From: Acidithrix ferrooxidans
GTDB lineage: Bacteria; Actinomycetota; Acidimicrobiia; Acidimicrobiales; Acidimicrobiaceae
Length of the DNA: 64,000 nt
Direction: 5' to 3'
Assembly (NCBI RefSeq): GCF_000949295.1
Contig: NZ_JXYS01000023.1
Location: forward strand, 1 to 64,000
In this document: in pieces, positions 1-64,000 of the stretch
Layout of the letters: every line of letters starts with the position of its first letter
How positions within the stretch are numbered: the first letter of the stretch is position 1
Made by a program: the position numbers and the translations under genes
Notes under the pieces: generated by a model
What the model was told of the DNA's origin: nothing
What the model saw: the letters and a program-made list of their open reading frames with translations, nothing else
Database searches by the model: none

Positions 1-867
1 GGTACACGTTAGCGAGCAGTGGTGAAACCGATGCCCCTTGTGCTGATCCTTCGGTCGTCTTTGTGCACTTCGCATCCTCGATGACTCCTGCGGCCAACCA
101 TTTGTCGATCAGTCGCAGGATTCTTTTATCCGCAATGCGATGCTCGAGAAACTTCCTCAACCACGTCCGATCCAACTTGGAGAAGAAGTCGCTGATATCA
201 GCGTCGAGTATCCAGTTCACCTTTTTCTCTAAGATCCCGACCGCCAGCGCATCAAGCGCATCGTGGGGGCTACGTCATGGTCGGAACCCGTAGGAGAATC
301 CGAGAAAGTCTTCTAGTATATAGCGTTCAATACCTCCACCACCCAACGTTGGATGATCTTGTCCTCCAGCGTTGCGATACCGAGTGGGCGTTGTCGTCCA
401 TCTGGTTTTGGTATGTATACCCTACGAGAAGGGCTTGCCCGTTAGGCACCGTTGTGGACCCTTTGAAGAAGATCCTCGAGGTTCTCCCTCAGATTCTCTT
501 CGTAGGAGTGCCATGTCACGTTATCGATTTCATGGCGCAGCCTTCGGGTTAATCGCTAAATAGGCGGCCTTCAGGCGGTCTGAGTCGATGTGGTGCAATA
601 AGTGCTGTGAACTTTGCTTGCTTGTCCTTTCTTGCTACTTCGCGCACACGATCCAGCCCGTTTGACACACCTTGTCCGCAAGTGGGTCCGGTTCTGAGTC
701 CGGGGCGTGTTAGGTCGGTCGTGTTCCCCTTGGCCAACCCCCTTTCCTCCACTACCCCCTTTCCTCCACTACCTCCTTTCCTCCACTACCTCCGCTACCG
801 GTCCCCCGGTTTTGTTCGACAGCTTCGTAGGTAATATGGGGTTGTCTGACTTCCCGCGCTCGTTCAT
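1..867 (-). pseudogene. Group II intron reverse transcriptase/maturase, broken
   Basis: Conceptual translation on the minus strand begins MNERGKSDNPILPTKLSNK at 867 and can be followed to the window edge by changing frame. Recognisable pieces are [52 protein letters not shown] and TTEGSAQGASVSPLLANVY, the reverse transcriptase fingers and palm of LtrA-like proteins. Breaks seen: a tandem 17-bp repeat that shifts the frame at 738-788, frameshifts near 595, 540 and 315, a TAA near 448 and a TGA near 275 where the family has Tyr and Gly. The YADD catalytic region lies outside the window. So many breaks mean an old, non-functional copy rather than a sequencing error. Confidence 0.85.
738..788. 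repeat. Three tandem 17-bp repeats inside the RT gene
   Basis: Units at 738-754, 755-771 and 772-788 read CCCCCTTTCCTCCACTA, with one change in the third. One unit fits the expected coding sequence (VVEERGLAKG on the minus strand). The two extra units add 34 bp, which is not a multiple of three, and bring in a stop, so the expansion by itself inactivates the reverse transcriptase. Confidence 0.8.
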
Positions 868-1298
868 CTCAGGCGTACGACCTTAGCCTTTCCTGAGCGG
901 CCCACTGGGTGATCAACCCGACTGGCGAGCGCGGGATCTCCCGGTTCTCGCGCATGGAGGTTCCGTAGGTGCCATGGTTCTCTGACCGCGCGGGGCCCAC
1001 AAGCAACTTGCGATAGCGCTAGCGGTGGTGTTGCCTTCCGCTTCCATAGACAGCGTCGGCACCTCGAATTCTCTGATTACGCGCCTCAATAGCCTGGCCT
1101 GCACGTGCCCCTGTCAACGCTTCGCCTGCGTCCTCGCGGACGCCGACGCATGACTCGGGGTCATCGTGGTTCGCTAGACCTTCGATGTAGGGCTCTTTCA
1201 TCTCTTCCTCCATACCGGTTTATCCCGGCGCACCTACTGGATGGTCCGTCCCCAATCCATAGGCATTTGGTACTTTCCCTCTTGTTGATCTGCAACTT

Positions 1299-1453
1299 GT
1301 AGGTTTTTCCTCATCATTGGGCTTAGCCCATGTAGGTTTTTCCTCATCATTGGGTTTAGCCCATGTAGGTTTAGCCTCATCATTGGGTTTAGGCCATGTG
1401 GGTTTAGCCCATGTAGGTTTAGCCTCATCATTGGGCTTAGGCCATGTGGGCTT
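1299..1453. repeat. 33-bp minisatellite (four units plus a 15-bp unit)
   Basis: Units of 33 bp lie at 1299-1331, 1332-1364, 1365-1397 and 1413-1445, with a 15-bp partial unit at 1398-1412 and a fragment to 1453. All lengths are multiples of three, so frames stay open. On the minus strand one frame reads repeats of KPTWAKPNDEE and another HGLNPMMRKNL; the plus strand has an open frame too. I cannot tell which, if any, is translated. There are no spacers of unrelated sequence, so this is not a CRISPR array. The array lies directly upstream of the group II intron insertion point. Confidence 0.75.
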
Positions 1454-2048
1454 CGCCAAGAACGTCTAGGACTGGGTTCTCATGTTCCACATAAACGCCT
1501 GATGTTAAGGTCATGCCACCTACACGCCGGATGGCACCATATAGCCAAAGGGAGCACTAATTGGGTTAGTCTCCAAGTTGTCCCGAGAGTTCCTAGTCCC
1601 TCGGTTTCGACATCATCTATATCAATTTCGAGACACTTGCCGTAGTTGATGAAGATGGTTCGTTTTCACTCGTCTTCTTAACTCATACCTGAAAGAGTCA
1701 TTGCTCTAACTTTTCCGTACCGCTTTGGACAACAGTCTTTAGCTAATGCCCCGTACGGTGGTTTGGAATCTCCTCCCAAAAGGCGATCCCGGAGGGCGTA
1801 GTTCCATCATCTATGTAGCATTGCAGTGTGATTGTTATCAGCTTCTAGGTGATTTACAACCTCTTTCATTCATGACGCACTGCGAAAGATGGGGCTAAGT
1901 AACTGGGGCCACGAACTTCTGCAAGTTTCATTCAATACTGTTAAAGGCACAAAGTTCTTATCGCAGAGGCGTCACTTATCAGTTGAGGGGGTTGGAGAAC
2001 CACATAATGGTTGGGAGAGCCGACATACCTGGACCCCGCTAAAAGCTG
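1454..2048. other. Gene-free decayed stretch left of the attachment site
   Basis: No credible intact gene is visible. The part 1620-1870 resembles 62480-62775 (see that repeat entry). Short open frames here lack recognisable domains and ribosome binding sites. Because the sequence from about 2049 onward resembles the end of a serine recombinase gene, this stretch may be the residue of an older integrated element. Confidence 0.5.
1620..1870 (-). repeat. Decayed dispersed repeat, copy 1 (partner at 62480-62775)
   Basis: The 18-mer TGCAGTGTGATTGTTATC at 1822-1839 is identical to 62721-62738. Flanking sequence is also similar, for example AGGTGATTTACAACCTCTTT here against AGGAGATTTACCACCTCTTT there. 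On the minus strand both copies encode a similar peptide tail: NHLHQLRQVSRN here and NHLHQSRQLSRKRIG in copy 2. This looks like two decayed copies of one mobile element. I do not recognise the family. Confidence 0.45.
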
Positions 2049-2060
2049 AAGGTCCAACTC

Positions 2061-2173
2061 AGAGTCCACTCGACCGAGTGAACTCACGGGATTATCTATA
2101 AATAAGAAGCATCGTTCTTGCGACAGTAAGTCTGTTTTTCATGCACATGGTTTGAGTAAGACACTTTTAGTGG
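2061..2173 (+). other. Left attachment site of the integrated element (attL)
   Basis: These 113 bp align without gaps to 34571-34683, offset 32510 bp, with about a dozen mismatches. Positions 2135-2168 are a 34-bp identical core. The right copy overlaps the 3' end of tRNA-Val and the 3' end of the serine recombinase gene, which is the usual arrangement for integration at a tRNA. The left arm, 2061-2134, also resembles the recombinase coding sequence (ESTRPSELTGLSINKKHRS), which points to a remnant of an earlier related element to the left. Confidence 0.8.
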
Positions 2174-2463
2174 CACTATCAGATGCTGATACAGAAAAGT
2201 GGGCACTCTTAGCGAGTCAGCCATTGCCCGGAGACCTTTTTTTGGTACCTAATGATCGACCAAATTCAAACGTGAACCACGGAGTAGTCGCTAAGATTCG
2301 TCAACGTCAAAAGCGGTTAACCTACCTCGAAGTAAACCAAGTTGTAGCTGCCTACTTCGGAGGATCGACTACATACGAAATCGCAAGCCAGTTTGGACTT
2401 CATCGCCACACAGTTAGTCGGCATCTCAAGGATCGCGGCATTCAGCTCGGTCGACGACGTTAA
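2152..2463 (+). CDS. HTH protein; probable split-off C-terminus of the serine recombinase
   Basis: The frame begins with TTG inside the attachment core and encodes 103 residues ending in a helix-turn-helix (YEIASQFGLHRHTVSRHLKD, about residues 76-95) and a basic tail. This is the kind of HTH found at the end of many actinobacterial serine recombinases. The TTG aligns base for base and in frame with codon 605 of the recombinase at the other end of the element. In the excised circle the two would form one gene of about 707 codons. There is no clear ribosome binding site, so separate translation in the integrated state is doubtful. Upstream the frame is open back to a TGA at 2046. Confidence 0.6.
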   Translation: MSKTLLVALSDADTEKWALLASQPLPGDLFLVPNDRPNSNVNHGVVAKIRQRQKRLTYLEVNQVVAAYFGGSTTYEIASQFGLHRHTVSRHLKDRGIQLGRRR

Positions 2464-2706
2464 CAGTTCTTTCTCGACGAAATCTTTCGGCCGACCAATT
2501 GTCTTCAACTAGGTTGTCAGAAAAGATGTTTTGGCGAAGTCTATTTTTACATTCTCGAGAGTTCATAATGCACATTTAGAGTCGTTTTGGCTTAAAGAGG
2601 GTATGGTGACATCTTCATTAGTAACTTGGAGTCAATATTCACGCTAATAAACTCAAGCTCTCGCCTTGTGCCTTTGTTAGCAGTCATGCTGATGGATGAG
2701 GTCTAG

Positions 2707-3279
2707 TCAGCATCGTTCATCAAAAATTAGTCGCTGTTCGTGTTCGCTTGCGGCGTTCTGTATGGTTAACCCCAAATACGTCACCAGTGTTTCCACGATT
2801 ACTTCCAGCGGTTCAGTAGCATCGAGTACGATGTCGGCGATAATAGCGAGGCCAGATATCTCTTCTTCCACAGCGTGCCTTGGGACTCTCAATGCTTCAC
2901 CTCGTTGGACAAGCCGTCCTTCCAACGTGTTGGCGTCGCAACTCAGGAATACAAGGACTACTTGAGTGTCCCTCATCACGTCACGTATGCCTGACAAAGC
3001 ACCAATATGGCGAATCCCATCAACTATCAATACGTCAAATCCACCTGGAAGATCAACAAGCAGTTGGGATACGAACGCGTGCCAACCTTCACGGATCATG
3101 GCCGATCCGACTTCTTGCAGGGATAGACGCGTCGATGGCAGCCCTTGTGCTTGGGCTCTAGCGCGCACTACGTCGCCAAAGGACCGCACGTGGCAACCCG
3201 ACAACGTCTCAGCCAAGGACCAGCAGAGCGTGGTCTTGCCGCTCCCAATGTGGCCACTCACGCATATGACGTGGGTCAA
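2707..3279 (-). CDS. P-loop nucleotide kinase-like protein
   Basis: The N-terminus carries a clear Walker A motif, GHIGSGKTT (residues about 9-17), followed by the layout of a small nucleoside/nucleotide kinase: a DVLIVDGIRH strand at the middle and an RLVQRGEALRVPRH segment that resembles a lid. I prefer the TTG start at 3279 because it overlaps the stop of the ASCH gene (TTGA), giving translational coupling and 190 residues. A longer form starting at 3333 would overlap by 58 bp. It is the last gene of the radical SAM operon. The family recalls dephospho-CoA kinase and UPF0200-type kinases; the substrate is unknown. Confidence 0.7.
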   Translation of the reverse strand: MTHVICVSGHIGSGKTTLCWSLAETLSGCHVRSFGDVVRARAQAQGLPSTRLSLQEVGSAMIREGWHAFVSQLLVDLPGGFDVLIVDGIRHIGALSGIRDVMRDTQVVLVFLSCDANTLEGRLVQRGEALRVPRHAVEEEISGLAIIADIVLDATEPLEVIVETLVTYLGLTIQNAASEHEQRLIFDERC

Positions 3280-3791
3280 AGCTGCGAATCCTGCTTTTCG
3301 CCGCTTTGAGGCGATTGACGCAGGACGACCCATCCACGCTTATCGACTTTAGATACACGAACGCGTGGAAGCTGTGTTGCCATTTCCACCCCCAGAAGCG
3401 TCACGTAGTGCTTTCCAATGCGTTGCCGCCAAAAGTCCGAACTCTCAGCACAAATAGCATTAGAATACGTCATTCGTATTAGATCAAGCTCTTTCTTATT
3501 TTGGAGGGTTTTACAATCGACCGATGACACTGTAAAATATCCGACCACTGGCCCAGCTTTCAAGAAAACTAGATCACCTACCAACACTCGGTTATACGGA
3601 GCAATTGCGTGTTTTGAAAACCTAGATTCAATGGTCTTCTTCCCGCTCAAAACTAATGACAAAAATGGCTCGACAAAAATGGCAAGATGAATGCCCACCG
3701 CATCATCAGCGAAACGTGAGCCTAGTTCAGCCCACTCATTAGAACTATCCACTGCGGACCGCAAGTCTGACATAATCTGTTCCGTCGTCAT
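3276..3791 (-). CDS. ASCH-domain protein
   Basis: The 171-residue protein shows the ASCH signature: a strand, then SGKKTIESRF (about residues 49-58), then VLVGDLVFLKAG (69-80). This fold is related to PUA and binds RNA or nucleosides; some members are amidohydrolases acting on modified cytidine. The gene overlaps the methyltransferase-like gene upstream by one base and the kinase-like gene downstream by four bases if the TTG start is used, so the three are probably translated together. Its role in the operon may be recognition of a modified nucleotide or RNA; this is inference. Confidence 0.75.
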   Translation of the reverse strand: MTTEQIMSDLRSAVDSSNEWAELGSRFADDAVGIHLAIFVEPFLSLVLSGKKTIESRFSKHAIAPYNRVLVGDLVFLKAGPVVGYFTVSSVDCKTLQNKKELDLIRMTYSNAICAESSDFWRQRIGKHYVTLLGVEMATQLPRVRVSKVDKRGWVVLRQSPQSGEKQDSQL

Positions 3792-4990
3792 TAGCCATGT
3801 TCTCGATCCATGTGTTCCTGAAGTTTGAGTAACAACACATCAAATAGTCGCCGACTCACAGAACTCGAGAAACCGATGCGTCGCCCATGATTAATAATAT
3901 TGGACAAGGTGAATTGCATATGTTTAAGATCATCATTACACATTTCAATCAGAGTTTCAAGTGGCTTAGGATGAGCAACACCGAATATGCGATTTCCACT
4001 TGTCCAGAACCCGATTTGTTGGCGCACGGGATCTCGGCGACTTACCGTTTTCAAAACGTTCCCTGGCACAAGGCTCATTAGGTCTGTCGGTACTCCCGAG
4101 GAACGGATCTTTATTCGGACAGGTCCGAATTGAACCTCAGACCATTCCTCCCTTTTCGGAGGCGAAAGGGTTAAAGACGTGGGCCCTACTTTTGAGAGGA
4201 CCAGTAGATCTCCGTGCCTCCAAGTGTCCGGTACTAGTACACTCACAGATGAGGCTCGTAGTGACATCGCTTCGAAATGCGGTGTTCTATATCCGATAGA
4301 GCGGATAATCTCGTCCACTTGGAGGAGACCTAATGCTGGCAAGAGTTCTAATAGCTGCGCTCTCTCTGACATCACGCCTGGACGTGTCGCTAGGCTCGGT
4401 TGGCAAAGCAGGACAGATGCGCCCATGCTACAAACACGAGAAGCGGCATCCAGGAACCACAGAGTGTCGTCAAGGTACCAAGGCGGATCGAGAATCGCGG
4501 ACTCTGCCTGGAGGTATGGCACTTCGTCCTTTGACAGGTCGATAGCGAGAATTCTATGATCTTTACCATTAATCGTTTCTGTCAGATAACTATTGCGATC
4601 CAAGAGCACATGATGGTGTTGGGGAAACGTCGATACCCCTAGCCGGTATGTGCTATGTGTGCCAATGTGCACCACGGTCGATAAGTTACTTAGGCCATCA
4701 ACTGCACGGGATACGAGCTCAGCAGAGCTATCGATAGTGAACCGCCAGTCTGCATCAAACGGATGAGATACCGGGAGAGGCTTATGTCGCGTTGTTGGCC
4801 CAGCGGATGATAAGGAAGGGAGATGTCGTCGTTGCGTCTCAAGCTCCCACAGCGTGAGTAGCGTGGTGGGATAATACCCTGGAGAGATCTCAAAGACAGC
4901 TTCTAAATCCACTATCGTGCTATCATCTAAACTAGTAAGCCAAACCTCTGCCTCTTCACGGAAGGCCTTATCCTCAAGGTCGAATAGCAA
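3791..4990 (-). CDS. DPPW-motif methyltransferase-like protein
   Basis: The 399-residue protein has LDPPWYLDD at about residues 167-175, which matches the catalytic motif IV (D/N)PP(W/Y) of amino-methyltransferases acting on adenine or cytosine. A glycine-rich SAM-binding loop is not obvious; VVHIGTHSTYRLG (106-118) is at the expected place but is divergent. The start is TTG at 4990, two bases after the radical SAM stop codon. The C-terminal third (RREEWSEVQFGPVRIKIR onward, loosely) has no motif I recognise. It could be a methyltransferase or a protein built on that fold with another activity. Confidence 0.6.
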   Translation of the reverse strand: MLFDLEDKAFREEAEVWLTSLDDSTIVDLEAVFEISPGYYPTTLLTLWELETQRRHLPSLSSAGPTTRHKPLPVSHPFDADWRFTIDSSAELVSRAVDGLSNLSTVVHIGTHSTYRLGVSTFPQHHHVLLDRNSYLTETINGKDHRILAIDLSKDEVPYLQAESAILDPPWYLDDTLWFLDAASRVCSMGASVLLCQPSLATRPGVMSERAQLLELLPALGLLQVDEIIRSIGYRTPHFEAMSLRASSVSVLVPDTWRHGDLLVLSKVGPTSLTLSPPKREEWSEVQFGPVRIKIRSSGVPTDLMSLVPGNVLKTVSRRDPVRQQIGFWTSGNRIFGVAHPKPLETLIEMCNDDLKHMQFTLSNIINHGRRIGFSSSVSRRLFDVLLLKLQEHMDREHG

Positions 4991-4992
4991 GA

Positions 4993-5997
4993 CTAATCAG
5001 TCCTCAGCGATACCAGTGGCATTGACATAAGTAGCTCGTCCTCACGAAATCGCATGCGAAGTTCTTCATTCCAAGCTTGCACGGCCTCCTCCTGTACTGC
5101 CAATGAACGGCGGTGTGTCTCGCGAAGGCGAGGTTCAACAACGCCGAAAGGCTGAATTTGCAAAGGAACAAGTCTTAGAGGTAGGTTCTTGTGAATAACC
5201 TGCAATCGATCTACAAAGTCACCCATATCTCGTGTAAGTGATGGTGCTTCTGGAACGGTGAATGTGGCATAGGCGTACGTATCAATGCCAAAGTCCACCA
5301 GCCGCTTGAAGAGCTTAAACTGGCGGGCGAATAGTGTCTTATCGGCTTTAGTATTAAAAGTGAAGGAGGCTTCATTGAAGCCCTTGAAGCATCCAACTCG
5401 GCCATAAAGGCGATATTCTCGCACTAATTCTCGTTCAGAAGGTTGTAGAAATCGCCAAAAATAGTCGTTGCTTAGATTGTCGTCAGACCAAAGGTAGACT
5501 GCGTTATCCAATCCGCGCTTGCGCAAGGCCGTCATCATCCAGACGAGCCATTCAGGGGAGAGGTCAGGTTGACCACCAGAGCAATCTATTATTAGCGGGC
5601 GATCCGGCTCGCACATATACAAGTCCACTAGCTCTTGTGCCGTGAACCAGCCGGACCTAGTCTCGTTGGCTGAAAGCAAATTGTACGGCACGAAACAATA
5701 CCAACAACGCCAATTGCATGCGGCAATCTGGAATACCTGCGCAGTCATCACATCTGTTGGATCTAGTGCCAGGCGATACGAGGCAGGTATGATTGGCAAT
5801 GGATTGGCAGGCCAAGGGTGTGGTGCGCCAATCCGAAAGTGGTGCACACGCCCGTATCCTTTGCAATTTGTGGGCTGCGAAAGATCCTGTTCTTGAGCGG
5901 ACTGTTCGATACGTGCCAGGAGAATCTCCTGTGTCGATATCCTTACGGCCTTGCTGCGAAGCCTTGCCGAGATTTGTTCATGGTCTAGTGAGGTCAT
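4993..5997 (-). CDS. Radical SAM protein of unknown function
   Basis: The 334-residue protein contains C94-N-W-R-C98-W-Y-C101, the CxxxCxxC motif that holds the 4Fe-4S cluster, followed by CSGGQPDLSPEW (139-150), which fits the SAM-binding GGxP motif. The rest matches a single radical SAM barrel with no extra cluster-binding cysteine group that I can see. It is the first gene of a four-gene operon with a DPPW protein, an ASCH protein and a kinase-like protein. The CNxxCxYCF pattern superficially recalls viperin-like and QueE-like enzymes, but the rest is not close enough for me to name a reaction. Confidence 0.75.
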   Translation of the reverse strand: MTSLDHEQISARLRSKAVRISTQEILLARIEQSAQEQDLSQPTNCKGYGRVHHFRIGAPHPWPANPLPIIPASYRLALDPTDVMTAQVFQIAACNWRCWYCFVPYNLLSANETRSGWFTAQELVDLYMCEPDRPLIIDCSGGQPDLSPEWLVWMMTALRKRGLDNAVYLWSDDNLSNDYFWRFLQPSERELVREYRLYGRVGCFKGFNEASFTFNTKADKTLFARQFKLFKRLVDFGIDTYAYATFTVPEAPSLTRDMGDFVDRLQVIHKNLPLRLVPLQIQPFGVVEPRLRETHRRSLAVQEEAVQAWNEELRMRFREDELLMSMPLVSLRTD

Positions 5998-6125
5998 GGC
6001 ACTCCCAATTTGGTTGGCTTGATGTCTCGTCTCGGCACGGTCTCAAGGACTCCAACCCAAGCACTCTGATTGCTATCTTGCGTTCTACTCTGTTTCCCAA
6101 TTCCGTCACCTTCACTCGTTGAACT

Positions 6126-6207
6126 GTACCAACTTGATCCCTAATTGGTACGATAGTGCACGCATCCTATATATGGGTGCTCATAGGTGATAAACCTACT
6201 GGTAGTG
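6126..6207. promoter_or_regulatory. Candidate operators between the radical SAM operon and the nrdR-like remnant
   Basis: A perfect 7-bp inverted repeat, GTACCAA (6126-6132) and TTGGTAC (6145-6151), lies about 130-155 bp upstream of the radical SAM start. The 13-mer CCTACTGGTAGTG at 6195-6207, with palindromic core CTAC-TG-GTAG, occurs identically at 7810-7822 upstream of the intact NrdR-like gene. The spacer 5998-6307 holds no gene, and TATATATAGGAT-like sequence at 6165-6180 could serve as a -10 region. Regulation of the operon by the NrdR-like protein is a hypothesis. Confidence 0.4.
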
Positions 6208-6307
6208 AGTTTCCTTTATTAAAGACACGCTATTTAGTTATCAGCATGGCATGATTCTACACCGTGTTAGTATTTAGGTCCAGTTAAGCGAAGGAAGTTA
6301 TAAGGAT

Positions 6308-6500
6308 CATGTGTCCTAACTGTATGTCCGAGAAGAACTTGTCTGTCAAGGAAACTCGACGTACGTATTCGGCGTCGATTTGGCGACTGCCTATACGATT
6401 TCGTAACGATCGAGCAGGTCAGTGGCGACCAGTTTCAAGTTCGAGAGCCTGACGGTCACGAAGAGGCGTTCGAACTTGCAAAGCTGCGCAAGGGCAAAGA
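6308..6500 (+). pseudogene. NrdR-like gene remnant (zinc ribbon, frameshifted)
   Basis: From ATG 6308 the translation MCPNCMSEKNLSVKETRRTY closely matches the start of the intact NrdR-like protein at 7750 (MECPNCGSSKNLSVKETRR). After a frameshift near 6370 the match continues: RRRFGDCLYDFVTIEQVSGD corresponds to RRRCGGCYYDFTTVEHVSEI, and later EEAFELAKLRKG corresponds to EEPFDRVKLRNG. The first cysteine of the second zinc knuckle is lost. The frame decays after about 6500. This is a broken paralogue in the opposite orientation to the intact copy. Confidence 0.75.
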
Positions 6501-6931
6501 TGATGAACTTAGCTGTACATCCCGGGAAATAACAAGTCGTTCCCGAGAATGCGAACAGAGCCCTCTCAGTCCCAGTCCTATAATCGCGCTGTCCGGGAGG
6601 TGCCATTGTTCTACGAAGCCAGTCGAGACATCGTGTTGAGCCGCGCCACAAAAACGCCATTAAATTTCTGGACACCAAAATACATGGCAGATGAAACTTT
6701 CTTGCGGTGCAACATTGCAGATTACTTTAGGAAAATGTACAGTGCTCTTACAGCCGTTCAAATATGAAACCTTTTAGTCCCCAGTCCAAGATTGTCAAAT
6801 GCTTGGCAAATTTATCATTAAACCAATTTTCTCTATCACGATCTCTACGGCCTATGGGATAGCGAGTAGGTTGAGCTTCGCTCGGAGATGGTAAGTCCCT
6901 GCTAGCAATACCAAACGTATCTAGGTTTGGA
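6501..6931. other. Gene-free stretch after the nrdR-like remnant
   Basis: Short open frames on both strands show no domain, ribosome binding site or coding bias. It may contain further decayed parts of the NrdR-like paralogue, but I cannot align them by eye. Confidence 0.4.
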
Positions 6932-7750
6932 TCATCGTAGCCCAATCGCCTCTGTCTCATAGTCTTCGGATGACCTAAACAACTTTGCGGTACTTGAAAA
7001 CCTAAGTGCGGCAATATGGTCTACTCGACGCAAACATCGAATAACTTCGGCTGCGATCTGACTTGAAGTCACAATCGCCTGACCGCGAAGTTCCCTCTCA
7101 ACCTCATCTGCGATTTTCGTTGCAAAAGTAAAGACCGTATTATCAGATTCTCCTCGGCCCTTTGATGCCACTCCAATAGATCGTTCCAGCTTTTTCCGAT
7201 CGTAGCTTCTCCGATCCCCATTCCTTTTCACAACGTAATGAAGTGTAGTATAAGCTGGAAAATGCTTCAGTTCCGGGTAGGTATCGTGAAGCCAACGTCG
7301 GAAATCGTCAACGGTCCTCCAACCCCTCGTAGGCTCGCTTCGGTCCAAACGGCCTATTTGGGTAAGTGCATAACGAATATGCCACACATCATTAAAGGCT
7401 CTCAAATGAATGAGCACGATATGGCCAAGTTCCTGGCTTCCAATCACACTCTCATGAGAAACCCGGCGAGCCTCTAAATAGATGGATTCAATTAGTTCAG
7501 TGAGCCGTCCGTTGTTCGCTACCTCTACCGCAGCTTTCACTATTCCGTTTCTCAACTTAACACGGTCAAACGGCTCTTCCTTGCCGTTCCTCTTTCGCAC
7601 CTTCAGCGTTATCTCGCTTACATGTTCCACGGTGGTAAAATCGTAGTAACACCCTCCACAGCGTCTTCGTCTCCGGATCCCGCCGTCAGCTGATCTCCGT
7701 GTTTCTTTCACAGACAAGTTCTTGCTGGACCCACAATTCGGACACTCCAT
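6932..7750 (-). CDS. NrdR-like regulator with two ATP-cone domains
   Basis: The N-terminus MECPNCGSSK with C3, C6, C31 and C34 forms the zinc ribbon typical of the ribonucleotide reductase repressor NrdR. A first ATP-cone follows (VRKRNGKEEPFDRVKLRNGI, about residues 51-70, through about 135). A second ATP-cone starts at VVKRNGDRRSYDRKKLERSI (about 176-195) and runs to the end. Ordinary NrdR has one cone and about 150 residues; this protein has 272. NrdR senses ATP/dATP and represses nrd genes; none is in the window, so this copy probably has another target. A broken paralogue sits at 6308, and the same 13-mer precedes both. Confidence 0.8.
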   Translation of the reverse strand: MECPNCGSSKNLSVKETRRSADGGIRRRRRCGGCYYDFTTVEHVSEITLKVRKRNGKEEPFDRVKLRNGIVKAAVEVANNGRLTELIESIYLEARRVSHESVIGSQELGHIVLIHLRAFNDVWHIRYALTQIGRLDRSEPTRGWRTVDDFRRWLHDTYPELKHFPAYTTLHYVVKRNGDRRSYDRKKLERSIGVASKGRGESDNTVFTFATKIADEVERELRGQAIVTSSQIAAEVIRCLRRVDHIAALRFSSTAKLFRSSEDYETEAIGLR

Positions 7751-7775
7751 GCTTCTCTCCCCTAATTATAACTAT

Positions 7776-7850
7776 CACTAGTGTACTGTTCTAACCTACA
7801 ACCTATGCCCCTACTGGTAGTGCACAACTAGATATGTGAGGTACTAGTTA
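7776..7850. promoter_or_regulatory. Palindrome cluster upstream of the NrdR-like gene
   Basis: Three short palindromic centres lie in the gap between the divergent NrdR-like gene (start 7750) and the small gene at 7948: CACTAGTG at 7776-7783, CTACTGGTAG at 7811-7820 (within the 13-mer CCTACTGGTAGTG, 7810-7822) and ACTAGT at 7843-7848. The last two are 30 bp apart, close to the roughly 31-bp spacing known for paired NrdR boxes, though the sequences differ from the classical box. Autoregulation is a fair guess. Confidence 0.4.
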
Positions 7851-7947
7851 TAGGTTTCGCAAATACGTTCCACGCTTACTAGAGCTGCCTCGGATAGTAT
7901 GGCGATTGGGATTAGAAACGATCCCAGTAGTAGAGAGGAAAGTAGAC

Positions 7948-8145
7948 ATGAACAAGGACCAAGCAATTCAGGCAGCACAGCAAGCGGGTGTACGGCCAGG
8001 AGATTACATCACATTGCAAAATCTAGGTCAGATCGAGCACGACCACTGGCATGCTGGTCGGACTTCAGGCCCTACGCACGTAGACGGCTGGAAGGTAGCC
8101 AACATCGGAGGCGACTGGCAAGCAGCAAAAATTCATAGCGACTAA
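7948..8145 (+). CDS. Small hypothetical protein (65 aa)
   Basis: ATG at 7948 follows the purine-rich AGAGAGGAAAG at 7932-7942, a good ribosome binding site. The product MNKDQAIQAAQQAGVRPGDY and onward is soluble, rich in His, Asp, Gly and Trp, without signal peptide or membrane segment. A strong hairpin terminator follows directly, so this is a single-gene transcription unit. I do not recognise a family. A second frame open from 7899 is a shadow lacking a comparable start. Confidence 0.7.
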   Translation: MNKDQAIQAAQQAGVRPGDYITLQNLGQIEHDHWHAGRTSGPTHVDGWKVANIGGDWQAAKIHSD

Positions 8146-8153
8146 CACGCCAT

Positions 8154-8196
8154 AGAAGACGGATCTTCAAAGCAAGAAGATCCGTCTTCTATTTTG
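8154..8196 (+). terminator. Strong rho-independent terminator
   Basis: A perfect 15-bp inverted repeat, AGAAGACGGATCTTC (8154-8168) and GAAGATCCGTCTTCT (8176-8190), with a 7-nt loop is followed by TATTTTG. It ends the transcript of the small gene at 7948. Confidence 0.85.
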
Positions 8197-8236
8197 GAAG
8201 CACAACACGTTGACATCCTTGTTCTTCGATTATAAA

Positions 8237-8512
8237 ATGAAAGTTATTCTCATGAATAAATATTCAACCGAAGATGTAATATATAACAACGAACTTCAAA
8301 TTGTCGAGTCGCTTTTCGCATTTCATCCACAATATTTTTCGATGATTGACTCCCGTCAGCTCGATGCTCTGTCCAGATACTATTTATTTAATAAGCCGTG
8401 CCCTGAGAACATATTCGCATATCGCCGCAACCTTGTAATACACGACCGCCTTATCGAACAAACAGCAAGAGAGACATTGTCGAAATTAATGCAAATTTCC
8501 GGAATGAATTGA
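8237..8512 (+). CDS. Hypothetical protein (91 aa)
   Basis: An AT-rich open frame reads MKVILMNKYSTEDVIYNNEL and onward, with an ordered mix of charged and aromatic residues that looks translated (QLDALSRYYLF, RRNLVIHDRLIEQT). The start is uncertain: ATG 8237 or ATG 8252, neither with a strong ribosome binding site. Base composition is lower in GC than the neighbours, suggesting separate acquisition. No domain is recognised. Confidence 0.4.
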   Translation: MKVILMNKYSTEDVIYNNELQIVESLFAFHPQYFSMIDSRQLDALSRYYLFNKPCPENIFAYRRNLVIHDRLIEQTARETLSKLMQISGMN

Positions 8513-8715
8513 GTCATTGTATATCACTGCTTGAGCGCGTCCTGAGTTGAATAATTCTTTAAGTTCCAAATAGCTGGTTTCTTCTTTCGCCCTAGATACC
8601 GTTATTTTCTATAGATATTCCGCTGATGCGATGGCAGAAGGTACGCTATGTCCTTTTACTTCCCTAGGGTCATTACACAACCATTCAAGATGTTACTCAT
8701 TTTCTATACGACACT

Positions 8716-9663
8716 TTAACTCTTTATTTCTGAGCGAGCAATTCTCAAGTTTTCTTTGGTAACTTGTGTGGGTGACATCGAAATAGGGGGCTTAAGCTCT
8801 GGACTGAAGAACATCACTTCATTACCTCGATAACGATTAGCGGCACTATAACTTAGAGAATACTGGATTGATTGATACCCGCGATATAGGTCAAAGATCG
8901 GTGTAACGGCATCATAAGAAACGATCCATGAACTCCGAAGACTTGTTACTCGTATCGCAATCTCTTCGTGGTGCTTATGTTCATAAAAGTTCTTATAGAG
9001 ACCTCTTCCTTTTTCGTAATACGGAGGATCAATATATGAGAGAGTGCGTTGAGCCGAATCTATTGACCCTGTCTGAAGGAAATCTTTAGCGTCCGCTTGA
9101 GTTAAGGTGATTCTATTTCTGAACCGGGCCACTTTTCTAATGCGCTGGATCAAATTAATTTTGTTATATCTTGCATCGAGTTTCCATTGACCATGCTGAT
9201 CTTTCCCGCCTATTGGTCCACCTGTTATGATTCCCGATCTATTCGTTCGGTTGAGGAAGAAAGTGGAAAACGCAAGGTCTAAATTTGTCGGATCACTGGC
9301 TAGTTGTACATCGCGCTGCCGTTCCCATTCTTCAAAAGAGACCTCGGTATCATAAATTTTTCGACAAAGGTCCTCTGTGCAGTTGAGAACCGCATCCCAG
9401 AATGCAAAAATGCTCCGGTCCAAATCATTGAGATGAATAGCATTTACATATTCTTCGAAAAGAAGTGCCAATCCCACTGCCGCGCCACCTGCAAAAGGCT
9501 CAATATAGTCACATCCAATTAACTGGTTTTGAACGATTAAAAGCTTGATGAAGTTGGCTAGCTTTCTCTTTCCACCTGGATAACGCAGTGGCGACGGATA
9601 TGTGATCAGAGAAGCGTAATTCAAGCCCAAATCGTCTCTAGAAAAGGTTGAAGTGTGTCCCAT
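8716..9663 (-). CDS. D12-class adenine-N6 DNA methyltransferase (Dam/DpnM type)
   Basis: The 315-residue protein begins with SPLRYPGGKRKLANF (about residues 24-38) and continues YIEPFAGGAAVGLAL (53-67), the SAM-binding motifs of the D12 class. The catalytic motif is DPPYY at 212-216. It probably methylates adenine in a short DNA site. The start overlaps the upstream ParB-like gene by 43 bp; a later start is possible but would come close to the YPGGK motif. No cognate restriction enzyme is visible next to it, so the pair may be a solitary modification unit or a defence system with an unusual partner. Confidence 0.85.
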   Translation of the reverse strand: MGHTSTFSRDDLGLNYASLITYPSPLRYPGGKRKLANFIKLLIVQNQLIGCDYIEPFAGGAAVGLALLFEEYVNAIHLNDLDRSIFAFWDAVLNCTEDLCRKIYDTEVSFEEWERQRDVQLASDPTNLDLAFSTFFLNRTNRSGIITGGPIGGKDQHGQWKLDARYNKINLIQRIRKVARFRNRITLTQADAKDFLQTGSIDSAQRTLSYIDPPYYEKGRGLYKNFYEHKHHEEIAIRVTSLRSSWIVSYDAVTPIFDLYRGYQSIQYSLSYSAANRYRGNEVMFFSPELKPPISMSPTQVTKENLRIARSEIKS

Positions 9664-10973
9664 CCGGTCCTAATATCAGATGGAGTGGGATTAACGTGAA
9701 AATTATGAACATATTGATTGAATGTTGCAGTCGAGGCTTGGATCATGTTTCGGTCATTGTTCGCTACAAGCTCTATAGCCTTTTTAAGCTGATCATTGAT
9801 TTGCTCTCTCACATAAAGATGCCCAGCTAGGACCTTCATTTTCTTCGCTAATGGGTCAGTTGACTGATATTCGTTGCTCAACTCACCATTGGATTGCAGA
9901 CTATGCGTAATACTAAGTTCGAGGAACAATCTAAGAAGAATCGCGCCTGCATTAGGATATGTTTCAATATTAAGGGTCTTCAGTTCATTGTAGATCCTAT
10001 TGATTCTTGGTGGCGGAATATTGAGCATGCAAGAAGAGGGTATAACGACGGTTCGTTCGACCGTATTGCGATGACGGCGACGTTTAGGTGTTTCAACTAT
10101 TGGTGTGATTCGTCCAGTAACAAGTTCACCTAGCAGTGCAGGTGACTCCCAACGTTCGCTTCTTGGCACCATTGAATTAGGTATATTTTCTGCGAACTTT
10201 TCTCGGTTTGCGGCGTGATATACGTCATGCACGTTTGAAGTCCCACTTAGAAAACTTTCGACCACATACGAAAGTCCGTCGACCAGTTCGCTGACCGGAT
10301 AATAACTTACGATTTGACCATCAACGATTTCAATGCCTAGCTTCTCTCTAACGCTTCTGCTAGAAAAAAGTCTCTCGATATTTGTCAGAATCTTCCGCCC
10401 AGAATTTTGTAATTCGGGTTCGAGTGATCCATATTGCAATACGAAGTCAATTACTTGTCCGGCAGGAGATCGGCTCCCGCTATGGCGAGCAGCAAATCGG
10501 TCTTTCTCATTCGAATTCCATTCAAACAAACCGGCACCATCATTTAGACCGGTGTGTCTAAGTTCAATCCAGTGATCGGCTTCTTGAGGATTATCAAAGA
10601 GACGTGCTTGGATTGTATCGATCGGCTTTTCGTGGAAGCGTGCTGAAAGCGTTCTCAAACGACGCTGATCCTTCGAGGATAGACATTGTTCTAAAATTGA
10701 TGGCGTGTCTAACGCCTTGAGAGCTAAAACTCGTCTATTCCCTTCGATTACCTTGTATCGCATTTTTTGGTCTTTAGTGGGAATAATTGCAATTAGGTTC
10801 ATAGGATCTAATCCATTTTTAATTATGTCGTCTGCAAGAACCACTACCTTAGTTCCAAGCATCTTGCCGAGTTCAATGTATACATCTTGCTGTGAATTTT
10901 GTTTTTGTCCTAGGCGGGGATTTTCTTCGTCAAGTAGTAAATCACTTACAACAACCTCGACAAGTTCAGCCAT
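9621..10973 (-). CDS. ParB/sulfiredoxin-fold protein paired with the Dam-type methyltransferase
   Basis: The N-terminal region (VVVSDLLLDEENPRLGQKQ, then DDIIKNGLDPMNLIAI and YKVIEGNRRVLALKAL, about residues 70-95) is the ParB N-terminal domain with its ExxRR-like motif; such domains bind CTP or act as nucleases. The remaining 300 or so residues are not recognised. I take ATG 10973 as the start because AGGGGGTT precedes it; a longer frame begins at 11051. It gives a protein of about 450 residues. The gene overlaps the methyltransferase gene, which argues for a functional pair, possibly recognition or cleavage of DNA depending on its methylation. Confidence 0.65.
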   Translation of the reverse strand: MAELVEVVVSDLLLDEENPRLGQKQNSQQDVYIELGKMLGTKVVVLADDIIKNGLDPMNLIAIIPTKDQKMRYKVIEGNRRVLALKALDTPSILEQCLSSKDQRRLRTLSARFHEKPIDTIQARLFDNPQEADHWIELRHTGLNDGAGLFEWNSNEKDRFAARHSGSRSPAGQVIDFVLQYGSLEPELQNSGRKILTNIERLFSSRSVREKLGIEIVDGQIVSYYPVSELVDGLSYVVESFLSGTSNVHDVYHAANREKFAENIPNSMVPRSERWESPALLGELVTGRITPIVETPKRRRHRNTVERTVVIPSSCMLNIPPPRINRIYNELKTLNIETYPNAGAILLRLFLELSITHSLQSNGELSNEYQSTDPLAKKMKVLAGHLYVREQINDQLKKAIELVANNDRNMIQASTATFNQYVHNFHVNPTPSDIRTGWDTLQPFLETIWA

Positions 10974-11322
10974 CGTTTCAACCCCCTGTAAATCGAACTT
11001 GACAAAGCATTCTGATGGTTCGTGATCAACCATCATTCTGCCACAAACCATTAATCGTTTAGATTCGCAGAACAGCTTATTCGTCCGAGAGATGCCAATT
11101 TGAGATTTCCGTCGAATTAAGAGTATTGCGTCATCAAAACCCAGCGATTCGGCGCTATGGCGAAGAATTGTCGCTCGAGAGTATTAGCGAACAAGGAATT
11201 CTCAATGCCAACGGTCTCAGATGAACTCAGGCTTAGTGGCCTGCTGATATAGGATACGTATCCGCATAAGTGGAAATCCTCAGATAAGAAGAAAGGACAA
11301 GAGCAAACTTTGTCATTCTGAC

Positions 11323-11532
11323 ATGCCTGATAGTGGCTTACCGGTGAAGGACTTCGTACCTAAACAGATACAGCATCGCTTGCATGCCGACGAGATTATT
11401 GAATTGATGGCAGCCTACCAAGCTGGAATCCTAATGAAAGATTTGGCAAAGCGCTACCAGATTGATCGCCGAACGGTATCAGCGATATTGAGGCGACAGG
11501 GAGTGGATAAGCGCCCTCGGCGGACCCGTTGA
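11323..11532 (+). CDS. Small HTH protein (recombinase C-terminal type)
   Basis: The 69-residue product carries MKDLAKRYQIDRRTVSAILR (about residues 41-60), a helix-turn-helix like the one ending many serine recombinases, plus a basic tail. It resembles the HTH at 2152-2463 and the one at 11752-11919. It could be a small DNA-binding regulator or directionality factor, or the left-over end of a recombinase gene from a nested element. ATG 11323 lacks a strong ribosome binding site. Confidence 0.5.
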   Translation: MPDSGLPVKDFVPKQIQHRLHADEIIELMAAYQAGILMKDLAKRYQIDRRTVSAILRRQGVDKRPRRTR

Positions 11533-11751
11533 TTGATTTGACTGAGAGATCTGTGGAGAGGTCAAGCCCCGCGGCACACTTCAATCCTAAGTCATCAATC
11601 ATCGATCTTACAAATACCGCAGATTTTCCAACATACTCGCCGATTGCTAAACCAACCCTCAACTCACGAGCTATCATGTCTTTGCAGTACCTCAGGTGCA
11701 TCTAGCTCCTCGGAGATCAGGATCCCTTGACACTGACTTGGGAGATGGGAG

Positions 11752-11919
11752 ATGAAATATACTATGCCCCAGGCCAACATCGGATCGCTTCTTGGTGACT
11801 ACCTCAGCGGGTCCTCCACCTACAAGCTCGCTCTCAAATATGGTCTAAACCGCCATACTGTCAGCAGTATCCTCGGAAAGTCTGGCATTCAGCCCGGTTG
11901 CCACCAACCCAGCGGCTGA
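11752..11919 (+). CDS. Small HTH protein (55 aa)
   Basis: ATG 11752 is preceded by GGGAGATGGGAG, a good ribosome binding site. The product reads MKYTMPQANIGSLLGDYLSG and then STYKLALKYGLNRHTVSSIL, a helix-turn-helix clearly related to TTYEIASQFGLHRHTVSRHL at the left end of the element. At 55 residues it is essentially only a DNA-binding unit. A regulator or excision factor is possible; so is a remnant of a recombinase tail. Confidence 0.5.
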   Translation: MKYTMPQANIGSLLGDYLSGSSTYKLALKYGLNRHTVSSILGKSGIQPGCHQPSG

Positions 11920-12206
11920 TCTTTGCTGAGTTCCCTAGACACTGGCAGAACGAGAGCCTATAAGTCCAGGCTACCTCGGAGGAAGAAGCCCAGTTGATCA
12001 AGACCTCGTCGCTACTAGCTCGAACCTCCTTCCATGTGCTGTCCGGCCTCGAGTCACAGTTCCGGAAAGAGCAACTAGTCTTGCAGTTAGGAACGCCGCG
12101 AAACGTGGAGTGTATGTGGGGTGTTAGTCCGCTCGATCCATTCGAAAGTTGAATATAAGCACTGGACCAGAGGCTGTCTACACACAGTCGCATTTGGAGG
12201 TGATTC

Positions 12207-12602
12207 TTGCCTCAATTGATTATTGCCGCAGGCAAGCCCTATTTGGTGATGCAGCCCGAACATCGAGCCGACCTTGAGAACCTTGTTTCCCTGCTGAGAT
12301 CCGGAGGTCTCAGCGCCGACCTTCAGATAACTGAATACGATCCGGGGCGTAGAGGAATCAGTTTCAATCAGGCCGAAGCCGTAGCTATCTATATCGGTGG
12401 TGCCATGACCGTAACGGTGATCGCAAACTTGACAAACGATATTTACGACAGGGTCAAGAACTGGGCAATTGCACGCTTCCTTGCAAAGGTAAAGAATGAT
12501 CCCAATGGCTTGCACCGTCCAGAGACTTTCACGATTTACGGCCCTGACAACGAGATCCTCAAAAGCTGGACGATCGACGACGGAGGCGAACACGAGTCCT
12601 AG
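12207..12602 (+). CDS. Hypothetical protein with one hydrophobic segment
   Basis: TTG 12207 is preceded by GGAGGTG at 12196-12202, a near-perfect ribosome binding site. The 131-residue product has a soluble N-terminal half, a hydrophobic segment AVAIYIGGAMTVTVIANL (about 58-75) and a C-terminal part ending FTIYGPDNEILKSWTIDDGG. It is convergent with the long defence operon, whose last gene ends at 12688 on the other strand. It could be a small membrane-associated effector, but no family is recognised. Confidence 0.6.
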   Translation: MPQLIIAAGKPYLVMQPEHRADLENLVSLLRSGGLSADLQITEYDPGRRGISFNQAEAVAIYIGGAMTVTVIANLTNDIYDRVKNWAIARFLAKVKNDPNGLHRPETFTIYGPDNEILKSWTIDDGGEHES

Positions 12603-12687
12603 CGAACGGTCTTCCATAACGACTTCCGTCGATAAACACTCCTGTTAATAGCTTCTCAGCGATTCTTTAATCAATCCGAACCCAAAG

Positions 12688-13965
12688 CTACTCCGCAACG
12701 ACGACAAGTGCACGACGCAACGCACCAACTGCGTCGACAACGGCATTCATGATATCCTGATTGCCGTCCCAGAAGCCCAATGGCACAGGATGTTCCGAGG
12801 TTCTAGTTAGCGACTGAAGCAGTTCAACTAACCCACGATCCTCAAAGGTTAGTGCCGGATCGTTTCTTTTTCCATACCCCCGAAAAAGTCGCAGTTTCGG
12901 TGATCGAAAAGCATCGCCCGCGAGGTCGACCTTGAAAGGGTGGTCAAAAGCGAACAGGTCGTGAAACGCCTGATTCCGGGCATCAGCAATGACTGAACGA
13001 TATCTCTCTAACGATGGCTTTCCCTTACCCACGAGCGAAAATGGCAACTTGGTGAAGCAATGGGCGAGCTCCACCTGCTCGAAAACTGTTAGCCAGAATA
13101 TTAGCGGCTTGAGATCACAGATTCCCACCATAAGGCTTAGGAACGCGCGAGCACCGTCGGCAAAATTATAAGCCACCCTCAAGAGTTCGTTGTAGACCTC
13201 ATCGTCGTCCGACTTGTCGCGGTGGATGAATAGCGCTTCCGAAAACGCTTTCACTTGTTGCTGTATTCGAACGAGCATGTTGCTGAGGATAGATGGAGCC
13301 TCGTCCACTATGTCTGTCAAGTCAACAGGACGAGCGACGGTCTCCTGGAGAGCATGAAAAGCAGTCTCAAAGATATCACTCAAGGCTGTGATGTCGATCT
13401 CGTGGTGAGCAGCTGTCGCTTGCACTGCCGCCCAAGTCGAATCCAAACTAGTAATGTCACCCAATATGATCGCATCATTCAACAACTCGGCCGCAGAAAT
13501 TTGGTTTGGCGAATAGCGCAATACCTGAGCCCAAGAAACTCCGACGAGATCAACTTCTGCGGCTTCTGGATCGCCTATTCGACCAACCAAGCTAAACATA
13601 ATCGAACCCAGCAGCGGCAATTGTTCCAAAATCGCGGTTCTAAGATCAGCGGTATCATACTCTCCAATCACTTTTGCCGGAAGGCGCTTGAATTGCGAAG
13701 TGATTCGACTTTTCATTGTTATGATGATCGGTGGTAAGAGGAAGCCCCCATTCTCGTCAACGCGAATCGCAAGATAATGAACGTTTTTGATAGTTGATTG
13801 ACCCTCGCGAAGTAGAAACGAATTATTGAAAACTATGTGATCGTTAGGGCGAATGGACTCGGCACCCTTCCAGGCGTCGAACGCGTCCGACGCAAGAAGT
13901 AATTCGCACTGATCAACCACTGCTCGCTCAATGCGCTCGACTCGTTCCATCATTACCACCACCAT
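12688..13965 (-). CDS. Uncharacterised protein with HEPN-like RxxxxH motif
   Basis: The 425-residue protein is last in the seven-gene operon, 30 bp after the PHP-ATPase gene. Its helical C-terminal half contains R330-N-Q-A-F-H335, which fits the Rx4-6H motif of HEPN ribonucleases, in the sequence ARNQAFHDLFAF. The N-terminal half (residues 1-200) is not recognised. ATG 13965 and further ATG codons at 13953 and 13950 are possible starts. If it is a HEPN nuclease, it could be the RNA-cutting effector controlled by the upstream ATPases. The HEPN call rests on one motif and predicted helicity. Confidence 0.55.
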   Translation of the reverse strand: MVVVMMERVERIERAVVDQCELLLASDAFDAWKGAESIRPNDHIVFNNSFLLREGQSTIKNVHYLAIRVDENGGFLLPPIIITMKSRITSQFKRLPAKVIGEYDTADLRTAILEQLPLLGSIMFSLVGRIGDPEAAEVDLVGVSWAQVLRYSPNQISAAELLNDAIILGDITSLDSTWAAVQATAAHHEIDITALSDIFETAFHALQETVARPVDLTDIVDEAPSILSNMLVRIQQQVKAFSEALFIHRDKSDDDEVYNELLRVAYNFADGARAFLSLMVGICDLKPLIFWLTVFEQVELAHCFTKLPFSLVGKGKPSLERYRSVIADARNQAFHDLFAFDHPFKVDLAGDAFRSPKLRLFRGYGKRNDPALTFEDRGLVELLQSLTRTSEHPVPLGFWDGNQDIMNAVVDAVGALRRALVVVAE

Positions 13966-13995
13966 GTATTTTCATAATTACTCTTGACACAAGAT

Positions 13996-16800
13996 TCAGA
14001 TCTTGTACTTCTCTTTGCGTTTCTGAAATGCCTCTTCTCCGCCGTCAAGAATTTCGCAGGCGTGCTCGCGAATGCCGTATCGACCGAGAGTTGTCTTGCT
14101 CTTCTCATTCTTTGGTTGGCTATGTTCAAGTGAACCAGTGAGGTACTCGAACGTTCGAGCGTCCCTGTTGGGGCGGTCAGCCCCATTACGGTTCGCCACT
14201 ATCACCTCTTCGGAGTCAGCACCAATCACCAGGTTCGCGTTGTGACTTACCATGATGATCTGTCGCTCACGCTTCCGCTCAACGAGGTAGGGCACGACCG
14301 TGTTGTAGATCGACCGACTATCGAGATCGTCCTCAGGCTGATCGATCAGAAGTGGCCACGGCTCCTGCGACTCATTGAGGAGTAGAGTCAATGCGAAGAG
14401 GGCCTGTTTACCTGGAGTCATCGATGATCGACCGAAGCCGCCAATCTTGTCTTCATCGAGTTCTGCTGTAAAGCGAACTTCAGGAGCGGTCGCGAGAACG
14501 TTCACAACCGTATCGACGACGGCGTATCCCTTATTGAGCTTTTGCGTGCCGGAGCGAATCGCGGCTAGGAACGATCCAGGATCATCCTGCGCCTTCACGT
14601 AGTCAAGTGGCTGCCCAACTTTCTGCACGTAATCAGTGATCTCATTCTTGTTGAACGCTAGTGACAGAGACGTTACTGTATCAGGATCGACTTGAGCTTC
14701 CACTCCGAACACGAGGTCTTCCAGAACGCGTCGTTCCTTGGTGAAAGTAGACTTAAGTTGAACGAATGCTTCGCTTCGGGTATTTAAGCTCTTCGCTATC
14801 TTCGCCGCCTCATCAGATTGCGCCTTCTCCTTCTTGGTGCGGCTTGACTCTTTCTTGTCAATCTCCCCGAGCGCCTTGACTTGCTTTTTGTGAGCTTCGC
14901 TGAGCTTTTCGAGCTCAGCGTTAGCCGTGTGCTTCGCGATAAGCTCAGCGTTATCCCTGGTGATCCGCTCGATTTCGGAATTAAGCTTTGTCAGCACACC
15001 GAGCGTAGTAATGAGCGCCTCTGTTAGCTCTTTTTCGACACTCGCATTGAGGGCATCCTTTGATCGCCGACGCTGGTATTCTACCTTAGCGGCAACTACA
15101 TCTGGCAATTGATCGCCTGACGGTTCCACTCTGACTGAGACCACGACTGAACCTGGCATCACGCTAGCTTCGTCATCGCCTGTCTTCACGGTATATTGAG
15201 AGAGCAGACGAACCTCCTCGTCAATTTCAGTCAGGCGAGTATGCCTTTCGTCGAGCTCTCCCGCTATGATTAGATATGAAGCGATCTCTTCGTCAGAAAG
15301 CTCTGATTCCTTCTTGATCTGGTCAATCTTCGCCTGAAGGTTGTCGCGTTCAGTCATAATCGCGTTCTTATCGCCAAGGTCGCGAATCGAGGCGCTCAAC
15401 CCGTCCACGGCAGCTGCTAATTCGAACCACATAACAATGCCGGCACGGATGTCGACGTTTGCGGCCCGGACTTTTGTCAGAGCCTGATCATAGTCTGTCT
15501 TGAAGTTCGGGTAGTGACGAAATAGTGACGGCACGATCTTCTGCGTGACCTTGTCGGGGTGTTCGCTGATCACATAAAGTGAGTTCTGCGGTATGTAAAT
15601 AACCTTACCGCTCGTCACTTCGGCCGACCCCCACTCGACTGAGCACACGACATCACTAACGTCTACCCAGCTCTTTCCAGCGGCCGGACCCACCATGTTG
15701 CGATCACCATTCGACACATCTATCTGCTGTTGAATCGTGTCTTCAGGATCAACAGCGTGAGCAATGAAGGCAAGCAATGCCGATTTACCAGATGATCGAC
15801 TACCGATAATGGAGTTGAGATTTCGGTTGAAGACAATCTCCGTCGGGAAGTCTGCAGTGTTAGAGAACTTCACTCGCGAGATGTATTTGTATGGTTCCTT
15901 AAAATCAGGCTCGTTCGTTTGCATAACAACCCGTTGCGCCGGTTCGATGAGGGTCTGTAAAAGACCCTCATAAGTTAGATCTGCCTTAATCCAGGTAATA
16001 TTCTGCCGCTGTCCTTCGGCATCGCTCTGCTTTCCCAATCCGCTTCGAAGAGTGTCGAAACTGTGGGCATCACAACCACCAAATACAGGCTTAGGAGTAA
16101 CTTGTTCGTCCGATTCGAGCCGATCAGTGCTGAGAAAATAATCCCTAGATGCAGGTCCAGCAAAGAACGCGTGCGACATCTTGTCAGTCTCATCGCTGAG
16201 ATTGTTCTTGCGCTTCTTGCTGCCCTTACTTTTATTTCCGGGACGAATGCCGTCTCCTTTGGCCGAAGTGACAATTAACACGTTGTCTTGGAAAATCGCA
16301 CGCTCTCCGAATGTTTGCTTGATCGCGTGCTCGATACTCGCTCGAGAAACTGTTGCACTCTCAAATTCATTCGCGCTCTTGAGTTCGGCGCAGAAGACGG
16401 GCTTCTTCGCCTTCCCAACCGTTGTCTCCGTCTGCAGCGCCATCAGAAACTTGCGTGCATCTGACGCACTAAGATCGGGTCGGAAGAGTAGGTGAATATT
16501 TACCGACTGCCCAGCATCATTGAGTACCTCAGGCAGACGGAGCTCCAAGTTCGGGAAGAAAGCCTTGTCAATAAAGCCCGGATAAAAGGACTCGTAATGC
16601 TTCTTGAACTCGAAAAAACTGTCAAGCGAGAAGTAGTCTGTGATGCCCACTCCAGCAACATCTGAATCATGAATGACCTCGCAGAACTGCTTCCAGTCAA
16701 GATCTTTGTCCGACTTGGTGTACGCATCGCCCGACTTCGTACCCGGCGTGTGGACATGCAGATCCCACTTGCGCCACTCTGATCCGCGCGGAAAGTCCAT
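13996..16800 (-). CDS. PHP-domain ATPase of the TrlF/Ppl kind
   Basis: The 934-residue protein opens with KWDLHVHTPGT (H15 and H17) and ITDYFS (53-58), with GGCDAH at 241-246: the metal-binding motifs of a PHP phosphoesterase. A Walker A motif GSRSSGKS (333-340) follows, then a long coiled-coil region (about 470-720) and an ABC-type Walker B LLIDQPEDDLD (817-827) with MVSHNAN (850-856). This is the architecture of SMC/RecN-like ATPases fused to PHP, known from the single-gene Ppl defence proteins. The start overlaps the upstream stop by one base. It probably senses or processes nucleic acid ends during infection. Confidence 0.8.
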   Translation of the reverse strand: MDFPRGSEWRKWDLHVHTPGTKSGDAYTKSDKDLDWKQFCEVIHDSDVAGVGITDYFSLDSFFEFKKHYESFYPGFIDKAFFPNLELRLPEVLNDAGQSVNIHLLFRPDLSASDARKFLMALQTETTVGKAKKPVFCAELKSANEFESATVSRASIEHAIKQTFGERAIFQDNVLIVTSAKGDGIRPGNKSKGSKKRKNNLSDETDKMSHAFFAGPASRDYFLSTDRLESDEQVTPKPVFGGCDAHSFDTLRSGLGKQSDAEGQRQNITWIKADLTYEGLLQTLIEPAQRVVMQTNEPDFKEPYKYISRVKFSNTADFPTEIVFNRNLNSIIGSRSSGKSALLAFIAHAVDPEDTIQQQIDVSNGDRNMVGPAAGKSWVDVSDVVCSVEWGSAEVTSGKVIYIPQNSLYVISEHPDKVTQKIVPSLFRHYPNFKTDYDQALTKVRAANVDIRAGIVMWFELAAAVDGLSASIRDLGDKNAIMTERDNLQAKIDQIKKESELSDEEIASYLIIAGELDERHTRLTEIDEEVRLLSQYTVKTGDDEASVMPGSVVVSVRVEPSGDQLPDVVAAKVEYQRRRSKDALNASVEKELTEALITTLGVLTKLNSEIERITRDNAELIAKHTANAELEKLSEAHKKQVKALGEIDKKESSRTKKEKAQSDEAAKIAKSLNTRSEAFVQLKSTFTKERRVLEDLVFGVEAQVDPDTVTSLSLAFNKNEITDYVQKVGQPLDYVKAQDDPGSFLAAIRSGTQKLNKGYAVVDTVVNVLATAPEVRFTAELDEDKIGGFGRSSMTPGKQALFALTLLLNESQEPWPLLIDQPEDDLDSRSIYNTVVPYLVERKRERQIIMVSHNANLVIGADSEEVIVANRNGADRPNRDARTFEYLTGSLEHSQPKNEKSKTTLGRYGIREHACEILDGGEEAFQKRKEKYKI

Positions 16801-19082
16801 TAACTATGCCCCTCGTCCACGTCGTCGAACTCATCTCTTCCTGATGCCACTAAGGGCACCTGTAGTGCAGGGGCGAACGACGATCGCGAAGGCGGGTCGA
16901 AATCCTCTTCGGCGGAAGCGACACGTGCTTCGATCCGCGCCAATGCGTCCTCCAATTGACATTTGACACCAGGATCATCGAATACTCTCAGGTACGCGGA
17001 AACAGTGTCACGAGCAAACTGGTAGCGTTCGGCGGGGCTCACTTCACTGTCGTATCCATCAGCCGACGAGTCGATGAAATCGTCGAGATCCGGTAGGCAC
17101 TCCTCCTGGAAACGCACGAGTAACGCACCACTCTCCAACTCGGAGAATAACCCAACGACTCCAACATCCAACCAGGAGTTATCAAAATCCTCTATCGCAA
17201 GTCGCTCTAGCAATTCCACTGCCTGTAGCCGTAAGTGCTCTGGAAGAACTCCGGCTCGATGTAGACGTGCTAGGAGAAGCGGACGCCAAGAGACGCCCAT
17301 AAATCCAGCGAAGTTAAGCAGTGTCTTCAAATCTCCGACATGGTCACCGACCCATAGTCGGAGGAAGTCGTCGGAACAACGACGACCGAGAAATTCAGCA
17401 AGAGGCGAATACCAGTTATCGGTATCGAGCGTATCGGTCAAACAAACGCGGGCTGACACCTTCGTATAAAGCGAGGCAGGAACAACCACGAGCAATCCTT
17501 GCTCTCCACCACCGCAATCGATCTGTCGGAGCATCTCATCGTTGGTCAGTCCGTCTAGAAGAATCTCCACCGCATTGGGATCGTCGGCGATCATAGATGC
17601 AAATCCCTCTCGAATGGTGGGATGTTGAAAGCGCCACAGCTGGTTTCCATCATCCGTAGACGACAAGGCCAAGAACGTCCCTCGCAGATGCTGAAAGGCG
17701 GTCAACACCTCCTGCTCGGTAGACCCCATTCTTGCCACGGCATGCAAGGCAGTTTCAGACAGATTAACTGGAACAGGAAGTCCATCTCCGGCCAGGTAGA
17801 CGCATGCGAGTGCGGCGCGATCCTGGTCGGCAAGTTGAAACAACACATCCTTGAGGAACTGTGCCGGATGATCAAAGAAGTCCATCAACTTCCGGTTGTC
17901 TGTGATTGAAGTCGTGAAGCGAGTTTGACTCAGACGGCGAGCAAGTTCTGGCTGAAAGCGCTCGGAGACTGCTAGGTCAGGAAGGTTTGATCGCCAACGA
18001 CGTAGTCTCTCACCGGGCTGATTTCCAGCCTTCAGATGGCTATAGAGTATTTGCCGCTTCTCGGAGTTCGTAAGTTGTGCAACATCTACGACAACCGCTT
18101 GCTCGTGTAACAATGGGTACACATACTCCTTCAGGTGCACTCTGGCTTGTCGATATATGTAGTCGCGGCTCGTGAGGATAATCTTGGCGCCGCCTTTCAC
18201 GGCGGTCATTACTTGGTCCATACGCCGGGACCACTGGTCAGTCAATTGCGAATCATGCCGAATTGCACCAAACGCATCATCCACCCAAAATAGCTGGTCA
18301 GGTTCGCGTGGATTCCATGCAGCAATGAGTTCTTCCGCTGAGTCAACCCTTCGTACTCCACAACGCCATACGTCCAGTGCTACAACCGATAAGGTCGCTG
18401 CTATCGTCGACTTCCCTGCTGCGGGCGCTCCGAGCAACAATGTAAAGCCGTGCCCAGCCAGGGCGTCGGCGGCTTGCCGATAAGAAGCTGTTGGAACGAA
18501 GGTTGCAACGTCGTCGCCCAGCCGCGACAACAGTGCAATAGCCTGCTGCAACCGCCGATTATCTAGAATTTGACCTAGATCACCCAGGCCATAAACCCGA
18601 GGGACGTATCGGCGAAGGCCTGCCTCTTTGCTGATCTGTTGACAAATCCAGTGACCGTCGAACACTTCGACGGCATTGATTCCCCTCGCTCGTAGTTCCT
18701 CTTGGATCCATCCCTCGGTCTTGCCGGTGACTCGCAAATTCGTCATAAGTATGTAAGCATCACATAACCCGCGCTCATGAAGGCTGGCGGCTTTCTCGAG
18801 TTCCTCTGCAAGCGCACTGGGAGTCAGCGTTTCTCGGCCGGACGCACTGAATTTGCACTGCATGACAGTCGCGGCTGCTGGGGCAGCTCTGCTCGCTGCT
18901 CCCACCTCGGTCCCGAATGTCGTGGTCCAATTCCCGTAGAAGGCGCCATCACGACCGCCATCGTTACTGTCGGCAAATGTTTTAAATGTCGCGCCGAGGA
19001 CAGTTTGGAGTATAACCGCGCTCAGATCCTGGAAGGCACGCCATCCAAGCTTGTGTAAGTCATAGGACAGCGACTCTGTCAT
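16800..19082 (-). CDS. PD-(D/E)XK-like nuclease fused to STAND NTPase (Avs-like)
   Basis: The N-terminal 160 residues resemble an Mrr-type restriction fold: SNDGGRDGAFYG (39-50, D45) followed by QCKF (75-78), a D...QxK variant of the PD-(D/E)XK active site. A P-loop GAPAAGKST (218-226) and WVDDAFG (266-272) then define a STAND-type NTPase. The C-terminal half is helical, as expected for a sensor region. The gene overlaps its upstream neighbour by four bases and its downstream neighbour by one. STAND NTPases with nuclease domains act as phage-protein sensors that destroy DNA when triggered; the trigger here is unknown. Confidence 0.7.
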   Translation of the reverse strand: MTESLSYDLHKLGWRAFQDLSAVILQTVLGATFKTFADSNDGGRDGAFYGNWTTTFGTEVGAASRAAPAAATVMQCKFSASGRETLTPSALAEELEKAASLHERGLCDAYILMTNLRVTGKTEGWIQEELRARGINAVEVFDGHWICQQISKEAGLRRYVPRVYGLGDLGQILDNRRLQQAIALLSRLGDDVATFVPTASYRQAADALAGHGFTLLLGAPAAGKSTIAATLSVVALDVWRCGVRRVDSAEELIAAWNPREPDQLFWVDDAFGAIRHDSQLTDQWSRRMDQVMTAVKGGAKIILTSRDYIYRQARVHLKEYVYPLLHEQAVVVDVAQLTNSEKRQILYSHLKAGNQPGERLRRWRSNLPDLAVSERFQPELARRLSQTRFTTSITDNRKLMDFFDHPAQFLKDVLFQLADQDRAALACVYLAGDGLPVPVNLSETALHAVARMGSTEQEVLTAFQHLRGTFLALSSTDDGNQLWRFQHPTIREGFASMIADDPNAVEILLDGLTNDEMLRQIDCGGGEQGLLVVVPASLYTKVSARVCLTDTLDTDNWYSPLAEFLGRRCSDDFLRLWVGDHVGDLKTLLNFAGFMGVSWRPLLLARLHRAGVLPEHLRLQAVELLERLAIEDFDNSWLDVGVVGLFSELESGALLVRFQEECLPDLDDFIDSSADGYDSEVSPAERYQFARDTVSAYLRVFDDPGVKCQLEDALARIEARVASAEEDFDPPSRSSFAPALQVPLVASGRDEFDDVDEGHS

Positions 19083-20965
19083 GCAACCGCCCCCACGCGG
19101 TTGATAATCTCGCTAAGGACTTGAGGTACGATCCCCTTAGATTCCAGTGTCACCGTGCGGTATGCAGCCTGGTTTTTATTCAGAGACATGACCACTTCAT
19201 TCTCCAATTCCTCATACGCGGCTATCCACTCGGGCCAGTTAGTCTCCAGGAATCCCTCGAGATGGTCGGATAACACCGCAACGGTGTTAGTCACCTGTTC
19301 CCCTGGAAAGTCAACTTCCGGAAGCACGAAATACTTGAGCAAGTTCCGGTTGCCTGTGATATGAGTCGCTCTCTCCGCGTCTATCTTCTCTTGTGATTTA
19401 TTGATCGCATGGGCACGTGCCTCAAATCCGGAATCTCCATCGAATAGGGAATAAGTGGGAATTCCGAGCGATGTGAGGATCGCATGGGCAAGCGGCAGAT
19501 TGGCCTTGCCCCCAACAGCCACGATCGAAGTCCCTAGTGCCTCCAACGCTCCAACGGCCTCACGATCACCAATGCCATAGAAGACCGCAACTTCGGTCAG
19601 CCCTTCCACTAATAGCACTCTGGTGGCAAAAAGTGCGACTGAGAGCTGGTTCGAGATTGTCCCGTCAAGTTGCCGATCAACCGTCGTTGGCTTCACGATG
19701 GTCGCCAACGCAGCCTTTACCTGCTTAAGAGACGATGAATGAACTGTGACTACTGGGTGTTCTCCAACTGTCCGAGTAAGTCGACGCACCTGTGCAAATT
19801 GCCGAGCCTCTACAAAATATGGACTATGTGTGGCGTAGCAGACTTGAATACGCTTGGTGTCGTCTTCGGCCAAAGAACGAAGGACTTTGGCGAAGGCTTG
19901 CGCCTGGATTGGATGCTGGAAGAGTTCTGGCTCCTCAATTGCAAGACAGATGACACCGTCGCTCGAAGCCGCTCCGGACTGCGCGAGTAGCTGAAGTGCA
20001 GAGATGAGGAGCGTCCTTTGAAAGCCATGCCCCTGGCGTTCGACCGCAGTACTGGTTACACCGTCGAGTACAAACACGTCGAATGTAGTCCTTGGTGCCT
20101 TTAGCTCGACATTTGAAGGAGTAATCGAGACTGAGCGCCCCGGGGCATAGCTACTAACAACATCATTCAAGCTAGCCGTCATAGCCTCGAGCTGTCCTTT
20201 GAACTTCTCGTCGTAAACCTTCTGTTGCGCGAGCTGGCTTTCTTTAACGATCTTGCCGATCTCTTCGTCGGCGGCGGCTCGATCAATGGATCGCTCGAGA
20301 ATCTTGCCTATGATACTCGCCTTGACGTCCTGAGATTCCTCGCTTGCTCTCATATCGGCCGTGACTAGTACAAAGTCGAATAGGCCGCTCATCTTCCCGC
20401 CACTGTTGAAGCCGAAGAAATTGGTTTGCAAGCTTTCGGGCACATCCTCAAGCCTGTCAGTGTTGGACGCTTCCCACGTGGTTAGCGCCGAGTCAATCGT
20501 CGGCCCGGTGGATGCAGAGGGGAGCTCGAGTCCCGGCTGAGCCGTTCGAAGGGCGGCATAATGTTCCTTCTTTGCCGTAACCGTCGCTGCCGCTTTGATT
20601 TCGTTGAACACCGTATAGCCCTTTGCGTTCGCAGACAAGTACTCATCGCCCTCAGGAGTGCGGCGTTTCCACGCCGTAAAAGTATCGACTCCGTCAGGCG
20701 CATACTTACCAAGCTCGGCGCGATCAGCGTCGCTCAAATTCCCAAAGGTAACTTGTACTTCGATGTCTTCATCCACTGCTCCAAAGGAGCAGTCCTCCTC
20801 GGTGAGATCTCCATTCTTGCTTCCGTTGAAGAACCAGTTGAGCGCACGCAATACCGTGGACTTGCCGGTGCCATTGGGTCCAATGAAAGTAGTGACGACG
20901 TCGAACTCAATCGAAACGTCTTTCAAAGTCCGAAAATTCTTAATTCGAACATATCGAATTTTCAC
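19079..20965 (-). CDS. OLD-family ATPase with TOPRIM nuclease domain
   Basis: The 628-residue protein shows the N-terminal ATPase signature [11 protein letters not shown] and Walker A GPNGTGKS (29-36), Walker B AIEEPE (342-347) and an H-loop ATHSP (378-382). A TOPRIM domain follows, with VEGLTE (453-458) and LFDGDSG (507-513), whose acidic residues bind metal. This is the class 1 OLD layout, also used in Gabija GajA and related defence nucleases, but no UvrD-like GajB lies next to it. It overlaps hsdR by four bases, so it is built into the restriction operon. Confidence 0.85.
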
Positions 20966-23900
20966 AGGACGCTCTCCTCGTTCGACGCAAACATCTCTGC
21001 CTGCTCAAGCACCAGTTCCACAGCCTTCTCTGACCGATCCGGCGGATAGTCGTACTTAGCGAGCAGTCGTCGAATCTTGGCTCTCATCGCTGCACGTACC
21101 GATTCCTTCAGGTTCCAATCGATGGTGGTACTGGTCCGAACTGCCTGGACAAGTTCAGCCGCAATCTTCTTGAGTGTCTCATCACCAAGCTCAAGGACTG
21201 CTGAGTCATTCTGGAGAATCGCGTCGTAGAGAGCTGCTTCTGGGATAGTCAGTCCCAGCTCTTTGTGACGCTTACCTTGATCTCGCATATCCTTGGCAAG
21301 CTTGACTAACTCAGCGATTATTTCCGCTGTAGTCAAGGACCGGTTCGTGTATCGGTTGATCGCCTCCTCAAGCTGCTCGGAGAACTTTCTTGCCTGGACA
21401 ATGTTGGTTCGCTGGATGGTTCTGATCTGGTCGTTGATAAGCCGCTTTAGCAGTCCCATCTGAAGATTGGGCTTGTCCTTGCTGGCGAGAGACTCAAGAA
21501 ACTCATTCGAAAGAATCGAAAGGTCGGGGGTCTCGATACCAGCGAGCTTGTAAATGTCTACTACTTCATCGGCAGCGATGGCCTCATTGACAAGTTGACC
21601 AATAGCGGTGTCAATCTCAACGGTGCCTGAGCCACCCTGTCCCGAATCAGGGTTCTGGATCTTTATAATCGCTGCCCGCACGTCAACAAAGAGACGAATA
21701 TCGTCTCGGAGAGCCACGGCTTCGTCTCTGGCGCCGCAGAGCGCGTACGCCTTGGCCAGCGCTAGCACCTGATCGAGATACCGCTCGGTTCGATCGGGGT
21801 CTGCCATTACAAAGTCGAGCACCTTGGCGTGTTGTGATAGTCGGTCGGCAGAGGAGAGATTTGGGGAAGAATCGAAAATGCATCCGTGGAGAAGAGACAA
21901 GATAACGTCGTGCTTCTCCTCCATAACGGCAACAATCTCGTCGATCGGCACACCAGCTTGATCCCGATCGCTCGGCGAGTACTCGGCCAGGGCATCTTGG
22001 AGATTGGTAGCGATGCCGATATAGTCGACGATCAAGCCACCCGGTTTATCGAGGAAGGTGCGGTTGACTCTGGCGATAGCCTGCATAAGACCAGCGCCCT
22101 GCATTGGCTTGTCGACATACATCGTATGCATCGAAGGTGAGTCGAATCCGGTTAGCCACATATCCCTGACAATCACGAGTTCCAGTGGATCCTCTGGATT
22201 CTTTGCTCTTGCCTTCAGCTCCTTGCGGACGTCTTTAGAGTAGATATGAGGTTGGAATTCTGCTGGGTCAGCAGCTGAGCCGGTCATGACGACCTTGATC
22301 TTGCCTTGAGTCGGATCGTCGCTATGCCATTCAGGACGTAGGGCGACGATCTTGGCATACAGCTCAACGGCGATGCGCCGTGACATGGCAACAATCATGC
22401 CTTTGCCAAATAGTGCAGATCTACGCTTCTCCCAGTGATCGACGATATCCCGAGCTATAAGGTCGAGCCGGGCATCAGCTCCGACGATCGCTTCAAGACG
22501 AGCCCAACGGGACTTGGCCTTGTTAGCTGCTGACTCCTCCACAGTCTCGGTGATCTCATCGGCGAGAGCATCCAAGGTGGCATAGTCAGCGGCATCAAGA
22601 GCGACCTTGACAAGGCGGGACTCATAGAAAATACGGACGGTCGCACCATCTTCAACGGCTCGAGTCAGATCGTAGACATCGATGTACTCACCGAACACTG
22701 CACGAGTTGACTTATCGTTGGATTCGATAGGTGTGCCAGTAAAACCGAGGAACGTGGCGTTTGGCAGAGCATCACGCATGTGTTTAGCTAAACCCGATTT
22801 GAGGGTACCGTCGGGGTTCAGTGAGGCAGAAAAGCCATAGTGGGAGCGATGAGCCTCATCAGCAACTACGACGACATTTCGACGATTGGTCAAGATGGGA
22901 TTGGAATCACCACCTTCTTCTGGGGCGAACTTCTGCAGGGTGGTAAAGACGATTCCACCCGAGGCTCGACGGAGCATTTCTCGAAGGCTGGGGCGAGAGT
23001 CAGCCTGGACCGGTCGCTCGGGGAGAATCTCAGCAGGTGCAAAGACTTCGCCAAAGAGCTGATCATCTAGATCGTTGCGATCAGTAATAAAGACCAAGGT
23101 GGGATTGCCCATACGAGGATCCTGCATAATCTTGGCGGCATAAAACAGCATTTCGATGGACTTACCAGAACCCTGAGTGTGCCAAACAACGCCTCCCCGG
23201 CGATCTCCGTTAGGGCCAGAGGCTTCAATGGTGGATTCAACCGCAGCATTAACAGCCCAGTACTGGTGATACTTGGCCACTCGCTTGACGAGACCCTTGG
23301 ACTCGTCACTGAAGAGCACGAAATTCTGGATGATATCCAGAAAGCGTTTTTGGTCAAAGACTCCCTTGATGAGTACCTCAAGAGCCGGACGCTCGGTGAT
23401 AACCTCCCGGCCGTCGATAGTCTTCCATGGAGCATAATGCTCGAACCCGCCCGAGAATGAGCTCATCGATGCACTGATCCCGTCGGAGATGACGGTAACG
23501 GAGTTGTGCAGAAAGATTGCAGGGATTTGATTCCGATAGGTCTGGATCTGGTTCCAAGCACCCCTGAGGGTGGCATTTTCGTCAGCAAGATTCTTGAGTT
23601 CCAGTAGGCCAATCGGTAGACCATTGATAAACACCACGATGTCGGGACGACGGTTCTTGTGATTCTCGATTACGGTGAATTGGTTCACCACCAGCCAATC
23701 GTTGTTATCTGGATGATCGAAATCGATGAGCTTGAGCTGCTCGGTACGAACCATACCGTCTTTGCCACGATGCTCTACCGGCACACCTCTGGTGAGCAGT
23801 TGGTGAACACGGGCATTCTCTGATAGTTCGTTCTGTGACTCAGCACGCTCGAGTCGCTTGATGGCATCGTGAATAAGAGCATCGTCAAACTGAGAGTTGA

Positions 23901-24072
23901 TTCGCTCCGCAGCCCTGAGGAGACGGTCCTGGAGTACCACCTCCCGATAATCGCTACGTTCGGGTCTCTCTCCGTCGGGAGCAATACGAGGCCCCCACTC
24001 CGTCTGATAACCAAGCTGGCGAAAGTACTCCAGTGCGGCATCTTCGACAGTTCCCTCGTTGAGCTTGCTCAT
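20962..24072 (-). CDS. hsdR: Type I restriction enzyme, R subunit
   Basis: The 1036-residue protein is the normal length for Hsd[21 protein letters not shown] (141-160) gives the PD...ExK nuclease site (D144, E158, K160). The SF2 translocase follows with QGSGKS (300-305), DEAH (405-408), FLGFTGTP and QAIARVNR-type helicase motifs. The C-terminal helical part binds the methylase core. ATG 24072 overlaps the hsdS stop by four bases. It cuts unmethylated DNA after ATP-driven translocation, in complex with HsdM and HsdS. Confidence 0.95.
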
Positions 24073-25190
24073 ACAACAGCCTCGACGACTTCTTGAGCTT
24101 CGGGAACGCGAATATGACCGGAGAGGAGTTCAGGGAGGAGGGCGTCCCGGAGTATCGAGAGCGAGCTATTTTCGTGGTCTGCTGCGATTGCACGATTTAC
24201 AATCGGCATTGATTCTTGCGTCCAATTTACAAGCGAACCATCGTTAGCAAAGTCGACTTGCTGTGCTAGCACCGCATGCCTGTTCAATCCTGGTACCGCG
24301 GAATCCGAATTCATAGCTGATAGGTCAAGGCTCTTCAACGCAAAAAAACTTGCCAAAAGAGAAACAGCGGTGTCCGGTCGAACATAGAACGTAGTATCGA
24401 TTGGATAGCAAGGCCCTGCCGACCAATGGACGGTACCAATACTCCCCTTGCGACCAACGATTACAGCTGGACCACGAATCAAACTGTTGCTGTGGTATCC
24501 TGTGATTCCACTACTCCCGTAGACCGGAACGGTGCCCGAATGCCTATCGGTAGCGGGGAGTGCCTTGCCGTACTCCAAAGACATTATGTCTCCTAGTGTG
24601 CGAGCCTCAGCACTGGATGTAATCGCTCCGTACTTACATTCGACCAGCGCCCACGCCTGACTGACTATCCGCCTATTCGACTCAATCTTGTCATCCAACG
24701 CTCCGAGCGTGGCCGCGATACCTCGCTGCTCGATAAGATTCGGTACAGTAACCGGAATTTTTTCTAGATCGCCTTGCCTCAAGTATGGGAGTGCACTGCC
24801 CTCAGCCCATTTACTGAGTCCTAAAGTGGCCAATAGATAGTACAAGAATCTCGGGTCTACCATTTCCAGACAGGCTATAGCTGCCATCATGTTGTTGTCG
24901 ATCAGAGTCGGTCGTGTGATGATTCTTAACCGTTCCGATTTTAGCGCCTCCCCTATCTTTGCAAACACAATCGAATTGGCTGGTATGAGCTTCGCTCGAA
25001 GGTGCACAATGACCTTGCCTGAAACCCAATTATTGGCACCCAGTATCCACATATGATTCTCTGGCAGGTTCATGTCGCTGACTTTTATAAATGGTATGGA
25101 GCCACTCCGCGAGCCTTGGTCGACGCGTGGAAATGCGCCTCCAGCTTGGAAGTTGCACAACCGCCCCAGCATCACGCTTCTCCAACTCAC
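24069..25190 (-). CDS. hsdS: Type I restriction-modification specificity subunit
   Basis: The 373-residue protein begins [20 protein letters not shown] and shows the two-halved HsdS plan: a target recognition region, a helical spacer with [20 protein letters not shown] (about 151-170), a second recognition region starting near [14 protein letters not shown], and a final helical part with [16 protein letters not shown]. The halves decide the two parts of the DNA target. It overlaps hsdM and hsdR by four bases each. The target sequence cannot be read from the protein by eye. Confidence 0.93.
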
Positions 25191-26773
25191 AGGATCAGCC
25201 CTCCAAGCCGCTCCCGAATGACTTCCTCTAGTCGGCGTCCTTCCTTGAACTCAGCAAACAGCTCCCCTTGAAGCCGTGCAATCTTCTCATCGATCGGCTC
25301 ATCGTCGATCTCTGCGTCAGCAGCACCTACGTAACGTCCTGGAGTTAGAACAAAGTCATGTTTGGCGATCTCCTCTAGGTTGGCAGATTTGACAAAACCG
25401 GGTACATCTTCGTAAGGAACCTCAGGATCACGACTTCGCCAAGCGTGATAGACGCCCGCGATCTTTGATATGTCTCCCTCCGACAGCACTCGTAGACGGC
25501 GGCTCTCCATTGTTCCAAACTTTCGAGCATCGATAAACAACACCTCGCCTGTGCGCTTGCGATGCCCATTACCGTGACGGTTCTTCGAAACGAACCACAG
25601 GCTCACTGGAATACCAGTTCCAAAAAAGAGCTTGTCCGGCATCGAGATGATGCAGTCAACTAAATCCGCCTCGACCAGCTTGCGACGTATCTCTCCTTCG
25701 CCACTGGTCTTGGATGACAGCGAACCGTTGGCGAGCACAAAACCCGCCGTACCGTTGGGTGCCAGATGATAGACGAAGTGTTGAACCCAAGCGAAGTTCG
25801 CATTGCCTTCTGACGGAGTGCCGTACTTCCAACGAGGATCATCGGACAACTTGGCGTTCCACCACTTGGAATCATTGAATGGTGGATTGGCGATTACAAA
25901 GTCAGCCCGCAGATCAGGATGTAGATCCTGAGTAAACGAGTCAGCGGAACGATCACCAAGATCAGCTTCGATCCCTCGGAGTGCCAAGTTCATCTTGGCA
26001 AGCTTCCAAGTGGCATCGGTGAATTCTTGACCATAGACAGAGATGTCGGTGCGTCGACCGCCGTGAGCTTTGACGAACTCGGATGACTGAACGAACATAC
26101 CACCCGATCCACAGGCAGGATCGTAAACCCGACCCTTGTAGGGCTCGATCATCTCAACTAGCACACGAACAATGGAACGCGGCGTAAAAAACGATCCAGC
26201 ATCCTTGCCGGTCTCCTTGCCAGCAAACTGACCAAGGAAGTACTCATAGACCCGACCCAGGATGTCATCACTACCGTGGTCATCGGATTCTGTAAAACCG
26301 ATTGATCCAATCAGGTCAACAAGTTGGCCCAGGCGGCCCTTGTCAAGACCCTCTCGACCGTAGTTACGAGGAAGAACGCCACGGATGATCGGATTCTCTT
26401 TCTCAATGAGATCCATTGCTCGATCGATAACCTGGCCGATGTCAGGAAGCTTCGCTTTCGATTGGAGGTACTGCCAACGAGCATCTTCAGGAACCCAAAA
26501 GACGTTGTGGCTGGTGTACTCATCTCTAGATTCCAGGAGATGTCCCCTCGTTTCAGCATTGGGAATGTAATCGCTGGATGATGGGTCGGAGAATGAGGCT
26601 TCTAAGTGTTGGTGTCGGGCTTCGAAACGATCCGAGATGTACTTTAGGAAGACGAGTCCAAGGACCACATGCTTGTACTCAGATGGCTCCTGGTTGCCTC
26701 GAAGCGCATCAGCTGCCTCCCAAAGCCGAGCTTCGAGTGTCTTTTGTGGTTTCTGTTTCGTCGTCCTCGCCAT
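25187..26773 (-). CDS. hsdM: Type I restriction-modification methyltransferase subunit
   Basis: The 528-residue protein carries the HsdM N-terminal helical domain (LEARLWEAADALRGN), the SAM-binding motif DPACGSGGMF (218-227) and the catalytic NPPF (296-299) of adenine-N6 methyltransferases. FFTPRSIVRVLVEMI (195-209) is typical of the family. It is the first gene of the seven-gene operon, with a likely promoter about 85 bp upstream. Its methylation protects host DNA; together with HsdS it is also the modification half of the system. Confidence 0.95.
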   Translation of the reverse strand: MARTTKQKPQKTLEARLWEAADALRGNQEPSEYKHVVLGLVFLKYISDRFEARHQHLEASFSDPSSSDYIPNAETRGHLLESRDEYTSHNVFWVPEDARWQYLQSKAKLPDIGQVIDRAMDLIEKENPIIRGVLPRNYGREGLDKGRLGQLVDLIGSIGFTESDDHGSDDILGRVYEYFLGQFAGKETGKDAGSFFTPRSIVRVLVEMIEPYKGRVYDPACGSGGMFVQSSEFVKAHGGRRTDISVYGQEFTDATWKLAKMNLALRGIEADLGDRSADSFTQDLHPDLRADFVIANPPFNDSKWWNAKLSDDPRWKYGTPSEGNANFAWVQHFVYHLAPNGTAGFVLANGSLSSKTSGEGEIRRKLVEADLVDCIISMPDKLFFGTGIPVSLWFVSKNRHGNGHRKRTGEVLFIDARKFGTMESRRLRVLSEGDISKIAGVYHAWRSRDPEVPYEDVPGFVKSANLEEIAKHDFVLTPGRYVGAADAEIDDEPIDEKIARLQGELFAEFKEGRRLEEVIRERLGGLIL

Positions 26774-26847
26774 TACTGCAATTCTCCCATGGACACAAAC
26801 GTGTCAATTCTATTCATCCAAAAATGCCTGCATTATCCTACACAATG

Positions 26848-26886
26848 ACTGTGACAGTTATTATTTAAGAACATGCATACGTTCAA
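26848..26886 (-). promoter_or_regulatory. Candidate promoter and operator of the defence operon
   Basis: On the minus strand TTGAAC (26886-26881) and TAATAA (26863-26858) are separated by 17 bp, a good sigma-70-like arrangement, reading towards hsdM. Directly after the -10 box lies the perfect palindrome ACTGTGACAGT (26848-26858), well placed for a repressor. The surrounding region 26774-26949 is AT-rich and has no gene. Confidence 0.45.
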
Positions 26887-26949
26887 ATTAGGATAATTAT
26901 ACGTATGTAATTATACCACAAATAGTGTCCAGTTTAAAGAGCATTAGTG

Positions 26950-27744
26950 CTAAATGTCCTGCTCCCAACCCGCAAGACGGAGCAATGCCTCGGCATTGAA
27001 CTCGGCATCGCCGTGGGCAATATATTGCCCGTAGTTGTCAATATAGCGCTGAATTAGTACCTTAACCGAAGCAATTTCGTAATCCCTTGCCTCGATAGCT
27101 TCAGCCAAGACCCGCTCACTAGTAGCGAGTTCCGTTGGGTCGTGCGGCCATACCTTCAATCGCTCGACGCGAAGGATGTTGGCTCGTAGCGCATAGACAT
27201 GTGCCCATAGTCGGGATAGGGCTTCTTGATGCTCGGCAGCATCCTTTGATGAGATGTCTCCCACAGTGATGATCGGCGTATCTCCGCTGGATTCAAGTGG
27301 AGGTGGCAAGGTACGAGACCTGGGAATGTAGTTTTGGGAGTCTTGGTGAATCTGCCAAGCCAGAAGTCGGACAATCTTTGGCTCAATGTGTTTTCGGAAA
27401 TGATCGGCCTCGTATCCGGCTTCTCTGGCGGCTCGTTGACGTCTGGCGGTTACTATTTGACCCCTCGTCCCGGGAGCGAGACCGAAGAGCACACGGGCGG
27501 GCTCGCTAAGTTCGTCGTCGGGTAAGAAGGCCAGTTGACTCTTGAGGATTCCGTCTAACGCCTTAATACGGCTCAGGCGATCAGAAGGATCGATGCTGCG
27601 AGCAACGACGCCACGAAGTCCGAGCAGGACAGCGTTATCGTATTCGGGACGAACGGGCAGCCCAGAGGTCACAATCGGACGAAGCGCTTTCGCAATCTCC
27701 TCGACTGACGGCGGTGTGATCTGGGTCTCAAGAAAAGTCTCCAC
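26950..27744 (-). CDS. Hypothetical actinobacterial protein (264 aa)
   Basis: A mainly helical soluble protein with a central stretch VLFGLAPGTRGQIVTARRQR followed by EADHFRKHIEPKIVRLLAWQ. I have a general impression of similar conserved hypotheticals in actinobacteria, often near mobile or defence genes, but cannot name a family. There is no signal peptide or membrane segment. It lies upstream of, and in the same direction as, the hsdM operon, separated by about 180 bp with its own candidate promoter, so it may be a regulator or an accessory component. Its own upstream region has two direct repeats (27756-27794). Confidence 0.65.
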   Translation of the reverse strand: METFLETQITPPSVEEIAKALRPIVTSGLPVRPEYDNAVLLGLRGVVARSIDPSDRLSRIKALDGILKSQLAFLPDDELSEPARVLFGLAPGTRGQIVTARRQRAAREAGYEADHFRKHIEPKIVRLLAWQIHQDSQNYIPRSRTLPPPLESSGDTPIITVGDISSKDAAEHQEALSRLWAHVYALRANILRVERLKVWPHDPTELATSERVLAEAIEARDYEIASVKVLIQRYIDNYGQYIAHGDAEFNAEALLRLAGWEQDI

Positions 27745-27755
27745 ATCTAAAAGTT

Positions 27756-27794
27756 ACCCGTGAATTACCCACAGGGTGACCGTGAAACTACCCA
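27756..27794. promoter_or_regulatory. Two direct repeats between divergent genes
   Basis: ACCCGTGAATTACCCA at 27756-27771 and ACCGTGAAACTACCCA at 27779-27794 are imperfect direct repeats, 23 bp apart start to start. They lie between the genes at 27744 (minus) and 27866 (plus), so they are plausible binding sites for a regulator of both, or short iterons. Confidence 0.4.
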
Positions 27795-27865
27795 TACGTG
27801 GCGATCAGGCTGGATCTCGGGTGGAAATACCTCCATCCATGAAACGCAAGAAATTGGAGGCCGCC

Positions 27866-28168
27866 ATGCGCGATTCCCAGATAGCCGTTCGTAACGGTTC
27901 AATGTCCCTTCAACCACTCGACCAGATGACGCCCTCGCTTGCCCGTCAAACTCGGCGCCAGATCGAGCGTGTCGTCGGAGCGGGCATGGTCAAAGAAGCC
28001 CACGAGCAAGTTCGGGCCATTCTGGCTAATACCGCACTTGAAAATGTCGGCGCACTGAGTGCCCTCGAAGCCCATCTAATCAGTATTGCTCCACTCGGAG
28101 AAGCCCGTTACAAGCACATCGTCGATGCTTACGCCATGGGTGCAGCTCGAGAGATCACGAAATGGTGA
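27866..28168 (+). CDS. Hypothetical protein (100 aa)
   Basis: I take ATG 27866 because GGAGG at 27856-27860 stands five bases before it; in-frame starts at 27776 (GTG) and 27839 (ATG) lack such a site, and the first would run through the direct repeats. The product is helical, MRDSQIAVRNGSMSLQPLDQ and onward, with LARQTRRQIERVVGAGMVKE in the middle. It begins the plus-strand mobility block and overlaps the next gene (ATGGTGA). No family is recognised. Confidence 0.6.
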   Translation: MRDSQIAVRNGSMSLQPLDQMTPSLARQTRRQIERVVGAGMVKEAHEQVRAILANTALENVGALSALEAHLISIAPLGEARYKHIVDAYAMGAAREITKW

Positions 28169-28440
28169 GGCTGATCGAGACTTCTGTGCTGGCTTTCATG
28201 GCACCTATGGCAACTCTTGCAATTGTAATTGCTATCAACGATGTCTCCGAGCGATGGCAAAAGCATCACCGGGCGAGGTATCACAGATTGGTCGATGCGG
28301 CGTTCAGAGAGCAACTCGAGCAGGAGGCTCGGATGCATGAGGTCGCCGCCGTACTCAGGTACAAGGCACACGAAGCGCGTAAAGCCATGATTCGAGAGGC
28401 ACATCGAGCTTCTCAACTGTCGAACGATGCCGAATCGTAG
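28162..28440 (+). CDS. Small protein with N-terminal membrane segment
   Basis: The 92-residue product starts with a hydrophobic segment (VLAFMAPMATLAIVIAI, about 9-25), followed by a charged helical part rich in Arg, His, Glu and Ala that may form a coiled coil. The start overlaps the stop of the upstream gene, so the two are coupled. A small membrane-anchored accessory protein of the mobility block is likely. Confidence 0.6.
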   Translation: MVRLIETSVLAFMAPMATLAIVIAINDVSERWQKHHRARYHRLVDAAFREQLEQEARMHEVAAVLRYKAHEARKAMIREAHRASQLSNDAES

Positions 28441-28613
28441 CCAGAATCACAACACGAACCAACGAGACCCTAAATGACATGTTCTCTTCGACGGTGGACT
28501 GACCGGTCGCTCAAAGCCAGTACCAGCCAGAACCTTGTCGGAAGGGATCTCGTGAGGTGCAATCAGAGTAAAGCAGCGGGCTGGAAAGGTCCGTTGCAAC
28601 GAAAGGAGGACCA

Positions 28614-29180
28614 ATGCAAGAAATAAAGAAATATCGGACGATCATGGCGGATCCGCCATGGGACGTACAGCAAAAAGGCAAGAACTCACTTGGTGCGGAG
28701 CGCCATTACGAACTCATGACCCTAAATCAAATAGCAGCTATGCCGATTGGCGATTTAGTGGACCCAGAAGCCAGCCACTGTTGGCTATGGGTTACAAATG
28801 CAACACTGCGCCATGGCTATGACATCTTAGAGGCCTGGGGATTCACGCCACGAAGTCCGTTGACCTGGATAAAGCCACGCTTTACTTTGGGGCAGTACCT
28901 TCGCAATGCAACCGAGCACCTTCTGCTAGGCACAAAGGGGAAAGCACCGGTGCGTTTTCGGTCCCAGCCAACCTGGATGTTCGCTCCGCTACAGGATCAC
29001 TCCCATAAGCCAGAGGAGCAGTATGCCGTAATCGAGCGCATCTCACCTGGTCCATACCTGGAGCTATTCGCCCGGAGACGTCAGCCTGGTTGGGATGCCT
29101 GGGGAAATCAGATCGAATCAGATATCGACATGCCAGGTTATCCGGTACCGAATTCACCGTCAACGAGGAACAAATCATGA
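28614..29180 (+). CDS. MT-A70 family methyltransferase
   Basis: The 188-residue protein has YRTIMADPPWDVQ (7-19), with the DPPW catalytic motif, then HCWLWVTNATLRHGYDILEA and LTWIKP and a C-terminal ELFARRRQPGWDAWGNQ, all typical of MT-A70-like adenine-N6 methyltransferases of phages and mobile elements. ATG 28614 follows GAAAGGAGG. It probably modifies the element's DNA to escape host restriction. Confidence 0.9.
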   Translation: MQEIKKYRTIMADPPWDVQQKGKNSLGAERHYELMTLNQIAAMPIGDLVDPEASHCWLWVTNATLRHGYDILEAWGFTPRSPLTWIKPRFTLGQYLRNATEHLLLGTKGKAPVRFRSQPTWMFAPLQDHSHKPEEQYAVIERISPGPYLELFARRRQPGWDAWGNQIESDIDMPGYPVPNSPSTRNKS

Positions 29181-29195
29181 GAGGAGGTAGAGACA

Positions 29196-29381
29196 ATGTC
29201 AAACGAACCGACCGGTGCAGTCCACGAACTGCGCAGACTTGTCGTCTCGATACTCGGTACGGTCATTATGGCGTGGATTGCCGTCAAGTTAGTGGTTTCA
29301 ATCTGGGAGCCACTGCTGGCAATCGTGATCTCCATCACAGTTATCGCTGTGTTTCTCCGGTGGTGGCGCTGGCACAGATAG
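29196..29381 (+). CDS. Small membrane protein (61 aa)
   Basis: ATG 29196 is preceded by GAGAGGAGG. The product MSNEPTGAVHELRRLVVSIL and onward has two hydrophobic segments (about 15-33 and 37-54) and ends in a basic, Trp-rich tail. It sits between the MT-A70 gene and the VirD4-like ATPase, where small membrane proteins of conjugation-like modules are common. Confidence 0.65.
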   Translation: MSNEPTGAVHELRRLVVSILGTVIMAWIAVKLVVSIWEPLLAIVISITVIAVFLRWWRWHR

Positions 29382-29478
29382 CAATGACCTTGACCGTTGC
29401 ACCGGGATCATTCATAAGAAAAGACGGGTGGGAGAAACACGGTTTCACTTGCCCTGAGCTAGGAAGGGGTGGAACACA

Positions 29479-29691
29479 ATGAGCAAGAAGCGGAATAAGA
29501 ATAGTAGCCGACATGGTACGACGAGATCAAACCGCGTTCGCATCCTGCCAATACATCACGACCAACCCGACCTTCACAAGCTCGGACGAGCCTTTATCGC
29601 CCTTGCGCTGCATGAAGCGGCTCAAGAGAAACAAGCGCAACAACAAACCGAACAGGCAGACAATTATGAAAATCAGAAGGAGGCAACGTGA
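29479..29691 (+). CDS. Small basic-to-acidic hypothetical protein (70 aa)
   Basis: ATG 29479 is preceded by GGAAGGGGTGG. The N-terminus is strongly basic (MSKKRNKNSSRHGTTRSNR), the C-terminus is rich in Gln, Glu and Ala. Its stop overlaps the start of the VirD4-like gene by four bases, so it is probably a translated partner of it. No family is recognised. Confidence 0.6.
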   Translation: MSKKRNKNSSRHGTTRSNRVRILPIHHDQPDLHKLGRAFIALALHEAAQEKQAQQQTEQADNYENQKEAT

Positions 29692-31844
29692 ATGTCTCCT
29701 CGAAAACACGTTGTTGGTATGAAATCAGCTGGCCACGACCCTTTGATCCTGAGAGCGCGATCGAACTCTTGAGTCGGCTCTCAGCGGATCGATCACTTGG
29801 CACGATGATCTGGGAGACCTGGGGACAAGATGGTGCTATTCGAAATCTAGTCGGCATTGACCCAGGACGTGAAGCAATACTTCGAAGAGTGGTAACGACA
29901 ACGGTCGATGGGGCTCAGGTAATTGAAAAAGGAGGGCGAATACCGATCACCCAAGCCATCACTCTCCGGTTCACCAAAGCCCACCTGGCCATTGACACCG
30001 AACGTATCACGGCAACTGTTCGAGCTGTTCTCGCTGGCCTTGCTGCTCCAAGAGGCGAACATGAAGACGTAGTCCTGCAAGTACTCCTTGGACCTCGAAC
30101 CTCTCCTTCAATGCTTCCCGCCAAGTTGAGCGACGCTGAAGCCACGTGGTTAGACCTGATTCGGGGTTCGATCAATCCGGCTTCGGCTGAACAACGCAAA
30201 TCGCTCAAAACCAGAGCGAGTCATCATGGCTTTCAAGCAGCAATCCGCATTGGGGCCAAAGCCGAGAGAAAAGATCGCGCCAGATCTCTTATTGCAGGCG
30301 TAATCGCTGGAACAAAGGTTGCAGAATCGGCCGGAGTACGCATCCGTACCATCCGAGAATCACCGCAGGCGATAATGCTTGGACGACAACCGTGGCGCTG
30401 GCCGCTTCGTATGTCGGTACTGGAACTGGCTGGTGTCATGGGCTGGCCGCTCGGAGAGGGTCCGCTTCCTGGTGTAGCGCCAGAACACCCAAAACAACTT
30501 GCAGCTCCATCGTGGCTCAAGAATAGTGAACGAGCTTTCGCGGTTTCAACAGTTACCGGTACTCAGCTACGACTTGGCGTATCTTCCAGCGATTCCCTGC
30601 AACACACAGTTTTGCTTGGTCCAACAGGATCTGGCAAATCGACCACCATGTTGAATCTCATCTGCGCCGACATCAACGCTGGCAGAGGCGTGTTAGTCAT
30701 CGATCCAAAGTTCGACCTCACTAATGAGGTACTGGGTCGGATTCCAGATTCTCGGAAACAAGATGTCGTCGTTATCGATCCCGCTAATGACGCACCCGTC
30801 GGGCTGAATCCACTCGGTGGCGCCAGACGCAACCCTGAGCTGGTTGCTGACTCCATCCTGGCTGTCTTCAAATCACTATTCGCAGATTCTTGGGGTCCCC
30901 GCACCCAGGATATCCTGACAAGTGCGCTCATCACGTTAGCAAGGCAGCCAACAGCGAGTTTGGTATGGCTTCCAGCATTATTAACGGATCCGAGCTTTCG
31001 ACATCGCCTGACAAGACACATTACCGATGAGATCGGACTTGGGTCATTCTGGTCAGCCTACGATGCCATGTCGCCACAACTCCAAGCCCAGGTCATCGCA
31101 CCGGTGATGAACAAGTTACGCCAATTTCTGCTCCGCCCCGCTCTACGAGCCATACTTAGCCAAACTGAACCCAGATTCTCGATGGAAGACCTCTTTACCA
31201 AGCGGCGCATCGTGTTGGTCTCGCTCAATAAGGGCCTAATTGGTGCAGAAAGCGCGAGACTGCTTGGTTCGTTGGTGGTAAGCCAACTCTGGCCCCTAAC
31301 CCTCGCACGTGCCGCCTTACCGCCCGAACGACGTCACGTTACAAACGTCTACATCGATGAGGTTCAAGATTATTTGGCACTGCCAACTGATCTCGCTGAT
31401 GCTCTATCGCAAGCCCGAAGTCTTGGCGTCGGACTAACGATTGCGCACCAGTACCGAAGCCAACTTCCCCCGTCACTGCGTGCTGGTATTGACTCCAACG
31501 CCAGAACCAAGATCGTCTTTGGACTTGATGCTTCCGACGCTGCTGAAATGACCAAGATGGCACCAAATCTTGAGGCGGAAGACTTCATGTTGCTACCCAG
31601 ATTCTCTGTCTACACCCAGCTCATGGTAAACGGAAACGCCAGCGGGTGGATCTCCGGTCGAACACTTCCTGCGCCGAAGCTGATCTCCGACCCGGTTGCA
31701 CTGAGGCAAACAAGTGCCATCAACTACGGTCGATCCAAAGACGAAGTCGAGGCAGATATCTTGAGCACCATTGGTTCTGCTCGCAAACAAGATCACTCTG
31801 GCGCTAGCGATCAGATCGGTCGTCGACCTCGGAGAACGTCATGA
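29688..31844 (+). CDS. VirD4/TraG-like coupling ATPase
   Basis: The 718-residue protein has Walker A GPTGSGKST (311-319), then VLVIDPKFDLT, a Walker B region VYIDEVQDYLALP (about 560-572) and TIAHQYRSQLP, all characteristic of VirD4/TraM-recognition ATPases that bring DNA to a transfer channel. The N-terminal 280 residues lack clear transmembrane helices. In actinobacteria such proteins occur in integrative elements beside a replication-relaxation protein, as here. The start is GTG 29688, overlapping the upstream gene. Confidence 0.8.
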   Translation: MNVSSKTRCWYEISWPRPFDPESAIELLSRLSADRSLGTMIWETWGQDGAIRNLVGIDPGREAILRRVVTTTVDGAQVIEKGGRIPITQAITLRFTKAHLAIDTERITATVRAVLAGLAAPRGEHEDVVLQVLLGPRTSPSMLPAKLSDAEATWLDLIRGSINPASAEQRKSLKTRASHHGFQAAIRIGAKAERKDRARSLIAGVIAGTKVAESAGVRIRTIRESPQAIMLGRQPWRWPLRMSVLELAGVMGWPLGEGPLPGVAPEHPKQLAAPSWLKNSERAFAVSTVTGTQLRLGVSSSDSLQHTVLLGPTGSGKSTTMLNLICADINAGRGVLVIDPKFDLTNEVLGRIPDSRKQDVVVIDPANDAPVGLNPLGGARRNPELVADSILAVFKSLFADSWGPRTQDILTSALITLARQPTASLVWLPALLTDPSFRHRLTRHITDEIGLGSFWSAYDAMSPQLQAQVIAPVMNKLRQFLLRPALRAILSQTEPRFSMEDLFTKRRIVLVSLNKGLIGAESARLLGSLVVSQLWPLTLARAALPPERRHVTNVYIDEVQDYLALPTDLADALSQARSLGVGLTIAHQYRSQLPPSLRAGIDSNARTKIVFGLDASDAAEMTKMAPNLEAEDFMLLPRFSVYTQLMVNGNASGWISGRTLPAPKLISDPVALRQTSAINYGRSKDEVEADILSTIGSARKQDHSGASDQIGRRPRRTS

Positions 31845-32004
31845 GTCCCGTATTCATGGAAGACTCTTGTCGATCCGAGCGTCGGGTCACGACGACGAGC
31901 AACTTTTGGGGAGGCCGCACGTTCCCTCAAAGAACCCCAACAAGGGATAAGACTCCTCTGCATCACCGATGCTGTGGAGTCTTTCACCACTGGCGGGGGT
32001 TGCA

Positions 32005-32853
32005 ATGACCGGGCAGTTGCCTGTCAAACGGACTGGGCGTCGTGAGTTGGAAGTCATTGGTAAGTCTCTTAGTAATTATGATCTTGCAATTCTTGAGTCC
32101 GTGGCCAAACATCGCTTTCTCACGACTAATCAAATCTGTAGATTCCACTTCACCAACAAACCAACCAAGACCGCAGCGTTAAGGTCAGCTAACCGAACGC
32201 TTGCCAGGTTGCGAGAGTTACGGCTTCTCGTCAATCTGGAACGGCGAATCGGTGGAGTCCGTGCCGGGTCTGGATCCTTTGTCTGGACTCTCGGTATAAC
32301 CGGTGCCCGAATTCTAAATAATGATGATGCTGACGGCAGTACTAGTGGCCGATACCGGGAACACGAACCAACGACCACCTTTCTTGAACACCACCTCGCT
32401 GTAGCAGAAGTTCACCTGGAACTTCAGATGATCGCCGCTGGTCAGGCAGTAGCACTGAGCAACCTGCAACTTGAGCCGACATGTTGGAGGTCGTATCTCG
32501 GACTCGGTGGCGAGACGAGATGGCTAAAACCTGATCTGGCGGCCACAACTACCACAGACGACTTTGAGGATCGCTGGTTCTTCGAGATCAACCGAGGAAC
32601 CGAGCCACCTTCTCGGGTGCTTCGTAAGTGCCAGCAATTCCGGGGTTATAGAGCTACCGGCATCGAACAGCGCCGTATCGGAGTCTTTCCAGCGGTGGTG
32701 TGGATCGTTCCAAGTTCCAAGCGGGTCCAGAGCCTACAGATCTACCTCAAGGAGCATGAAGTAATGAGCGATCGGCTGTTTTCCTTTATAACACTCGATC
32801 AGCTGGGAGATCTGGTAGTTAGCGGTCCCGAAGGGAAAGGAGGTATCCAGTGA
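32005..32853 (+). CDS. Replication-relaxation family protein
   Basis: ATG 32005 follows GGGGGTT; a longer frame from 31969 is less likely. The 282-residue product starts with a winged-helix part (LSNYDLAILESVAKHRFLTT, QICRFHF, ANRTLARLRELRLLVNLERR) and continues with a nuclease-like half (FLEHHLAVAEVHLEL, WLKPDLAA, RWFFEINRGTE), the pattern of the replication-relaxation family of actinobacterial plasmids and integrative elements. It may act as initiator or relaxase. It overlaps the recombinase gene by four bases. Confidence 0.8.
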   Translation: MTGQLPVKRTGRRELEVIGKSLSNYDLAILESVAKHRFLTTNQICRFHFTNKPTKTAALRSANRTLARLRELRLLVNLERRIGGVRAGSGSFVWTLGITGARILNNDDADGSTSGRYREHEPTTTFLEHHLAVAEVHLELQMIAAGQAVALSNLQLEPTCWRSYLGLGGETRWLKPDLAATTTTDDFEDRWFFEINRGTEPPSRVLRKCQQFRGYRATGIEQRRIGVFPAVVWIVPSSKRVQSLQIYLKEHEVMSDRLFSFITLDQLGDLVVSGPEGKGGIQ

Positions 32854-34715
32854 GTTATCCCCAGAAACCAGACGAAACACCAGCTGATGGACTTGATCAA
32901 TCTGACAATCAGAGGTACAACATGAGTGACCTAAACGGAGAACCAAGTCCAATGGAAGCAGCCACATATATGCCAAGACCATCGCTCACCGAAGCCATCA
33001 AAGAGTCCCTAGCGCCCAAGGTCGCCATCTCATATTTGCGAGTCTCAACCCGTGACCAAGCAACACGAGGCGGGGAGGCGGAAGGATTTTCCATTCCCGC
33101 CCAACGAGATGCCAACAGACATAAGGCGGCATCGCTTGGAGCCATTGTCATCAAGGAGTTCGTTGACCGGGGCGCCTCTGCCCGATCGGCAAACCGACCT
33201 GAGCTGCAGCGCATGCTCGAATATATCCAAGAGCACGAAATCGATTATGTCATCGTGCATAAACTCGATCGCCTGGCACGCAACCGAGCCGATGACGTCG
33301 AGATCAGCCAGTCACTCACCAATTCCCGGGTAAGGCTCGTATCCACGACCGAAAGCATCGACGAAACCCCATCGGGAATGTTGCTCCATGGGATTATGAG
33401 CTCTATTGCCGAGTTCTACTCCCGCAATCTTGCCAACGAGGTCATCAAGGGTATGACACAAAAAGCTCGAGGTGGCGGCACCGTCTCCAAGGCTCCCCTT
33501 GGTTACCGCAACGTGCATAATTCAAGCGCCGAAGGACGCGAAATCCGAACCGTCGAGGTCGACCAAGATCGGGCACCTTTGATTACATGGGCCTTTGAAA
33601 CCTATGCCACCGGCGAATGGACCATGTCCTCACTGGCTGAACGACTGGCGAGCCGCGGACTAACTACCAAGGCAACGCCAAGGATTCCATCGAAACCAAT
33701 GACCGAGTCCTATCTCAACAAAATCCTCATCAACCCCTACTACAAGGGTCAAGTTCACTTCCAAGGTGCCTTGCTACCTGGAAAACACGAACCGCTAGTC
33801 GATGAGGTAACCTGGCAACGGGTACAAAGCGTCATCGCCTCACACGTCAACGGTGAGAGAACCCGGACTTATCCTCATTTTCTAAAAAGCACCGTGTTCT
33901 GCGGATCATGTGGATCCCGGTTGCTAGTACAGATCGCCAAGTCCCGTTCGGGGATGCGATATGGATATTTCATGTGTTCGGCTCGCCACGCCAAACGCAA
34001 CGATTGTGAACAAAAGTCCGTTCTGATCGACGAAGTAGAAGAGAAGATCGCCGAATACTACAAAGGAATCTCCATCAGTGCAGAGTTTCGACGCCAGGTT
34101 GAATCCACCTTGCTTATTGAGTTGAAACGAGCTCGCCAAGAAACAGACGATGAGCAAGAGGACATGCGCCGGGAACAGGAAAAGCTGATCCGGGAACGCG
34201 ACAAGCTGATGCAGGCACACTACGGCGGTGCTATTCCACTCGACGTTCTTAAAACAGAACAAGACCGGATCGCATCTGGGATGGCGCGCATCGCCAGCCG
34301 GATCGAGGCATCAACTTCGCATTTTGACATTGTCGAAGGGAACCTCACAAAGGCGCTCGATCTGCTCGAGGACTGCGCTACCGCTTATAGCTGCGCTCCA
34401 GATCACATCAAGCGAATGTTCAATCAGGCCTTCTTCAATAGGATTCTGGTAAATCCAGATCTCGGCATTCGAGCCGAGCTGGCACCACCGTTTGATAATC
34501 TGCTCTCTCCGGAGCTGCGTGTAGCGGTTCGGGGTGACCAGCAAGAAGATGACGGCATCCAGGAAAACAAAGAGTCCACTCGACCGAGTGGACTCGAGGG
34601 ATTATCTATAAATAAGAGGCATCGTTCTCCCAACCATCAGTCGATTTTTCATGCACATGGTTTGAGTAAGACACTTTTGGTGGGCGCTAAGGGACTCGAA
34701 CCCCCGACCTGCTGA
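32850..34715 (+). CDS. Large serine recombinase (integrase of the element)
   Basis: The 621-codon frame has the resolvase domain with catalytic Ser66 (SYLRVSTRDQ) and HKLDRLARN (137-145), a recombinase domain (APLGYRNV, ILINPYYKGQ), a zinc ribbon (C351, C354, C376, C386) and a coiled coil (about 400-480). The first 40-50 residues lack resolvase similarity; Met25 or Met35 may be the real start. The last 18 codons, from L604, pass through the attachment core into the tRNA-Val gene (VGAKGLEPPTC is antisense tRNA), so this tail is acquired on integration. In the circle the frame would instead join the HTH ORF at 2152. Confidence 0.92.
   Translation: MSYPQKPDETPADGLDQSDNQRYNMSDLNGEPSPMEAATYMPRPSLTEAIKESLAPKVAISYLRVSTRDQATRGGEAEGFSIPAQRDANRHKAASLGAIVIKEFVDRGASARSANRPELQRMLEYIQEHEIDYVIVHKLDRLARNRADDVEISQSLTNSRVRLVSTTESIDETPSGMLLHGIMSSIAEFYSRNLANEVIKGMTQKARGGGTVSKAPLGYRNVHNSSAEGREIRTVEVDQDRAPLITWAFETYATGEWTMSSLAERLASRGLTTKATPRIPSKPMTESYLNKILINPYYKGQVHFQGALLPGKHEPLVDEVTWQRVQSVIASHVNGERTRTYPHFLKSTVFCGSCGSRLLVQIAKSRSGMRYGYFMCSARHAKRNDCEQKSVLIDEVEEKIAEYYKGISISAEFRRQVESTLLIELKRARQETDDEQEDMRREQEKLIRERDKLMQAHYGGAIPLDVLKTEQDRIASGMARIASRIEASTSHFDIVEGNLTKALDLLEDCATAYSCAPDHIKRMFNQAFFNRILVNPDLGIRAELAPPFDNLLSPELRVAVRGDQQEDDGIQENKESTRPSGLEGLSINKRHRSPNHQSIFHAHGLSKTLLVGAKGLEPPTC
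34571..34683 (+). other. Right attachment site of the integrated element (attR)
   Basis: It matches 2061-2173 over 113 bp with a 34-bp identical core at 34645-34678. The core ends in the encoded CCA of tRNA-Val. The left arm is coding sequence of the serine recombinase. Crossover within the core would excise the element and leave the tRNA intact. Confidence 0.8.
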
Positions 34716-34754
34716 GTGTAAATCAGCTGCTCTAACCAACTGAGCTAAACGCCC
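34678..34754 (-). tRNA. tRNA-Val (UAC), CCA encoded
   Basis: Read on the minus strand, the acceptor stem GGGCGTT pairs with AGCGCCC, the D-arm reads TAGCTCAGTTGGTTAGAGCA, the anticodon stem GCTGA/TCAGC encloses the loop TTTACAC with anticodon TAC, and the T-arm contains GGTTCGAGTCCC. The 3' CCA is encoded at 34678-34680. This is the integration target of the element. Confidence 0.95.
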
Positions 34755-34818
34755 GAAAGGACTCATTAAACTCTAGCCACTTATGCCTAAGTTTCAACCT
34801 AGTTCAACGATAAATCGT

Positions 34819-35598
34819 TCAAGGCTGGGATATCTTCATCTTTGGCAAACTATCGCAAATGATCCCAGCCAAACTTTCATCAGCGGCCGCCATGATATGA
34901 CGACGCCCGCCAAAGAAATCTCCCCTCAACAACCTTTGCGGATCTATCACTTTTGCAAACGCGCCTGCCTCTTCGATAATCGCCACACCTGCCAAGTAAT
35001 CCCATGTTGCGAGTCCACTATAGGAAAAATCGACAAACGCGTCAAGCTGCGACGACGCCACCATACAAAGCTCAAGGGCTGCAGACCCAAATGCCCGAAA
35101 TTGACCCCAGCCAAGATGACGAGGTGGATATCCGTTGACAGCGACGACTGATTTAGATAGCGATCTCTCTCTGGCTTGCACATGGATTTGATTCCCGTTC
35201 CAATATGCTCCCTCACCTCGCAATGACCAATAGGTTGAACCGTTGGTAAGCTCCCCAACATATCCGCCCAAGAGCTCATCGCCTCGTATTAGGGCGCAAG
35301 AGATTGCAGAAAACGGAATCCCCCGCGATGCATTGGTGGAGCCATCAACAGGATCAAGTACGACGGTTAGAGCTGAGTCACTTAAAAATGATTTGGTAAA
35401 TCCCGACTCTTCTGAGAAGACGTTGAATCCTCGTTTGACAAAGAAATCTATGCAAAGGTCGTCAACTTCAACGTCGCCTTTATGTTGACCTGGGATATCA
35501 TCGGTTGGACCCCACTCAAGTTCCCCACCGTGTATGAGATTTCGAACCGAAGTCGTAAGGTCATTGCATTCTTCTATAAACCTTGAATAATTGATAAT
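34819..35598 (-). CDS. Inositol-monophosphatase-like phosphatase with probable ATT start
   Basis: The open frame shows FSEESG, LDPVDGSTNASRGIPF and, near the end, SGLATWDYLAGVAIIEEAGA, the metal- and substrate-binding motifs of the inositol monophosphatase/HisN/CysQ superfamily. No ATG, GTG or TTG occurs in frame before the catalytic motifs; the TTG at 35271 would remove them. The frame opens after a TAA at about 35613, and ATT 35598, five bases after GAGG, gives 259 residues, the normal size. A rare ATT start is therefore likely. The substrate within the family is unclear. Confidence 0.8.
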   Translation of the reverse strand: MINYSRFIEECNDLTTSVRNLIHGGELEWGPTDDIPGQHKGDVEVDDLCIDFFVKRGFNVFSEESGFTKSFLSDSALTVVLDPVDGSTNASRGIPFSAISCALIRGDELLGGYVGELTNGSTYWSLRGEGAYWNGNQIHVQARERSLSKSVVAVNGYPPRHLGWGQFRAFGSAALELCMVASSQLDAFVDFSYSGLATWDYLAGVAIIEEAGAFAKVIDPQRLLRGDFFGGRRHIMAAADESLAGIICDSLPKMKISQP

Positions 35599-35651
35599 CT
35601 CATCCTCGTCTTAATCACTTGCCTATATAAGTCTAAATACTACAATTGCAG

Positions 35652-36500
35652 TTAGCGAGCAGGGGATCGCCGAGCCGAGCGGAGGTCATCGTACCACTGC
35701 AACTTAGCCTGTCGATACATCGGATGCCCAGGTAGATAGAGTCGAAGAAAAATTCCGAGTGCCCAAACCACCTTTCTTCGCAAGATCGATACCACCTGAG
35801 ATCGATTTATCCCATAGTGCTCCTTCGCAAAAGCCGGCAATAGATCCAGCGCAGAATCCGCTATCAGCGGCCACAGTACCGAAAGTACTCCCGCGCCATC
35901 TGGAAACTGAGGCTTCACAAGATCGTCAAACGCCTGACGCGCACCATTTGAAATACCGATATATGGAGCATTCGCTATAGCATCGCCAAGGTCCGAAACA
36001 TTCAACACCACCTTAGATGGTGATGCGCCAAGGCCGAAAGCAATGACGGATTGCTCTTGTAGATAAAGATTTTTTTCCTCAAAGGATAATTCATGAACAA
36101 AAAAACAATAGCTAGTCAACATTGAATCCACAAAACAGTTGTGGATAAATGCAAGTAATATCGGATCATCTGCGCGATATGAGATTCCACTTTCAGGATC
36201 TACACCAACTACTCGCCGATGTATAGCCTTGACACCTTCAATTTCATCCCAAGCTTGAGATTTACTTCCAAAGGTCGTTGTCATTACAAAGTTTGATGTA
36301 CGCGCCAAACGTCCCCATGGATCACTTCTGTAGTTGGAATATCCAGCTACGGCCGCCATTGATGGGATAGACAGAGCTTGAACAAGCAGCGCCCTTATAC
36401 CTCCGATAAACGAAGTGGGGTCTGCATGGATCCTCCATGAAATACTTTCAGGGCCCATAATTCCCAGGGAGTCACTTTTCGAAATTGAATATCTGTCCAT
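35652..36500 (-). CDS. Oxygenase MpaB family protein (DUF2236)
   Basis: The 282-residue protein has the plan of DUF2236/MpaB proteins: an N-terminal PTSFIGGIRALLVQALSIPS, then SDPWGRLARTSNFV, AIHRRVVGVDPESG, DPILLAFIHNCFVDSML and late YLPGHPMYR. Conserved histidines in these stretches bind haem in characterised relatives. The family is abundant in actinobacteria. No operon partner is evident; it is convergent with nothing close and follows the phosphatase gene on the same strand. Confidence 0.8.
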   Translation of the reverse strand: MDRYSISKSDSLGIMGPESISWRIHADPTSFIGGIRALLVQALSIPSMAAVAGYSNYRSDPWGRLARTSNFVMTTTFGSKSQAWDEIEGVKAIHRRVVGVDPESGISYRADDPILLAFIHNCFVDSMLTSYCFFVHELSFEEKNLYLQEQSVIAFGLGASPSKVVLNVSDLGDAIANAPYIGISNGARQAFDDLVKPQFPDGAGVLSVLWPLIADSALDLLPAFAKEHYGINRSQVVSILRRKVVWALGIFLRLYLPGHPMYRQAKLQWYDDLRSARRSPAR

Positions 36501-36704
36501 AGCCCGCCTTGTAACATCTCAGAGCCACCACCAGAACGACCAAATCGGAAAGATCAATGGCACTTCGGGAAAGTTGTCAACGGCTTCAATCCTAGAACTC
36601 TATCGAAGATACACGCAATCATCCACCATTTCGAACCTAAATGTGCGTACCACAGAAGATCGAAACCCCTTATTTATCGAACCAAGACATCTAAGCTATA
36701 GCAA

Positions 36705-37202
36705 GTGAGTACTAATAGAGCCAAAAGCGACGATATCTTCAAACGGCTTCGAGGCTACTTCGGTGGGCCAAAGCCATATAATGATGCCCCCAAGCACGGT
36801 CTCACCTCATTGAAAGCTCACATATTTCTCCCAGCCTTAGTCTCTTTCGCGTGCGCACCACTGTTGTCAAGCTGTGGTTCGTCGGCTGGTACCAACGGGA
36901 CGAAGGCATGCCAACTGGTCAATCAAGCACTCCTAGAGCTCAAAGCACCAATTACACCCCAAAAGAATCAAAATGCGTTGGGACTCCTCCGTCGAGCACT
37001 ACCCTATGCTGCGATTGCCGCAGGATCAAATGGTGACTGGCAGCCCCTAGAGGCAACACTTTCGGAGACGAATAGGGTGAAGATCACAAATCTACAATCT
37101 GCACTAACCGCCGAATGCGCTAATGGTAATGCAGGAAATATTAACGGTTCTGGAGTCTTCGAGCAGGCGTCCATTCCACAGAACTCAAATAGTGCTGGAT
37201 AG
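36705..37202 (+). CDS. Putative lipoprotein
   Basis: The 165-residue product contains a hydrophobic stretch FLPALVSFACAPLLSSCG with a lipobox-like LSSC, about residues 41-58. This is far from the given GTG start, so the true start may lie further in, for example at a TTG before KAHIFLP. The mature part is helical (ALGLLRRALPYAAIAAGSNG) and ends in a Gly/Asn/Ser-rich tail. It would be anchored at the outside of the membrane. Function unknown. Confidence 0.65.
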   Translation: MSTNRAKSDDIFKRLRGYFGGPKPYNDAPKHGLTSLKAHIFLPALVSFACAPLLSSCGSSAGTNGTKACQLVNQALLELKAPITPQKNQNALGLLRRALPYAAIAAGSNGDWQPLEATLSETNRVKITNLQSALTAECANGNAGNINGSGVFEQASIPQNSNSAG

Positions 37203-37298
37203 TTGCGCCAGATCACAATTCATAAGGAATGGTCCGATTGCATCTCTTGAGTGTCTACCGTAATGAATTGATAAATTCCGAAGTGGAGATCTAAACAA

Positions 37299-38099
37299 TT
37301 GATCAAATTACTAGCAACCGACCTAGATGGAACTCTACTTGACGCAAACGGAAAAGTAAGCAGACAAAATATTGACGCAATCGCTGCGATCAATAAAATG
37401 GGCATACCAACGATAGCAGCGACCGCTCGATCCCCGCGTTCGGCTAGCAAGATATCAAAGACAGCTGGCCTTGGCCCCTATGCCATTTGTGCAAATGGGG
37501 CGATCGTATACGATTTGCAGTCGAAGACCCTACTGCGCCATGATCCGATTAGTCAAAAGGTATCCAAATCAATAATTTCAATCCTTAGGGATGAATTTGA
37601 AGCTGTAATCCTGGCTGGAGAATACGTTGACGACTTCTTCGCCGAGGCAAATTTCTTCAAAAGACCCATTCCCGATTTGATCATTCCAACAACAAAAGAC
37701 CTACTGACCAAGGTCGATCAGGGCATGACAAAAGTGATCGGCAGAGTCCCAGGAAAAAGCTCCGAAGAGCTTCGAGATCACCTAGCGCCAATGCTAAGCC
37801 AATTTGTCGACGTAACGATATCGGGACCTGATTGGATTGAATTTGCTGCACACGGAATAACAAAAGCACACGGAGTTACCATTGTGTGTGAAATAATTGG
37901 TATCTCTCCGTCTCAAGTAGCTGCCATAGGAGACCAAAGAAACGATCTGGACATGCTAAATCTTGTTGGCTATCCATTTACCCTACAAAGCGCTCATCCG
38001 GACTTATTCTCAATTACTGATCGCGTCGTTCCACATCACGATGACTCTGGATTTTCGCAATTGGCGCTCGAGATCGAAAAGATAATTGCACAAAATTGA
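37299..38099 (+). CDS. HAD-superfamily phosphatase, Cof type
   Basis: The N-terminal LLATDLDGTLLDANGKVS carries the DxDGT nucleophile motif (about residues 8-12), ATARSPRSA is motif II, GITKAHG has the motif III lysine, and GDQRNDLDMLNLVGYPF is motif IV. The 266-residue size and cap insertion fit the Cof/YbiV class of sugar-phosphate or flavin-phosphate phosphatases. The start is TTG 37299 behind GTGGAG. The exact substrate is unknown. Confidence 0.88.
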   Translation: MIKLLATDLDGTLLDANGKVSRQNIDAIAAINKMGIPTIAATARSPRSASKISKTAGLGPYAICANGAIVYDLQSKTLLRHDPISQKVSKSIISILRDEFEAVILAGEYVDDFFAEANFFKRPIPDLIIPTTKDLLTKVDQGMTKVIGRVPGKSSEELRDHLAPMLSQFVDVTISGPDWIEFAAHGITKAHGVTIVCEIIGISPSQVAAIGDQRNDLDMLNLVGYPFTLQSAHPDLFSITDRVVPHHDDSGFSQLALEIEKIIAQN

Positions 38100-38525
38100 G
38101 TCATGATATACAAAAACTAGCGCACGGATTCTACAAGAGACCTTATTCGCGCGGAAACAAATCGAACTCTAACTTCCATTGAATTTCAAAACACGTATCC
38201 ACGATGGCCAAAGCTAGTAGCCACTAAGATTTCTGCCCGCCTCGTTATTCTCGGAGTGTCCGCGACCTTCAGGTTTGCATGAATACTGTCAAGGTTGAGG
38301 TCGCAATCAATTGTGAAAAACCATCCATCCATTGATTTCACCAATAGGGTGCAATACAAAAGCCACCTCTAGGGCCCGTGTGAAAAAACTTTCCTGGGCA
38401 ACAGAGATTGAAAACCTACTCGGCGCCTAAAGCGTACGACAAGTTTGTATAGATCTACCAAAAGTCCGCTTACACACAATTTGTAGAGAACCACTGATTC
38501 AATCCAAACCGCACCACATACTGGT
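38100..38525. other. Gene-free stretch between convergent genes
   Basis: No intact gene or recognised RNA is visible. It leads into the inverted-repeat element at 38526-38669. An open frame on the minus strand (38369-38830) overlaps the Thr-rich protein gene in another frame and is not credible. Confidence 0.5.
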
Positions 38526-38669
38526 AATGAGCAATGTTCCGTTCGTGCTGAATAGGTCTGTAAACACACTTTGGAAACTGCTATTCCGCATGGTTCGCGA
38601 TTAATTTTTCTTGGTGAAAACTCACCGCGAACCATGCTGAATGATGCATCAGACCTAACATTGCTCATT
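38526..38669. repeat. 144-bp fold-back element with nested inverted repeats
   Basis: Three arm pairs nest in order: AATGAGCAATGTT (38526-38538) with AACATTGCTCATT (38657-38669); AGGTCTG (38554-38560) with CAGACCT (38650-38656); GCATGGTTCGCG (38588-38599) with CGCGAACCATGC (38626-38637). The left side carries extra unpaired bases. It lies between two convergent genes. It may be a MITE-like insertion or a large structured terminator. Confidence 0.7.
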
Positions 38670-38684
38670 TTCATCAACGTAGCT

Positions 38685-39125
38685 TCAAGATGCCAAAGTG
38701 GTGGAGGTGCTTGGTGTCGAGGTCGAGCTATTGCTTGGGATTGAGGTTGAAGTAGTTCCAAACACAGTTGTAGAGGTTGAGGTTGAGGTTGAGGTCGACC
38801 CGTGAGATCCAGTGGTCGTTGTGGATCCACCTAAAACTGTGGTAGTGGTGGAAGTTGTAGTTGACGAAGTTGTGGTAGTGGTGGTGGTGGTGGAAGCCTT
38901 CGGAGCAACCGTCGTTTCAAGCGGATGTGCAATAGTTGTAGTAGTAGTTGGAACGACTGCATAAATTGGAACAGGCTCAGCTTTTGGCTGTGGCCTTAGG
39001 TCCAGGTAAATCCCCAATAATGCAAAAAAAAGCACAGACAATATAACTGTCGATCGGCGCGGCCGATGAAATCGTCGAAACTTCACATCAGTGCTTTGAT
39101 TTGGGATCTCATGGCTCATAGTCAC
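38685..39125 (-). CDS. Membrane-anchored Thr/Ser-rich protein
   Basis: The 146-residue product has a short basic N-terminal part, one membrane segment (STVILSVLFFALLGIYLDL, about 25-43) and an outer half of almost only Thr and Ser with a few Gly, Val and Pro. Such low-complexity tails are typical of surface-exposed, possibly glycosylated proteins of Acidimicrobiia. Its start overlaps the stop of the MscS gene by four bases, so the two are co-translated. Confidence 0.7.
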   Translation of the reverse strand: MTMSHEIPNQSTDVKFRRFHRPRRSTVILSVLFFALLGIYLDLRPQPKAEPVPIYAVVPTTTTTIAHPLETTVAPKASTTTTTTTTSSTTTSTTTTVLGGSTTTTGSHGSTSTSTSTSTTVFGTTSTSIPSNSSTSTPSTSTTLAS

Positions 39126-40009
39126 GGCCCGAAGTTATAATTTACTGAATCAGGATTAAAGAGCGCACCTGATTGACCCAACAATGTAATACCGCGCATC
39201 CTTATCTCTCGACCAACTTCCCATTGTTGTGCTGGCAAAGTTCGGCCCAAAATCCTAATCGTAACCATTCCTGGAGATATCGTCTCGATTCCCGTTACAA
39301 CCAACGGGCCTACCAATACATTGACCCAACGAGGATCTTGAGTAATCGAAGTTGCTAAATTCTCCAACTCGCGTCGAACCATCGCAAGATCTACGTCTTG
39401 GCGAATTGGAAAATCAACTACGACCTGAGACCATTCTCGCGATAAGTTGACTACTTGCCTTATCTCCGAATTTGGCAAGATGATCTGCTCTCCCGAAAGG
39501 TTTCGAATTCGCGTAATCCTAAGAGTCACCTCTTCTACGGTTCCCGTAATTCCAGCTAAGACCCCCGGAGCCGATATACGAATAATATCCCCCACTCCAT
39601 ATTGCCGCTCAGCAAAGATGAAAAAGCCCGCCAGGAGGTCCTGAACGACCGTCTGGGCTCCAAATCCAAGCGCAACTCCAATAACGGTTGCAGGAGCCAC
39701 AAGCGAAGTGATCGGAACTCGAAGCTGAATCAGAACCAGAATCAGAGCGACACTGTAAATGATCGCTACTGCTGCCCAATCAACGGCTTGGACGACAGCA
39801 GAGACGTACTTATTTCTCTCAGAGAGGACGAACTCATCTCTAATCTGTTGCGACGCCACTCGCTTTAGATAGCTTGAAACCTTAGTACCAACAAAGTGCA
39901 CCGATCTTGCAGCCAAAACAGAACCGATAACCATCAGAGCAACCACGAGTCCAACGTCTCGCACCCAGATACCGATTGCCTCTGTAATACCGCTCACATT
40001 TATGTGCAC
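39122..40009 (-). CDS. MscS-family mechanosensitive channel
   Basis: The 295-residue protein shows three N-terminal hydrophobic segments, then the pore-lining helix and beta-domain start VIGVALGFGAQTVVQDLLAG followed by ERQYGVGDIIRI and LPNSEIRQVVNLSREW, all characteristic of MscS. It probably opens under osmotic downshock. The GTG start at 40009 is tentative; a GTG nine bases later is also possible. It forms a pair with the Thr/Ser-rich membrane protein. Confidence 0.9.
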   Translation of the reverse strand: MHINVSGITEAIGIWVRDVGLVVALMVIGSVLAARSVHFVGTKVSSYLKRVASQQIRDEFVLSERNKYVSAVVQAVDWAAVAIIYSVALILVLIQLRVPITSLVAPATVIGVALGFGAQTVVQDLLAGFFIFAERQYGVGDIIRISAPGVLAGITGTVEEVTLRITRIRNLSGEQIILPNSEIRQVVNLSREWSQVVVDFPIRQDVDLAMVRRELENLATSITQDPRWVNVLVGPLVVTGIETISPGMVTIRILGRTLPAQQWEVGREIRMRGITLLGQSGALFNPDSVNYNFGP

Positions 40010-40393
40010 CTCTTACACAATAGCCAAATCACATCGACTATTGTCAAAAAAACTACCCCATGGAGGCGCCGCTGTTTCAAATTACGCCAATGAACTCTGG
40101 CTCCCGCTTAAATGTACGCATCCCCAACTCGCCAACTGGCCAAATGGTCAACTACCCGAGTTGATACTTTTCTTGCGATGTCTGGCCAAACAACTTGATA
40201 AAACCACTTTAAGGGGCCATTACTCGAAAATTCAAAGATGACCCAGTCCCGAAGTGTACCAGAACCATCACCAGCGAAGACATCTAAATCCGCCCACACC
40301 CGAGCGATGCTAAACCATTTATTCGCATAACACTCTGAAATGCTCCAATGAGCCCTTTTAATTTCTTGTAAGGTGTGTTAATCTTCTCGTGAC
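40010..40393. other. Gap between MscS gene and IS630 transposase
   Basis: No gene is visible. It should contain the left end of the IS630 element. The sequence ACACTCTGAAATGCTCC near 40329-40345 is an inverted match (two mismatches) of GGAGCAAGTCAGAGTGT at the end of the transposase gene, but I cannot show that these are the true terminal repeats. Confidence 0.4.
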
Positions 40394-41419
40394 ATGCTTA
40401 CACCCGAGGAACTCGCCACTATTGAAGCATTCATGGCGAAGACTGAAAACATCGACGAATATAAGCGGGCGCTGGCAGTTCTCACCCTTGAAGATGGGAG
40501 TCCCCTCAACAGGACAGGCCTCTCTGTCAAGCATGTACAGCGAATTCGACGGTCATTCCGCAGCGTTGGCACTGAGGCATTCAAGGACAAGCGCCATAAC
40601 AACGCTCCGGTACTTCTCTCAAAGTCTCAAAGAGATGAAGTGGCAATCATGCTCACGACTACAACTCCCAATGACCACGGCTATAGCAGTTCCCCGTTTT
40701 GGTCAACACGGATCCTGGCTACAGTACTCAAGCGCAGATACGGTGTTCTCTATGCCTCTAGCACTAGCTATTACGTTCTGTTTCGGGAAAGTAAGTTCAG
40801 CTTCCATCTGCCGGGCAAACAGTACGAGAAGGCTGATCCACAAGCAGTAGCTGAATGGAAAGACGAGCAGCAAGAACGTCTGAAAGAGGCATTCTCTGAT
40901 CCAGATACGGTGATTCTCTGTGAAGACGAGATGGTTCTCACTCAGGCGACAACTACTCAGAAAGTGTGGATACCGAAAGGAACCACACCAGCTGTAATTG
41001 AGACCAATGGAACCAGAAAGAACCGGAGCATCTATGGGTTTTTGAACCTCAAGACAGGCAAGGAGCATGCATTTGCAACAGAGCGCCAGACTATGCATGA
41101 AACAGCGGCCATACTGCTGGCGATCCGCAAGATTTACCCAAGAGAGAAGATTCTGCTTATATGGGATGGGGCAGGATGGCACAGAGGGAGCGTCGCTCAA
41201 GAGGCAATTAGGGAGCATCACATCGAAGCAGTCCATTTCCCTCCGTATTCTCCGCAACTCAATCCCCAGGAACACGTTTGGAAGCAAGGGCGCTCTGCTG
41301 TAACCCACAATCGCTTCATTCCCAAGATTGAACCAGTCACAAAGGAATTAGTCGACTATCTCAACACGACGACATTCCCATACTCTTTACTTGATTTCAA
41401 GGAGCAAGTCAGAGTGTGA
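40394..41419 (+). CDS. IS630-family transposase, apparently intact
   Basis: The 341-residue protein has an N-terminal HTH part and a DDE domain: ILCEDEMVL (first D, about 172-180), LLIWDGAGWHRG (second D) and FPPYSPQLNPQEHVWKQ (final E), the signature of IS630/Tc1-mariner-type transposases. No frameshift or internal stop is seen, so the gene looks active. Terminal repeats and TA target duplication could not be defined with confidence. Confidence 0.9.
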   Translation: MLTPEELATIEAFMAKTENIDEYKRALAVLTLEDGSPLNRTGLSVKHVQRIRRSFRSVGTEAFKDKRHNNAPVLLSKSQRDEVAIMLTTTTPNDHGYSSSPFWSTRILATVLKRRYGVLYASSTSYYVLFRESKFSFHLPGKQYEKADPQAVAEWKDEQQERLKEAFSDPDTVILCEDEMVLTQATTTQKVWIPKGTTPAVIETNGTRKNRSIYGFLNLKTGKEHAFATERQTMHETAAILLAIRKIYPREKILLIWDGAGWHRGSVAQEAIREHHIEAVHFPPYSPQLNPQEHVWKQGRSAVTHNRFIPKIEPVTKELVDYLNTTTFPYSLLDFKEQVRV

Positions 41420-41698
41420 GCTCTATAGTTCCACCGATACGTGAAATAAAATCTAGCCAAAGGGACCCAAAGGGATGCAGATTCGAACAATCCAATGATT
41501 CCAATCCGGATAAGTTAAGTGACTCTAGTGCTATATAAGGCGTTCATGAAATGACCCAGACCCACCGAATTAGTAGGATGAAAACAAATCTAAACAGATT
41601 AGCGCAGTCAGCTTTCGAGTGCAACGATCAACAAACTCATCGATGCTACGACTAAGGGCTAGTAGCGCGAGCCATCGGCTCGATCGTTCAGGGCCAAA

Positions 41699-41731
41699 CC
41701 TATCTAGCATCAAAGCGTTATGCTAGATAGG
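41699..41731 (-). terminator. Hairpin at the end of the chemotaxis receptor gene
   Basis: CCTATCTAGCAT (41699-41710) and ATGCTAGATAGG (41720-41731) form a perfect 12-bp stem with a 9-nt loop. One arm overlaps the last codons of the receptor. Only three T residues follow on the minus strand, so termination may be weak. Confidence 0.55.
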
Positions 41732-43163
41732 CAACCCGAACTCCGCCCCAGTGGGCTCCATTTACCCAAATAGGAGATGAGACATCCTTCATAAGGGCGT
41801 ACTTTCCACCACCCATATCTCGTCGGTAAGTCTGCAATAGAACATGCTCTTGATTTCTTCCCGCAGCAAGTCCAGTTCGATCCGCAAAAATTCGTCGATT
41901 TCTGCAATTGGCAGCATTCCAAATCGGATCAGGTCCTTGGGGCTTGGAGAACTTTAGATTATGGGTAGGTAAATATCCATTTCGATCAACTGCCACACAA
42001 AAAACTACCCGCTCATCCATCTCAAGAGCCTTCTCCTGGGCCGAGACAAAAAGTTCATCGCTCAGACGAACAAACTTGGTTAAGTGTTGGATAGGGTTGC
42101 TTCCAGACACAGGAACGTAATCTGAATCAAATAGTTCAGATTCGCTAATCTTTCCGCTTGAGAGCGCATTCTCCAAGAGACGCGAGAACTCCGCGGCCGT
42201 GTTGATCGCCAAGTTGATAAAGGAGGTATCGATCGTCTCCACATCCGAGGTATTGGCCGTCTGCAACAGCACTTCGACGGAGTCCAAAAGGTCTGAACTC
42301 TTCGTCTTAGCCAGACCAAGTTCCTTAGAACTTGAATCCACCCCTTCAATTAGCATGGCCAAGGAGTTATTGAATGAAGTCATCTGGCCGCTAGATTCTT
42401 GTGCCGCGTTTGCCATCTCTGAGACATCTCCATCCACCTTGGCGACTGCCACTGAAACACCTGAGATGACTTCAGCTATCTGGTTAGTCCCAGCTTCAGT
42501 CGCGCTGGCCCCTTGGCGGGCCTTTTGGGCACTAGCTTCGAGGCTTCCAACCCGATCTGTCAAACCGGCCAATTTGTCGCCTATCGAAGCAGCCATTGAA
42601 ATTGTTTGATCTGCTAAGTCTCTGATGGAATTAGCAATAACAGCAAATGAGGTTCCATGCTTGCCAGAGCGTACTGCTTCAATCCTGGCATTAAGGGCCA
42701 AGATGTGGGTCTGTTGGGCGATCTTATCGATTTGAGAAGCAACTCCTGCGACCGACTGAAGCTCCACACCGAGCTCTACGAGTTCATCACTAGTGCTAGA
42801 TACCCATGAAGCCAACGTCCGAATCTCAGACAACGAGCTTCCCACGGTGCCTCTAGAAGACTCTAGGAGACTATCGACATCTTGAGCGACCACTTGGGTA
42901 GATTGAGCAAGTTGAGCAACTTTTTCATTGGATGAAACAACATCCCTAGCGACACCACCCATCTCTTGAAAATACTTGGCCTGTTCTTCAAGCTTTGTTG
43001 CGAGACTATCTAGCATTCCCCAGATGTCCACAACATCGATTCCAAGGCTTGAAGCCGAAGCGACCATTCGCGCCACTACAACTTCCGTACTTTCAACGTT
43101 GAAAGTACCGAAGTTGGAGCGACTCGTCGTCGCCTTGTGCATACCTCTGGTCAACATCCGCAT
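41718..43163 (-). CDS. Soluble methyl-accepting chemotaxis-like protein
   Basis: The 481-residue protein has no membrane segment. The coiled-coil signalling domain includes IAQQTHILALNARIEAVRSG and FAVIANSIRDLADQT, close to the conserved hairpin tip of MCPs. The C-terminal part (VDRNGYLPTHNLKFSKPQG, WNAANCRNRRIFADRTGLAA, LLQTYRRDMGGGKYALMKDV) is a sensory-like domain found at the C-terminus of some MCPs. A cytoplasmic receptor is implied. No other chemotaxis gene is in the window. Confidence 0.85.
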   Translation of the reverse strand: MRMLTRGMHKATTSRSNFGTFNVESTEVVVARMVASASSLGIDVVDIWGMLDSLATKLEEQAKYFQEMGGVARDVVSSNEKVAQLAQSTQVVAQDVDSLLESSRGTVGSSLSEIRTLASWVSSTSDELVELGVELQSVAGVASQIDKIAQQTHILALNARIEAVRSGKHGTSFAVIANSIRDLADQTISMAASIGDKLAGLTDRVGSLEASAQKARQGASATEAGTNQIAEVISGVSVAVAKVDGDVSEMANAAQESSGQMTSFNNSLAMLIEGVDSSSKELGLAKTKSSDLLDSVEVLLQTANTSDVETIDTSFINLAINTAAEFSRLLENALSSGKISESELFDSDYVPVSGSNPIQHLTKFVRLSDELFVSAQEKALEMDERVVFCVAVDRNGYLPTHNLKFSKPQGPDPIWNAANCRNRRIFADRTGLAAGRNQEHVLLQTYRRDMGGGKYALMKDVSSPIWVNGAHWGGVRVAYLA

Positions 43164-43439
43164 TTCGAAACCGCCTCAAAGACCCAACCTGTCATAGAAT
43201 CTTGTATCGGCGCATCAGGGCTTTCATTTAGTTTTGTTATCAAACTATTCAAAAAACTTTAGCTCACAATTGAAATGTAAAGCAAGTAACCACTGACCTC
43301 CTCGGTTTGCCATTCTTATCCTAAAAAAACCAAAATCAACATCCTGAAACTAAGGTGTATGAACGAATCCCACGCCAAGGAATGAACCTTCTCACGATAC
43401 GCGACACGACTCTCCCTAAATCAAAGGAGAATGGTAGTC

Positions 43440-43812
43440 ATGGGAGAATTGCATCCAAAAGAGGCAACGCCTCGTAGAAAGTTTGACTCGGATTTCAAAA
43501 GTGACGCAGTCAAACTTGTAGAGATTGGAAATCGATCCATTAAGCAGGTGGCTAATGAGTTGGGTATCCCGGAGGCAACTCTTAATAATCGGGTCTACAA
43601 CGTTCGGAGAGCAAAGAAGGCTTCCGGTGAGACTACACCGAACCTCATTGAAGAAAGAGCTCGTATATCAAACAGTCTTCGGCACCAGAGAGGAGGCAAG
43701 AATAGAGATCTTCGACTGGATCCAATGGTACAACCGGAAGAGGAGACATTCAATTATTGGTGACATTTCGCCAATTGATTTTGAAAAGTCAGCTATGGTG
43801 AAAGCTGCATAG
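43440..43812 (+). pseudogene. IS3-family remnant: OrfA start joined to OrfB end
   Basis: From 43440 the frame reads KFDSDFKSDAVKLVEIGNRS and AKKASGETT, the HTH part of an IS3 OrfA. At about 43650-43680 it changes, in a shifted frame, to KELVYQTVFGTREEARIEIF and WYNRKRRHSIIGDISPIDFE, the C-terminus of the OrfB integrase. The middle of the element, with most of the DDE domain, is deleted. It cannot encode an active transposase. Confidence 0.8.
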
Positions 43813-43883
43813 ATAAGCGGAGTTCCGTGTCGCGTTTGGTGAGTAATTCCAGAAATTCGCATCTACTTGACGAAACTCTAAAT

Positions 43884-44360
43884 TCAATTCTCCACCAGGG
43901 CCGCTGCCTGGATAGGCGTAATTCCAACGGCCGCAGCTGCCTCTGCTAACGTCAACGAATCCTCTATAACGAGCTTTCGAAGAGCTTCCCTTGCAAGTTT
44001 CAACGCATCACTATGAGATCTTCTAAGGGCGGCGGCGATTGAATCGTAGTCCGCAGTACTACTGTCTTCAAGCCTAAGGATATCGACTCTTGTCGCGGAA
44101 AAAGTAGGGCCATCATTGACCGGCTTTGTCGTATAATTTCGTCTAAATTCAATACACAACGGTTCCAGACCCATAGATAAAGCAACTACCGAGCGTAGCT
44201 CCCATTGAGCAGAAACTGGATCCGTAGCCAAGGAAGACAGATCGGGGTCATCCAACAAGGAGGCAAGCCAGAGATTTTCTGCAACCCTTCGCAGAGTTAT
44301 CTCAAGAGTCACCTTTTCTGTCAATTCCCTATCCCTCACGCCATAATAAGTCGACCACAA
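43884..44360 (-). CDS. Hypothetical protein (158 aa)
   Basis: A soluble, mixed helical protein starting MWSTYYGVRDRELTEKVTLE, ending with an Ala-rich helical segment (LTLAEAAAAVGITPIQAAAL) that could be a small HTH. It may form a unit with the DUF3293-like gene upstream on the same strand, 86 bp away. No family is recognised. Confidence 0.5.
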   Translation of the reverse strand: MWSTYYGVRDRELTEKVTLEITLRRVAENLWLASLLDDPDLSSLATDPVSAQWELRSVVALSMGLEPLCIEFRRNYTTKPVNDGPTFSATRVDILRLEDSSTADYDSIAAALRRSHSDALKLAREALRKLVIEDSLTLAEAAAAVGITPIQAAALVEN

Positions 44361-44446
44361 AGAAAAATTAGTTAAGCCTTTTCATCAATTACTTATCCCG
44401 CATAAAAAAACAAACGCATATAATTCTTCTAACGGTCGACCTAAAA

Positions 44447-44896
44447 TCAAAGTGCAAGAGCCGGTCGTGACCTTGATACATCAACAAGCCATAGGTGATC
44501 GTCGAAGATATAGTAGTAACCAGCCTGTCCAAAGTCTCGAGCCAGGCGATCAACCAAATCGAAGCCTTTTGCAAAAAATGCAGTGCCACTCTCGCTCCAG
44601 CCACTGCTCCAACCTCGACTGGGCCAAAATTTGACTTTCTGGTTACTTAACTCCAATAAGAGGCGTGCCTGTCTTGCGTGGTTAGTACGGCTTGACAACC
44701 TCTGCGCATTTGGATTCCAGGCTGTCAAGATAAAAAAAGGTAATTCAGATGCATATACCGAGGCAGTCTCGACAAACTTGCGATAGGAATCAGCGAGTAA
44801 TTTGCCATCACAAAGTAGATAGGAATCTCTACCAATAAAAACCTCCAGAGAGACCTCGCTCCAGAGCTCCCAGATCTCATCACTAACTTCAACCAT
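44447..44896 (-). CDS. DUF3293-like protein
   Basis: The 149-residue product contains FFILTAWNPNAQRLSSRTNH and ARQARLLLELSNQKVKFWPS followed by GWSESGTAFFAKG and LARDFGQAGYYYIFDD, which matches the DUF3293 pattern as I remember it. Function is unknown in this family. ATG 44896 opens the frame. It is soluble with no signal peptide. Confidence 0.65.
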   Translation of the reverse strand: MVEVSDEIWELWSEVSLEVFIGRDSYLLCDGKLLADSYRKFVETASVYASELPFFILTAWNPNAQRLSSRTNHARQARLLLELSNQKVKFWPSRGWSSGWSESGTAFFAKGFDLVDRLARDFGQAGYYYIFDDHLWLVDVSRSRPALAL

Positions 44897-45818
44897 ATCA
44901 ATTCAAGATAAACCCCACGAAGGGCAAAACAGCAGTTTCGTTGGTTTCTGTGAGTGAACACTCCCCTTCTAAATCCTATCCAGTCGATCTCGAGACTTGG
45001 AGATAATTATTAGCGTATCCGCCTAGCAATAACACCACTTAGGAACATAACCACCGAGTGGCACTTCTAAGTAGACCTGGAATAAAACCAAGATATTATA
45101 GACAGACCCCGACTAGGCAAAAAGGCGTTTATTCTCCAGCCAGCAACCTAAAAAAGCTTGTAAAATATTTATTTGGAGCTAGGGATAAAACTTCTTCGAA
45201 TTTCGCTTCACGATAGCGTGAACGAATAGAAGGTACGATTATTGAAGTTGAGAAAAACTATGCAGCTTACCAATTGCACCAATCGATACCATTCGAATTT
45301 GAACAACGCCAATCAGAAAAAAGCGCCGCATCTCTTATCTCAAAAATAGATCCGATCAAAAAAAACCGATACTCTCCTGCCCAAATCAAATAGCGAATGC
45401 AAAAATAGGCGAATCGCAAATGCAACAAACACTAATATTCTCAATGGTGGCCAAAGATTTAAGATAGTAGCGGAGATTTATATGCGCGAAAGTGCGAGAA
45501 GTCCTGTTCTATCGCTCTTCTACTATTGCCTTGATCGCGTTGCTGGTGCTCTATATCGTCAAATAGCGTCTTGGCAGTTTGCATCAACTTCTCAGAGGGC
45601 GATGGCGAAGCCGAGTCTTTGCGAGGGGCATTGGCTAAAGTAACTGCGGTAGCGGCTTATCTTTAAATAGCTTAGACTCCAATTCAACCGTGGTACGGCT
45701 CTAATTATGAAAAGAAACTTCGCTCAATGCAAACTTCGCTCTCTCCAAGATTGGCACGATACTAAAGATACCTTGGGAAGCTCGCACCTTTTAATATCTC
45801 ACCAAAACCCGGACCCTA
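44897..45818. other. Gene-free stretch of about 0.9 kb
   Basis: AT-rich sequence without a convincing gene. A 53-codon frame from ATG near 45482 (MRESARSPVLSLFYYCLDRV) has no recognisable homologue or ribosome binding site. Nothing else is supported. Confidence 0.5.
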
Positions 45819-46686
45819 GTCGGATAGGCACGACTCATTGCCGAGCCGTGCCCCCTTAAGATCCTGGCGGGCAACTTTCATCGCACTAGGCTCAAGCCTT
45901 ATGAAGGCCCCTTTCGGGACCCGGTCATACAGTTACCAATTTGCCATGGAGGTATAGCCTTTACGACGTAGGCTTGTGACCTTCTGAAGTTACTACTAAA
46001 GTTCCGACCGATCGATCTTATCCCAATGTGTTTCGTCAGTAGGACCACACTGTGGCGTTAGCCATGTTAATTTGCCTTCCTAGCCTATGAGGTTCTATGA
46101 ATCACGTAACTAAGACCGTCTCGTAACTAAGACCGTCTCGTAACTAAGACCATTTCACACCTTGGCACCACAGAGAAGTCTGCTTGGCTCCGCACCAGGT
46201 AACGTCTCACCAGGTAATGTCTCAAGGTGTATCCGTCTCATTGCAAGCGCGCGTTTCGCTTTGCCTCCAATTGAATATTTCACCAATCCGTATGCTCGCA
46301 TCCCCATCGACCTTCCTTGTAGTTGGCTTGCCCAATTGCTTGGGCGGAGATAGCGGCTTAGAAATGTTCCACCGAAATAACATACGCTGGGGTTAGGGCC
46401 TGCCTTTTCACCGGACGGAATTATTGTCAGCGCGCATCTATAAGACAATGATTCGACCGTTCCAGATAGCTTTTGGTCTAAGCCCATAAGCAACTTTGGC
46501 TTGTTTGCAATAACGATCTTTAACCAGCAGTTCATATATGTTGCTCATACCCAGCTAGGCCTACCTCCATGCTGCCTGGTTCCTTATTGTCTGGCCCCTT
46601 AGGGCCTTGTCGCTGGCAGTGTCGGCTTCACCTCACGGATTTGGCCTACGAGATTCCCCGCGGGTACTTTTCCGACAGCTCCACAC
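45819..46686 (-). mobile_element. Probable ORF-less group II intron, degenerate
   Basis: On the minus strand 45893-45860 is a 34-nt element beginning GAGCC, with a GAAA tetraloop at its centre and ending GGATC, which matches the length and key bases (AGC triad) of intron domain V. It is followed by a domain VI-like hairpin (GGCACG pairing with CGTGCC) and an end CCTATCCGAC at about 45819. A possible 5' end GTGTGG lies at 46686. No reverse transcriptase piece is present in between. The boundaries are estimates, and some stem pairs in domain V are lost. Confidence 0.45.
46106..46153. repeat. Tandem 17-bp repeat, 2.8 units
   Basis: GTAACTAAGACCGTCTC is repeated at 46106-46122 and 46123-46139, with a partial unit to 46153. 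It lies within the probable intron and may have arisen by slippage. Confidence 0.75.
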
Positions 46687-46876
46687 TTAATGCTAGATAA
46701 GGCATAGCAACTGCATTCTGAGTCAGAAAATATTACCCGAAAGAGTTGATCTATGAATTGCACAATTGGCTCCTAGAGCGACATCGATCATTACACAAAG
46801 TCGATTCCGCCAATCTTTCCCGATGAAAACTCCTTCCTAGGAGGTCGCTCACTCAGTTGTAGACAAAGCTAGTGTC

Positions 46877-47330
46877 GTGATCTCTAAAGACCTAAGCTGT
46901 CCTATCACCAAGAAACAGTCTTGGAAGAAGTACACCAGAAGAATGTCGTCATGGGTAAAAGGCACACTTGTCGAAGCCCTTGAATCCACAACACAACAGG
47001 CCAAAGCAAGGCATGACCTTGTGAATGCAGCCTATAGGTCGCAAATGGACTCGAACTCACATCTAGGGAAGGGAAGGTAGTCGTGAGGGAGATAAGTTTT
47101 ACTGTGCAAACGGGGATGTTCTCCAAGTCGACCTCAACGCTGCTTTGAACTTGCTACATAGATGCTCGGATCAAGAGATAACTCTCTACAGCCCGTATAG
47201 GGAAGTCCGAGGTATCTCAATAGCTCGTTCTCCAGCGCAACGATGCGTCAAGGGGCACGAGTTGAAAGAGACCAAAATCTCCTATCAAACGCGTGCGGAT
47301 AAGCCTAAAGGCTCTGAGCAGTTATGCTAA
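46877..47330 (+). pseudogene. TnpB-like (IS200/IS605 or IS607) remnant
   Basis: The first part reads KKQSWKKYTRRMSSWVKGTL and ARHDLVNAAYRSQMDS; after a frameshift near 47075 the second part reads GDKFYCANGDVLQVDLNAAL, NLLHRCSDQEITLYSPYREV and IARSPAQR. This is the C-terminal part of a TnpB-type RNA-guided nuclease, including the DLNAALN motif that supplies the last RuvC Asp. Only two of the four expected zinc-finger cysteines are visible. The N-terminal half is missing. Confidence 0.7.
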
Positions 47331-47608
47331 GGTTTTTGGCAGCAGGCCTAGAATCTACGAGCCAAAAAAAGATAGATTAGGCAGGACCAAAAAGCAGTGA
47401 CTTTCTCATAGTCAGCCCCATTAGCAAAGGTAGACCGACAGAGATCGACTTGGTCATTAAAAAGCTCGATATCAACTGTATCTAACCACCCCAACTCGTT
47501 AGAAGTTCAAATTAGCTTTAGATGCATCAGCCAAGATTCAGTGTGAGAAGATTAAAGAAAAATACGTTGAAAAACTGATCGCTCAGACAGCTATCCCAAG
47601 GACGTTAA

Positions 47609-48901
47609 ATGGATATCAAGGAACGCTCGACGCGCGCTTGGCAAGGAAATATAGACGATACCAAAACTGAAAATTTGAATACCGCAGATAATCAGATCTA
47701 TGAAATAACTGATCGAATTGCCTTCGTGCACTCCTTTGCTAACGTGGCTGTTGTTGATGTCGGAGAGACAATCACAATGGTCGACACAGGAGGGTATGGG
47801 CTGGCCAAAAAAGTCCATGCGGCCGTTAGATCCTGGTCAAAAAAGGATCTCGAAGTCGCAATCTACTCTCATGGCCATATAGACCATGTCTTTGGAGTCC
47901 CGGTCTTTCAGGCGAACCAGAGCCGGCCTATCACGGTTATCGCCCATGAGAACCTCAAGCATCGATTCGACAGATATATTGAAAGCGCTGGCTTCAACGA
48001 GATAATAAACAAGCGACAATTCCAAAATCATAAATTCGTGTGGCCGAAAGACTTCCGCTATCCCGACCGCGAGTATCGTCAAACATTGGAGTTGAAGGTC
48101 GGCGATACCGACATAGCTCTGAGTCATTCCAAGGGAGAGACTGACGACCATACCATGAGTTGGTTTCCCGAATCCAAAATGCTTGCATGCGGCGACCTCT
48201 TTACCTGGGTATCGCCAAATGCGGGTAATCCTCAAAAGGTTCAGCGGTACCCAAAGGAATGGGCAGAGTCACTAATCGAAATGGCCCAGATCGGGGCGGA
48301 ACTCCTCATACCTGGTCATGGACTACCTCTTTTTGGGGCCGAAAGGATCAAGACCACACTTTTGAATTCAGCCGAACTGCTTGGGTCGATAGTATCTCAA
48401 ACCCTTGCAATGATGAATGAAGGCCTCATTCTATCGGAGATAATAAAGACGCTAAGACCACCCTCACACCTTCTCGAACTGCCCTACCTTAAGCCAATAT
48501 ACGATGAACCCGAATTCATAATTAGAGCGGTTTGGCGCAAGTATGGTGGGTGGTACGAAGGCGAGCCAGGCGATTTAAAACCGCCATCCCTTGATGCCCT
48601 ATCCTTTGAACTTCTCTCTCAAATCCAGAGTATTGACGCATTTCTAGACAGAGCAGAAGAACTTTCCTATAAAGCCGACGATCAATCAATGAGGATCGCC
48701 TGCCAGATGATTGACATAGCATTCAACTCACTTAAAGAGAGTCAAAAGGTCGCAGACCTACGCGCTTCTATATACCTTCGTCGATCAGAGAGAGAACTAT
48801 CCTTGATGGCAAAGGGCATCTATACCTGGGCTGTCCGTGAAGCGACCGACCGGTCGCAAACACTTCAAAATAAAAGCTCCACTCAACTAGACCATCTCTA
48901 G
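47609..48901 (+). CDS. MBL-fold hydrolase with alkyl-sulfatase dimerisation domain
   Basis: The 430-residue protein contains SHGHIDHVFG (about 88-97), a variant of HxHxDH that binds zinc, plus HSKGETDDHTMSWFP and IPGHGLPLFG, the further metal ligands of the metallo-beta-lactamase fold. The C-terminal half (EPEFIIRAVWRKYGGWYEGE, then helices) matches the dimerisation domain of alkyl sulfatases. It probably hydrolyses a sulfate or phosphate ester or a related substrate. It stands alone. Confidence 0.85.
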   Translation: MDIKERSTRAWQGNIDDTKTENLNTADNQIYEITDRIAFVHSFANVAVVDVGETITMVDTGGYGLAKKVHAAVRSWSKKDLEVAIYSHGHIDHVFGVPVFQANQSRPITVIAHENLKHRFDRYIESAGFNEIINKRQFQNHKFVWPKDFRYPDREYRQTLELKVGDTDIALSHSKGETDDHTMSWFPESKMLACGDLFTWVSPNAGNPQKVQRYPKEWAESLIEMAQIGAELLIPGHGLPLFGAERIKTTLLNSAELLGSIVSQTLAMMNEGLILSEIIKTLRPPSHLLELPYLKPIYDEPEFIIRAVWRKYGGWYEGEPGDLKPPSLDALSFELLSQIQSIDAFLDRAEELSYKADDQSMRIACQMIDIAFNSLKESQKVADLRASIYLRRSERELSLMAKGIYTWAVREATDRSQTLQNKSSTQLDHL

Positions 48902-49471
48902 TCAATAGTCAACGCCCAAATACCTGCTTAGAAGGTACAAACACAAAAGTCAAAAACCATAGGGAGACCATGTGAAATCAAGCAATAGAAGTCAGTATCA
49001 AAGATTGGAACTATCCACCGTTACTGGAATCCACATCCTCACAGGGTCTCTCACCGCAACGAATAAGTCAAGCAGTACTCTTGTTAGTCACAAAAAGCTT
49101 ACAATATTGCTACCCAAAAAGCGTACTGTCAAATAGCACAACAAAACCTACTCTCTCCAGGTAGTGCTACCGTCTTTAAAAGCATGGAATCCACAAGGTA
49201 AAATCGCCTCAATTGATCACTCCGTCCCCGAGACAAAGTCTTAGCAATTAGACGTCACGACGGGGAGTCTAGAAGAACCAGTAATTAAAAATCTAACTCC
49301 ATTGAAAGGAACTTCCAGACTGAAACATAGATAGATCACTCAGAGCACACGGTATTACAAATATTGTCAAAATCTACAGTCCGAATGCACAAAAATCCAC
49401 TCAACCCATCAGCTACGGAGTATATTTATCACTATTAGATACAGTGTGCAAATCTGCTCAAAGGAGAACCG
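48902..49471. other. Gene-free stretch of about 0.57 kb
   Basis: AT-rich; no gene, tRNA or clear repeat seen. AAAGGAGAA at 49459-49467 in its last bases is the ribosome binding site of the next gene. Confidence 0.5.
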
Positions 49472-49855
49472 ATGCTTACCGAATCCGACATAGCACTCTT
49501 GAAGGGAAAAGAATTCGCCATAATCGGCACCAATTCCCAAGAAAAGGGGCCGCAGTTAACACCAGTGTGGATCGACACCGACGGTACTAACGTGATATTC
49601 AATACGTCAAAGGGCCGAGTAAAACACAGAAATATCTTAGCCGACCCGAATATCACCATATGTATCGTCGACTCAGCTAACCCATACCATTGGATCAGCA
49701 TAAGTGGCGTTGCAGAGATGACCGAGGAAGGCGCCGACGCGCACATCGACTTTCTGGCAAAAAAATACCTAGACCAAGAGTCCTACCCTTACCGAGGCCC
49801 TGGGGAAGTTCGGGTCATCGTCAAGGTAAGACCAACATCGCGCGCCAGTTCATAG
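49472..49855 (+). CDS. PPOX-class F420-dependent oxidoreductase
   Basis: The 127-residue protein begins MLTESDIALLKGKEFAIIGT and continues with PQLTPVWIDTDGTNVIFNTS, KGRVKHRNILADPNITICIV and GVAEMT, the split-barrel pattern of pyridoxamine-oxidase-like enzymes. The K-x-R-N-I motif and size fit the F420-dependent group common in actinobacteria. ATG 49472 follows AAAGGAGAA. It reduces or oxidises small molecules; the substrate is not predictable. Confidence 0.85.
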   Translation: MLTESDIALLKGKEFAIIGTNSQEKGPQLTPVWIDTDGTNVIFNTSKGRVKHRNILADPNITICIVDSANPYHWISISGVAEMTEEGADAHIDFLAKKYLDQESYPYRGPGEVRVIVKVRPTSRASS

Positions 49856-50828
49856 GGCGTTTTCCTTTAGCTTTAGTGAGATGAAGAGTCTTTGTGAAAT
49901 CCCTCGAATTGCTATGTCCGTTCAATTCACGAGCAAACCTAGACTCTTTCATCTAGCTATTTAAATCATCAAATTGGCTTTCACAGCCTCGATTTTACAA
50001 CAAACATATTAACGTATAGTAATCTTTATAAAGTAGCATTATTGTGAAATTCAATGATTAAAGTCAATATTGATACGAGCTACGAGACAAGCAGTTATTT
50101 CTTAAGGCTCCACTAAACAATGATTACCATGTTTCATAATTTATCGATAATTATTTATGAATTATCTAGTGCTATTTTGGAATATTTTGACAGTAATTCT
50201 ATAAATATATCGCAAGGCTTGAGTGTATGCTAAGGACGCAATTCTCAGTTAGTTCACCTCCATCGACCGAGTATACCATGTCGATAGAGGTAGTTAGTTC
50301 CACAGATTTGCCAAACTGACAGCATTATCCAACTCGTTTCCTAAAACAGTTACATCCTACATTCCAAATAGCTCATGTTGATAATGGAACCCAAACGCCC
50401 CGCACATCGATCTTCGCATCTTGAGAAAACACCGTCGACCTCACACGCGCACGTAAAGCCACTCTCGCGTAGTGACGGAATGCGACGGCCAATGTGGTAC
50501 AATCGTTAATCAAGCCGTCGATCCTCTCGGGCATATCTCTCAAACTTGACCAATCAAAAACAGCTCTGATCTTTTTCAACCTTTCAATTCTTACAAATCG
50601 CTACAACTTAAAACTTTCAGCTCGTGTCATTCGATGCTGTCACAGGAGTCAGATAGCCTCAACTGTAAAGCGAAAACCACTTTCACAATCTCGAGAAATA
50701 GTCGTTGTTTGTTGAGAAATTCTTCTGGTCTATCAACGACTTTGCAAAGATAATAGCGCAGCGTACATATCAACTTCTTCTCGCGAACCATCGCCAATCC
50801 AAATGCCAAATAGCAAGGTGTAACAAGG
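49856..50828. other. Gene-poor AT-rich stretch with two inverted repeats
   Basis: AGATGAAGAGTCT (49879-49891) and AGACTCTTTCATCT (49941-49954) form a loose stem after the F420 enzyme gene. CCTCCATCGAC (50257-50267) and GTCGATAGAGG (50280-50290) form a second hairpin. A minus-strand frame at 50373-50579 is open but has no recognisable domain. The section 49980-50220 is very AT-rich. Confidence 0.45.
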
Positions 50829-51707
50829 ATGACGATAACCACTACTCCAAATCTAAATAATGCGGTCCTAGAGCGGCTTCATCGAGAAGTATCCGGGATA
50901 ATTTCTCAAACTGACTGGGCTAATATCGCAAAAGCGAGCGCGCTTTTAAATAATTTCTCCCCTAGAAATGCAGTCCTGATATCGATTCAATCCAAGGACA
51001 GAGGCACGCCAGTGAGTCATCTCTGTGGCTACAAGAACTGGCAAAAGCTTGGCAGATCTATCAAGGTTGGAGAAAAGGGCTATTCCATTTTGGCACCGAT
51101 CTTTGAAGCCAAATCAAAGCCTCAGAATCCAACTTCAATGGCTGAGCGCTACGAAGAACAAGCAGAGGACGAGCCAAAAAAGGTGACGCGATTTAGATGG
51201 GTAACCATCTTCGACGTAAGCCAGACCGTAGGCGCAGAGATAACACCGCCAGCTCCTCAGCTGTTGACTATGGTTGCCAAACAAGCGCCTGAATTGGTGA
51301 TCTTGCTCTCGCGAGCCATCGCCAATCGGGGATTTGAGGTGATCTACAGCCATCTAGAGGGCGCAAATGGCCTCAGCGACTTCAAATTGCGTCAAGTCGT
51401 AATCCACCATGAACTACCGCCAACACAACGAGCAAAGACGTTAGCCCATGAACTCAGCCACATAATCCTGCACCAAAAGGGAGTTCGCTCTAGGGCTATT
51501 GCTGAGATTGAGGCCGAAACAACTGCCTTTATTGTGATGTCTAACTTTGGAATCGATTCAGACGACTACAGTTTTGCATATATAGCTAGCTGGTCGAACG
51601 GGGATCTCTATTCCGTAATAAGCGTCGCGGAAAGATCTCAATCTGCAGCCCGAGAGATCACTGCAGAGTTAGTGGGGTCAAATGAATATCCACACCAAGA
51701 CTACTAA
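50829..51707 (+). CDS. ArdC-like protein with zinc metallopeptidase motif
   Basis: The 292-residue protein has an N-terminal ArdC-type ssDNA-binding domain (NNFSPRNAVLISIQS, CGYKNWQKLGRSIKVGEKGY, RWVTIFDVSQT) and a C-terminal metallopeptidase region with HELSHIILH (HExxH, about 216-224) followed by EIEAETTAFIV. ArdC proteins protect incoming DNA from restriction on plasmids; here the gene is on the chromosome outside the main element. It may come from another mobile element. No other transfer gene is next to it. Confidence 0.8.
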   Translation: MTITTTPNLNNAVLERLHREVSGIISQTDWANIAKASALLNNFSPRNAVLISIQSKDRGTPVSHLCGYKNWQKLGRSIKVGEKGYSILAPIFEAKSKPQNPTSMAERYEEQAEDEPKKVTRFRWVTIFDVSQTVGAEITPPAPQLLTMVAKQAPELVILLSRAIANRGFEVIYSHLEGANGLSDFKLRQVVIHHELPPTQRAKTLAHELSHIILHQKGVRSRAIAEIEAETTAFIVMSNFGIDSDDYSFAYIASWSNGDLYSVISVAERSQSAAREITAELVGSNEYPHQDY

Positions 51708-51869
51708 CACACTTGCAATAAAACACCGGATATTTGTTTTTAGCTCACCCATTCAAATTCGCCAGTGTATCTTTTGTTAGATACCAAACGAAAAAACAAC
51801 CAATGCTTTGATTGCCTAATGATTTGCTTGATTTCACATGACATTTAAGAACAATATTCGAGGCGGAAC

Positions 51870-53084
51870 ATGACCAGATCATCTGCGAGCTTAGCTTCGA
51901 CCTTCTTCAATGACGAGCACATCGCCGTTGCGGAAGCGGTCGACATCTACCTTGACTCCTTAGGAGATCGCAAAAACGAACTTTTAAGCAAGATCTTCCA
52001 AGAGAAACGCTATCCCGAGGAACTCATGGTAGCGATGGCAAAACTTGGACTTTTTGGAACTTTAATTCCCAAGGATTATGGTGGATCAGAGGTCGGACTT
52101 CTGGCTATGGTCGTAGCAATGGAGAGGTTTTCCGCCTATGGACTTGAGAACACCCTAGCTTTACTCACCACAATGGATACCTTAGCAATAATGGAGGGTG
52201 GCACGGAGCCCCAAAAAGCCGACTTGCTTCCGCGAATAGCCCAGGGCGAACTCAAGCTAGCATTTGCTATAACCGAGCCTGACGCTGGAACGAATTCATT
52301 CAATATGAGACTTAGGGCGACCAAGGAAGATGACGGATACCACCTAAATGGCGAGAAGGCCTGGATAACCGGAGTTGATCGTGCCGAAAAGCTTCTCGTT
52401 GTCGCGCGGACAACCTCCATCGCGGATCTCAAGGCCGCCAACCTGCCAAAGGCATATGGACTGTCGCTATTTCTAATACCCACAGATCTAGATAATCTAA
52501 AGCTCGACAAGATGCGCACATACGGAATAGAAGGATTCTCGCAATTCCACCTTCATTTCGACGACTGTGTAATACCGACCGATTCGTTGATCGGAGAAGA
52601 AAATCTCGGAGCAAAAGTTTTGTTTCACGCACTCAACCCAGAGCGCATAGTGGGGGCATCCTTCGCGGTGGGGATGACTGACTACTTCGTCACCAAAGCA
52701 GTCGAATACGCAAAAGAACGAAAGGTATTTGGGGATCAACCCATTGGATCCTACCAAGGGGTTGCTCATCCATTAGCGCGAATCCGCACGAACCAAGAGG
52801 CTGCCCGACTACTGACCTACCAGGCTGCAAGCCTTTACGATAAAAAAGCTCCCTCTTCGGTCGTTGGAACTTATGCAAATATGGCCAAATATCTTGCATC
52901 CGAGACCTGCTTCGAAGCAGCTGACCGGGCCATTCAGACCTTTGGAGGAGGAGGTTTCGTGGAAGACAACATGATAATTCAGATGTTAGCCGGAGCACGT
53001 CTATCCAAGACCGCACCGATAAATAATGAGATGGTTCTCAACTTTATAGCCGAACACGACCTTGGCCTACCTCGCTCATATTAG
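51870..53084 (+). CDS. Acyl-CoA dehydrogenase
   Basis: The 404-residue protein shows FAITEPDAGTNSFNM and GEKAWITGVDRA, the flavin- and substrate-binding signatures, then FGDQPIGSYQGVAHPLARI and QTFGGGGFVEDNMI near the end. ATG 51870 follows GAGGCGGAAC. It would oxidise an acyl-CoA to the 2-enoyl form in fatty or branched-chain acid breakdown. It is followed by a carboxyltransferase gene about 260 bp later. Confidence 0.92.
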   Translation: MTRSSASLASTFFNDEHIAVAEAVDIYLDSLGDRKNELLSKIFQEKRYPEELMVAMAKLGLFGTLIPKDYGGSEVGLLAMVVAMERFSAYGLENTLALLTTMDTLAIMEGGTEPQKADLLPRIAQGELKLAFAITEPDAGTNSFNMRLRATKEDDGYHLNGEKAWITGVDRAEKLLVVARTTSIADLKAANLPKAYGLSLFLIPTDLDNLKLDKMRTYGIEGFSQFHLHFDDCVIPTDSLIGEENLGAKVLFHALNPERIVGASFAVGMTDYFVTKAVEYAKERKVFGDQPIGSYQGVAHPLARIRTNQEAARLLTYQAASLYDKKAPSSVVGTYANMAKYLASETCFEAADRAIQTFGGGGFVEDNMIIQMLAGARLSKTAPINNEMVLNFIAEHDLGLPRSY

Positions 53085-53342
53085 AAAGATTTAAAACCTA
53101 GAGCCAAAGACCTCCAAAAAAGTCAGTAAAAGTGCGCTCGCGATATCCAACAGGCAACCACGGACTTTCAAGTCTGGGATTTGCTTGTTCGGTGAAATAT
53201 GATTTATTAGTAAATAAGGTATTGGTGGTTTTGAAAGTCCTAAGGAGCTACGGCGCTCGAGGTTTAGACCTAAATAACTCAAACAACTTTCAGGACCAAT
53301 CATCCGATCAATTGATCAAAATAGATAAAAGGGGTTACCGAT

Positions 53343-54875
53343 ATGGGCAACCGGCAAGAGCGTCTATTGCGCGCTATCGAACGAGTAAAAGCTGGTGGAC
53401 CACCGCGAGGTCACGCAAAGCTGGTCGAATCAAATCGACTATTTGTAAGAGATAGGCTCAAACTTTTCTTCGATAATCAAAATGTTGAAGCCGAAGTTGG
53501 AACGATGGCGCGCAACTTCGAAGAAGAGCTTGCCTGTGATGGAGTTGTGACCGGAAGCGCGACAGTCTCGGGGACCAAGATCATATTTACTGCTAGCGAC
53601 TACAGCGTAAAGGCAGGTTCGATTGGCAAATACCACGGTGAAAAGTTAATTCGCGCACAAGAGTCCGCCATTAGAGCAAAACGTCCAATACTCTATCTAG
53701 TAGACTCATCCGGCGCTCGAATTGACGAGACGGCTGGCCATCACGTGGATAAAAAAGGCGGAGGACAGCTCTTTTACCTCCATTCGATAATGTCTGGTTT
53801 CATACCTCAGGTCGGCGTATTATACGGCACCTGCTTTGCTGGCACCGCTTACACTCCTGTCTTTTGCGACCTCTTAGTTATGATGGAAGATGCAGCTATG
53901 GCCATCGCATCACCTCGTATGGTTGAAATGGCGATAGGACAAAAGCTATCTCCTCAAGAACTAGGTGGTGCCAAGATGCACGCTGAGGTATCTGGCTCAG
54001 TAGATTTCATCGCCAAGACCGAGGTCGAAGCAGCTGATATCGTAAGAGCGATCTTTGAGTACCTTCCCTCTTCATGTGAAGAAAAGACCCCGCTTCGCCC
54101 CGCCAAACTCCCGAGTCGAAGCCCAGATGAGATCGATGACATAATTCCTGACGATCCGAATCGTCCCTATCAAATAAGAGATCTAATCGATGCCTTCGTG
54201 GATGCAGATAGCTTCTTGGAGGTCAAAGCGCACTATGCGAAAGAGCTTTGCGTTGGATTCGCCAGAATCGATGGAAGAGCTGTCGGAATTGTAGCGAACA
54301 ATCCCGCTGTAAAAGGTGGCACCATCTTCCCCGAGTCATCAGACAAGGGAGCCGAGTTCGTTTGGCTCTGTGACGCCTACCAAATTCCCCTGGTCTACCT
54401 GGTTGACACACCAGGCTTCATGGTCGGAAGCGCAGTTGAGAGGGCTGGAATCCTAAAGCGCGGACGCAAGTTTATCTTCGCCACATCTAGCGCTACAGTG
54501 CCACGAATCTGTGTAATCGTTCGCAAATCCTATGGGGCAGGAATCTATGCTATGTCTGGTCCTGCTTACGATCCCGATGTTACCTTAGCGCTTCCATCTG
54601 CAGAAATTGCAGTAATGGGACCAGAGGCAGCCGTAAATGCCGTCTATTTCAACAAGCTAGCAGCGATTGCTGATCCAGAGGAACGAAAGGCGGAGACCCT
54701 ACGCCTGCGTCAGGAGTACAAGGAGAGCTACAACATCTATCAGTTGGCGGGTGAAATGGTTGTAGATGAGTTAATAATTCCAAGCGAGCTCCGAAGCCAA
54801 CTTTGTCACTATTTGGACCTTTATCAGAATAAGGTCACGCTACGGCCAACTCGTCGCCATGGCACAATCATCTAG
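53343..54875 (+). CDS. Acyl-CoA carboxylase, carboxyltransferase (beta) subunit
   Basis: The 510-residue protein has the crotonase-like double domain: VDSSGARIDE, FYLHSIMSGFIPQVGVLYGT, FCDLLVMMEDAAMAIASPRM, LGGAKMHAEVSGSVDF and, in the second half, VDTPGFMVGSAVERAG and RKSYGAGIYAMSGPAYDPD. It transfers a carboxyl group from biotin to an acyl-CoA such as propionyl-, methylcrotonyl- or geranyl-CoA. ATG 53343 follows AAGGGG. No biotin-carrying subunit is in the window. Confidence 0.9.
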   Translation: MGNRQERLLRAIERVKAGGPPRGHAKLVESNRLFVRDRLKLFFDNQNVEAEVGTMARNFEEELACDGVVTGSATVSGTKIIFTASDYSVKAGSIGKYHGEKLIRAQESAIRAKRPILYLVDSSGARIDETAGHHVDKKGGGQLFYLHSIMSGFIPQVGVLYGTCFAGTAYTPVFCDLLVMMEDAAMAIASPRMVEMAIGQKLSPQELGGAKMHAEVSGSVDFIAKTEVEAADIVRAIFEYLPSSCEEKTPLRPAKLPSRSPDEIDDIIPDDPNRPYQIRDLIDAFVDADSFLEVKAHYAKELCVGFARIDGRAVGIVANNPAVKGGTIFPESSDKGAEFVWLCDAYQIPLVYLVDTPGFMVGSAVERAGILKRGRKFIFATSSATVPRICVIVRKSYGAGIYAMSGPAYDPDVTLALPSAEIAVMGPEAAVNAVYFNKLAAIADPEERKAETLRLRQEYKESYNIYQLAGEMVVDELIIPSELRSQLCHYLDLYQNKVTLRPTRRHGTII

Positions 54876-54973
54876 CCCATAAAAGGTAATTAAATTATCA
54901 ATTGATGATTAGCGTTAGCCCGATCCCCTTTTTGATCGCAGTCAACCGCATCGAACCCGGAAGAGAAACATTC

Positions 54974-55846
54974 CTATTGCGCCTCATCTGATGACGGGGC
55001 GCTGGTGTGGTGACCCTTTGCATCCGTTACAAGCTCACCTAGGATTCCTTGAGCCGCCATTGAGGCTTTAAGGTCACCCCCGCGACCTCTCAATATAAAT
55101 GCAAAGACAACTCCAAGAAGACTACCAACTAGCGGACCAACGATATAGACCCAAATGTGAGAGTAGTTTCCTTCAAAGACCGCTGGTCCCAATGTTCGAA
55201 CGGGATTCATCGATGCACCGCTGATTGGCGAGGCCCACAGGCCAGCCAAAGCAATATAACCACCAACCGCCAGAGCCGAAAGTCCACCGACGTTTTGAGC
55301 ACCTGAGGACGTTCCCAATATCGTAGAGATCAATCCAAAGGTAAGAAACACCTCCATCGAACCAGCCTGAAAATCAGTAATGTTATGCCCAGGCAACGTC
55401 ATGCCCAAATTCCCATGGTTGCCCAAGGTGGCATCTAAAAACCAACCCGCCAGGAGAGCCCCGGCAATCTGAGCGGCAAAATAAGCAGGAATCCTCTTGA
55501 TAGGAAATTCCCGACGCAGAGCAAAGGCAATTGTGACAATTGGATTCAGATGGGCCCCAGAGATCGTTCCCATAAAAAGAATTATCGCCGTCACCATCAA
55601 ACCCGGAGCTATAACGTCCGCACCTCTCGAAATGGCCCCATGCGATATAGCACTCACAACACTGCCGCCGGCAGCGACGGTGACCAAAAGAAAGGTGCCT
55701 ACCAATTCAGCCGCGATTCGGCGCCACTCAAAGGCCAAGTTATTGAAGTCAAATTCCCAAATGGCGCGATGCTTGTTAAAAACCATCTGGCCTTCAATTG
55801 CATTTGCCGAAGGAGAAGACGATATCTCGGGGACTTTCTTCGTCAT
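54974..55846 (-). CDS. Aquaporin/glycerol-channel family protein
   Basis: Six hydrophobic segments and two half-helices are visible: SGAHLNPIVTIAFAL (first NPx box, NPI) and SGASMNPVRTLGPAVF (second, NPV followed by the conserved R). Classical proteins have NPA at both. I take ATG 55846, behind AAAGGTG, giving 290 residues; a start nine bases earlier lacks this spacing. The C-terminus carries a short charged tail. Water or small-solute transport is likely, with altered selectivity possible. Confidence 0.85.
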   Translation of the reverse strand: MTKKVPEISSSPSANAIEGQMVFNKHRAIWEFDFNNLAFEWRRIAAELVGTFLLVTVAAGGSVVSAISHGAISRGADVIAPGLMVTAIILFMGTISGAHLNPIVTIAFALRREFPIKRIPAYFAAQIAGALLAGWFLDATLGNHGNLGMTLPGHNITDFQAGSMEVFLTFGLISTILGTSSGAQNVGGLSALAVGGYIALAGLWASPISGASMNPVRTLGPAVFEGNYSHIWVYIVGPLVGSLLGVVFAFILRGRGGDLKASMAAQGILGELVTDAKGHHTSAPSSDEAQ

Positions 55847-55855
55847 ATCAAACAC

Positions 55856-56245
55856 CTTTCATAATCTGAGTTGCTCGAATTCCACCAAATAAAAAGTGCC
55901 ACAAGCCAAACCACCAATGAGAGCGAGATACAACAAGAAGATAGCGACTCGATCCCAAAAATCAAAATGATCGAAAGATATAGCATCAGCTAAACCATCT
56001 TAGAGGAGACTTCTCTGCCGGGAATGGCTACCTTTCAAAAATTACACCGTCTCTAAAGCACTAACAGGATCGACAAAATTCATGCGAAAAACAAACGATC
56101 TCTAAAATGCAAATCCAGATCAAACCCTTAACACTGGACAATTCCTTTGAGATTAGAGATCCGTTGAAACTTGCACTTCCAAGAAGACCTTACTCTTGGG
56201 CAATGGCCAAAATCAATCACCCGAAGCTAAAGCGGCCATCTACTT
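55856..56245. other. Gap between aquaporin and lytic protein genes
   Basis: No gene is visible on either strand. The sequence probably contains the promoter of the aquaporin gene at the left end; no clear boxes were found. Confidence 0.5.
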
Positions 56246-57274
56246 CTAGTTCAAGCCTAACACCAAAGAACATTCCGGCCATGAATACCAGCCATTTCGA
56301 GCCAAGATTGAAGCCGCTTGGTCCTGTGTAGCGGGAGATGCATCGGATGGTATTCCTGGAAATCCAAGGCTATGCCAAGTTGAAATAGAGAATTGATAGG
56401 CGCCAAAATAACCATTACCCGTATTATCTTGATAGTTTCCTCCAGATTCGCACCGTCGCAATGCGGCAAGCGAAGCAGCAGATATCGGTGCTGGATGACC
56501 TCCCCAATTTGAAACGCCAGCACCCCTTCCAGCACCGCTCGAAACACTCGATAGGCCACTAGAGGTCGGCGCCCCCTGGGAGCTCTGGGCGTTATGGGCC
56601 GAAACTACCCTTTTGGCTTGAAGTTCTAGGGCTAGCCTCTGGGCGATCTGTTGTTGAACGAGATTGGAAATTTGTGAATTCACTGAAGCCAACGTCGATT
56701 GTTCACTAGAAACCGCAGCCAAGAGGCTACTCTCTGAAGCATCGATCCTCGCCTTAGCAGTTGTGGCCGCATCCTGCGCAGCCTTCGCGCTAGCCAAGTC
56801 GCCACTCAGCGTACGAAGAGCGGAGTTGTAAGAGAAGATTGCGGTACTTACGTCAAGTCCCATAACACGCTCAAACTCAATACGAGCGACATACTCACTT
56901 TGCGACATGGATAATTCTGTAAAAATATCGGTGATTCCCGAGAGGTTCATATATTGGCTTATGGCAATCTTAGATAATAGGGCTTTGTGCTTTTCCACAT
57001 TCGCTTGGGCCGTTGCGAGCCGCCGTTCGTCACCTTTGAGCTGAGCGTTCACAGTGGACAACTCAGCTACAGCTTGAAGATGCGCAATGGAAAGGGTGTG
57101 AATCTGGCTACTTTGATCCGCAATAGTAGTAGCAAGTTGCGAGGCCTCAGCTTGTAGAGACGACTTGGAGATGCCATATGCCGAATCGACAAAGACAAAA
57201 GGCGTTACATAAAGAATAATACCTACTACGGAGACTGTAACGCGTCCGGCAAGCTTCATTTGACTACTTATCAT
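56246..57274 (-). CDS. Secreted cell-wall lytic protein, Rpf/transglycosylase-like domain
   Basis: The 342-residue protein has an N-terminal signal-like segment (VTVSVVGIILYVTPFVFVDS, about 12-31), a long coiled coil (about 35-225), a Ser/Gly linker and a C-terminal domain ALRRCESGGNYQDNTGNGYF, GAYQFSISTWHSLGFPG, whose E in CESGGNY is the catalytic residue of resuscitation-promoting-factor-like lysozymes. It probably cuts peptidoglycan during growth or revival. The coiled coil recalls NlpC/EnvC-type regulators of wall hydrolysis. Confidence 0.88.
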   Translation of the reverse strand: MISSQMKLAGRVTVSVVGIILYVTPFVFVDSAYGISKSSLQAEASQLATTIADQSSQIHTLSIAHLQAVAELSTVNAQLKGDERRLATAQANVEKHKALLSKIAISQYMNLSGITDIFTELSMSQSEYVARIEFERVMGLDVSTAIFSYNSALRTLSGDLASAKAAQDAATTAKARIDASESSLLAAVSSEQSTLASVNSQISNLVQQQIAQRLALELQAKRVVSAHNAQSSQGAPTSSGLSSVSSGAGRGAGVSNWGGHPAPISAASLAALRRCESGGNYQDNTGNGYFGAYQFSISTWHSLGFPGIPSDASPATQDQAASILARNGWYSWPECSLVLGLN

Positions 57275-57522
57275 TCACTTGTGAACCGTAGATACTCCGT
57301 GATGCTCTCATCAAACACATCAGCCACTATTGTGCCAACGCACCGGCTTGTCCAAACCAATAAACTAATCAAAATCATAATGCTATAAGAAAATACCCAT
57401 GCAGCCCTTAGGAAATAAAAGTATCCATAGCGGATCGTTACAATTCACCAGCTAAAACCTCCCCTGGATTTAGATAAGGGAGGCTCTAGCTAAAACAAAT
57501 AAGTTCCACTGACCTGAACTAG

Positions 57523-59094
57523 CTATCTTAATACCGAAGAAGAAGTTCCGGTGAAGTCGCCTCTTAGCGTTCGCTTTAGCACTTTACCAGTGGCATTTCG
57601 GGGCAAAGCATCCACAAAATAAATTATCGTTGGCGCTTTGTATCGAGCCATCTTTGACCTAGCAAAATCAATTATCTCCGAAGAAGTGCACTCAAAACCG
57701 TCAGCCAGAACCACAATCGCGGCGACAGTTTCGCCCCACTTATCATCGGGCACACCAATTACAGCCACATCCATGATCGCCTCATGGCGAAATAGCACTT
57801 GTTCGACTTCTATTGGATAGACATTTTCGCCACCGGAGATGATCATGTCCTTTTTACGATCGACCAGGGTGATGAACCCCTCTTCGTCCATCTTGCCAAG
57901 ATCTCCGGTATGAAACCACCCATCAACAATTGCTTCTTTGGTAGCTAAACCCAAACCCCAATATCCCTTAAAGATATTCGGGCCTCTCACACAAAGTTCA
58001 CCAACTACTCCTGGCGAAAGTAGTTCTCCCTGCTCTCCCACTATCTTGGCATCCACGTGCATGACCACTCGTCCAATCGATCCCGCACGAAGGCGAATTT
58101 GATCACTCGAAAGCACCGAGACCATTGGAGAGGTCTCGGTCATCCCAAACCCCTCTAAAAACGAAACGCTGTGGTCGATAAAGAAGTCAATAACTGGTAA
58201 TGGACAAGGAGCACCGCCGGAGACTCCAAAGCGAAGAGAGCTCAAGTCATAAGAATCAAAATCAGCGACCCTAGATAGCGCCGCCCACATCGCAGGCACC
58301 ATAAAAAGACAGGTAGCTTTAAACTCTTCAAGAAGACGAAGTGTTTCATTTGGATCGAAGCTCTCCTGGATGTAGTTGGTAGCCCCAATGTAGATCAAAG
58401 GTAGGCAAAAGACGCCAAGCCCTCCGATGTGAAAGAGCGGTGCTGAGGTGACAGTTATATCATTATGAGAGACTCCATCAAGGCCCCCTAGCAGGTTGAT
58501 CGCATTCCATGTCATATTGGAGTGAGTAAGCATCGCTCCTTTAGGCCGACCTGTGGTACCCGAGGTGTACATAATCATTGCCACGTCGTCGATGAGTACT
58601 TGGGATGGATATGGATCGACTGAGCCCTTTGAAACAAAGTCCTCAAAGGCCATTACGTCAGAGGCTACTAGATCGCTCGCTCCTGATGAAGGTTGCCCTA
58701 TTGAAATAGTTCGTCGTACGTGAACGCCCTCGGCCTCACATGCAGTCACTGCCACCTCTTCAAGCTGAGAGCTATAGAACAATGTTGTCGCACCTGAGTC
58801 AAAGAGGATGTAGGCGACCTCCTGGGACGACAATCGAAAATTAATAGGCACCGCTATCGCACCAAGTTTCGCCACCCCAAAGACTATCTCTAGAAACTCC
58901 ACACTATTTAGACTCAGAAGTGCCACCCTGTCGTATGGCCGAACGCCAGCCGCGTATAGTGCATTTGCAACCTGATTGGTTCGTGCTTCAAAGTCCTTAT
59001 AACTAAGACGTCGGGTCTTGCTCATCAACGCAATGCGATCACCCTCAATATGAGCTCGACGGCTGATCCATTCACCCATAACGAATGTACTCAT
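57523..59094 (-). CDS. Acyl-CoA synthetase (AMP-forming)
   Basis: The 523-residue protein carries MYTSGTTGRPKGAMLTHSN, the ATP-binding P-loop of the ANL superfamily, FGMTETSPM, WFHTGDLGKMDEEGF and the C-terminal lysine motif LPRNATGKVLKRTLRG. It activates a fatty or aromatic acid to the CoA thioester. It is divergent from the acyl-CoA dehydrogenase gene at 59236, so one promoter region (59095-59235) could control both steps. Confidence 0.92.
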   Translation of the reverse strand: MSTFVMGEWISRRAHIEGDRIALMSKTRRLSYKDFEARTNQVANALYAAGVRPYDRVALLSLNSVEFLEIVFGVAKLGAIAVPINFRLSSQEVAYILFDSGATTLFYSSQLEEVAVTACEAEGVHVRRTISIGQPSSGASDLVASDVMAFEDFVSKGSVDPYPSQVLIDDVAMIMYTSGTTGRPKGAMLTHSNMTWNAINLLGGLDGVSHNDITVTSAPLFHIGGLGVFCLPLIYIGATNYIQESFDPNETLRLLEEFKATCLFMVPAMWAALSRVADFDSYDLSSLRFGVSGGAPCPLPVIDFFIDHSVSFLEGFGMTETSPMVSVLSSDQIRLRAGSIGRVVMHVDAKIVGEQGELLSPGVVGELCVRGPNIFKGYWGLGLATKEAIVDGWFHTGDLGKMDEEGFITLVDRKKDMIISGGENVYPIEVEQVLFRHEAIMDVAVIGVPDDKWGETVAAIVVLADGFECTSSEIIDFARSKMARYKAPTIIYFVDALPRNATGKVLKRTLRGDFTGTSSSVLR

Positions 59095-59235
59095 TTGTTA
59101 TCCTTCACATTCCATCATCGACCTGAGATAACATGAGCTTATCAATAAACGATTTGTCAATTTGAATGCAACGCAAAATCAGTTCACAAGTTGTCGATTG
59201 ACTGAAATATTCGAACCTAAAAGGCGATCTTTGAG

Positions 59236-60399
59236 ATGCAGACAAAAATACCAGAAAGCCTCCTGACCATCCGATCGCAAGAGCGTCAAATGCTCTATCA
59301 GATGGTCGCTAGATTTACGAAAGAATACATTGTACCTAATATCGAGGGTTGGGAAGACCAAGGCGAGGTTCCACGATCGCTCCATAAAAAAGCAGCTGAA
59401 CTAGGTATTCTCAGCGTAGGGTTTCCGCAAAACGTAGGGGGAATCGGCAACATAATCGACTCGATGATCGTCTCAGAGGCTATCATCCAAAGTGGTGGAT
59501 CGAGTGGCATCTGTGCTGCCCTTCTAACCCTGGGAATAGCAATCCCACATATCATTGCCTCGAATGATCAATATTTAATCGAAAAGTATGCCAAGCCAAC
59601 GATGAGCGGCGATCTAATTGGCTCCTTAGCGATCACCGAACCCAATGCAGGATCAGATGTAGCTGCAATAACGACTTCAGCGACGAGAGATGGCGACAGA
59701 TTTTTGATCAATGGCGCCAAGACCTACATCACTTCAGGCTACCGAGCTGACTTTGTGGTTGTCGCCCTAAAGACATCTCCTACTCTCGGCCACAAAGGGA
59801 TCTCCTTAGTCGTGGTCGAAAAAGGTACAGAGGGTTTCACTGTAACTAGAAAACTAGAAAAATTAGGATGGCACTGCTCCGACACCGCTGAACTCTCATT
59901 TTCCAACGTGATTGTAACTAGCAAAAACCTCATCGGCGAGGAAGGTAGCGGATTTAGCGCTATCATGGCGAACTTTGCCACCGAACGCCTCTCTATGGCT
60001 AGCCAAGCGTTAGCCAGCGCAAAGCGATGTATTGACCTGACCATGACTTGGGTTCAAAATCGAAAGGTATTCGGAACCGAACTCTCAAAAATGCAGTTAA
60101 CTCGACAAAAACTAGCCGAGATGCAACGGCAGTACACGGTAGCCCGAACGTTTCTCTATGACACCGCTATCAGATACGTAAATGGAGAAAAGGTCATAAT
60201 GGAAGTCGCTATGGCAAAAAATACCGCGGTATATGCCATGGAGGCGATAATAAACCAGGCACTTCAACTCCATGGCGGAATGGGCTACATGCGCGAAAAC
60301 GAGATCGAACGACACTATCGAGATGGACGAATAATGGGAATTGGTGGAGGAACAAATGAGATCATGAATGAGATCATCGCCAAGCAACTTCAAATTTGA
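59236..60399 (+). CDS. Acyl-CoA dehydrogenase
   Basis: The 387-residue protein shows LAITEPNAGSDVAAI, INGAKTYITSGYRADF, TERLSMASQALASAKRCID, LHGGMGYMRENEIERHYRD and the C-terminal GGGTNEIM, the standard flavin-dependent acyl-CoA dehydrogenase signatures. It is divergent from the acyl-CoA synthetase gene and followed by a second dehydrogenase gene about 110 bp downstream, so the three probably serve one degradation route. Confidence 0.93.
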   Translation: MQTKIPESLLTIRSQERQMLYQMVARFTKEYIVPNIEGWEDQGEVPRSLHKKAAELGILSVGFPQNVGGIGNIIDSMIVSEAIIQSGGSSGICAALLTLGIAIPHIIASNDQYLIEKYAKPTMSGDLIGSLAITEPNAGSDVAAITTSATRDGDRFLINGAKTYITSGYRADFVVVALKTSPTLGHKGISLVVVEKGTEGFTVTRKLEKLGWHCSDTAELSFSNVIVTSKNLIGEEGSGFSAIMANFATERLSMASQALASAKRCIDLTMTWVQNRKVFGTELSKMQLTRQKLAEMQRQYTVARTFLYDTAIRYVNGEKVIMEVAMAKNTAVYAMEAIINQALQLHGGMGYMRENEIERHYRDGRIMGIGGGTNEIMNEIIAKQLQI

Positions 60400-60511
60400 C
60401 GACCCTCGAACCCACTACTAAAGAGTTAGCAAGTCGCGCGAAGGAGCAAGTAACAGGAATTCTTACAACTACCGCGCGATCCACTCCCACTACCAGATGC
60501 AAGGAAGAATA

Positions 60512-62167
60512 ATGAACACGAGAGAACACAACTACCCGACTCACACTGTTACAAACCAAGTTCCGCCAATGGAGGACTACAACGTCTTCCTCACGAATCC
60601 GCTCTTAGCCAACTTTGTTCGAAACCATATTCCAAGAGATGACTCAATTGTTGACTACGCGAGCTGGCTCGGTCGCGGAGAAACGTTTGAACTTGCACGT
60701 CTGGCCAACGCTTATTCGCCAGTGTTGAAGAGCTACGATCGAATTGGAAATCGGATAGATAGAATCGACTTCCATCCTGCTTACCATCAGTTCATGGAGC
60801 AATCCATCAGAGCGGGTATGGCAAACTATCCAACTCCCAATGGTTCAAATAGTCATCTGCGCCGTGGCGCTCTCTTGTATCTCGCTTCTGAAGTAGAGCT
60901 CGGCCATTGCTGTCCAATATCAATGACTTATGCAAGTGTTCCGGTTCTAGATAAATGTGGCTCCGAATTCAGAGATATTGTCGAAAAGCTTCGAGAGCCC
61001 ACATATCAACCAGACTTGGGCTCTTGGCAGACAAAAACCTCGCTCACCTGCGGTATGGCAATGACCGAAAAACAAGGTGGAAGCGATGTACGCGCCAACA
61101 CGACCCACGCCGAAAATACAAAGAGAGGATTCTGGTACGTTACAGGTCACAAATGGTTTGTATCTGCTCCCATGTCCGATATCTTCCTAACTTTAGCCCA
61201 AACCGACGAAGGGCTCAGTGCCTTTTTGATCCCTAGAGTTCTGCCCGACGGAACATTGAATCGACTTTTGGTTCAGCGTCTAAAAGACAAGATCGGCAAT
61301 CGATCGAATGCGTCCAGTGAAATTGAGTTCCTAAACGCGCATGCATACTTAGTTGGTGAAGAAGTTCGAGGAGTAAAGACAATTATCGATATGGTTGGCC
61401 ACTGTCGATTGGACTCGATGATTGGTTCGGCTGGTCAGATTCACTTTGGTGTAGCGCAGGCCATTCATCACACAAGGCATCGAGCCGCCTTTGGAACACA
61501 ATTAATCGAGAAAGATCTAATGCTAAACGTCCTCTCAGACATGGCACTGGAATCTAGCGCTGCAACGCTCCTCTCGATGAGACTTGCACTCGCGGACGAC
61601 CTAGCCTTGCATAATCCCGAGGAAGCAGCGCTTAGAAGGATCGGGGTTGCGCTAGGAAAGTTCTATGTCTGCAAACGAGAACCAGCCTTGATTGCTGAAG
61701 CTCTCGAATGCATTGGTGGAAGTGGGTACGTTGAAGAAGCACCAATCGCTCGGATGTTTCGCGAATCACCGCTCAATGGCATCTGGGAAGGGTCGGGGAA
61801 CGTGAATGCACTCGACACTTTACGGGCAATGGAAAAAGATGACGCCGCCACCAATGCGCTAATCGACGAATGTAGACCCCAACTAGGAAATGTAGAAACA
61901 TTCGACGCCGCATTCAACAACCTGCTAAAGATGCTTACAAATGGGGATGACATCCAATGGCGTGCTCGATCAATGGTGGAATACATGGCCAAATTGCTCC
62001 AAGGATCAGTCATGTTAGAGTACGCACCGCCGGCAATCGCTGAGCTTTACTGTAACTCCCGACTTTCCCCGACTTACTCTGGCTCAATATTTGGAACATT
62101 GGATCGCTTTGATAATCCAAAGAAGTTCATCGACGAATTCTTTCCCGAGGACAATATAATCTATTGA
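60512..62167 (+). CDS. AidB-like acyl-CoA dehydrogenase
   Basis: I take ATG 60512, four bases after AAGGAAG; a start 15 bases earlier lacks a ribosome binding site. The 551-residue protein has the longer AidB-type plan: an N-terminal part with HPAYHQFM, then CGMAMTEKQGGSDVRANTTH, GHKWFVSAPMSDIFL, RLKDKIGNRSNASSEIEFLN, RHRAAFG and ECIGGSGYVEEAPIARMFRE, SPLNGIWEGSGNV. Members act on acyl-CoA or bind DNA in the alkylation response; here the neighbourhood favours metabolism. Confidence 0.88.
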   Translation: MNTREHNYPTHTVTNQVPPMEDYNVFLTNPLLANFVRNHIPRDDSIVDYASWLGRGETFELARLANAYSPVLKSYDRIGNRIDRIDFHPAYHQFMEQSIRAGMANYPTPNGSNSHLRRGALLYLASEVELGHCCPISMTYASVPVLDKCGSEFRDIVEKLREPTYQPDLGSWQTKTSLTCGMAMTEKQGGSDVRANTTHAENTKRGFWYVTGHKWFVSAPMSDIFLTLAQTDEGLSAFLIPRVLPDGTLNRLLVQRLKDKIGNRSNASSEIEFLNAHAYLVGEEVRGVKTIIDMVGHCRLDSMIGSAGQIHFGVAQAIHHTRHRAAFGTQLIEKDLMLNVLSDMALESSAATLLSMRLALADDLALHNPEEAALRRIGVALGKFYVCKREPALIAEALECIGGSGYVEEAPIARMFRESPLNGIWEGSGNVNALDTLRAMEKDDAATNALIDECRPQLGNVETFDAAFNNLLKMLTNGDDIQWRARSMVEYMAKLLQGSVMLEYAPPAIAELYCNSRLSPTYSGSIFGTLDRFDNPKKFIDEFFPEDNIIY

Positions 62168-62479
62168 AATACACTACGGCTCCCGTCTTGGCGGTTTCTA
62201 ATAGTGGTCATGGACCTAGATCTAAATTTGCATATCCTACAGTAAATAATGTTAATTAAGCATAGGAATAACACATATGTGCATTTTCAGGGACTGAACC
62301 CAGCGAAGCATCACCTATTCGATTGACACATCAGACGCAAATAAGCACATGAATGGATTTACACAGGCCAGCATAAGACCAGGTACAAGTTTAACTAATT
62401 GGCCAAAGAGCCTCGTTTTCATCGTTGCCGATCGCAAAATCCTCTTTTTCTAGATAGCCCTCTTAGTCTCTCAATTTCA

Positions 62480-62775
62480 TCCGATGCGCTTTCGAGATAG
62501 TTGTCGCGATTGATGCAGATGGTTTCTTCTCACTCTTCTAGCCAACCCGTACTTGAAATAGTCTTTACTTGAGCTTTTTAAATACCCCTTTGAAGAAGGC
62601 TCTTTGACTAATTTAACTAATTCACCATTCCACAATTGACATAGCCCTCCGAGGTCTCCTCTCTGGAGTAGACCTCCCCTAGCCATCGGAGTGCTAGGGC
62701 CCATCGTTTATCTTTAGTAGTGCAGTGTGATTGTTATCGCATTGTAGGAGATTTACCACCTCTTTGGATTATGCC
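62480..62775 (-). repeat. Decayed dispersed repeat, copy 2 (partner at 1620-1870)
   Basis: It shares the 18-mer at 62721-62738 and flanking similarity with 1620-1870. On the minus strand it still has a 75-codon frame (62477-62704) with LVKLVKEPSSKGYLKS and GLARRVRRNHLHQSRQLSRK, but no start or domain I recognise. Copy 1 is more decayed. Confidence 0.45.
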
Positions 62776-62825
62776 TCATAAAGAAAGTTCACTCTAGATT
62801 CAATAAACCAAATCAGCTTTCTTAC

Positions 62826-63040
62826 CTAGCCAATAGCAATTCCATCAACTGGTTCATTTAGCTTCTTAGTTAGCAGCGAACCATAGATGGCGCCATCGCC
62901 AAAGCTAAAGACTCCTCCATCGCTTGCGACTAGCCAGTAGCCCTTGCCATCTGAGGTGGATGTGATGCCTACGATGCCCTACGGATTCAAGTCGTCTATG
63001 AGTGTCCCCGCTGCGAGAGTCGCTACCTCGGTATTTTAAA
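62826..63040 (-). pseudogene. C-terminal fragment of a WLVASDGGVFSFGD-repeat protein
   Basis: The minus strand reads EVATLAAGTLIDDLNP, an in-frame TAG near 62985, then GIVGITSTSDGKGYWLVASD and GGVFSFGDGAIYGSLL, ending GIAIG and a stop at 62826-62828. This motif is one unit of the beta-propeller-like repeats in large secreted proteins of Acidimicrobiia. Only about one unit remains, with a stop codon, so it is a fragment. Confidence 0.7.
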
Positions 63041-63410
63041 GATGCCCAGAATGAAACCTTTTGCGTACCCGTATTGGAACAGGTGGTCCTTGTCCTCATT
63101 GTGACGAACCAGTTGCCCACGTCGATCTCGATAACTAACCTTCCATAGTTAAATCCAGAGCTCCATCAAAGTTCCCGTAGGTATTTTGATGTACCCAGCA
63201 TTTTAAGTCGACAATCACCACAAATGCTTCTGTTGTGATTGTGGATTTGTTTGTTACAAAGTTGGTGGTAGTGAGAGATGTCCTAAATAGTAAAGAACCA
63301 GCCATATTTTAAAGATTTAATCTAAACAACTAGTTCGCCAGACAGCTCAAATTCCATCAAATATCGTGCTTTTAGGGGTATTGACATCCGTCTCTGCTAC
63401 GCTAATGCGT

Positions 63411-63516
63411 ACCCAAGAGAACCGATTGGTTCTGCGATAATCGAGTCTCCATTAAACCCGGGGCGTATCAGAAATCCGCATACCGAATAAGTCGGCATGT
63501 GGGTTCTTTGTTTTTC
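63411..63516 (+). ncRNA. Candidate small RNA with promoter and terminator
   Basis: TTGACA at 63381-63386 and TAATGC at 63403-63408, 16 bp apart, form a promoter. The predicted transcript starts near 63415 and contains an early perfect hairpin, AGAACC-GATT-GGTTCT (63418-63433). About 100 bases in, CCGCATACCGA (63476-63486) pairs with TCGGCATGTGG (63492-63502) and is followed by TTCTTTGTTTTT, a typical rho-independent terminator. No ORF lies in it. The family is not recognised; it could also be a leader of a lost gene. Confidence 0.5.
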
Positions 63517-63728
63517 CGGCGTGCGGCTCGTTTAGAACGAGTTCCCATATCACGCTCCCAAACTTTCTCAAGGTGATCACCGAGAACAAAGAGTGCAATA
63601 TTGGCAGGCACAGGAAGCAGAATTCCGCCTTATATGAAGTAATTGATTACACGAAGTTGAAGGATATACCTGAATCAATTGCGAAGCGAATCATCTTCAT
63701 CCGAAATAACTAAAGATCGAAATAGTTC

Positions 63729-63762
63729 TCGTTAGGTCTGGGCCACTCCCCTAACCTAACGA
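63729..63762 (-). terminator. Possible terminator of the reductase gene
   Basis: TCGTTAGGT (63729-63737) and ACCTAACGA (63754-63762) form a perfect 9-bp stem, 33 bp after the stop of the gene at 63795 on the minus strand. The T-run that follows is short. Confidence 0.45.
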
Positions 63763-63794
63763 TCTCGCTCTTCAGATATAGCCTAAAAGGAGTT

Positions 63795-64000
63795 CTACAT
63801 TGGGTTAGGTGCTATCGCATCCACAGATTCCAGATACTGACGAACCATCAGCAAAACAGCGGCCCCTTCTCCAACGGCCGATGCAATCTGTTTGGTGCTT
63901 CCCTTCCGCAAGTCACCAGCTACAAACAAGCCAGGCAGAGAGGTGCCCATAGTTCCGTGACTGTCGACATATCCGACACCATCGGTATCGACCACGTCAG
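63795..64000 (-). CDS. Thioredoxin-reductase-like flavoprotein, C-terminal part
   Basis: The visible 68 codons read DGVGYVDSHGTMGTSLPGLF and VAGDLRKGSTKQIASAVGEG, the second FAD-binding motif (GLFVAGD) and C-terminus of the thioredoxin-reductase-like FAD-dependent oxidoreductases. The rest lies beyond the right edge. The GSTKQIASAVGEGA form is usual in the stand-alone or sensor-fused reductase group rather than classical TrxB. Confidence 0.8.
   Translation of the reverse strand, partial: DVVDTDGVGYVDSHGTMGTSLPGLFVAGDLRKGSTKQIASAVGEGAAVLLMVRQYLESVDAIAPNPM

Follow-up and report, generated by a model that had tools for sequence, protein, structure and literature searches.

The window analysed here, 64,000 nucleotides at the start of contig NZ_JXYS01000023.1 of Acidithrix ferrooxidans, contains four tightly packed genes encoding a radical SAM enzyme (RS), a class I SAM-binding transferase (MT), an ASCH domain protein and a P-loop kinase (KIN) (Table 1), which raises the question of what these proteins do together. 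The first-pass annotation, made from the DNA alone, assigned the four protein types correctly (it called MT methyltransferase-like) and read genes lying two bases apart or overlapping as one unit. The operon is confirmed: the gaps are +2 (RS/MT) and -1 (MT/ASCH), ASCH and KIN overlap, and pairwise dN/dS between close relatives is approximately 0.05 to 0.35 in nearly all comparisons, indicating purifying selection. Given these values and the recurrence of the same gene order in dozens of genomes, the cassette is far beyond chance. Scans for consensus promoters and terminators gave nothing useful. The KIN reading frame is open to ATG 3333; the sequence and the family alignment, in which most KIN relatives begin near TTG 3279, point to this TTG as the probable start, overlapping the ASCH stop codon in the string TTGA.

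Table 1. Features of the cassette and of the surrounding island in the window
Feature	Position	Strand	Remarks
Left boundary repeat of island	2061..2173	+	88% identical to 34571-34683; remnant of recombinase 3' end
KIN, P-loop kinase	2707..3279	-	adenylate-kinase/UPF0200-like; ORF 3333-2707 = 208 aa
ASCH domain protein	3276..3791	-	171 aa; PF04266; motif GKKTIESR
MT, class I SAM-binding transferase	3791..4990	-	399 aa; TTG start; DPPWY motif IV
RS, radical SAM enzyme	4993..5997	-	334 aa; cluster motif CNWRCWYC
PD-Lambda-5 defence system, genes B and A	8716..11051	-	E 1e-117 and 6e-191; upstream of cassette, same strand, same island
Serine (recombinase-family) integrase	32850..34715	+	right end of island
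Right boundary repeat	34571..34683	+	3' end of serine recombinase gene, up to tRNA-Val
tRNA-Val	34678..34754	-	probable island attachment site

Beyond the window, RS is encoded at 58 loci, which span at least 14 phyla and include plasmids and one archaeon; identity is 43 to 57%, and MT, ASCH and KIN usually follow it. Most copies contain three additional genes. One encodes a nucleotidyltransferase-like protein of the DUF6932 family, another an XRE regulator carrying a protease domain of the IrrE type (HExxH), and the third DUF4186. XRE and DUF4186 each accompany RS at 51 of the 58 loci, ASCH at 47, KIN at 44, MT at 41 and DUF6932 at 36, and all seven genes are present at 19 of the 39 loci with sufficient flanking DNA. 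Intact seven-gene sets include those of Kribbella sindirgiensis (L002) and of a plasmid of Rhizobium sp. WYJ-E13 (L058). The four genes first grouped together are therefore a real unit but an incomplete one, the three partner genes of most relatives and the mobile island having been missed. Judged by gene content, the window carries a reduced four-gene form of a seven-gene system; three other loci likewise hold the four enzyme genes with no regulator half nearby. Elsewhere in the window genome (about 98% complete), the XRE query found only a 71-residue HTH match and the DUF4186 query found none. Smaller sets also exist, with RS and KIN only at locus L009 and XRE, DUF4186 and RS only at L037, and some partners are fused: MT with ASCH (L047 and L030), ASCH with KIN (L013), and XRE with KIN (L032). 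Between any two of the seven families, pairwise distances are correlated (r 0.56 to 0.88). An NrdR-like neighbour was rejected as a member, being found only in the window among the loci fetched. None of the papers searched describes the gene set as a system; it is rare, has travelled widely and is apparently undescribed.

All three cysteines of the CX3CX2C cluster motif are invariant in RS (57 of 57 relatives), 55 of which have the form CNWRCWYC; Cys45 and Cys203 are additional near-invariant cysteines. This motif and the partial TIM barrel of the predicted structure (AF2, pLDDT 94.8) place the protein among radical SAM enzymes, as are all of its top 50 solved-structure matches. The best of these is the pyruvate-formate-lyase (PFL) activating enzyme 3c8f (Z 17.5, 3.2 Å, 232 of 245 residues), which ranks above all nucleotide-acting enzymes and suggests a PFL-activase-like fold; other matches include TYW1, RlmN, QueE and spore photoproduct lyase, and Foldseek adds the peptide maturases SuiB and SkfB. 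The viperin-like role first raised for the enzyme does not extend to family membership: RS scores 15.4 bits against the viperin model NF038283 (cut-off 180), the match covers only residues 91-164 in the cluster region, and the nearest fold is that of PFL activase. RS was accordingly rejected as a viperin or pVip; a weak viperin match around the cluster-binding loop recurs in 42 of 47 members. RS fell in no characterised family with a different partner set, the finding by which the first-pass annotation proposed to refute its own reading; the list of matches may omit some radical SAM families.

The MT fold is predicted to be nearest to that of the branched-chain polyamine synthase BpsA (6j27; Z 19.8 over 271 residues), including a helical, winged-helix-like N-terminal domain, whereas transferases outside the BpsA group reach a Z of at most about 16. 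However, Pfam BpsA_C matches only 1 of 31 MT members, weakly (E 0.004). PF10237 (N6-adenineMlase, N6AMT2/EEF1AKMT1-like) matches 23 of the 31 (best E 1.9e-8), and the window protein has no Pfam match at all. DPPWY or close variants are present in 40 of 40 MT proteins; residue 112 is His in the window and Pro in 38 of 40 relatives. The family also has a conserved C-terminal extension (SxSRRD...TSGNR). The window ASCH protein belongs to PF04266 (23.7 bits, cut-off 21.2), and its GKKTIESR is a version of a GxKxxExR motif found in 38 of 45 homologs. KIN, with a Walker A motif in 41 of 41 proteins, is an adenylate-kinase/UPF0200-type P-loop kinase (AAA_33, E 5e-11; AAA_18 and AAA_17 also above cut-offs; profile matches to 3lw7 and 3h0k at E of about 1e-12). 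In the partner half, the XRE protein contains an IrrE/M78 domain with HExxH in 47 of 49 copies, and 36 of 36 DUF6932 proteins have the nucleotidyltransferase-like pattern G[ST]-x(7-11)-D-x-[DE]; the two genes usually overlap by 4 bases.

The cassette lies within a 32.5-kb integrative island beside tRNA-Val. Among 396 genomes from the phylum, and likewise among 60 relatives, only the window genome has it, so vertical inheritance in this lineage was rejected. The RS tree mixes phyla, the archaeon included; seven plasmid records carry the cassette, six of them typed conjugative, and the copy of Tolypothrix PCC 7712 is inside an 18.4-kb insertion absent from the sister strain PCC 7601 (PMC9679502). 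An origin as a phage-borne hypermodification enzyme was also discarded: no relative was found in 50,697 phage records, none was confirmed by alignment in IMG/VR viral contigs, PHROG contains none for RS, MT or ASCH, and the BFVD fold matches of RS are generic radical SAM proteins.

This island, which the first reading of the DNA did not notice, is also a defence island, with type I restriction-modification and OLD/AriA-like genes in addition to PD-Lambda-5. Around the other copies, the 95 nearest neighbours gave 109 PADLOC model matches, versus 38 for 95 genes at arbitrary positions; these control genes come from other genomes and were not chosen to match in mobility, and some of the flanks, from four related cyanobacteria, are near-copies of one another. 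The cassette proteins themselves have only weak matches in PADLOC 2.0 (2023), to pVip (1.8e-4) and VakA (1.8e-5), and none matches the core model of a named anti-phage system there strongly.

Quite possibly, the four genes supply the enzymes for a horizontally mobile conflict system inside the cell, aimed most likely at phages or mobile elements, whose chemistry alters a nucleotide or a base in nucleic acid. In the full form, the regulator/sensor half (DUF6932, XRE-IrrE and DUF4186) would release expression upon stress or infection. RS would then attack the substrate with a 5'-deoxyadenosyl radical, MT would methylate or otherwise alkylate it, KIN would phosphorylate it, and ASCH, by binding the modified base or nucleotide, would recruit the enzymes to it. 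The operon, folds, motifs, conserved set, fusions, purifying selection, mobility, lack of phage copies and defence-rich setting are computed results; the target, the harm to invaders, the control by XRE-IrrE and the order of reactions are what we infer. Nucleotide or nucleic-acid chemistry, as first suggested, fits ASCH, the adenylate-kinase-like KIN and the dGTPase that adjoins the cassette in five cyanobacterial loci, but sequence cannot tell a free nucleotide from DNA, RNA or protein. Against the conflict reading, the cassette has no nuclease or obvious killing component, defence islands carry non-defence cargo too, and MT, ASCH or KIN can be absent, as in the two partial copies. The window copy may itself be partly decayed, since its regulator half is missing and motif I of its MT is altered. 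A bolder proposal, which we regard as doubtful, is a class of immunity not described before, with seven genes gated by the XRE-IrrE protease. In it RS, related in fold to glycyl-radical activases, would act together with DUF4186, the BpsA-like MT, ASCH as reader and KIN to make a new modified nucleotide or base by which phage replication is stopped.

The same enzymes might instead mark the host itself, by putting a modified base into DNA, tRNA or rRNA that is read by ASCH, with restriction protection or translation tuning rather than killing as the benefit. The prevalence of PF10237 among MT relatives together with DPPWY, the MT-ASCH fusions, the RS fold matches that act on RNA or deazaguanine precursors (TYW1, RlmN, QueE) and the description of ASCH domains as modified-base readers (PMC7641849) are consistent with this; yet the cassette has no nuclease partner, several copies lack MT, and the very patchy spread and regulator half speak against housekeeping RNA modification, making self-marking unlikely. 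A damage response, in which an IrrE-type sensor of DNA damage would govern repair or detoxification of damaged bases or nucleotides, draws on the IrrE/M78 domain, the spore photoproduct lyase match and the dGTPase neighbours. It is improbable, as XRE proteins of the IrrE type look like phage-type regulators too, the mobile setting is rich in defence genes, and the sensor is absent from the four-gene forms.

Equally improbable is a role in toxin-antitoxin action or element stabilisation, with a set of toxic enzymes that would be regulated or neutralised by the nucleotidyltransferase-like and XRE-IrrE proteins. Their gene overlap, the invariable DUF6932 pattern, the frequent plasmid location and the ASCH + AAA_17 pair reported from predicted toxin-antitoxin operons (PMC7641849) favour it, but a free toxin would hardly be tolerated in the window and three other loci that keep the enzymes without the regulator half, and at least four enzymes are unusual for a toxin. 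In the least probable alternative, the substrate of RS is a protein, as it is for glycyl-radical-enzyme activases or peptide maturases, and the work of the cassette does not concern nucleotides. The rank of 3c8f, a model-based match to an activase acting on protein, counts for this, as do SuiB and SkfB; the activase match also weighs against a nucleotide substrate in the conflict reading. However, the conserved neighbours include neither a glycyl-radical enzyme nor a small precursor peptide, many of the hosts live aerobically, a mode of life in which such radical enzymes are seldom found, and the ASCH and nucleotide-kinase-like partners point elsewhere.

Several known systems share parts of this set. 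The RS fold match spans nearly the whole PFL activase, but identity is about 11% and no glycyl-radical enzyme is seen with the cassette. MT resembles BpsA in fold, N-terminal domain included, and differs in its extra C-terminal region and the near absence of BpsA_C; the likeness to N6AMT2/EEF1AKMT1 holds for most MT relatives but not for the window protein. The (PIN)-GNAT-EVE operons, which combine ASCH with an AAA_17 ATPase and have a predicted conflict function (Bell 2020, PMC7641849, citing Iyer 2013), likewise have a recurring ASCH and AAA_17-type P-loop pair, XRE-type regulators and type I restriction-modification nearby, whereas the cassette has no recognised EVE, GNAT or PIN and has a radical SAM enzyme at its centre, as a rule alongside DUF4186. 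In the defence pair Brig3-BapA, the ASCH-like BapA, a glucosyl hydrolase, handles a modified phage-DNA base (PMC13160076); its partner is a DNA glycosylase, which the cassette set lacks. With pVip (NF038283; PADLOC pVip/VakA), the cassette shares a radical SAM enzyme, the sometimes present nucleotide-kinase-like partner and a defence setting, but it adds MT, ASCH and usually XRE-IrrE, DUF4186 and DUF6932, and its RS fold is nearer to PFL activase. To our knowledge, viperin loci have not been described with any of these five partners. Few radical SAM enzymes are known to act in bacterial immunity; the viperins, which do, make antiviral nucleotide analogues. The seven-gene definition and the fusions mark out a definite unit that can be cloned and tested, and DUF4186 and DUF6932, families of unknown function in Pfam, gain a functional context. 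If the conflict reading is true, bacterial immunity would have another radical SAM cassette besides the viperins, equipped with a reader, a kinase and a transferase of its own, and this would point to a modified nucleotide or base not yet known and so to new antiviral chemistry.

The four-gene cassette of the first-pass annotation is present: genes for a radical SAM protein (RS), a DPPWY class I SAM-binding transferase (MT), an ASCH-domain protein (ASCH) and a P-loop kinase (KIN) lie in this order, with intergenic gaps of +2 and -1 bases (see table). A TTG start for KIN at 3279, overlapping the ASCH stop, is favoured because of the alignment of relatives and the window sequence. Pfam matches lie above cut-off for ASCH (ASCH) and KIN (AAA_33/18/17 kinases); RS matches Radical_SAM weakly and MT matches no Pfam family. 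Motif I of the window MT carries His112, whereas 38 of 40 relatives carry Pro.

A scan of GTDB genomes identified 53 RS-encoding loci, and tblastn identified seven plasmid records with the cassette, five of which were retrieved (loci, plasmid ones included, are numbered with L). RS, MT, ASCH and KIN are consecutive in most loci. The four genes recur together in the gene-neighbourhood check that the first-pass annotation had proposed, but most loci add three upstream genes that it had not seen, exposed by annotating the plasmid loci. The common order (tblastn with the extra genes; Pfam) is DUF6932, an XRE regulator with an IrrE-type domain, DUF4186, RS, MT, ASCH and KIN. Partners over 58 loci, excluding the window, are XRE (51), DUF4186 (51), ASCH (47), KIN (44), MT (41) and DUF6932 (36). 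The completeness count was restricted to the 39 loci flanked by 5.5 kb or more in both directions; of these, 19 hold all seven genes and 7 more lack DUF6932 alone; L011, L030 and L050 resemble the window, with MT, ASCH and KIN and no DUF6932, XRE or DUF4186 nearby. In the RS tree the window copy is nearest to that of Kribbella sindirgiensis (L002), whose regulator half forms a separate, facing operon. A search of the window's genome found neither a full XRE-IrrE relative nor DUF4186. In five cyanobacterial loci (L003, L005, L008, L014 and L055) a dGTPase gene adjoins the cassette downstream of KIN, in both orientations, which suggests a link to dNTP depletion.

Gene fusions tie the cassette parts together: MT-ASCH in L047 and L030, ASCH-KIN in L013 and XRE-KIN in L032, and in all four the frame is uninterrupted and each of the two parts matches its profile almost completely. 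The seven families have correlated pairwise distances (r 0.56-0.88 for all pairs); this is evidence that they are transmitted jointly but does not on its own establish function. The earlier view of the four genes as one unit is supported. In four cyanobacterial pairs dN/dS is mostly 0.05-0.35, the few higher values coming from nearly identical genes with few changes behind them. Between L003 and L004, synonymous divergence is 0.69-0.78 for DUF4186 and MT-ASCH-KIN versus 0.12-0.29 for DUF6932, XRE and RS, as if parts had been swapped through recombination.

Features of the window and of two other cassette loci
Sequence	Positions	Strand	Feature
Window	976-1198; 1687-1805		two matches to group II intron domains that differ in subtype, immediately left of island
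Window	about 1310-1450		repeated units of the kind CATGTAGGTTTAGCCTCATCATTGGG, left of island
Window	2061-2173; 34571-34683		113-base direct repeat, 88% identical; both copies contain a recombinase 3' end
Window	5997-2707	minus	cassette
Window	6302-6358		inverted 57-base remnant of NrdR-like gene start, between that gene and cassette
Window	6932-7750		upstream of cassette, NrdR-like protein with zinc ribbon; ATP-cone matched twice
Window	12688-26773	minus	one dense defence run: type I RM, OLD/AriA-like ATPase-Toprim, PDC-S73-like NTPase, PHP/SMC-like protein
Window	28614-29180	plus	separate MT-A70-like (DPPW) methyltransferase, near island's transfer-type ATPase gene
Window	32850-34715		serine recombinase gene, 3' end inside repeat
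Window	34678		tRNA-Val, reached by right repeat
Tolypothrix PCC 7712	15983-21923		cassette
L058 (Rhizobium sp. WYJ-E13 plasmid)	11321-12583		DUF763 gene, four-base overlap with KIN end

The repeats point to an integrative island that spans the roughly 32.5 kb separating them and is probably bounded by two related elements in tandem insertion; the cassette sits at the far end of the island. Within the window's phylum, RS is rare, occurring in 1 of 396 genomes, and its tree intermixes phyla, with one archaeal row. Compared with PCC 7601, Tolypothrix PCC 7712 is reported to have an insertion of 18,401 bases (PMC9679502); the cassette falls inside it, together with genes for a recombinase, a DDE-integrase and an AAA-ATPase.

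Besides the defence run, PD-Lambda-5 and a type II-like methyltransferase are encoded on the window's island. At other loci, 95 nearest-neighbour proteins, some from near-identical cyanobacterial flanks, matched 109 PADLOC models (1e-10), versus 38 for 95 control proteins taken at arbitrary points along 20 stretches of DNA from the window's phylum; these are counts of models, not proteins, the control genomes are not those of the cassette hosts and are unmatched for mobility, and many of the 38 models apparently fall on the same few helicase-like proteins. The neighbours' matches include Argonaute-associated nuclease (4), dGTPase (4), E1-E2 (3), DISARM, BREX, AbiE, type IIG and type I enzymes.

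These comparisons show the parts of the cassette, their association, selection, mobility and setting. As a possible mechanism, RS would perform radical chemistry on one nucleotide or base, to which MT would transfer an alkyl group and KIN a phosphate; ASCH would bind the modified product, and XRE-IrrE would control expression. The product may be a nucleotide that acts as a free poison, a base that carries a mark, or a protein that has been modified. There are earlier examples of ASCH proteins that handle modified bases in defence (PMC7641849; PMC13160076), and an ASCH and AAA_17 pair is reported from (PIN)-GNAT-EVE operons (PMC7641849).

The RS model (pLDDT 94.8) has pyruvate-formate-lyase activating enzyme as its best fold match (232 residues at Z 17.5 and 3.2 A), followed at Z about 12-13 by QueE, TYW1, spore photoproduct lyase, RlmN and viperin; a common fold does not fix the substrate. 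Sequence profiles match RS only weakly and partially, and the viperin profile matches 42 of 47 RS members, but far under its cut-off. The MT model (pLDDT 91.7) is closest to BpsA, N-terminal domain included (Z 19.8, 271 residues), versus Z of at most about 16 for transferases outside the BpsA group; PF10237 matches 23 of 31 MT members. For KIN, the nearest proteins are UPF0200/adenylate-kinase-like. None of the cassette proteins gives a strong match to a named defence model, the window RS and MT reach no family-model cut-off, and the literature searched contained no description of the set as a system. The general idea of combining a radical SAM enzyme and a kinase for defence is nevertheless established from viperins, and the cassette is rather unlikely to be a new class.

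Follow-up and report, generated by a model that had tools for sequence, protein, structure and literature searches.

The integrated element and its integrase

The window, i.e. the whole stretch of 64,000 nucleotides of Acidithrix ferrooxidans that was analysed, contains between 2170 and 34680 what would be a mobilizable or conjugative element of ~32.5 kb (Table 1). Its TraD/TrwB-like coupling protein is conserved in relatives, in which a replication-relaxation gene also adjoins the integrase gene. The cargo of the element includes an HsdM gene (25187-26773), 93% and 83% identical to the copies in the elements of G028:C45 and G000:C78.

Table 1. Features at the two ends of the element and in its mobilization region.
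Feature	Position	Strand	Basis
Severed 3' integrase part, 97 codons with HTH plus stop	2170..2463	+	Paralogue, alignment, dN/dS
Probable 3' relic of an older, related integrase gene, sharing the frame of the HTH part	2061..2169	+	88% DNA identity to 34571-34679
Crossover dinucleotide GT, left end (attL)	2170..2171		GTGG invariant in 33 aligned left ends
TraD/TrwB-like coupling protein	29688..31844	+	Pfam
Replication-relaxation protein, 4-bp overlap with integrase start	31969..32853	+	PF13814, 1e-39
Large serine integrase, integrated (truncated) form, 621 aa	32850..34715	+	Pfam domains
Recombinase-side att arm GGTTTGA, mirror image of tRNA T-loop	34659..34665	+	Motif mirrored at offset 16, 14/14 right ends
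Crossover dinucleotide GT, right end (attR)	34680..34681		Homology with empty sites begins here
Target tRNA-Val(TAC), T-loop motif TCGAACC at 34696-34702	34678..34754	-	aragorn; motif offset 16

The enzyme has the domain set of a serine integrase, with Pfam matches to Resolvase (1.3e-33), Recombinase (2.7e-10) and Zn_ribbon_recom (2.9e-8), and its best solved match is the TP901-1 integrase. The catalytic, recombinase and zinc-ribbon domains all stay whole after integration. An earlier note on this DNA had given the coordinates of the gene correctly, as we found on rechecking them, and had let the frame run for 18 codons into antisense tRNA. The frame does end in antisense tRNA-Val, but the 18 includes the stop codon and only the last 11 residues of the integrated form (VGAKGLEPPTC) lie past the shared core.

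The two ends share a gapless repeat of 113 bp (34571-34683 and 2061-2173; 88% identity, E 6e-35). The start of codon 605 at 34662 and the TTG at 2152 are the same base of this repeat and are in the same frame, as the earlier note had pointed out; its placing of the crossover there was wrong. At the empty tRNA-Val sites of the genus, similarity to the window sets in only at about the GT adjoining the tRNA 3' end (for example GAGTGG, AAGTGG and TTGTGG), whereas occupied sites have TGGTGG there. When 33 left ends of related elements are aligned at the GT, GTGG is invariant except for one base in one sequence, and the DNA is near-random upstream and forms a conserved arm downstream. Because the empty-site homology starts at the GT and GTGG is invariant, we place the crossover of the window at 34680-34681, equivalent to 2170-2171. 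In Leucobacter sp. cx-42 (NZ_JACVMU010000007.1, 235,998-264,619) the flanks of the element, once joined, align without a break to the empty tRNA-Leu site of a congener, and this alignment confirms the crossover point there to the base. Informative empty-site relatives were also sought for G055 and G048, and none were found. The tRNA-Val genes at the empty sites of the genus lack an encoded CCA; the arm of the element (ACCA.. in 14/14 right ends, 34678-34680 in the window) gives the tRNA one after integration.

The left copy of the repeat, upstream of 2170, does not represent the host attachment site, since it is missing from the empty tRNA-Val sites of the genus. We rejected for the same reason the idea that the 113-bp repeat is a host tRNA flank captured by attP. 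Since the empty sites lack the repeat, these alignments make it most likely that 2061-2169 is left over from the 3' end of a related integrase gene that once stood at this tRNA. The frame of the left ORF is open farther upstream, from 2050. Similar tandem leftovers were seen in the related contig G000:C78 and in several relatives. Two small HTH ORFs akin to the severed tail (11248-11529 and 11737-11916) lie inside the element and are possibly relics of other left ends. The contig G000:C26 of the same genome has three left ends of the integrase family at about 90.4, 93.5 and 109.7 kb, which suggests a long tandem array.

A reading frame through the attachment site

Translation of the joined ends of the circle gives an integrase of 707 residues with the HTH at its C-terminal end, as had been predicted. 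The HTH of the window tail is recognized weakly by Pfam (E 0.002). The tails of relatives score as Hin/resolvase-type HTHs (HTH_38, HTH_7 and HTH_23), often two in tandem where the window tail has one. The severed HTH part has a paralogue on contig C26 that is 55% identical; the dN/dS of this part is 0.21 overall and 0.13 within the HTH.

The same anatomy is found across the family. At the right ends the integrase frame meets the GT of the tRNA 3' end in phase 0 at 24/24 distinct loci, and at the left ends, collected by a DNA motif search blind to phase, the spacing between GT and HTH is divisible by 3 in all 28 distinct loci; the loci in either set share ancestry, hence these counts are not fully independent. 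The right-end linkers have at least 10 different lengths (18-213 nt) and lead into tRNA-Val, -Ala, -Met, -Leu and -Pro, and an internal stop between the conserved block and the GT occurs only in one decayed copy. The left ends have 14 distance lengths and zero stops between GT and HTH. A phylum-wide HTH search added few further left ends. Independent changes in length that never break the frame would be difficult to account for if the site were not translated through, and an anatomy repeated in dozens of loci makes the arrangement in the window more than chance. We looked for relatives that stop before the core or whose frame is not restored, and the frames of the relatives cross the GT. The attachment core thus lies within the integrase frame, and in the circle the enzyme would be lengthened again by a C-terminal DNA-binding domain, as the earlier note had proposed for this one element; on the alignments this is a trait of the family, with relatives in many actinobacteria. 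The more distant serine recombinases L037, L038 and L039 likewise extend antisense into tRNA genes, those for Arg, Ala and Ser. The loci L130/L131 (G486:C26 and G584:C1) have frames of 763-990 aa made of many similar HTH repeats and are unrelated to the integrase question.

Fused forms of the gene were also found. Integrase, core and HTH are joined in frame in G000:C78, G018:C82 and G004:C27, and shorter in-frame fused junctions occur in G022:C8, G009:C10 and G065:C333. A search with a whole-attP pattern gave 11 matches in 397 genomes, one of them apparently unrelated, versus two for a reversed control pattern. At three of the attP-pattern junctions the tail is only 17-19 aa long with no HTH, hence the HTH is not universal. 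The locus L073 (G049:C190:35609-37594) encodes an intact integrase of 661 aa with an uncut attP-like core. Its C-terminal domain is of an unrelated second type with no Pfam match, and stands alone as a left-end ORF on a second contig of G049 as well as in further genomes. There is no tRNA on the contig G049:C190, whose genes include ParB-like and DarB-like ones. Relatives of ~700 residues ending in the same HTH had been anticipated: the fused in-frame junctions agree with this, but among the genomes searched these are fragments, an intact integrase of full length ending in this HTH did not turn up, and the intact protein of L073 carries the other domain. Free or full-length forms were sought in plasmids, in phages and in IMG/VR; none were found, the two matches in IMG/VR being distant only. 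At L067:16257-16850 (G022:C8) two attachment cores lie ~60 bp apart, in frame, and form a mini-unit of ~20 codons before the HTH.

The HTH ORF could instead be an independent gene starting at the crossover GTG or nearby, with the integrase frame crossing the site by accident. The crossover codon is indeed a possible start codon; however, upstream of it lies unrelated host DNA in which no ribosome site is conserved, the integrase frame arrives at the GT in one phase at every right end despite the variable linkers, and in-frame fused junctions and the intact fusion exist. We consider this explanation highly improbable.

Most pairs of HTH parts have dN/dS of about 0.12-0.4, indicating purifying selection. 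As the upstream DNA is host sequence in the integrated copies, the selection would have to operate while the element is in a different state, of which the circle is the simplest. Synonymous substitutions are few in the first ten codons (pS 0-0.27, versus 0.18-0.76 in the HTH part), as expected since this stretch is both coding sequence and attP arm. The conserved start 'VDLxxxLSNP' is weakened as a proof of protein selection by this double role, and the frame test over variable spacers was used in its place.

It is also conceivable that the att site merely lies in a dispensable C-terminal extension, with both forms equally active and the loss of the tail of little consequence. The survival of the three main domains and the tails of 17-19 aa in some relatives agree with this. 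But the HTH is under purifying selection though it is severed in the integrated copies, and other members have an unrelated second domain in the same place, so we regard a dispensable tail as quite unlikely.

Design of the attachment site and a possible latch

A distance of 16 bases separates the T-loop motif of the tRNA from the GT. All 14 right ends have the motif at the mirrored position of the recombinase-side arm, at times imperfectly, and 34 of 38 left ends have it at +21 in the HTH-side arm (33 in the scoring itself, ties counted, plus L079 after its misplaced crossover was corrected). In attP the half-site motif is located ~5 bp farther from the centre than in attB, a shift of the zinc-domain motif (Rutherford 2013, PMC3783163). 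The HTH-side +21 versus the tRNA +16 would fit such a 5-bp shift, but the recombinase-side arm at 16 is attB-like, the window's own left arm being divergent and without the canonical motif at +21. Judged from these arms, attP mimics the T-loop of the tRNA. Integration would make the tRNA end symmetric and attB-like, and so favour tandem entry.

We consider it probable that attP lies in the 3' coding part of a large serine integrase gene, that the crossover at the GT splits this gene and removes the tail, and that a latch may result. Sequence comparisons establish the crossover point, the frame common to its two sides, the selection on the tail and the recurrence across the family, as well as a split gene that keeps its catalytic part and loses a conserved tail. 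In the circle a single gene would encode the catalytic, recombinase and zinc-ribbon/coiled-coil parts, a linker, the attP-coded stretch and the C-terminal HTH. Crossover at the GT abutting the tRNA 3' end would leave the catalytic part beside the tRNA, ending in a short antisense-tRNA tail, and would strand at the opposite end the HTH coding part, which there lacks a conserved start. The tailed enzyme would drive integration; the tailless one would be altered, weaker or unable to recombine alone, and integration would thus latch itself. Excision would then require a directionality factor or the full-length enzyme of a relative, and a second element entering at attR would recreate an in-frame junction between integrase and HTH. 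The like construction of the family in many actinobacteria suggests that the latch may be built in. An activity switch between the excised and the integrated enzyme, as the earlier note had imagined, is a reasonable inference with precedents. The narrower claim that the loss of the tail is a catalytic latch has, in our judgement, nearly an even chance. Going further, we speculate that the tail may be a self-removing directionality domain: each integration would turn an integration-only enzyme into the latched form and the site into a more symmetric attB, and the next element would restore the long gene in tandem, in a widespread tRNA-targeting family with its attP written in codons. We hold this extended version only tentatively.

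The SSV-type integrases of archaea also target tRNA. Integration in our family might be suicidal as it is there, with the split enzyme dead and exit possible only with help in trans. Frequent tandem remnants are as expected if excision is rare, but the catalytic part is uncut here and only the tail is lost, unlike in the SSV integrases, and we think this rather unlikely. The HTH tail might on the other hand be mainly an autoregulator, the long form repressing its own operon in the circle and integration relieving or abolishing this, so that the switch is one of expression and not of catalysis. The resolvase-type HTHs in the tails of relatives point this way, as does the repressor of mycobacteriophage BPs, which is switched by an attP within its gene (PMC4557955). 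However, no operator was identified, and the position of the attP arm, within the opening codons of the tail, speaks for a function at the att site. We see autoregulation as a fairly unlikely alternative.

The one-way reactions of serine integrases are a central question and the basis of their use as tools. An enzyme whose substrate site severs its own DNA-binding domain would be a natural one-shot latch, of which the Leucobacter element offers a direct test case.

Comparison with known systems

The streptococcal ICEs in rumA have a single serine integrase whose own gene contains the att site, and as in our family integration changes the C terminus of the integrase and the excised form differs in length, according to the portion consulted of Ambroset et al. 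2016 (PMC4701971). They differ in that their target is a protein gene, where our family uses tRNA genes with no integration in rumA, and in that the exchange alters the frame of both genes; the same portion mentions no DNA-binding tail that is conserved. A streptococcal IME has a serine integrase whose site, too, falls within its own gene (PMC5357655).

In phage Mx8 attP lies inside int and integration replaces a C terminus of 112 residues by 13 residues (PMC4701971, PMC6070905), the modified, shortened integrase being less active (PMC4701971). By analogy, Mx8 would be the nearest functional precedent for the proposed latch. Both enzymes have attP in int, but that of Mx8 is a tyrosine integrase of a single phage and that of the window is a serine recombinase. 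The genes of the archaeal SSV-type suicidal integrases are split by integration, an arrangement described in 2021 as exclusively archaeal (PMC8371274). These are tyrosine recombinases (IntN / IntC) whose catalytic protein is killed by the split, whereas the serine recombinase of the window keeps its catalytic part whole. Integration-dependent immunity in BPs involves attP in a regulatory gene, the C terminus of whose product is shortened by integration, but the protein switched is the repressor and not the integrase (PMC4557955).

The universal T-arm and 3' end of tRNA, which our family targets, were said not to be used by serine integrases (Islander 2014, PMC4383910), or only rarely: the consulted part of PMC3218068 calls rare the actinobacterial AICEs with serine recombinases in tRNA-Leu and the phage phiRSM1. 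These resemble our family in bringing a serine recombinase into tRNA genes, and that part, with which we compare by description only, mentions no split-gene arrangement. In the literature searched, which covers few subscription journals, we found no description of a tRNA-targeting serine integrase family that sheds its DNA-binding domain. Integrases changed by their own integration are already known from the rumA ICEs, Mx8 and the SSV types. What is new here is the removal of a conserved HTH tail, in a family of serine integrases, at an attP that mimics the tRNA T-loop.
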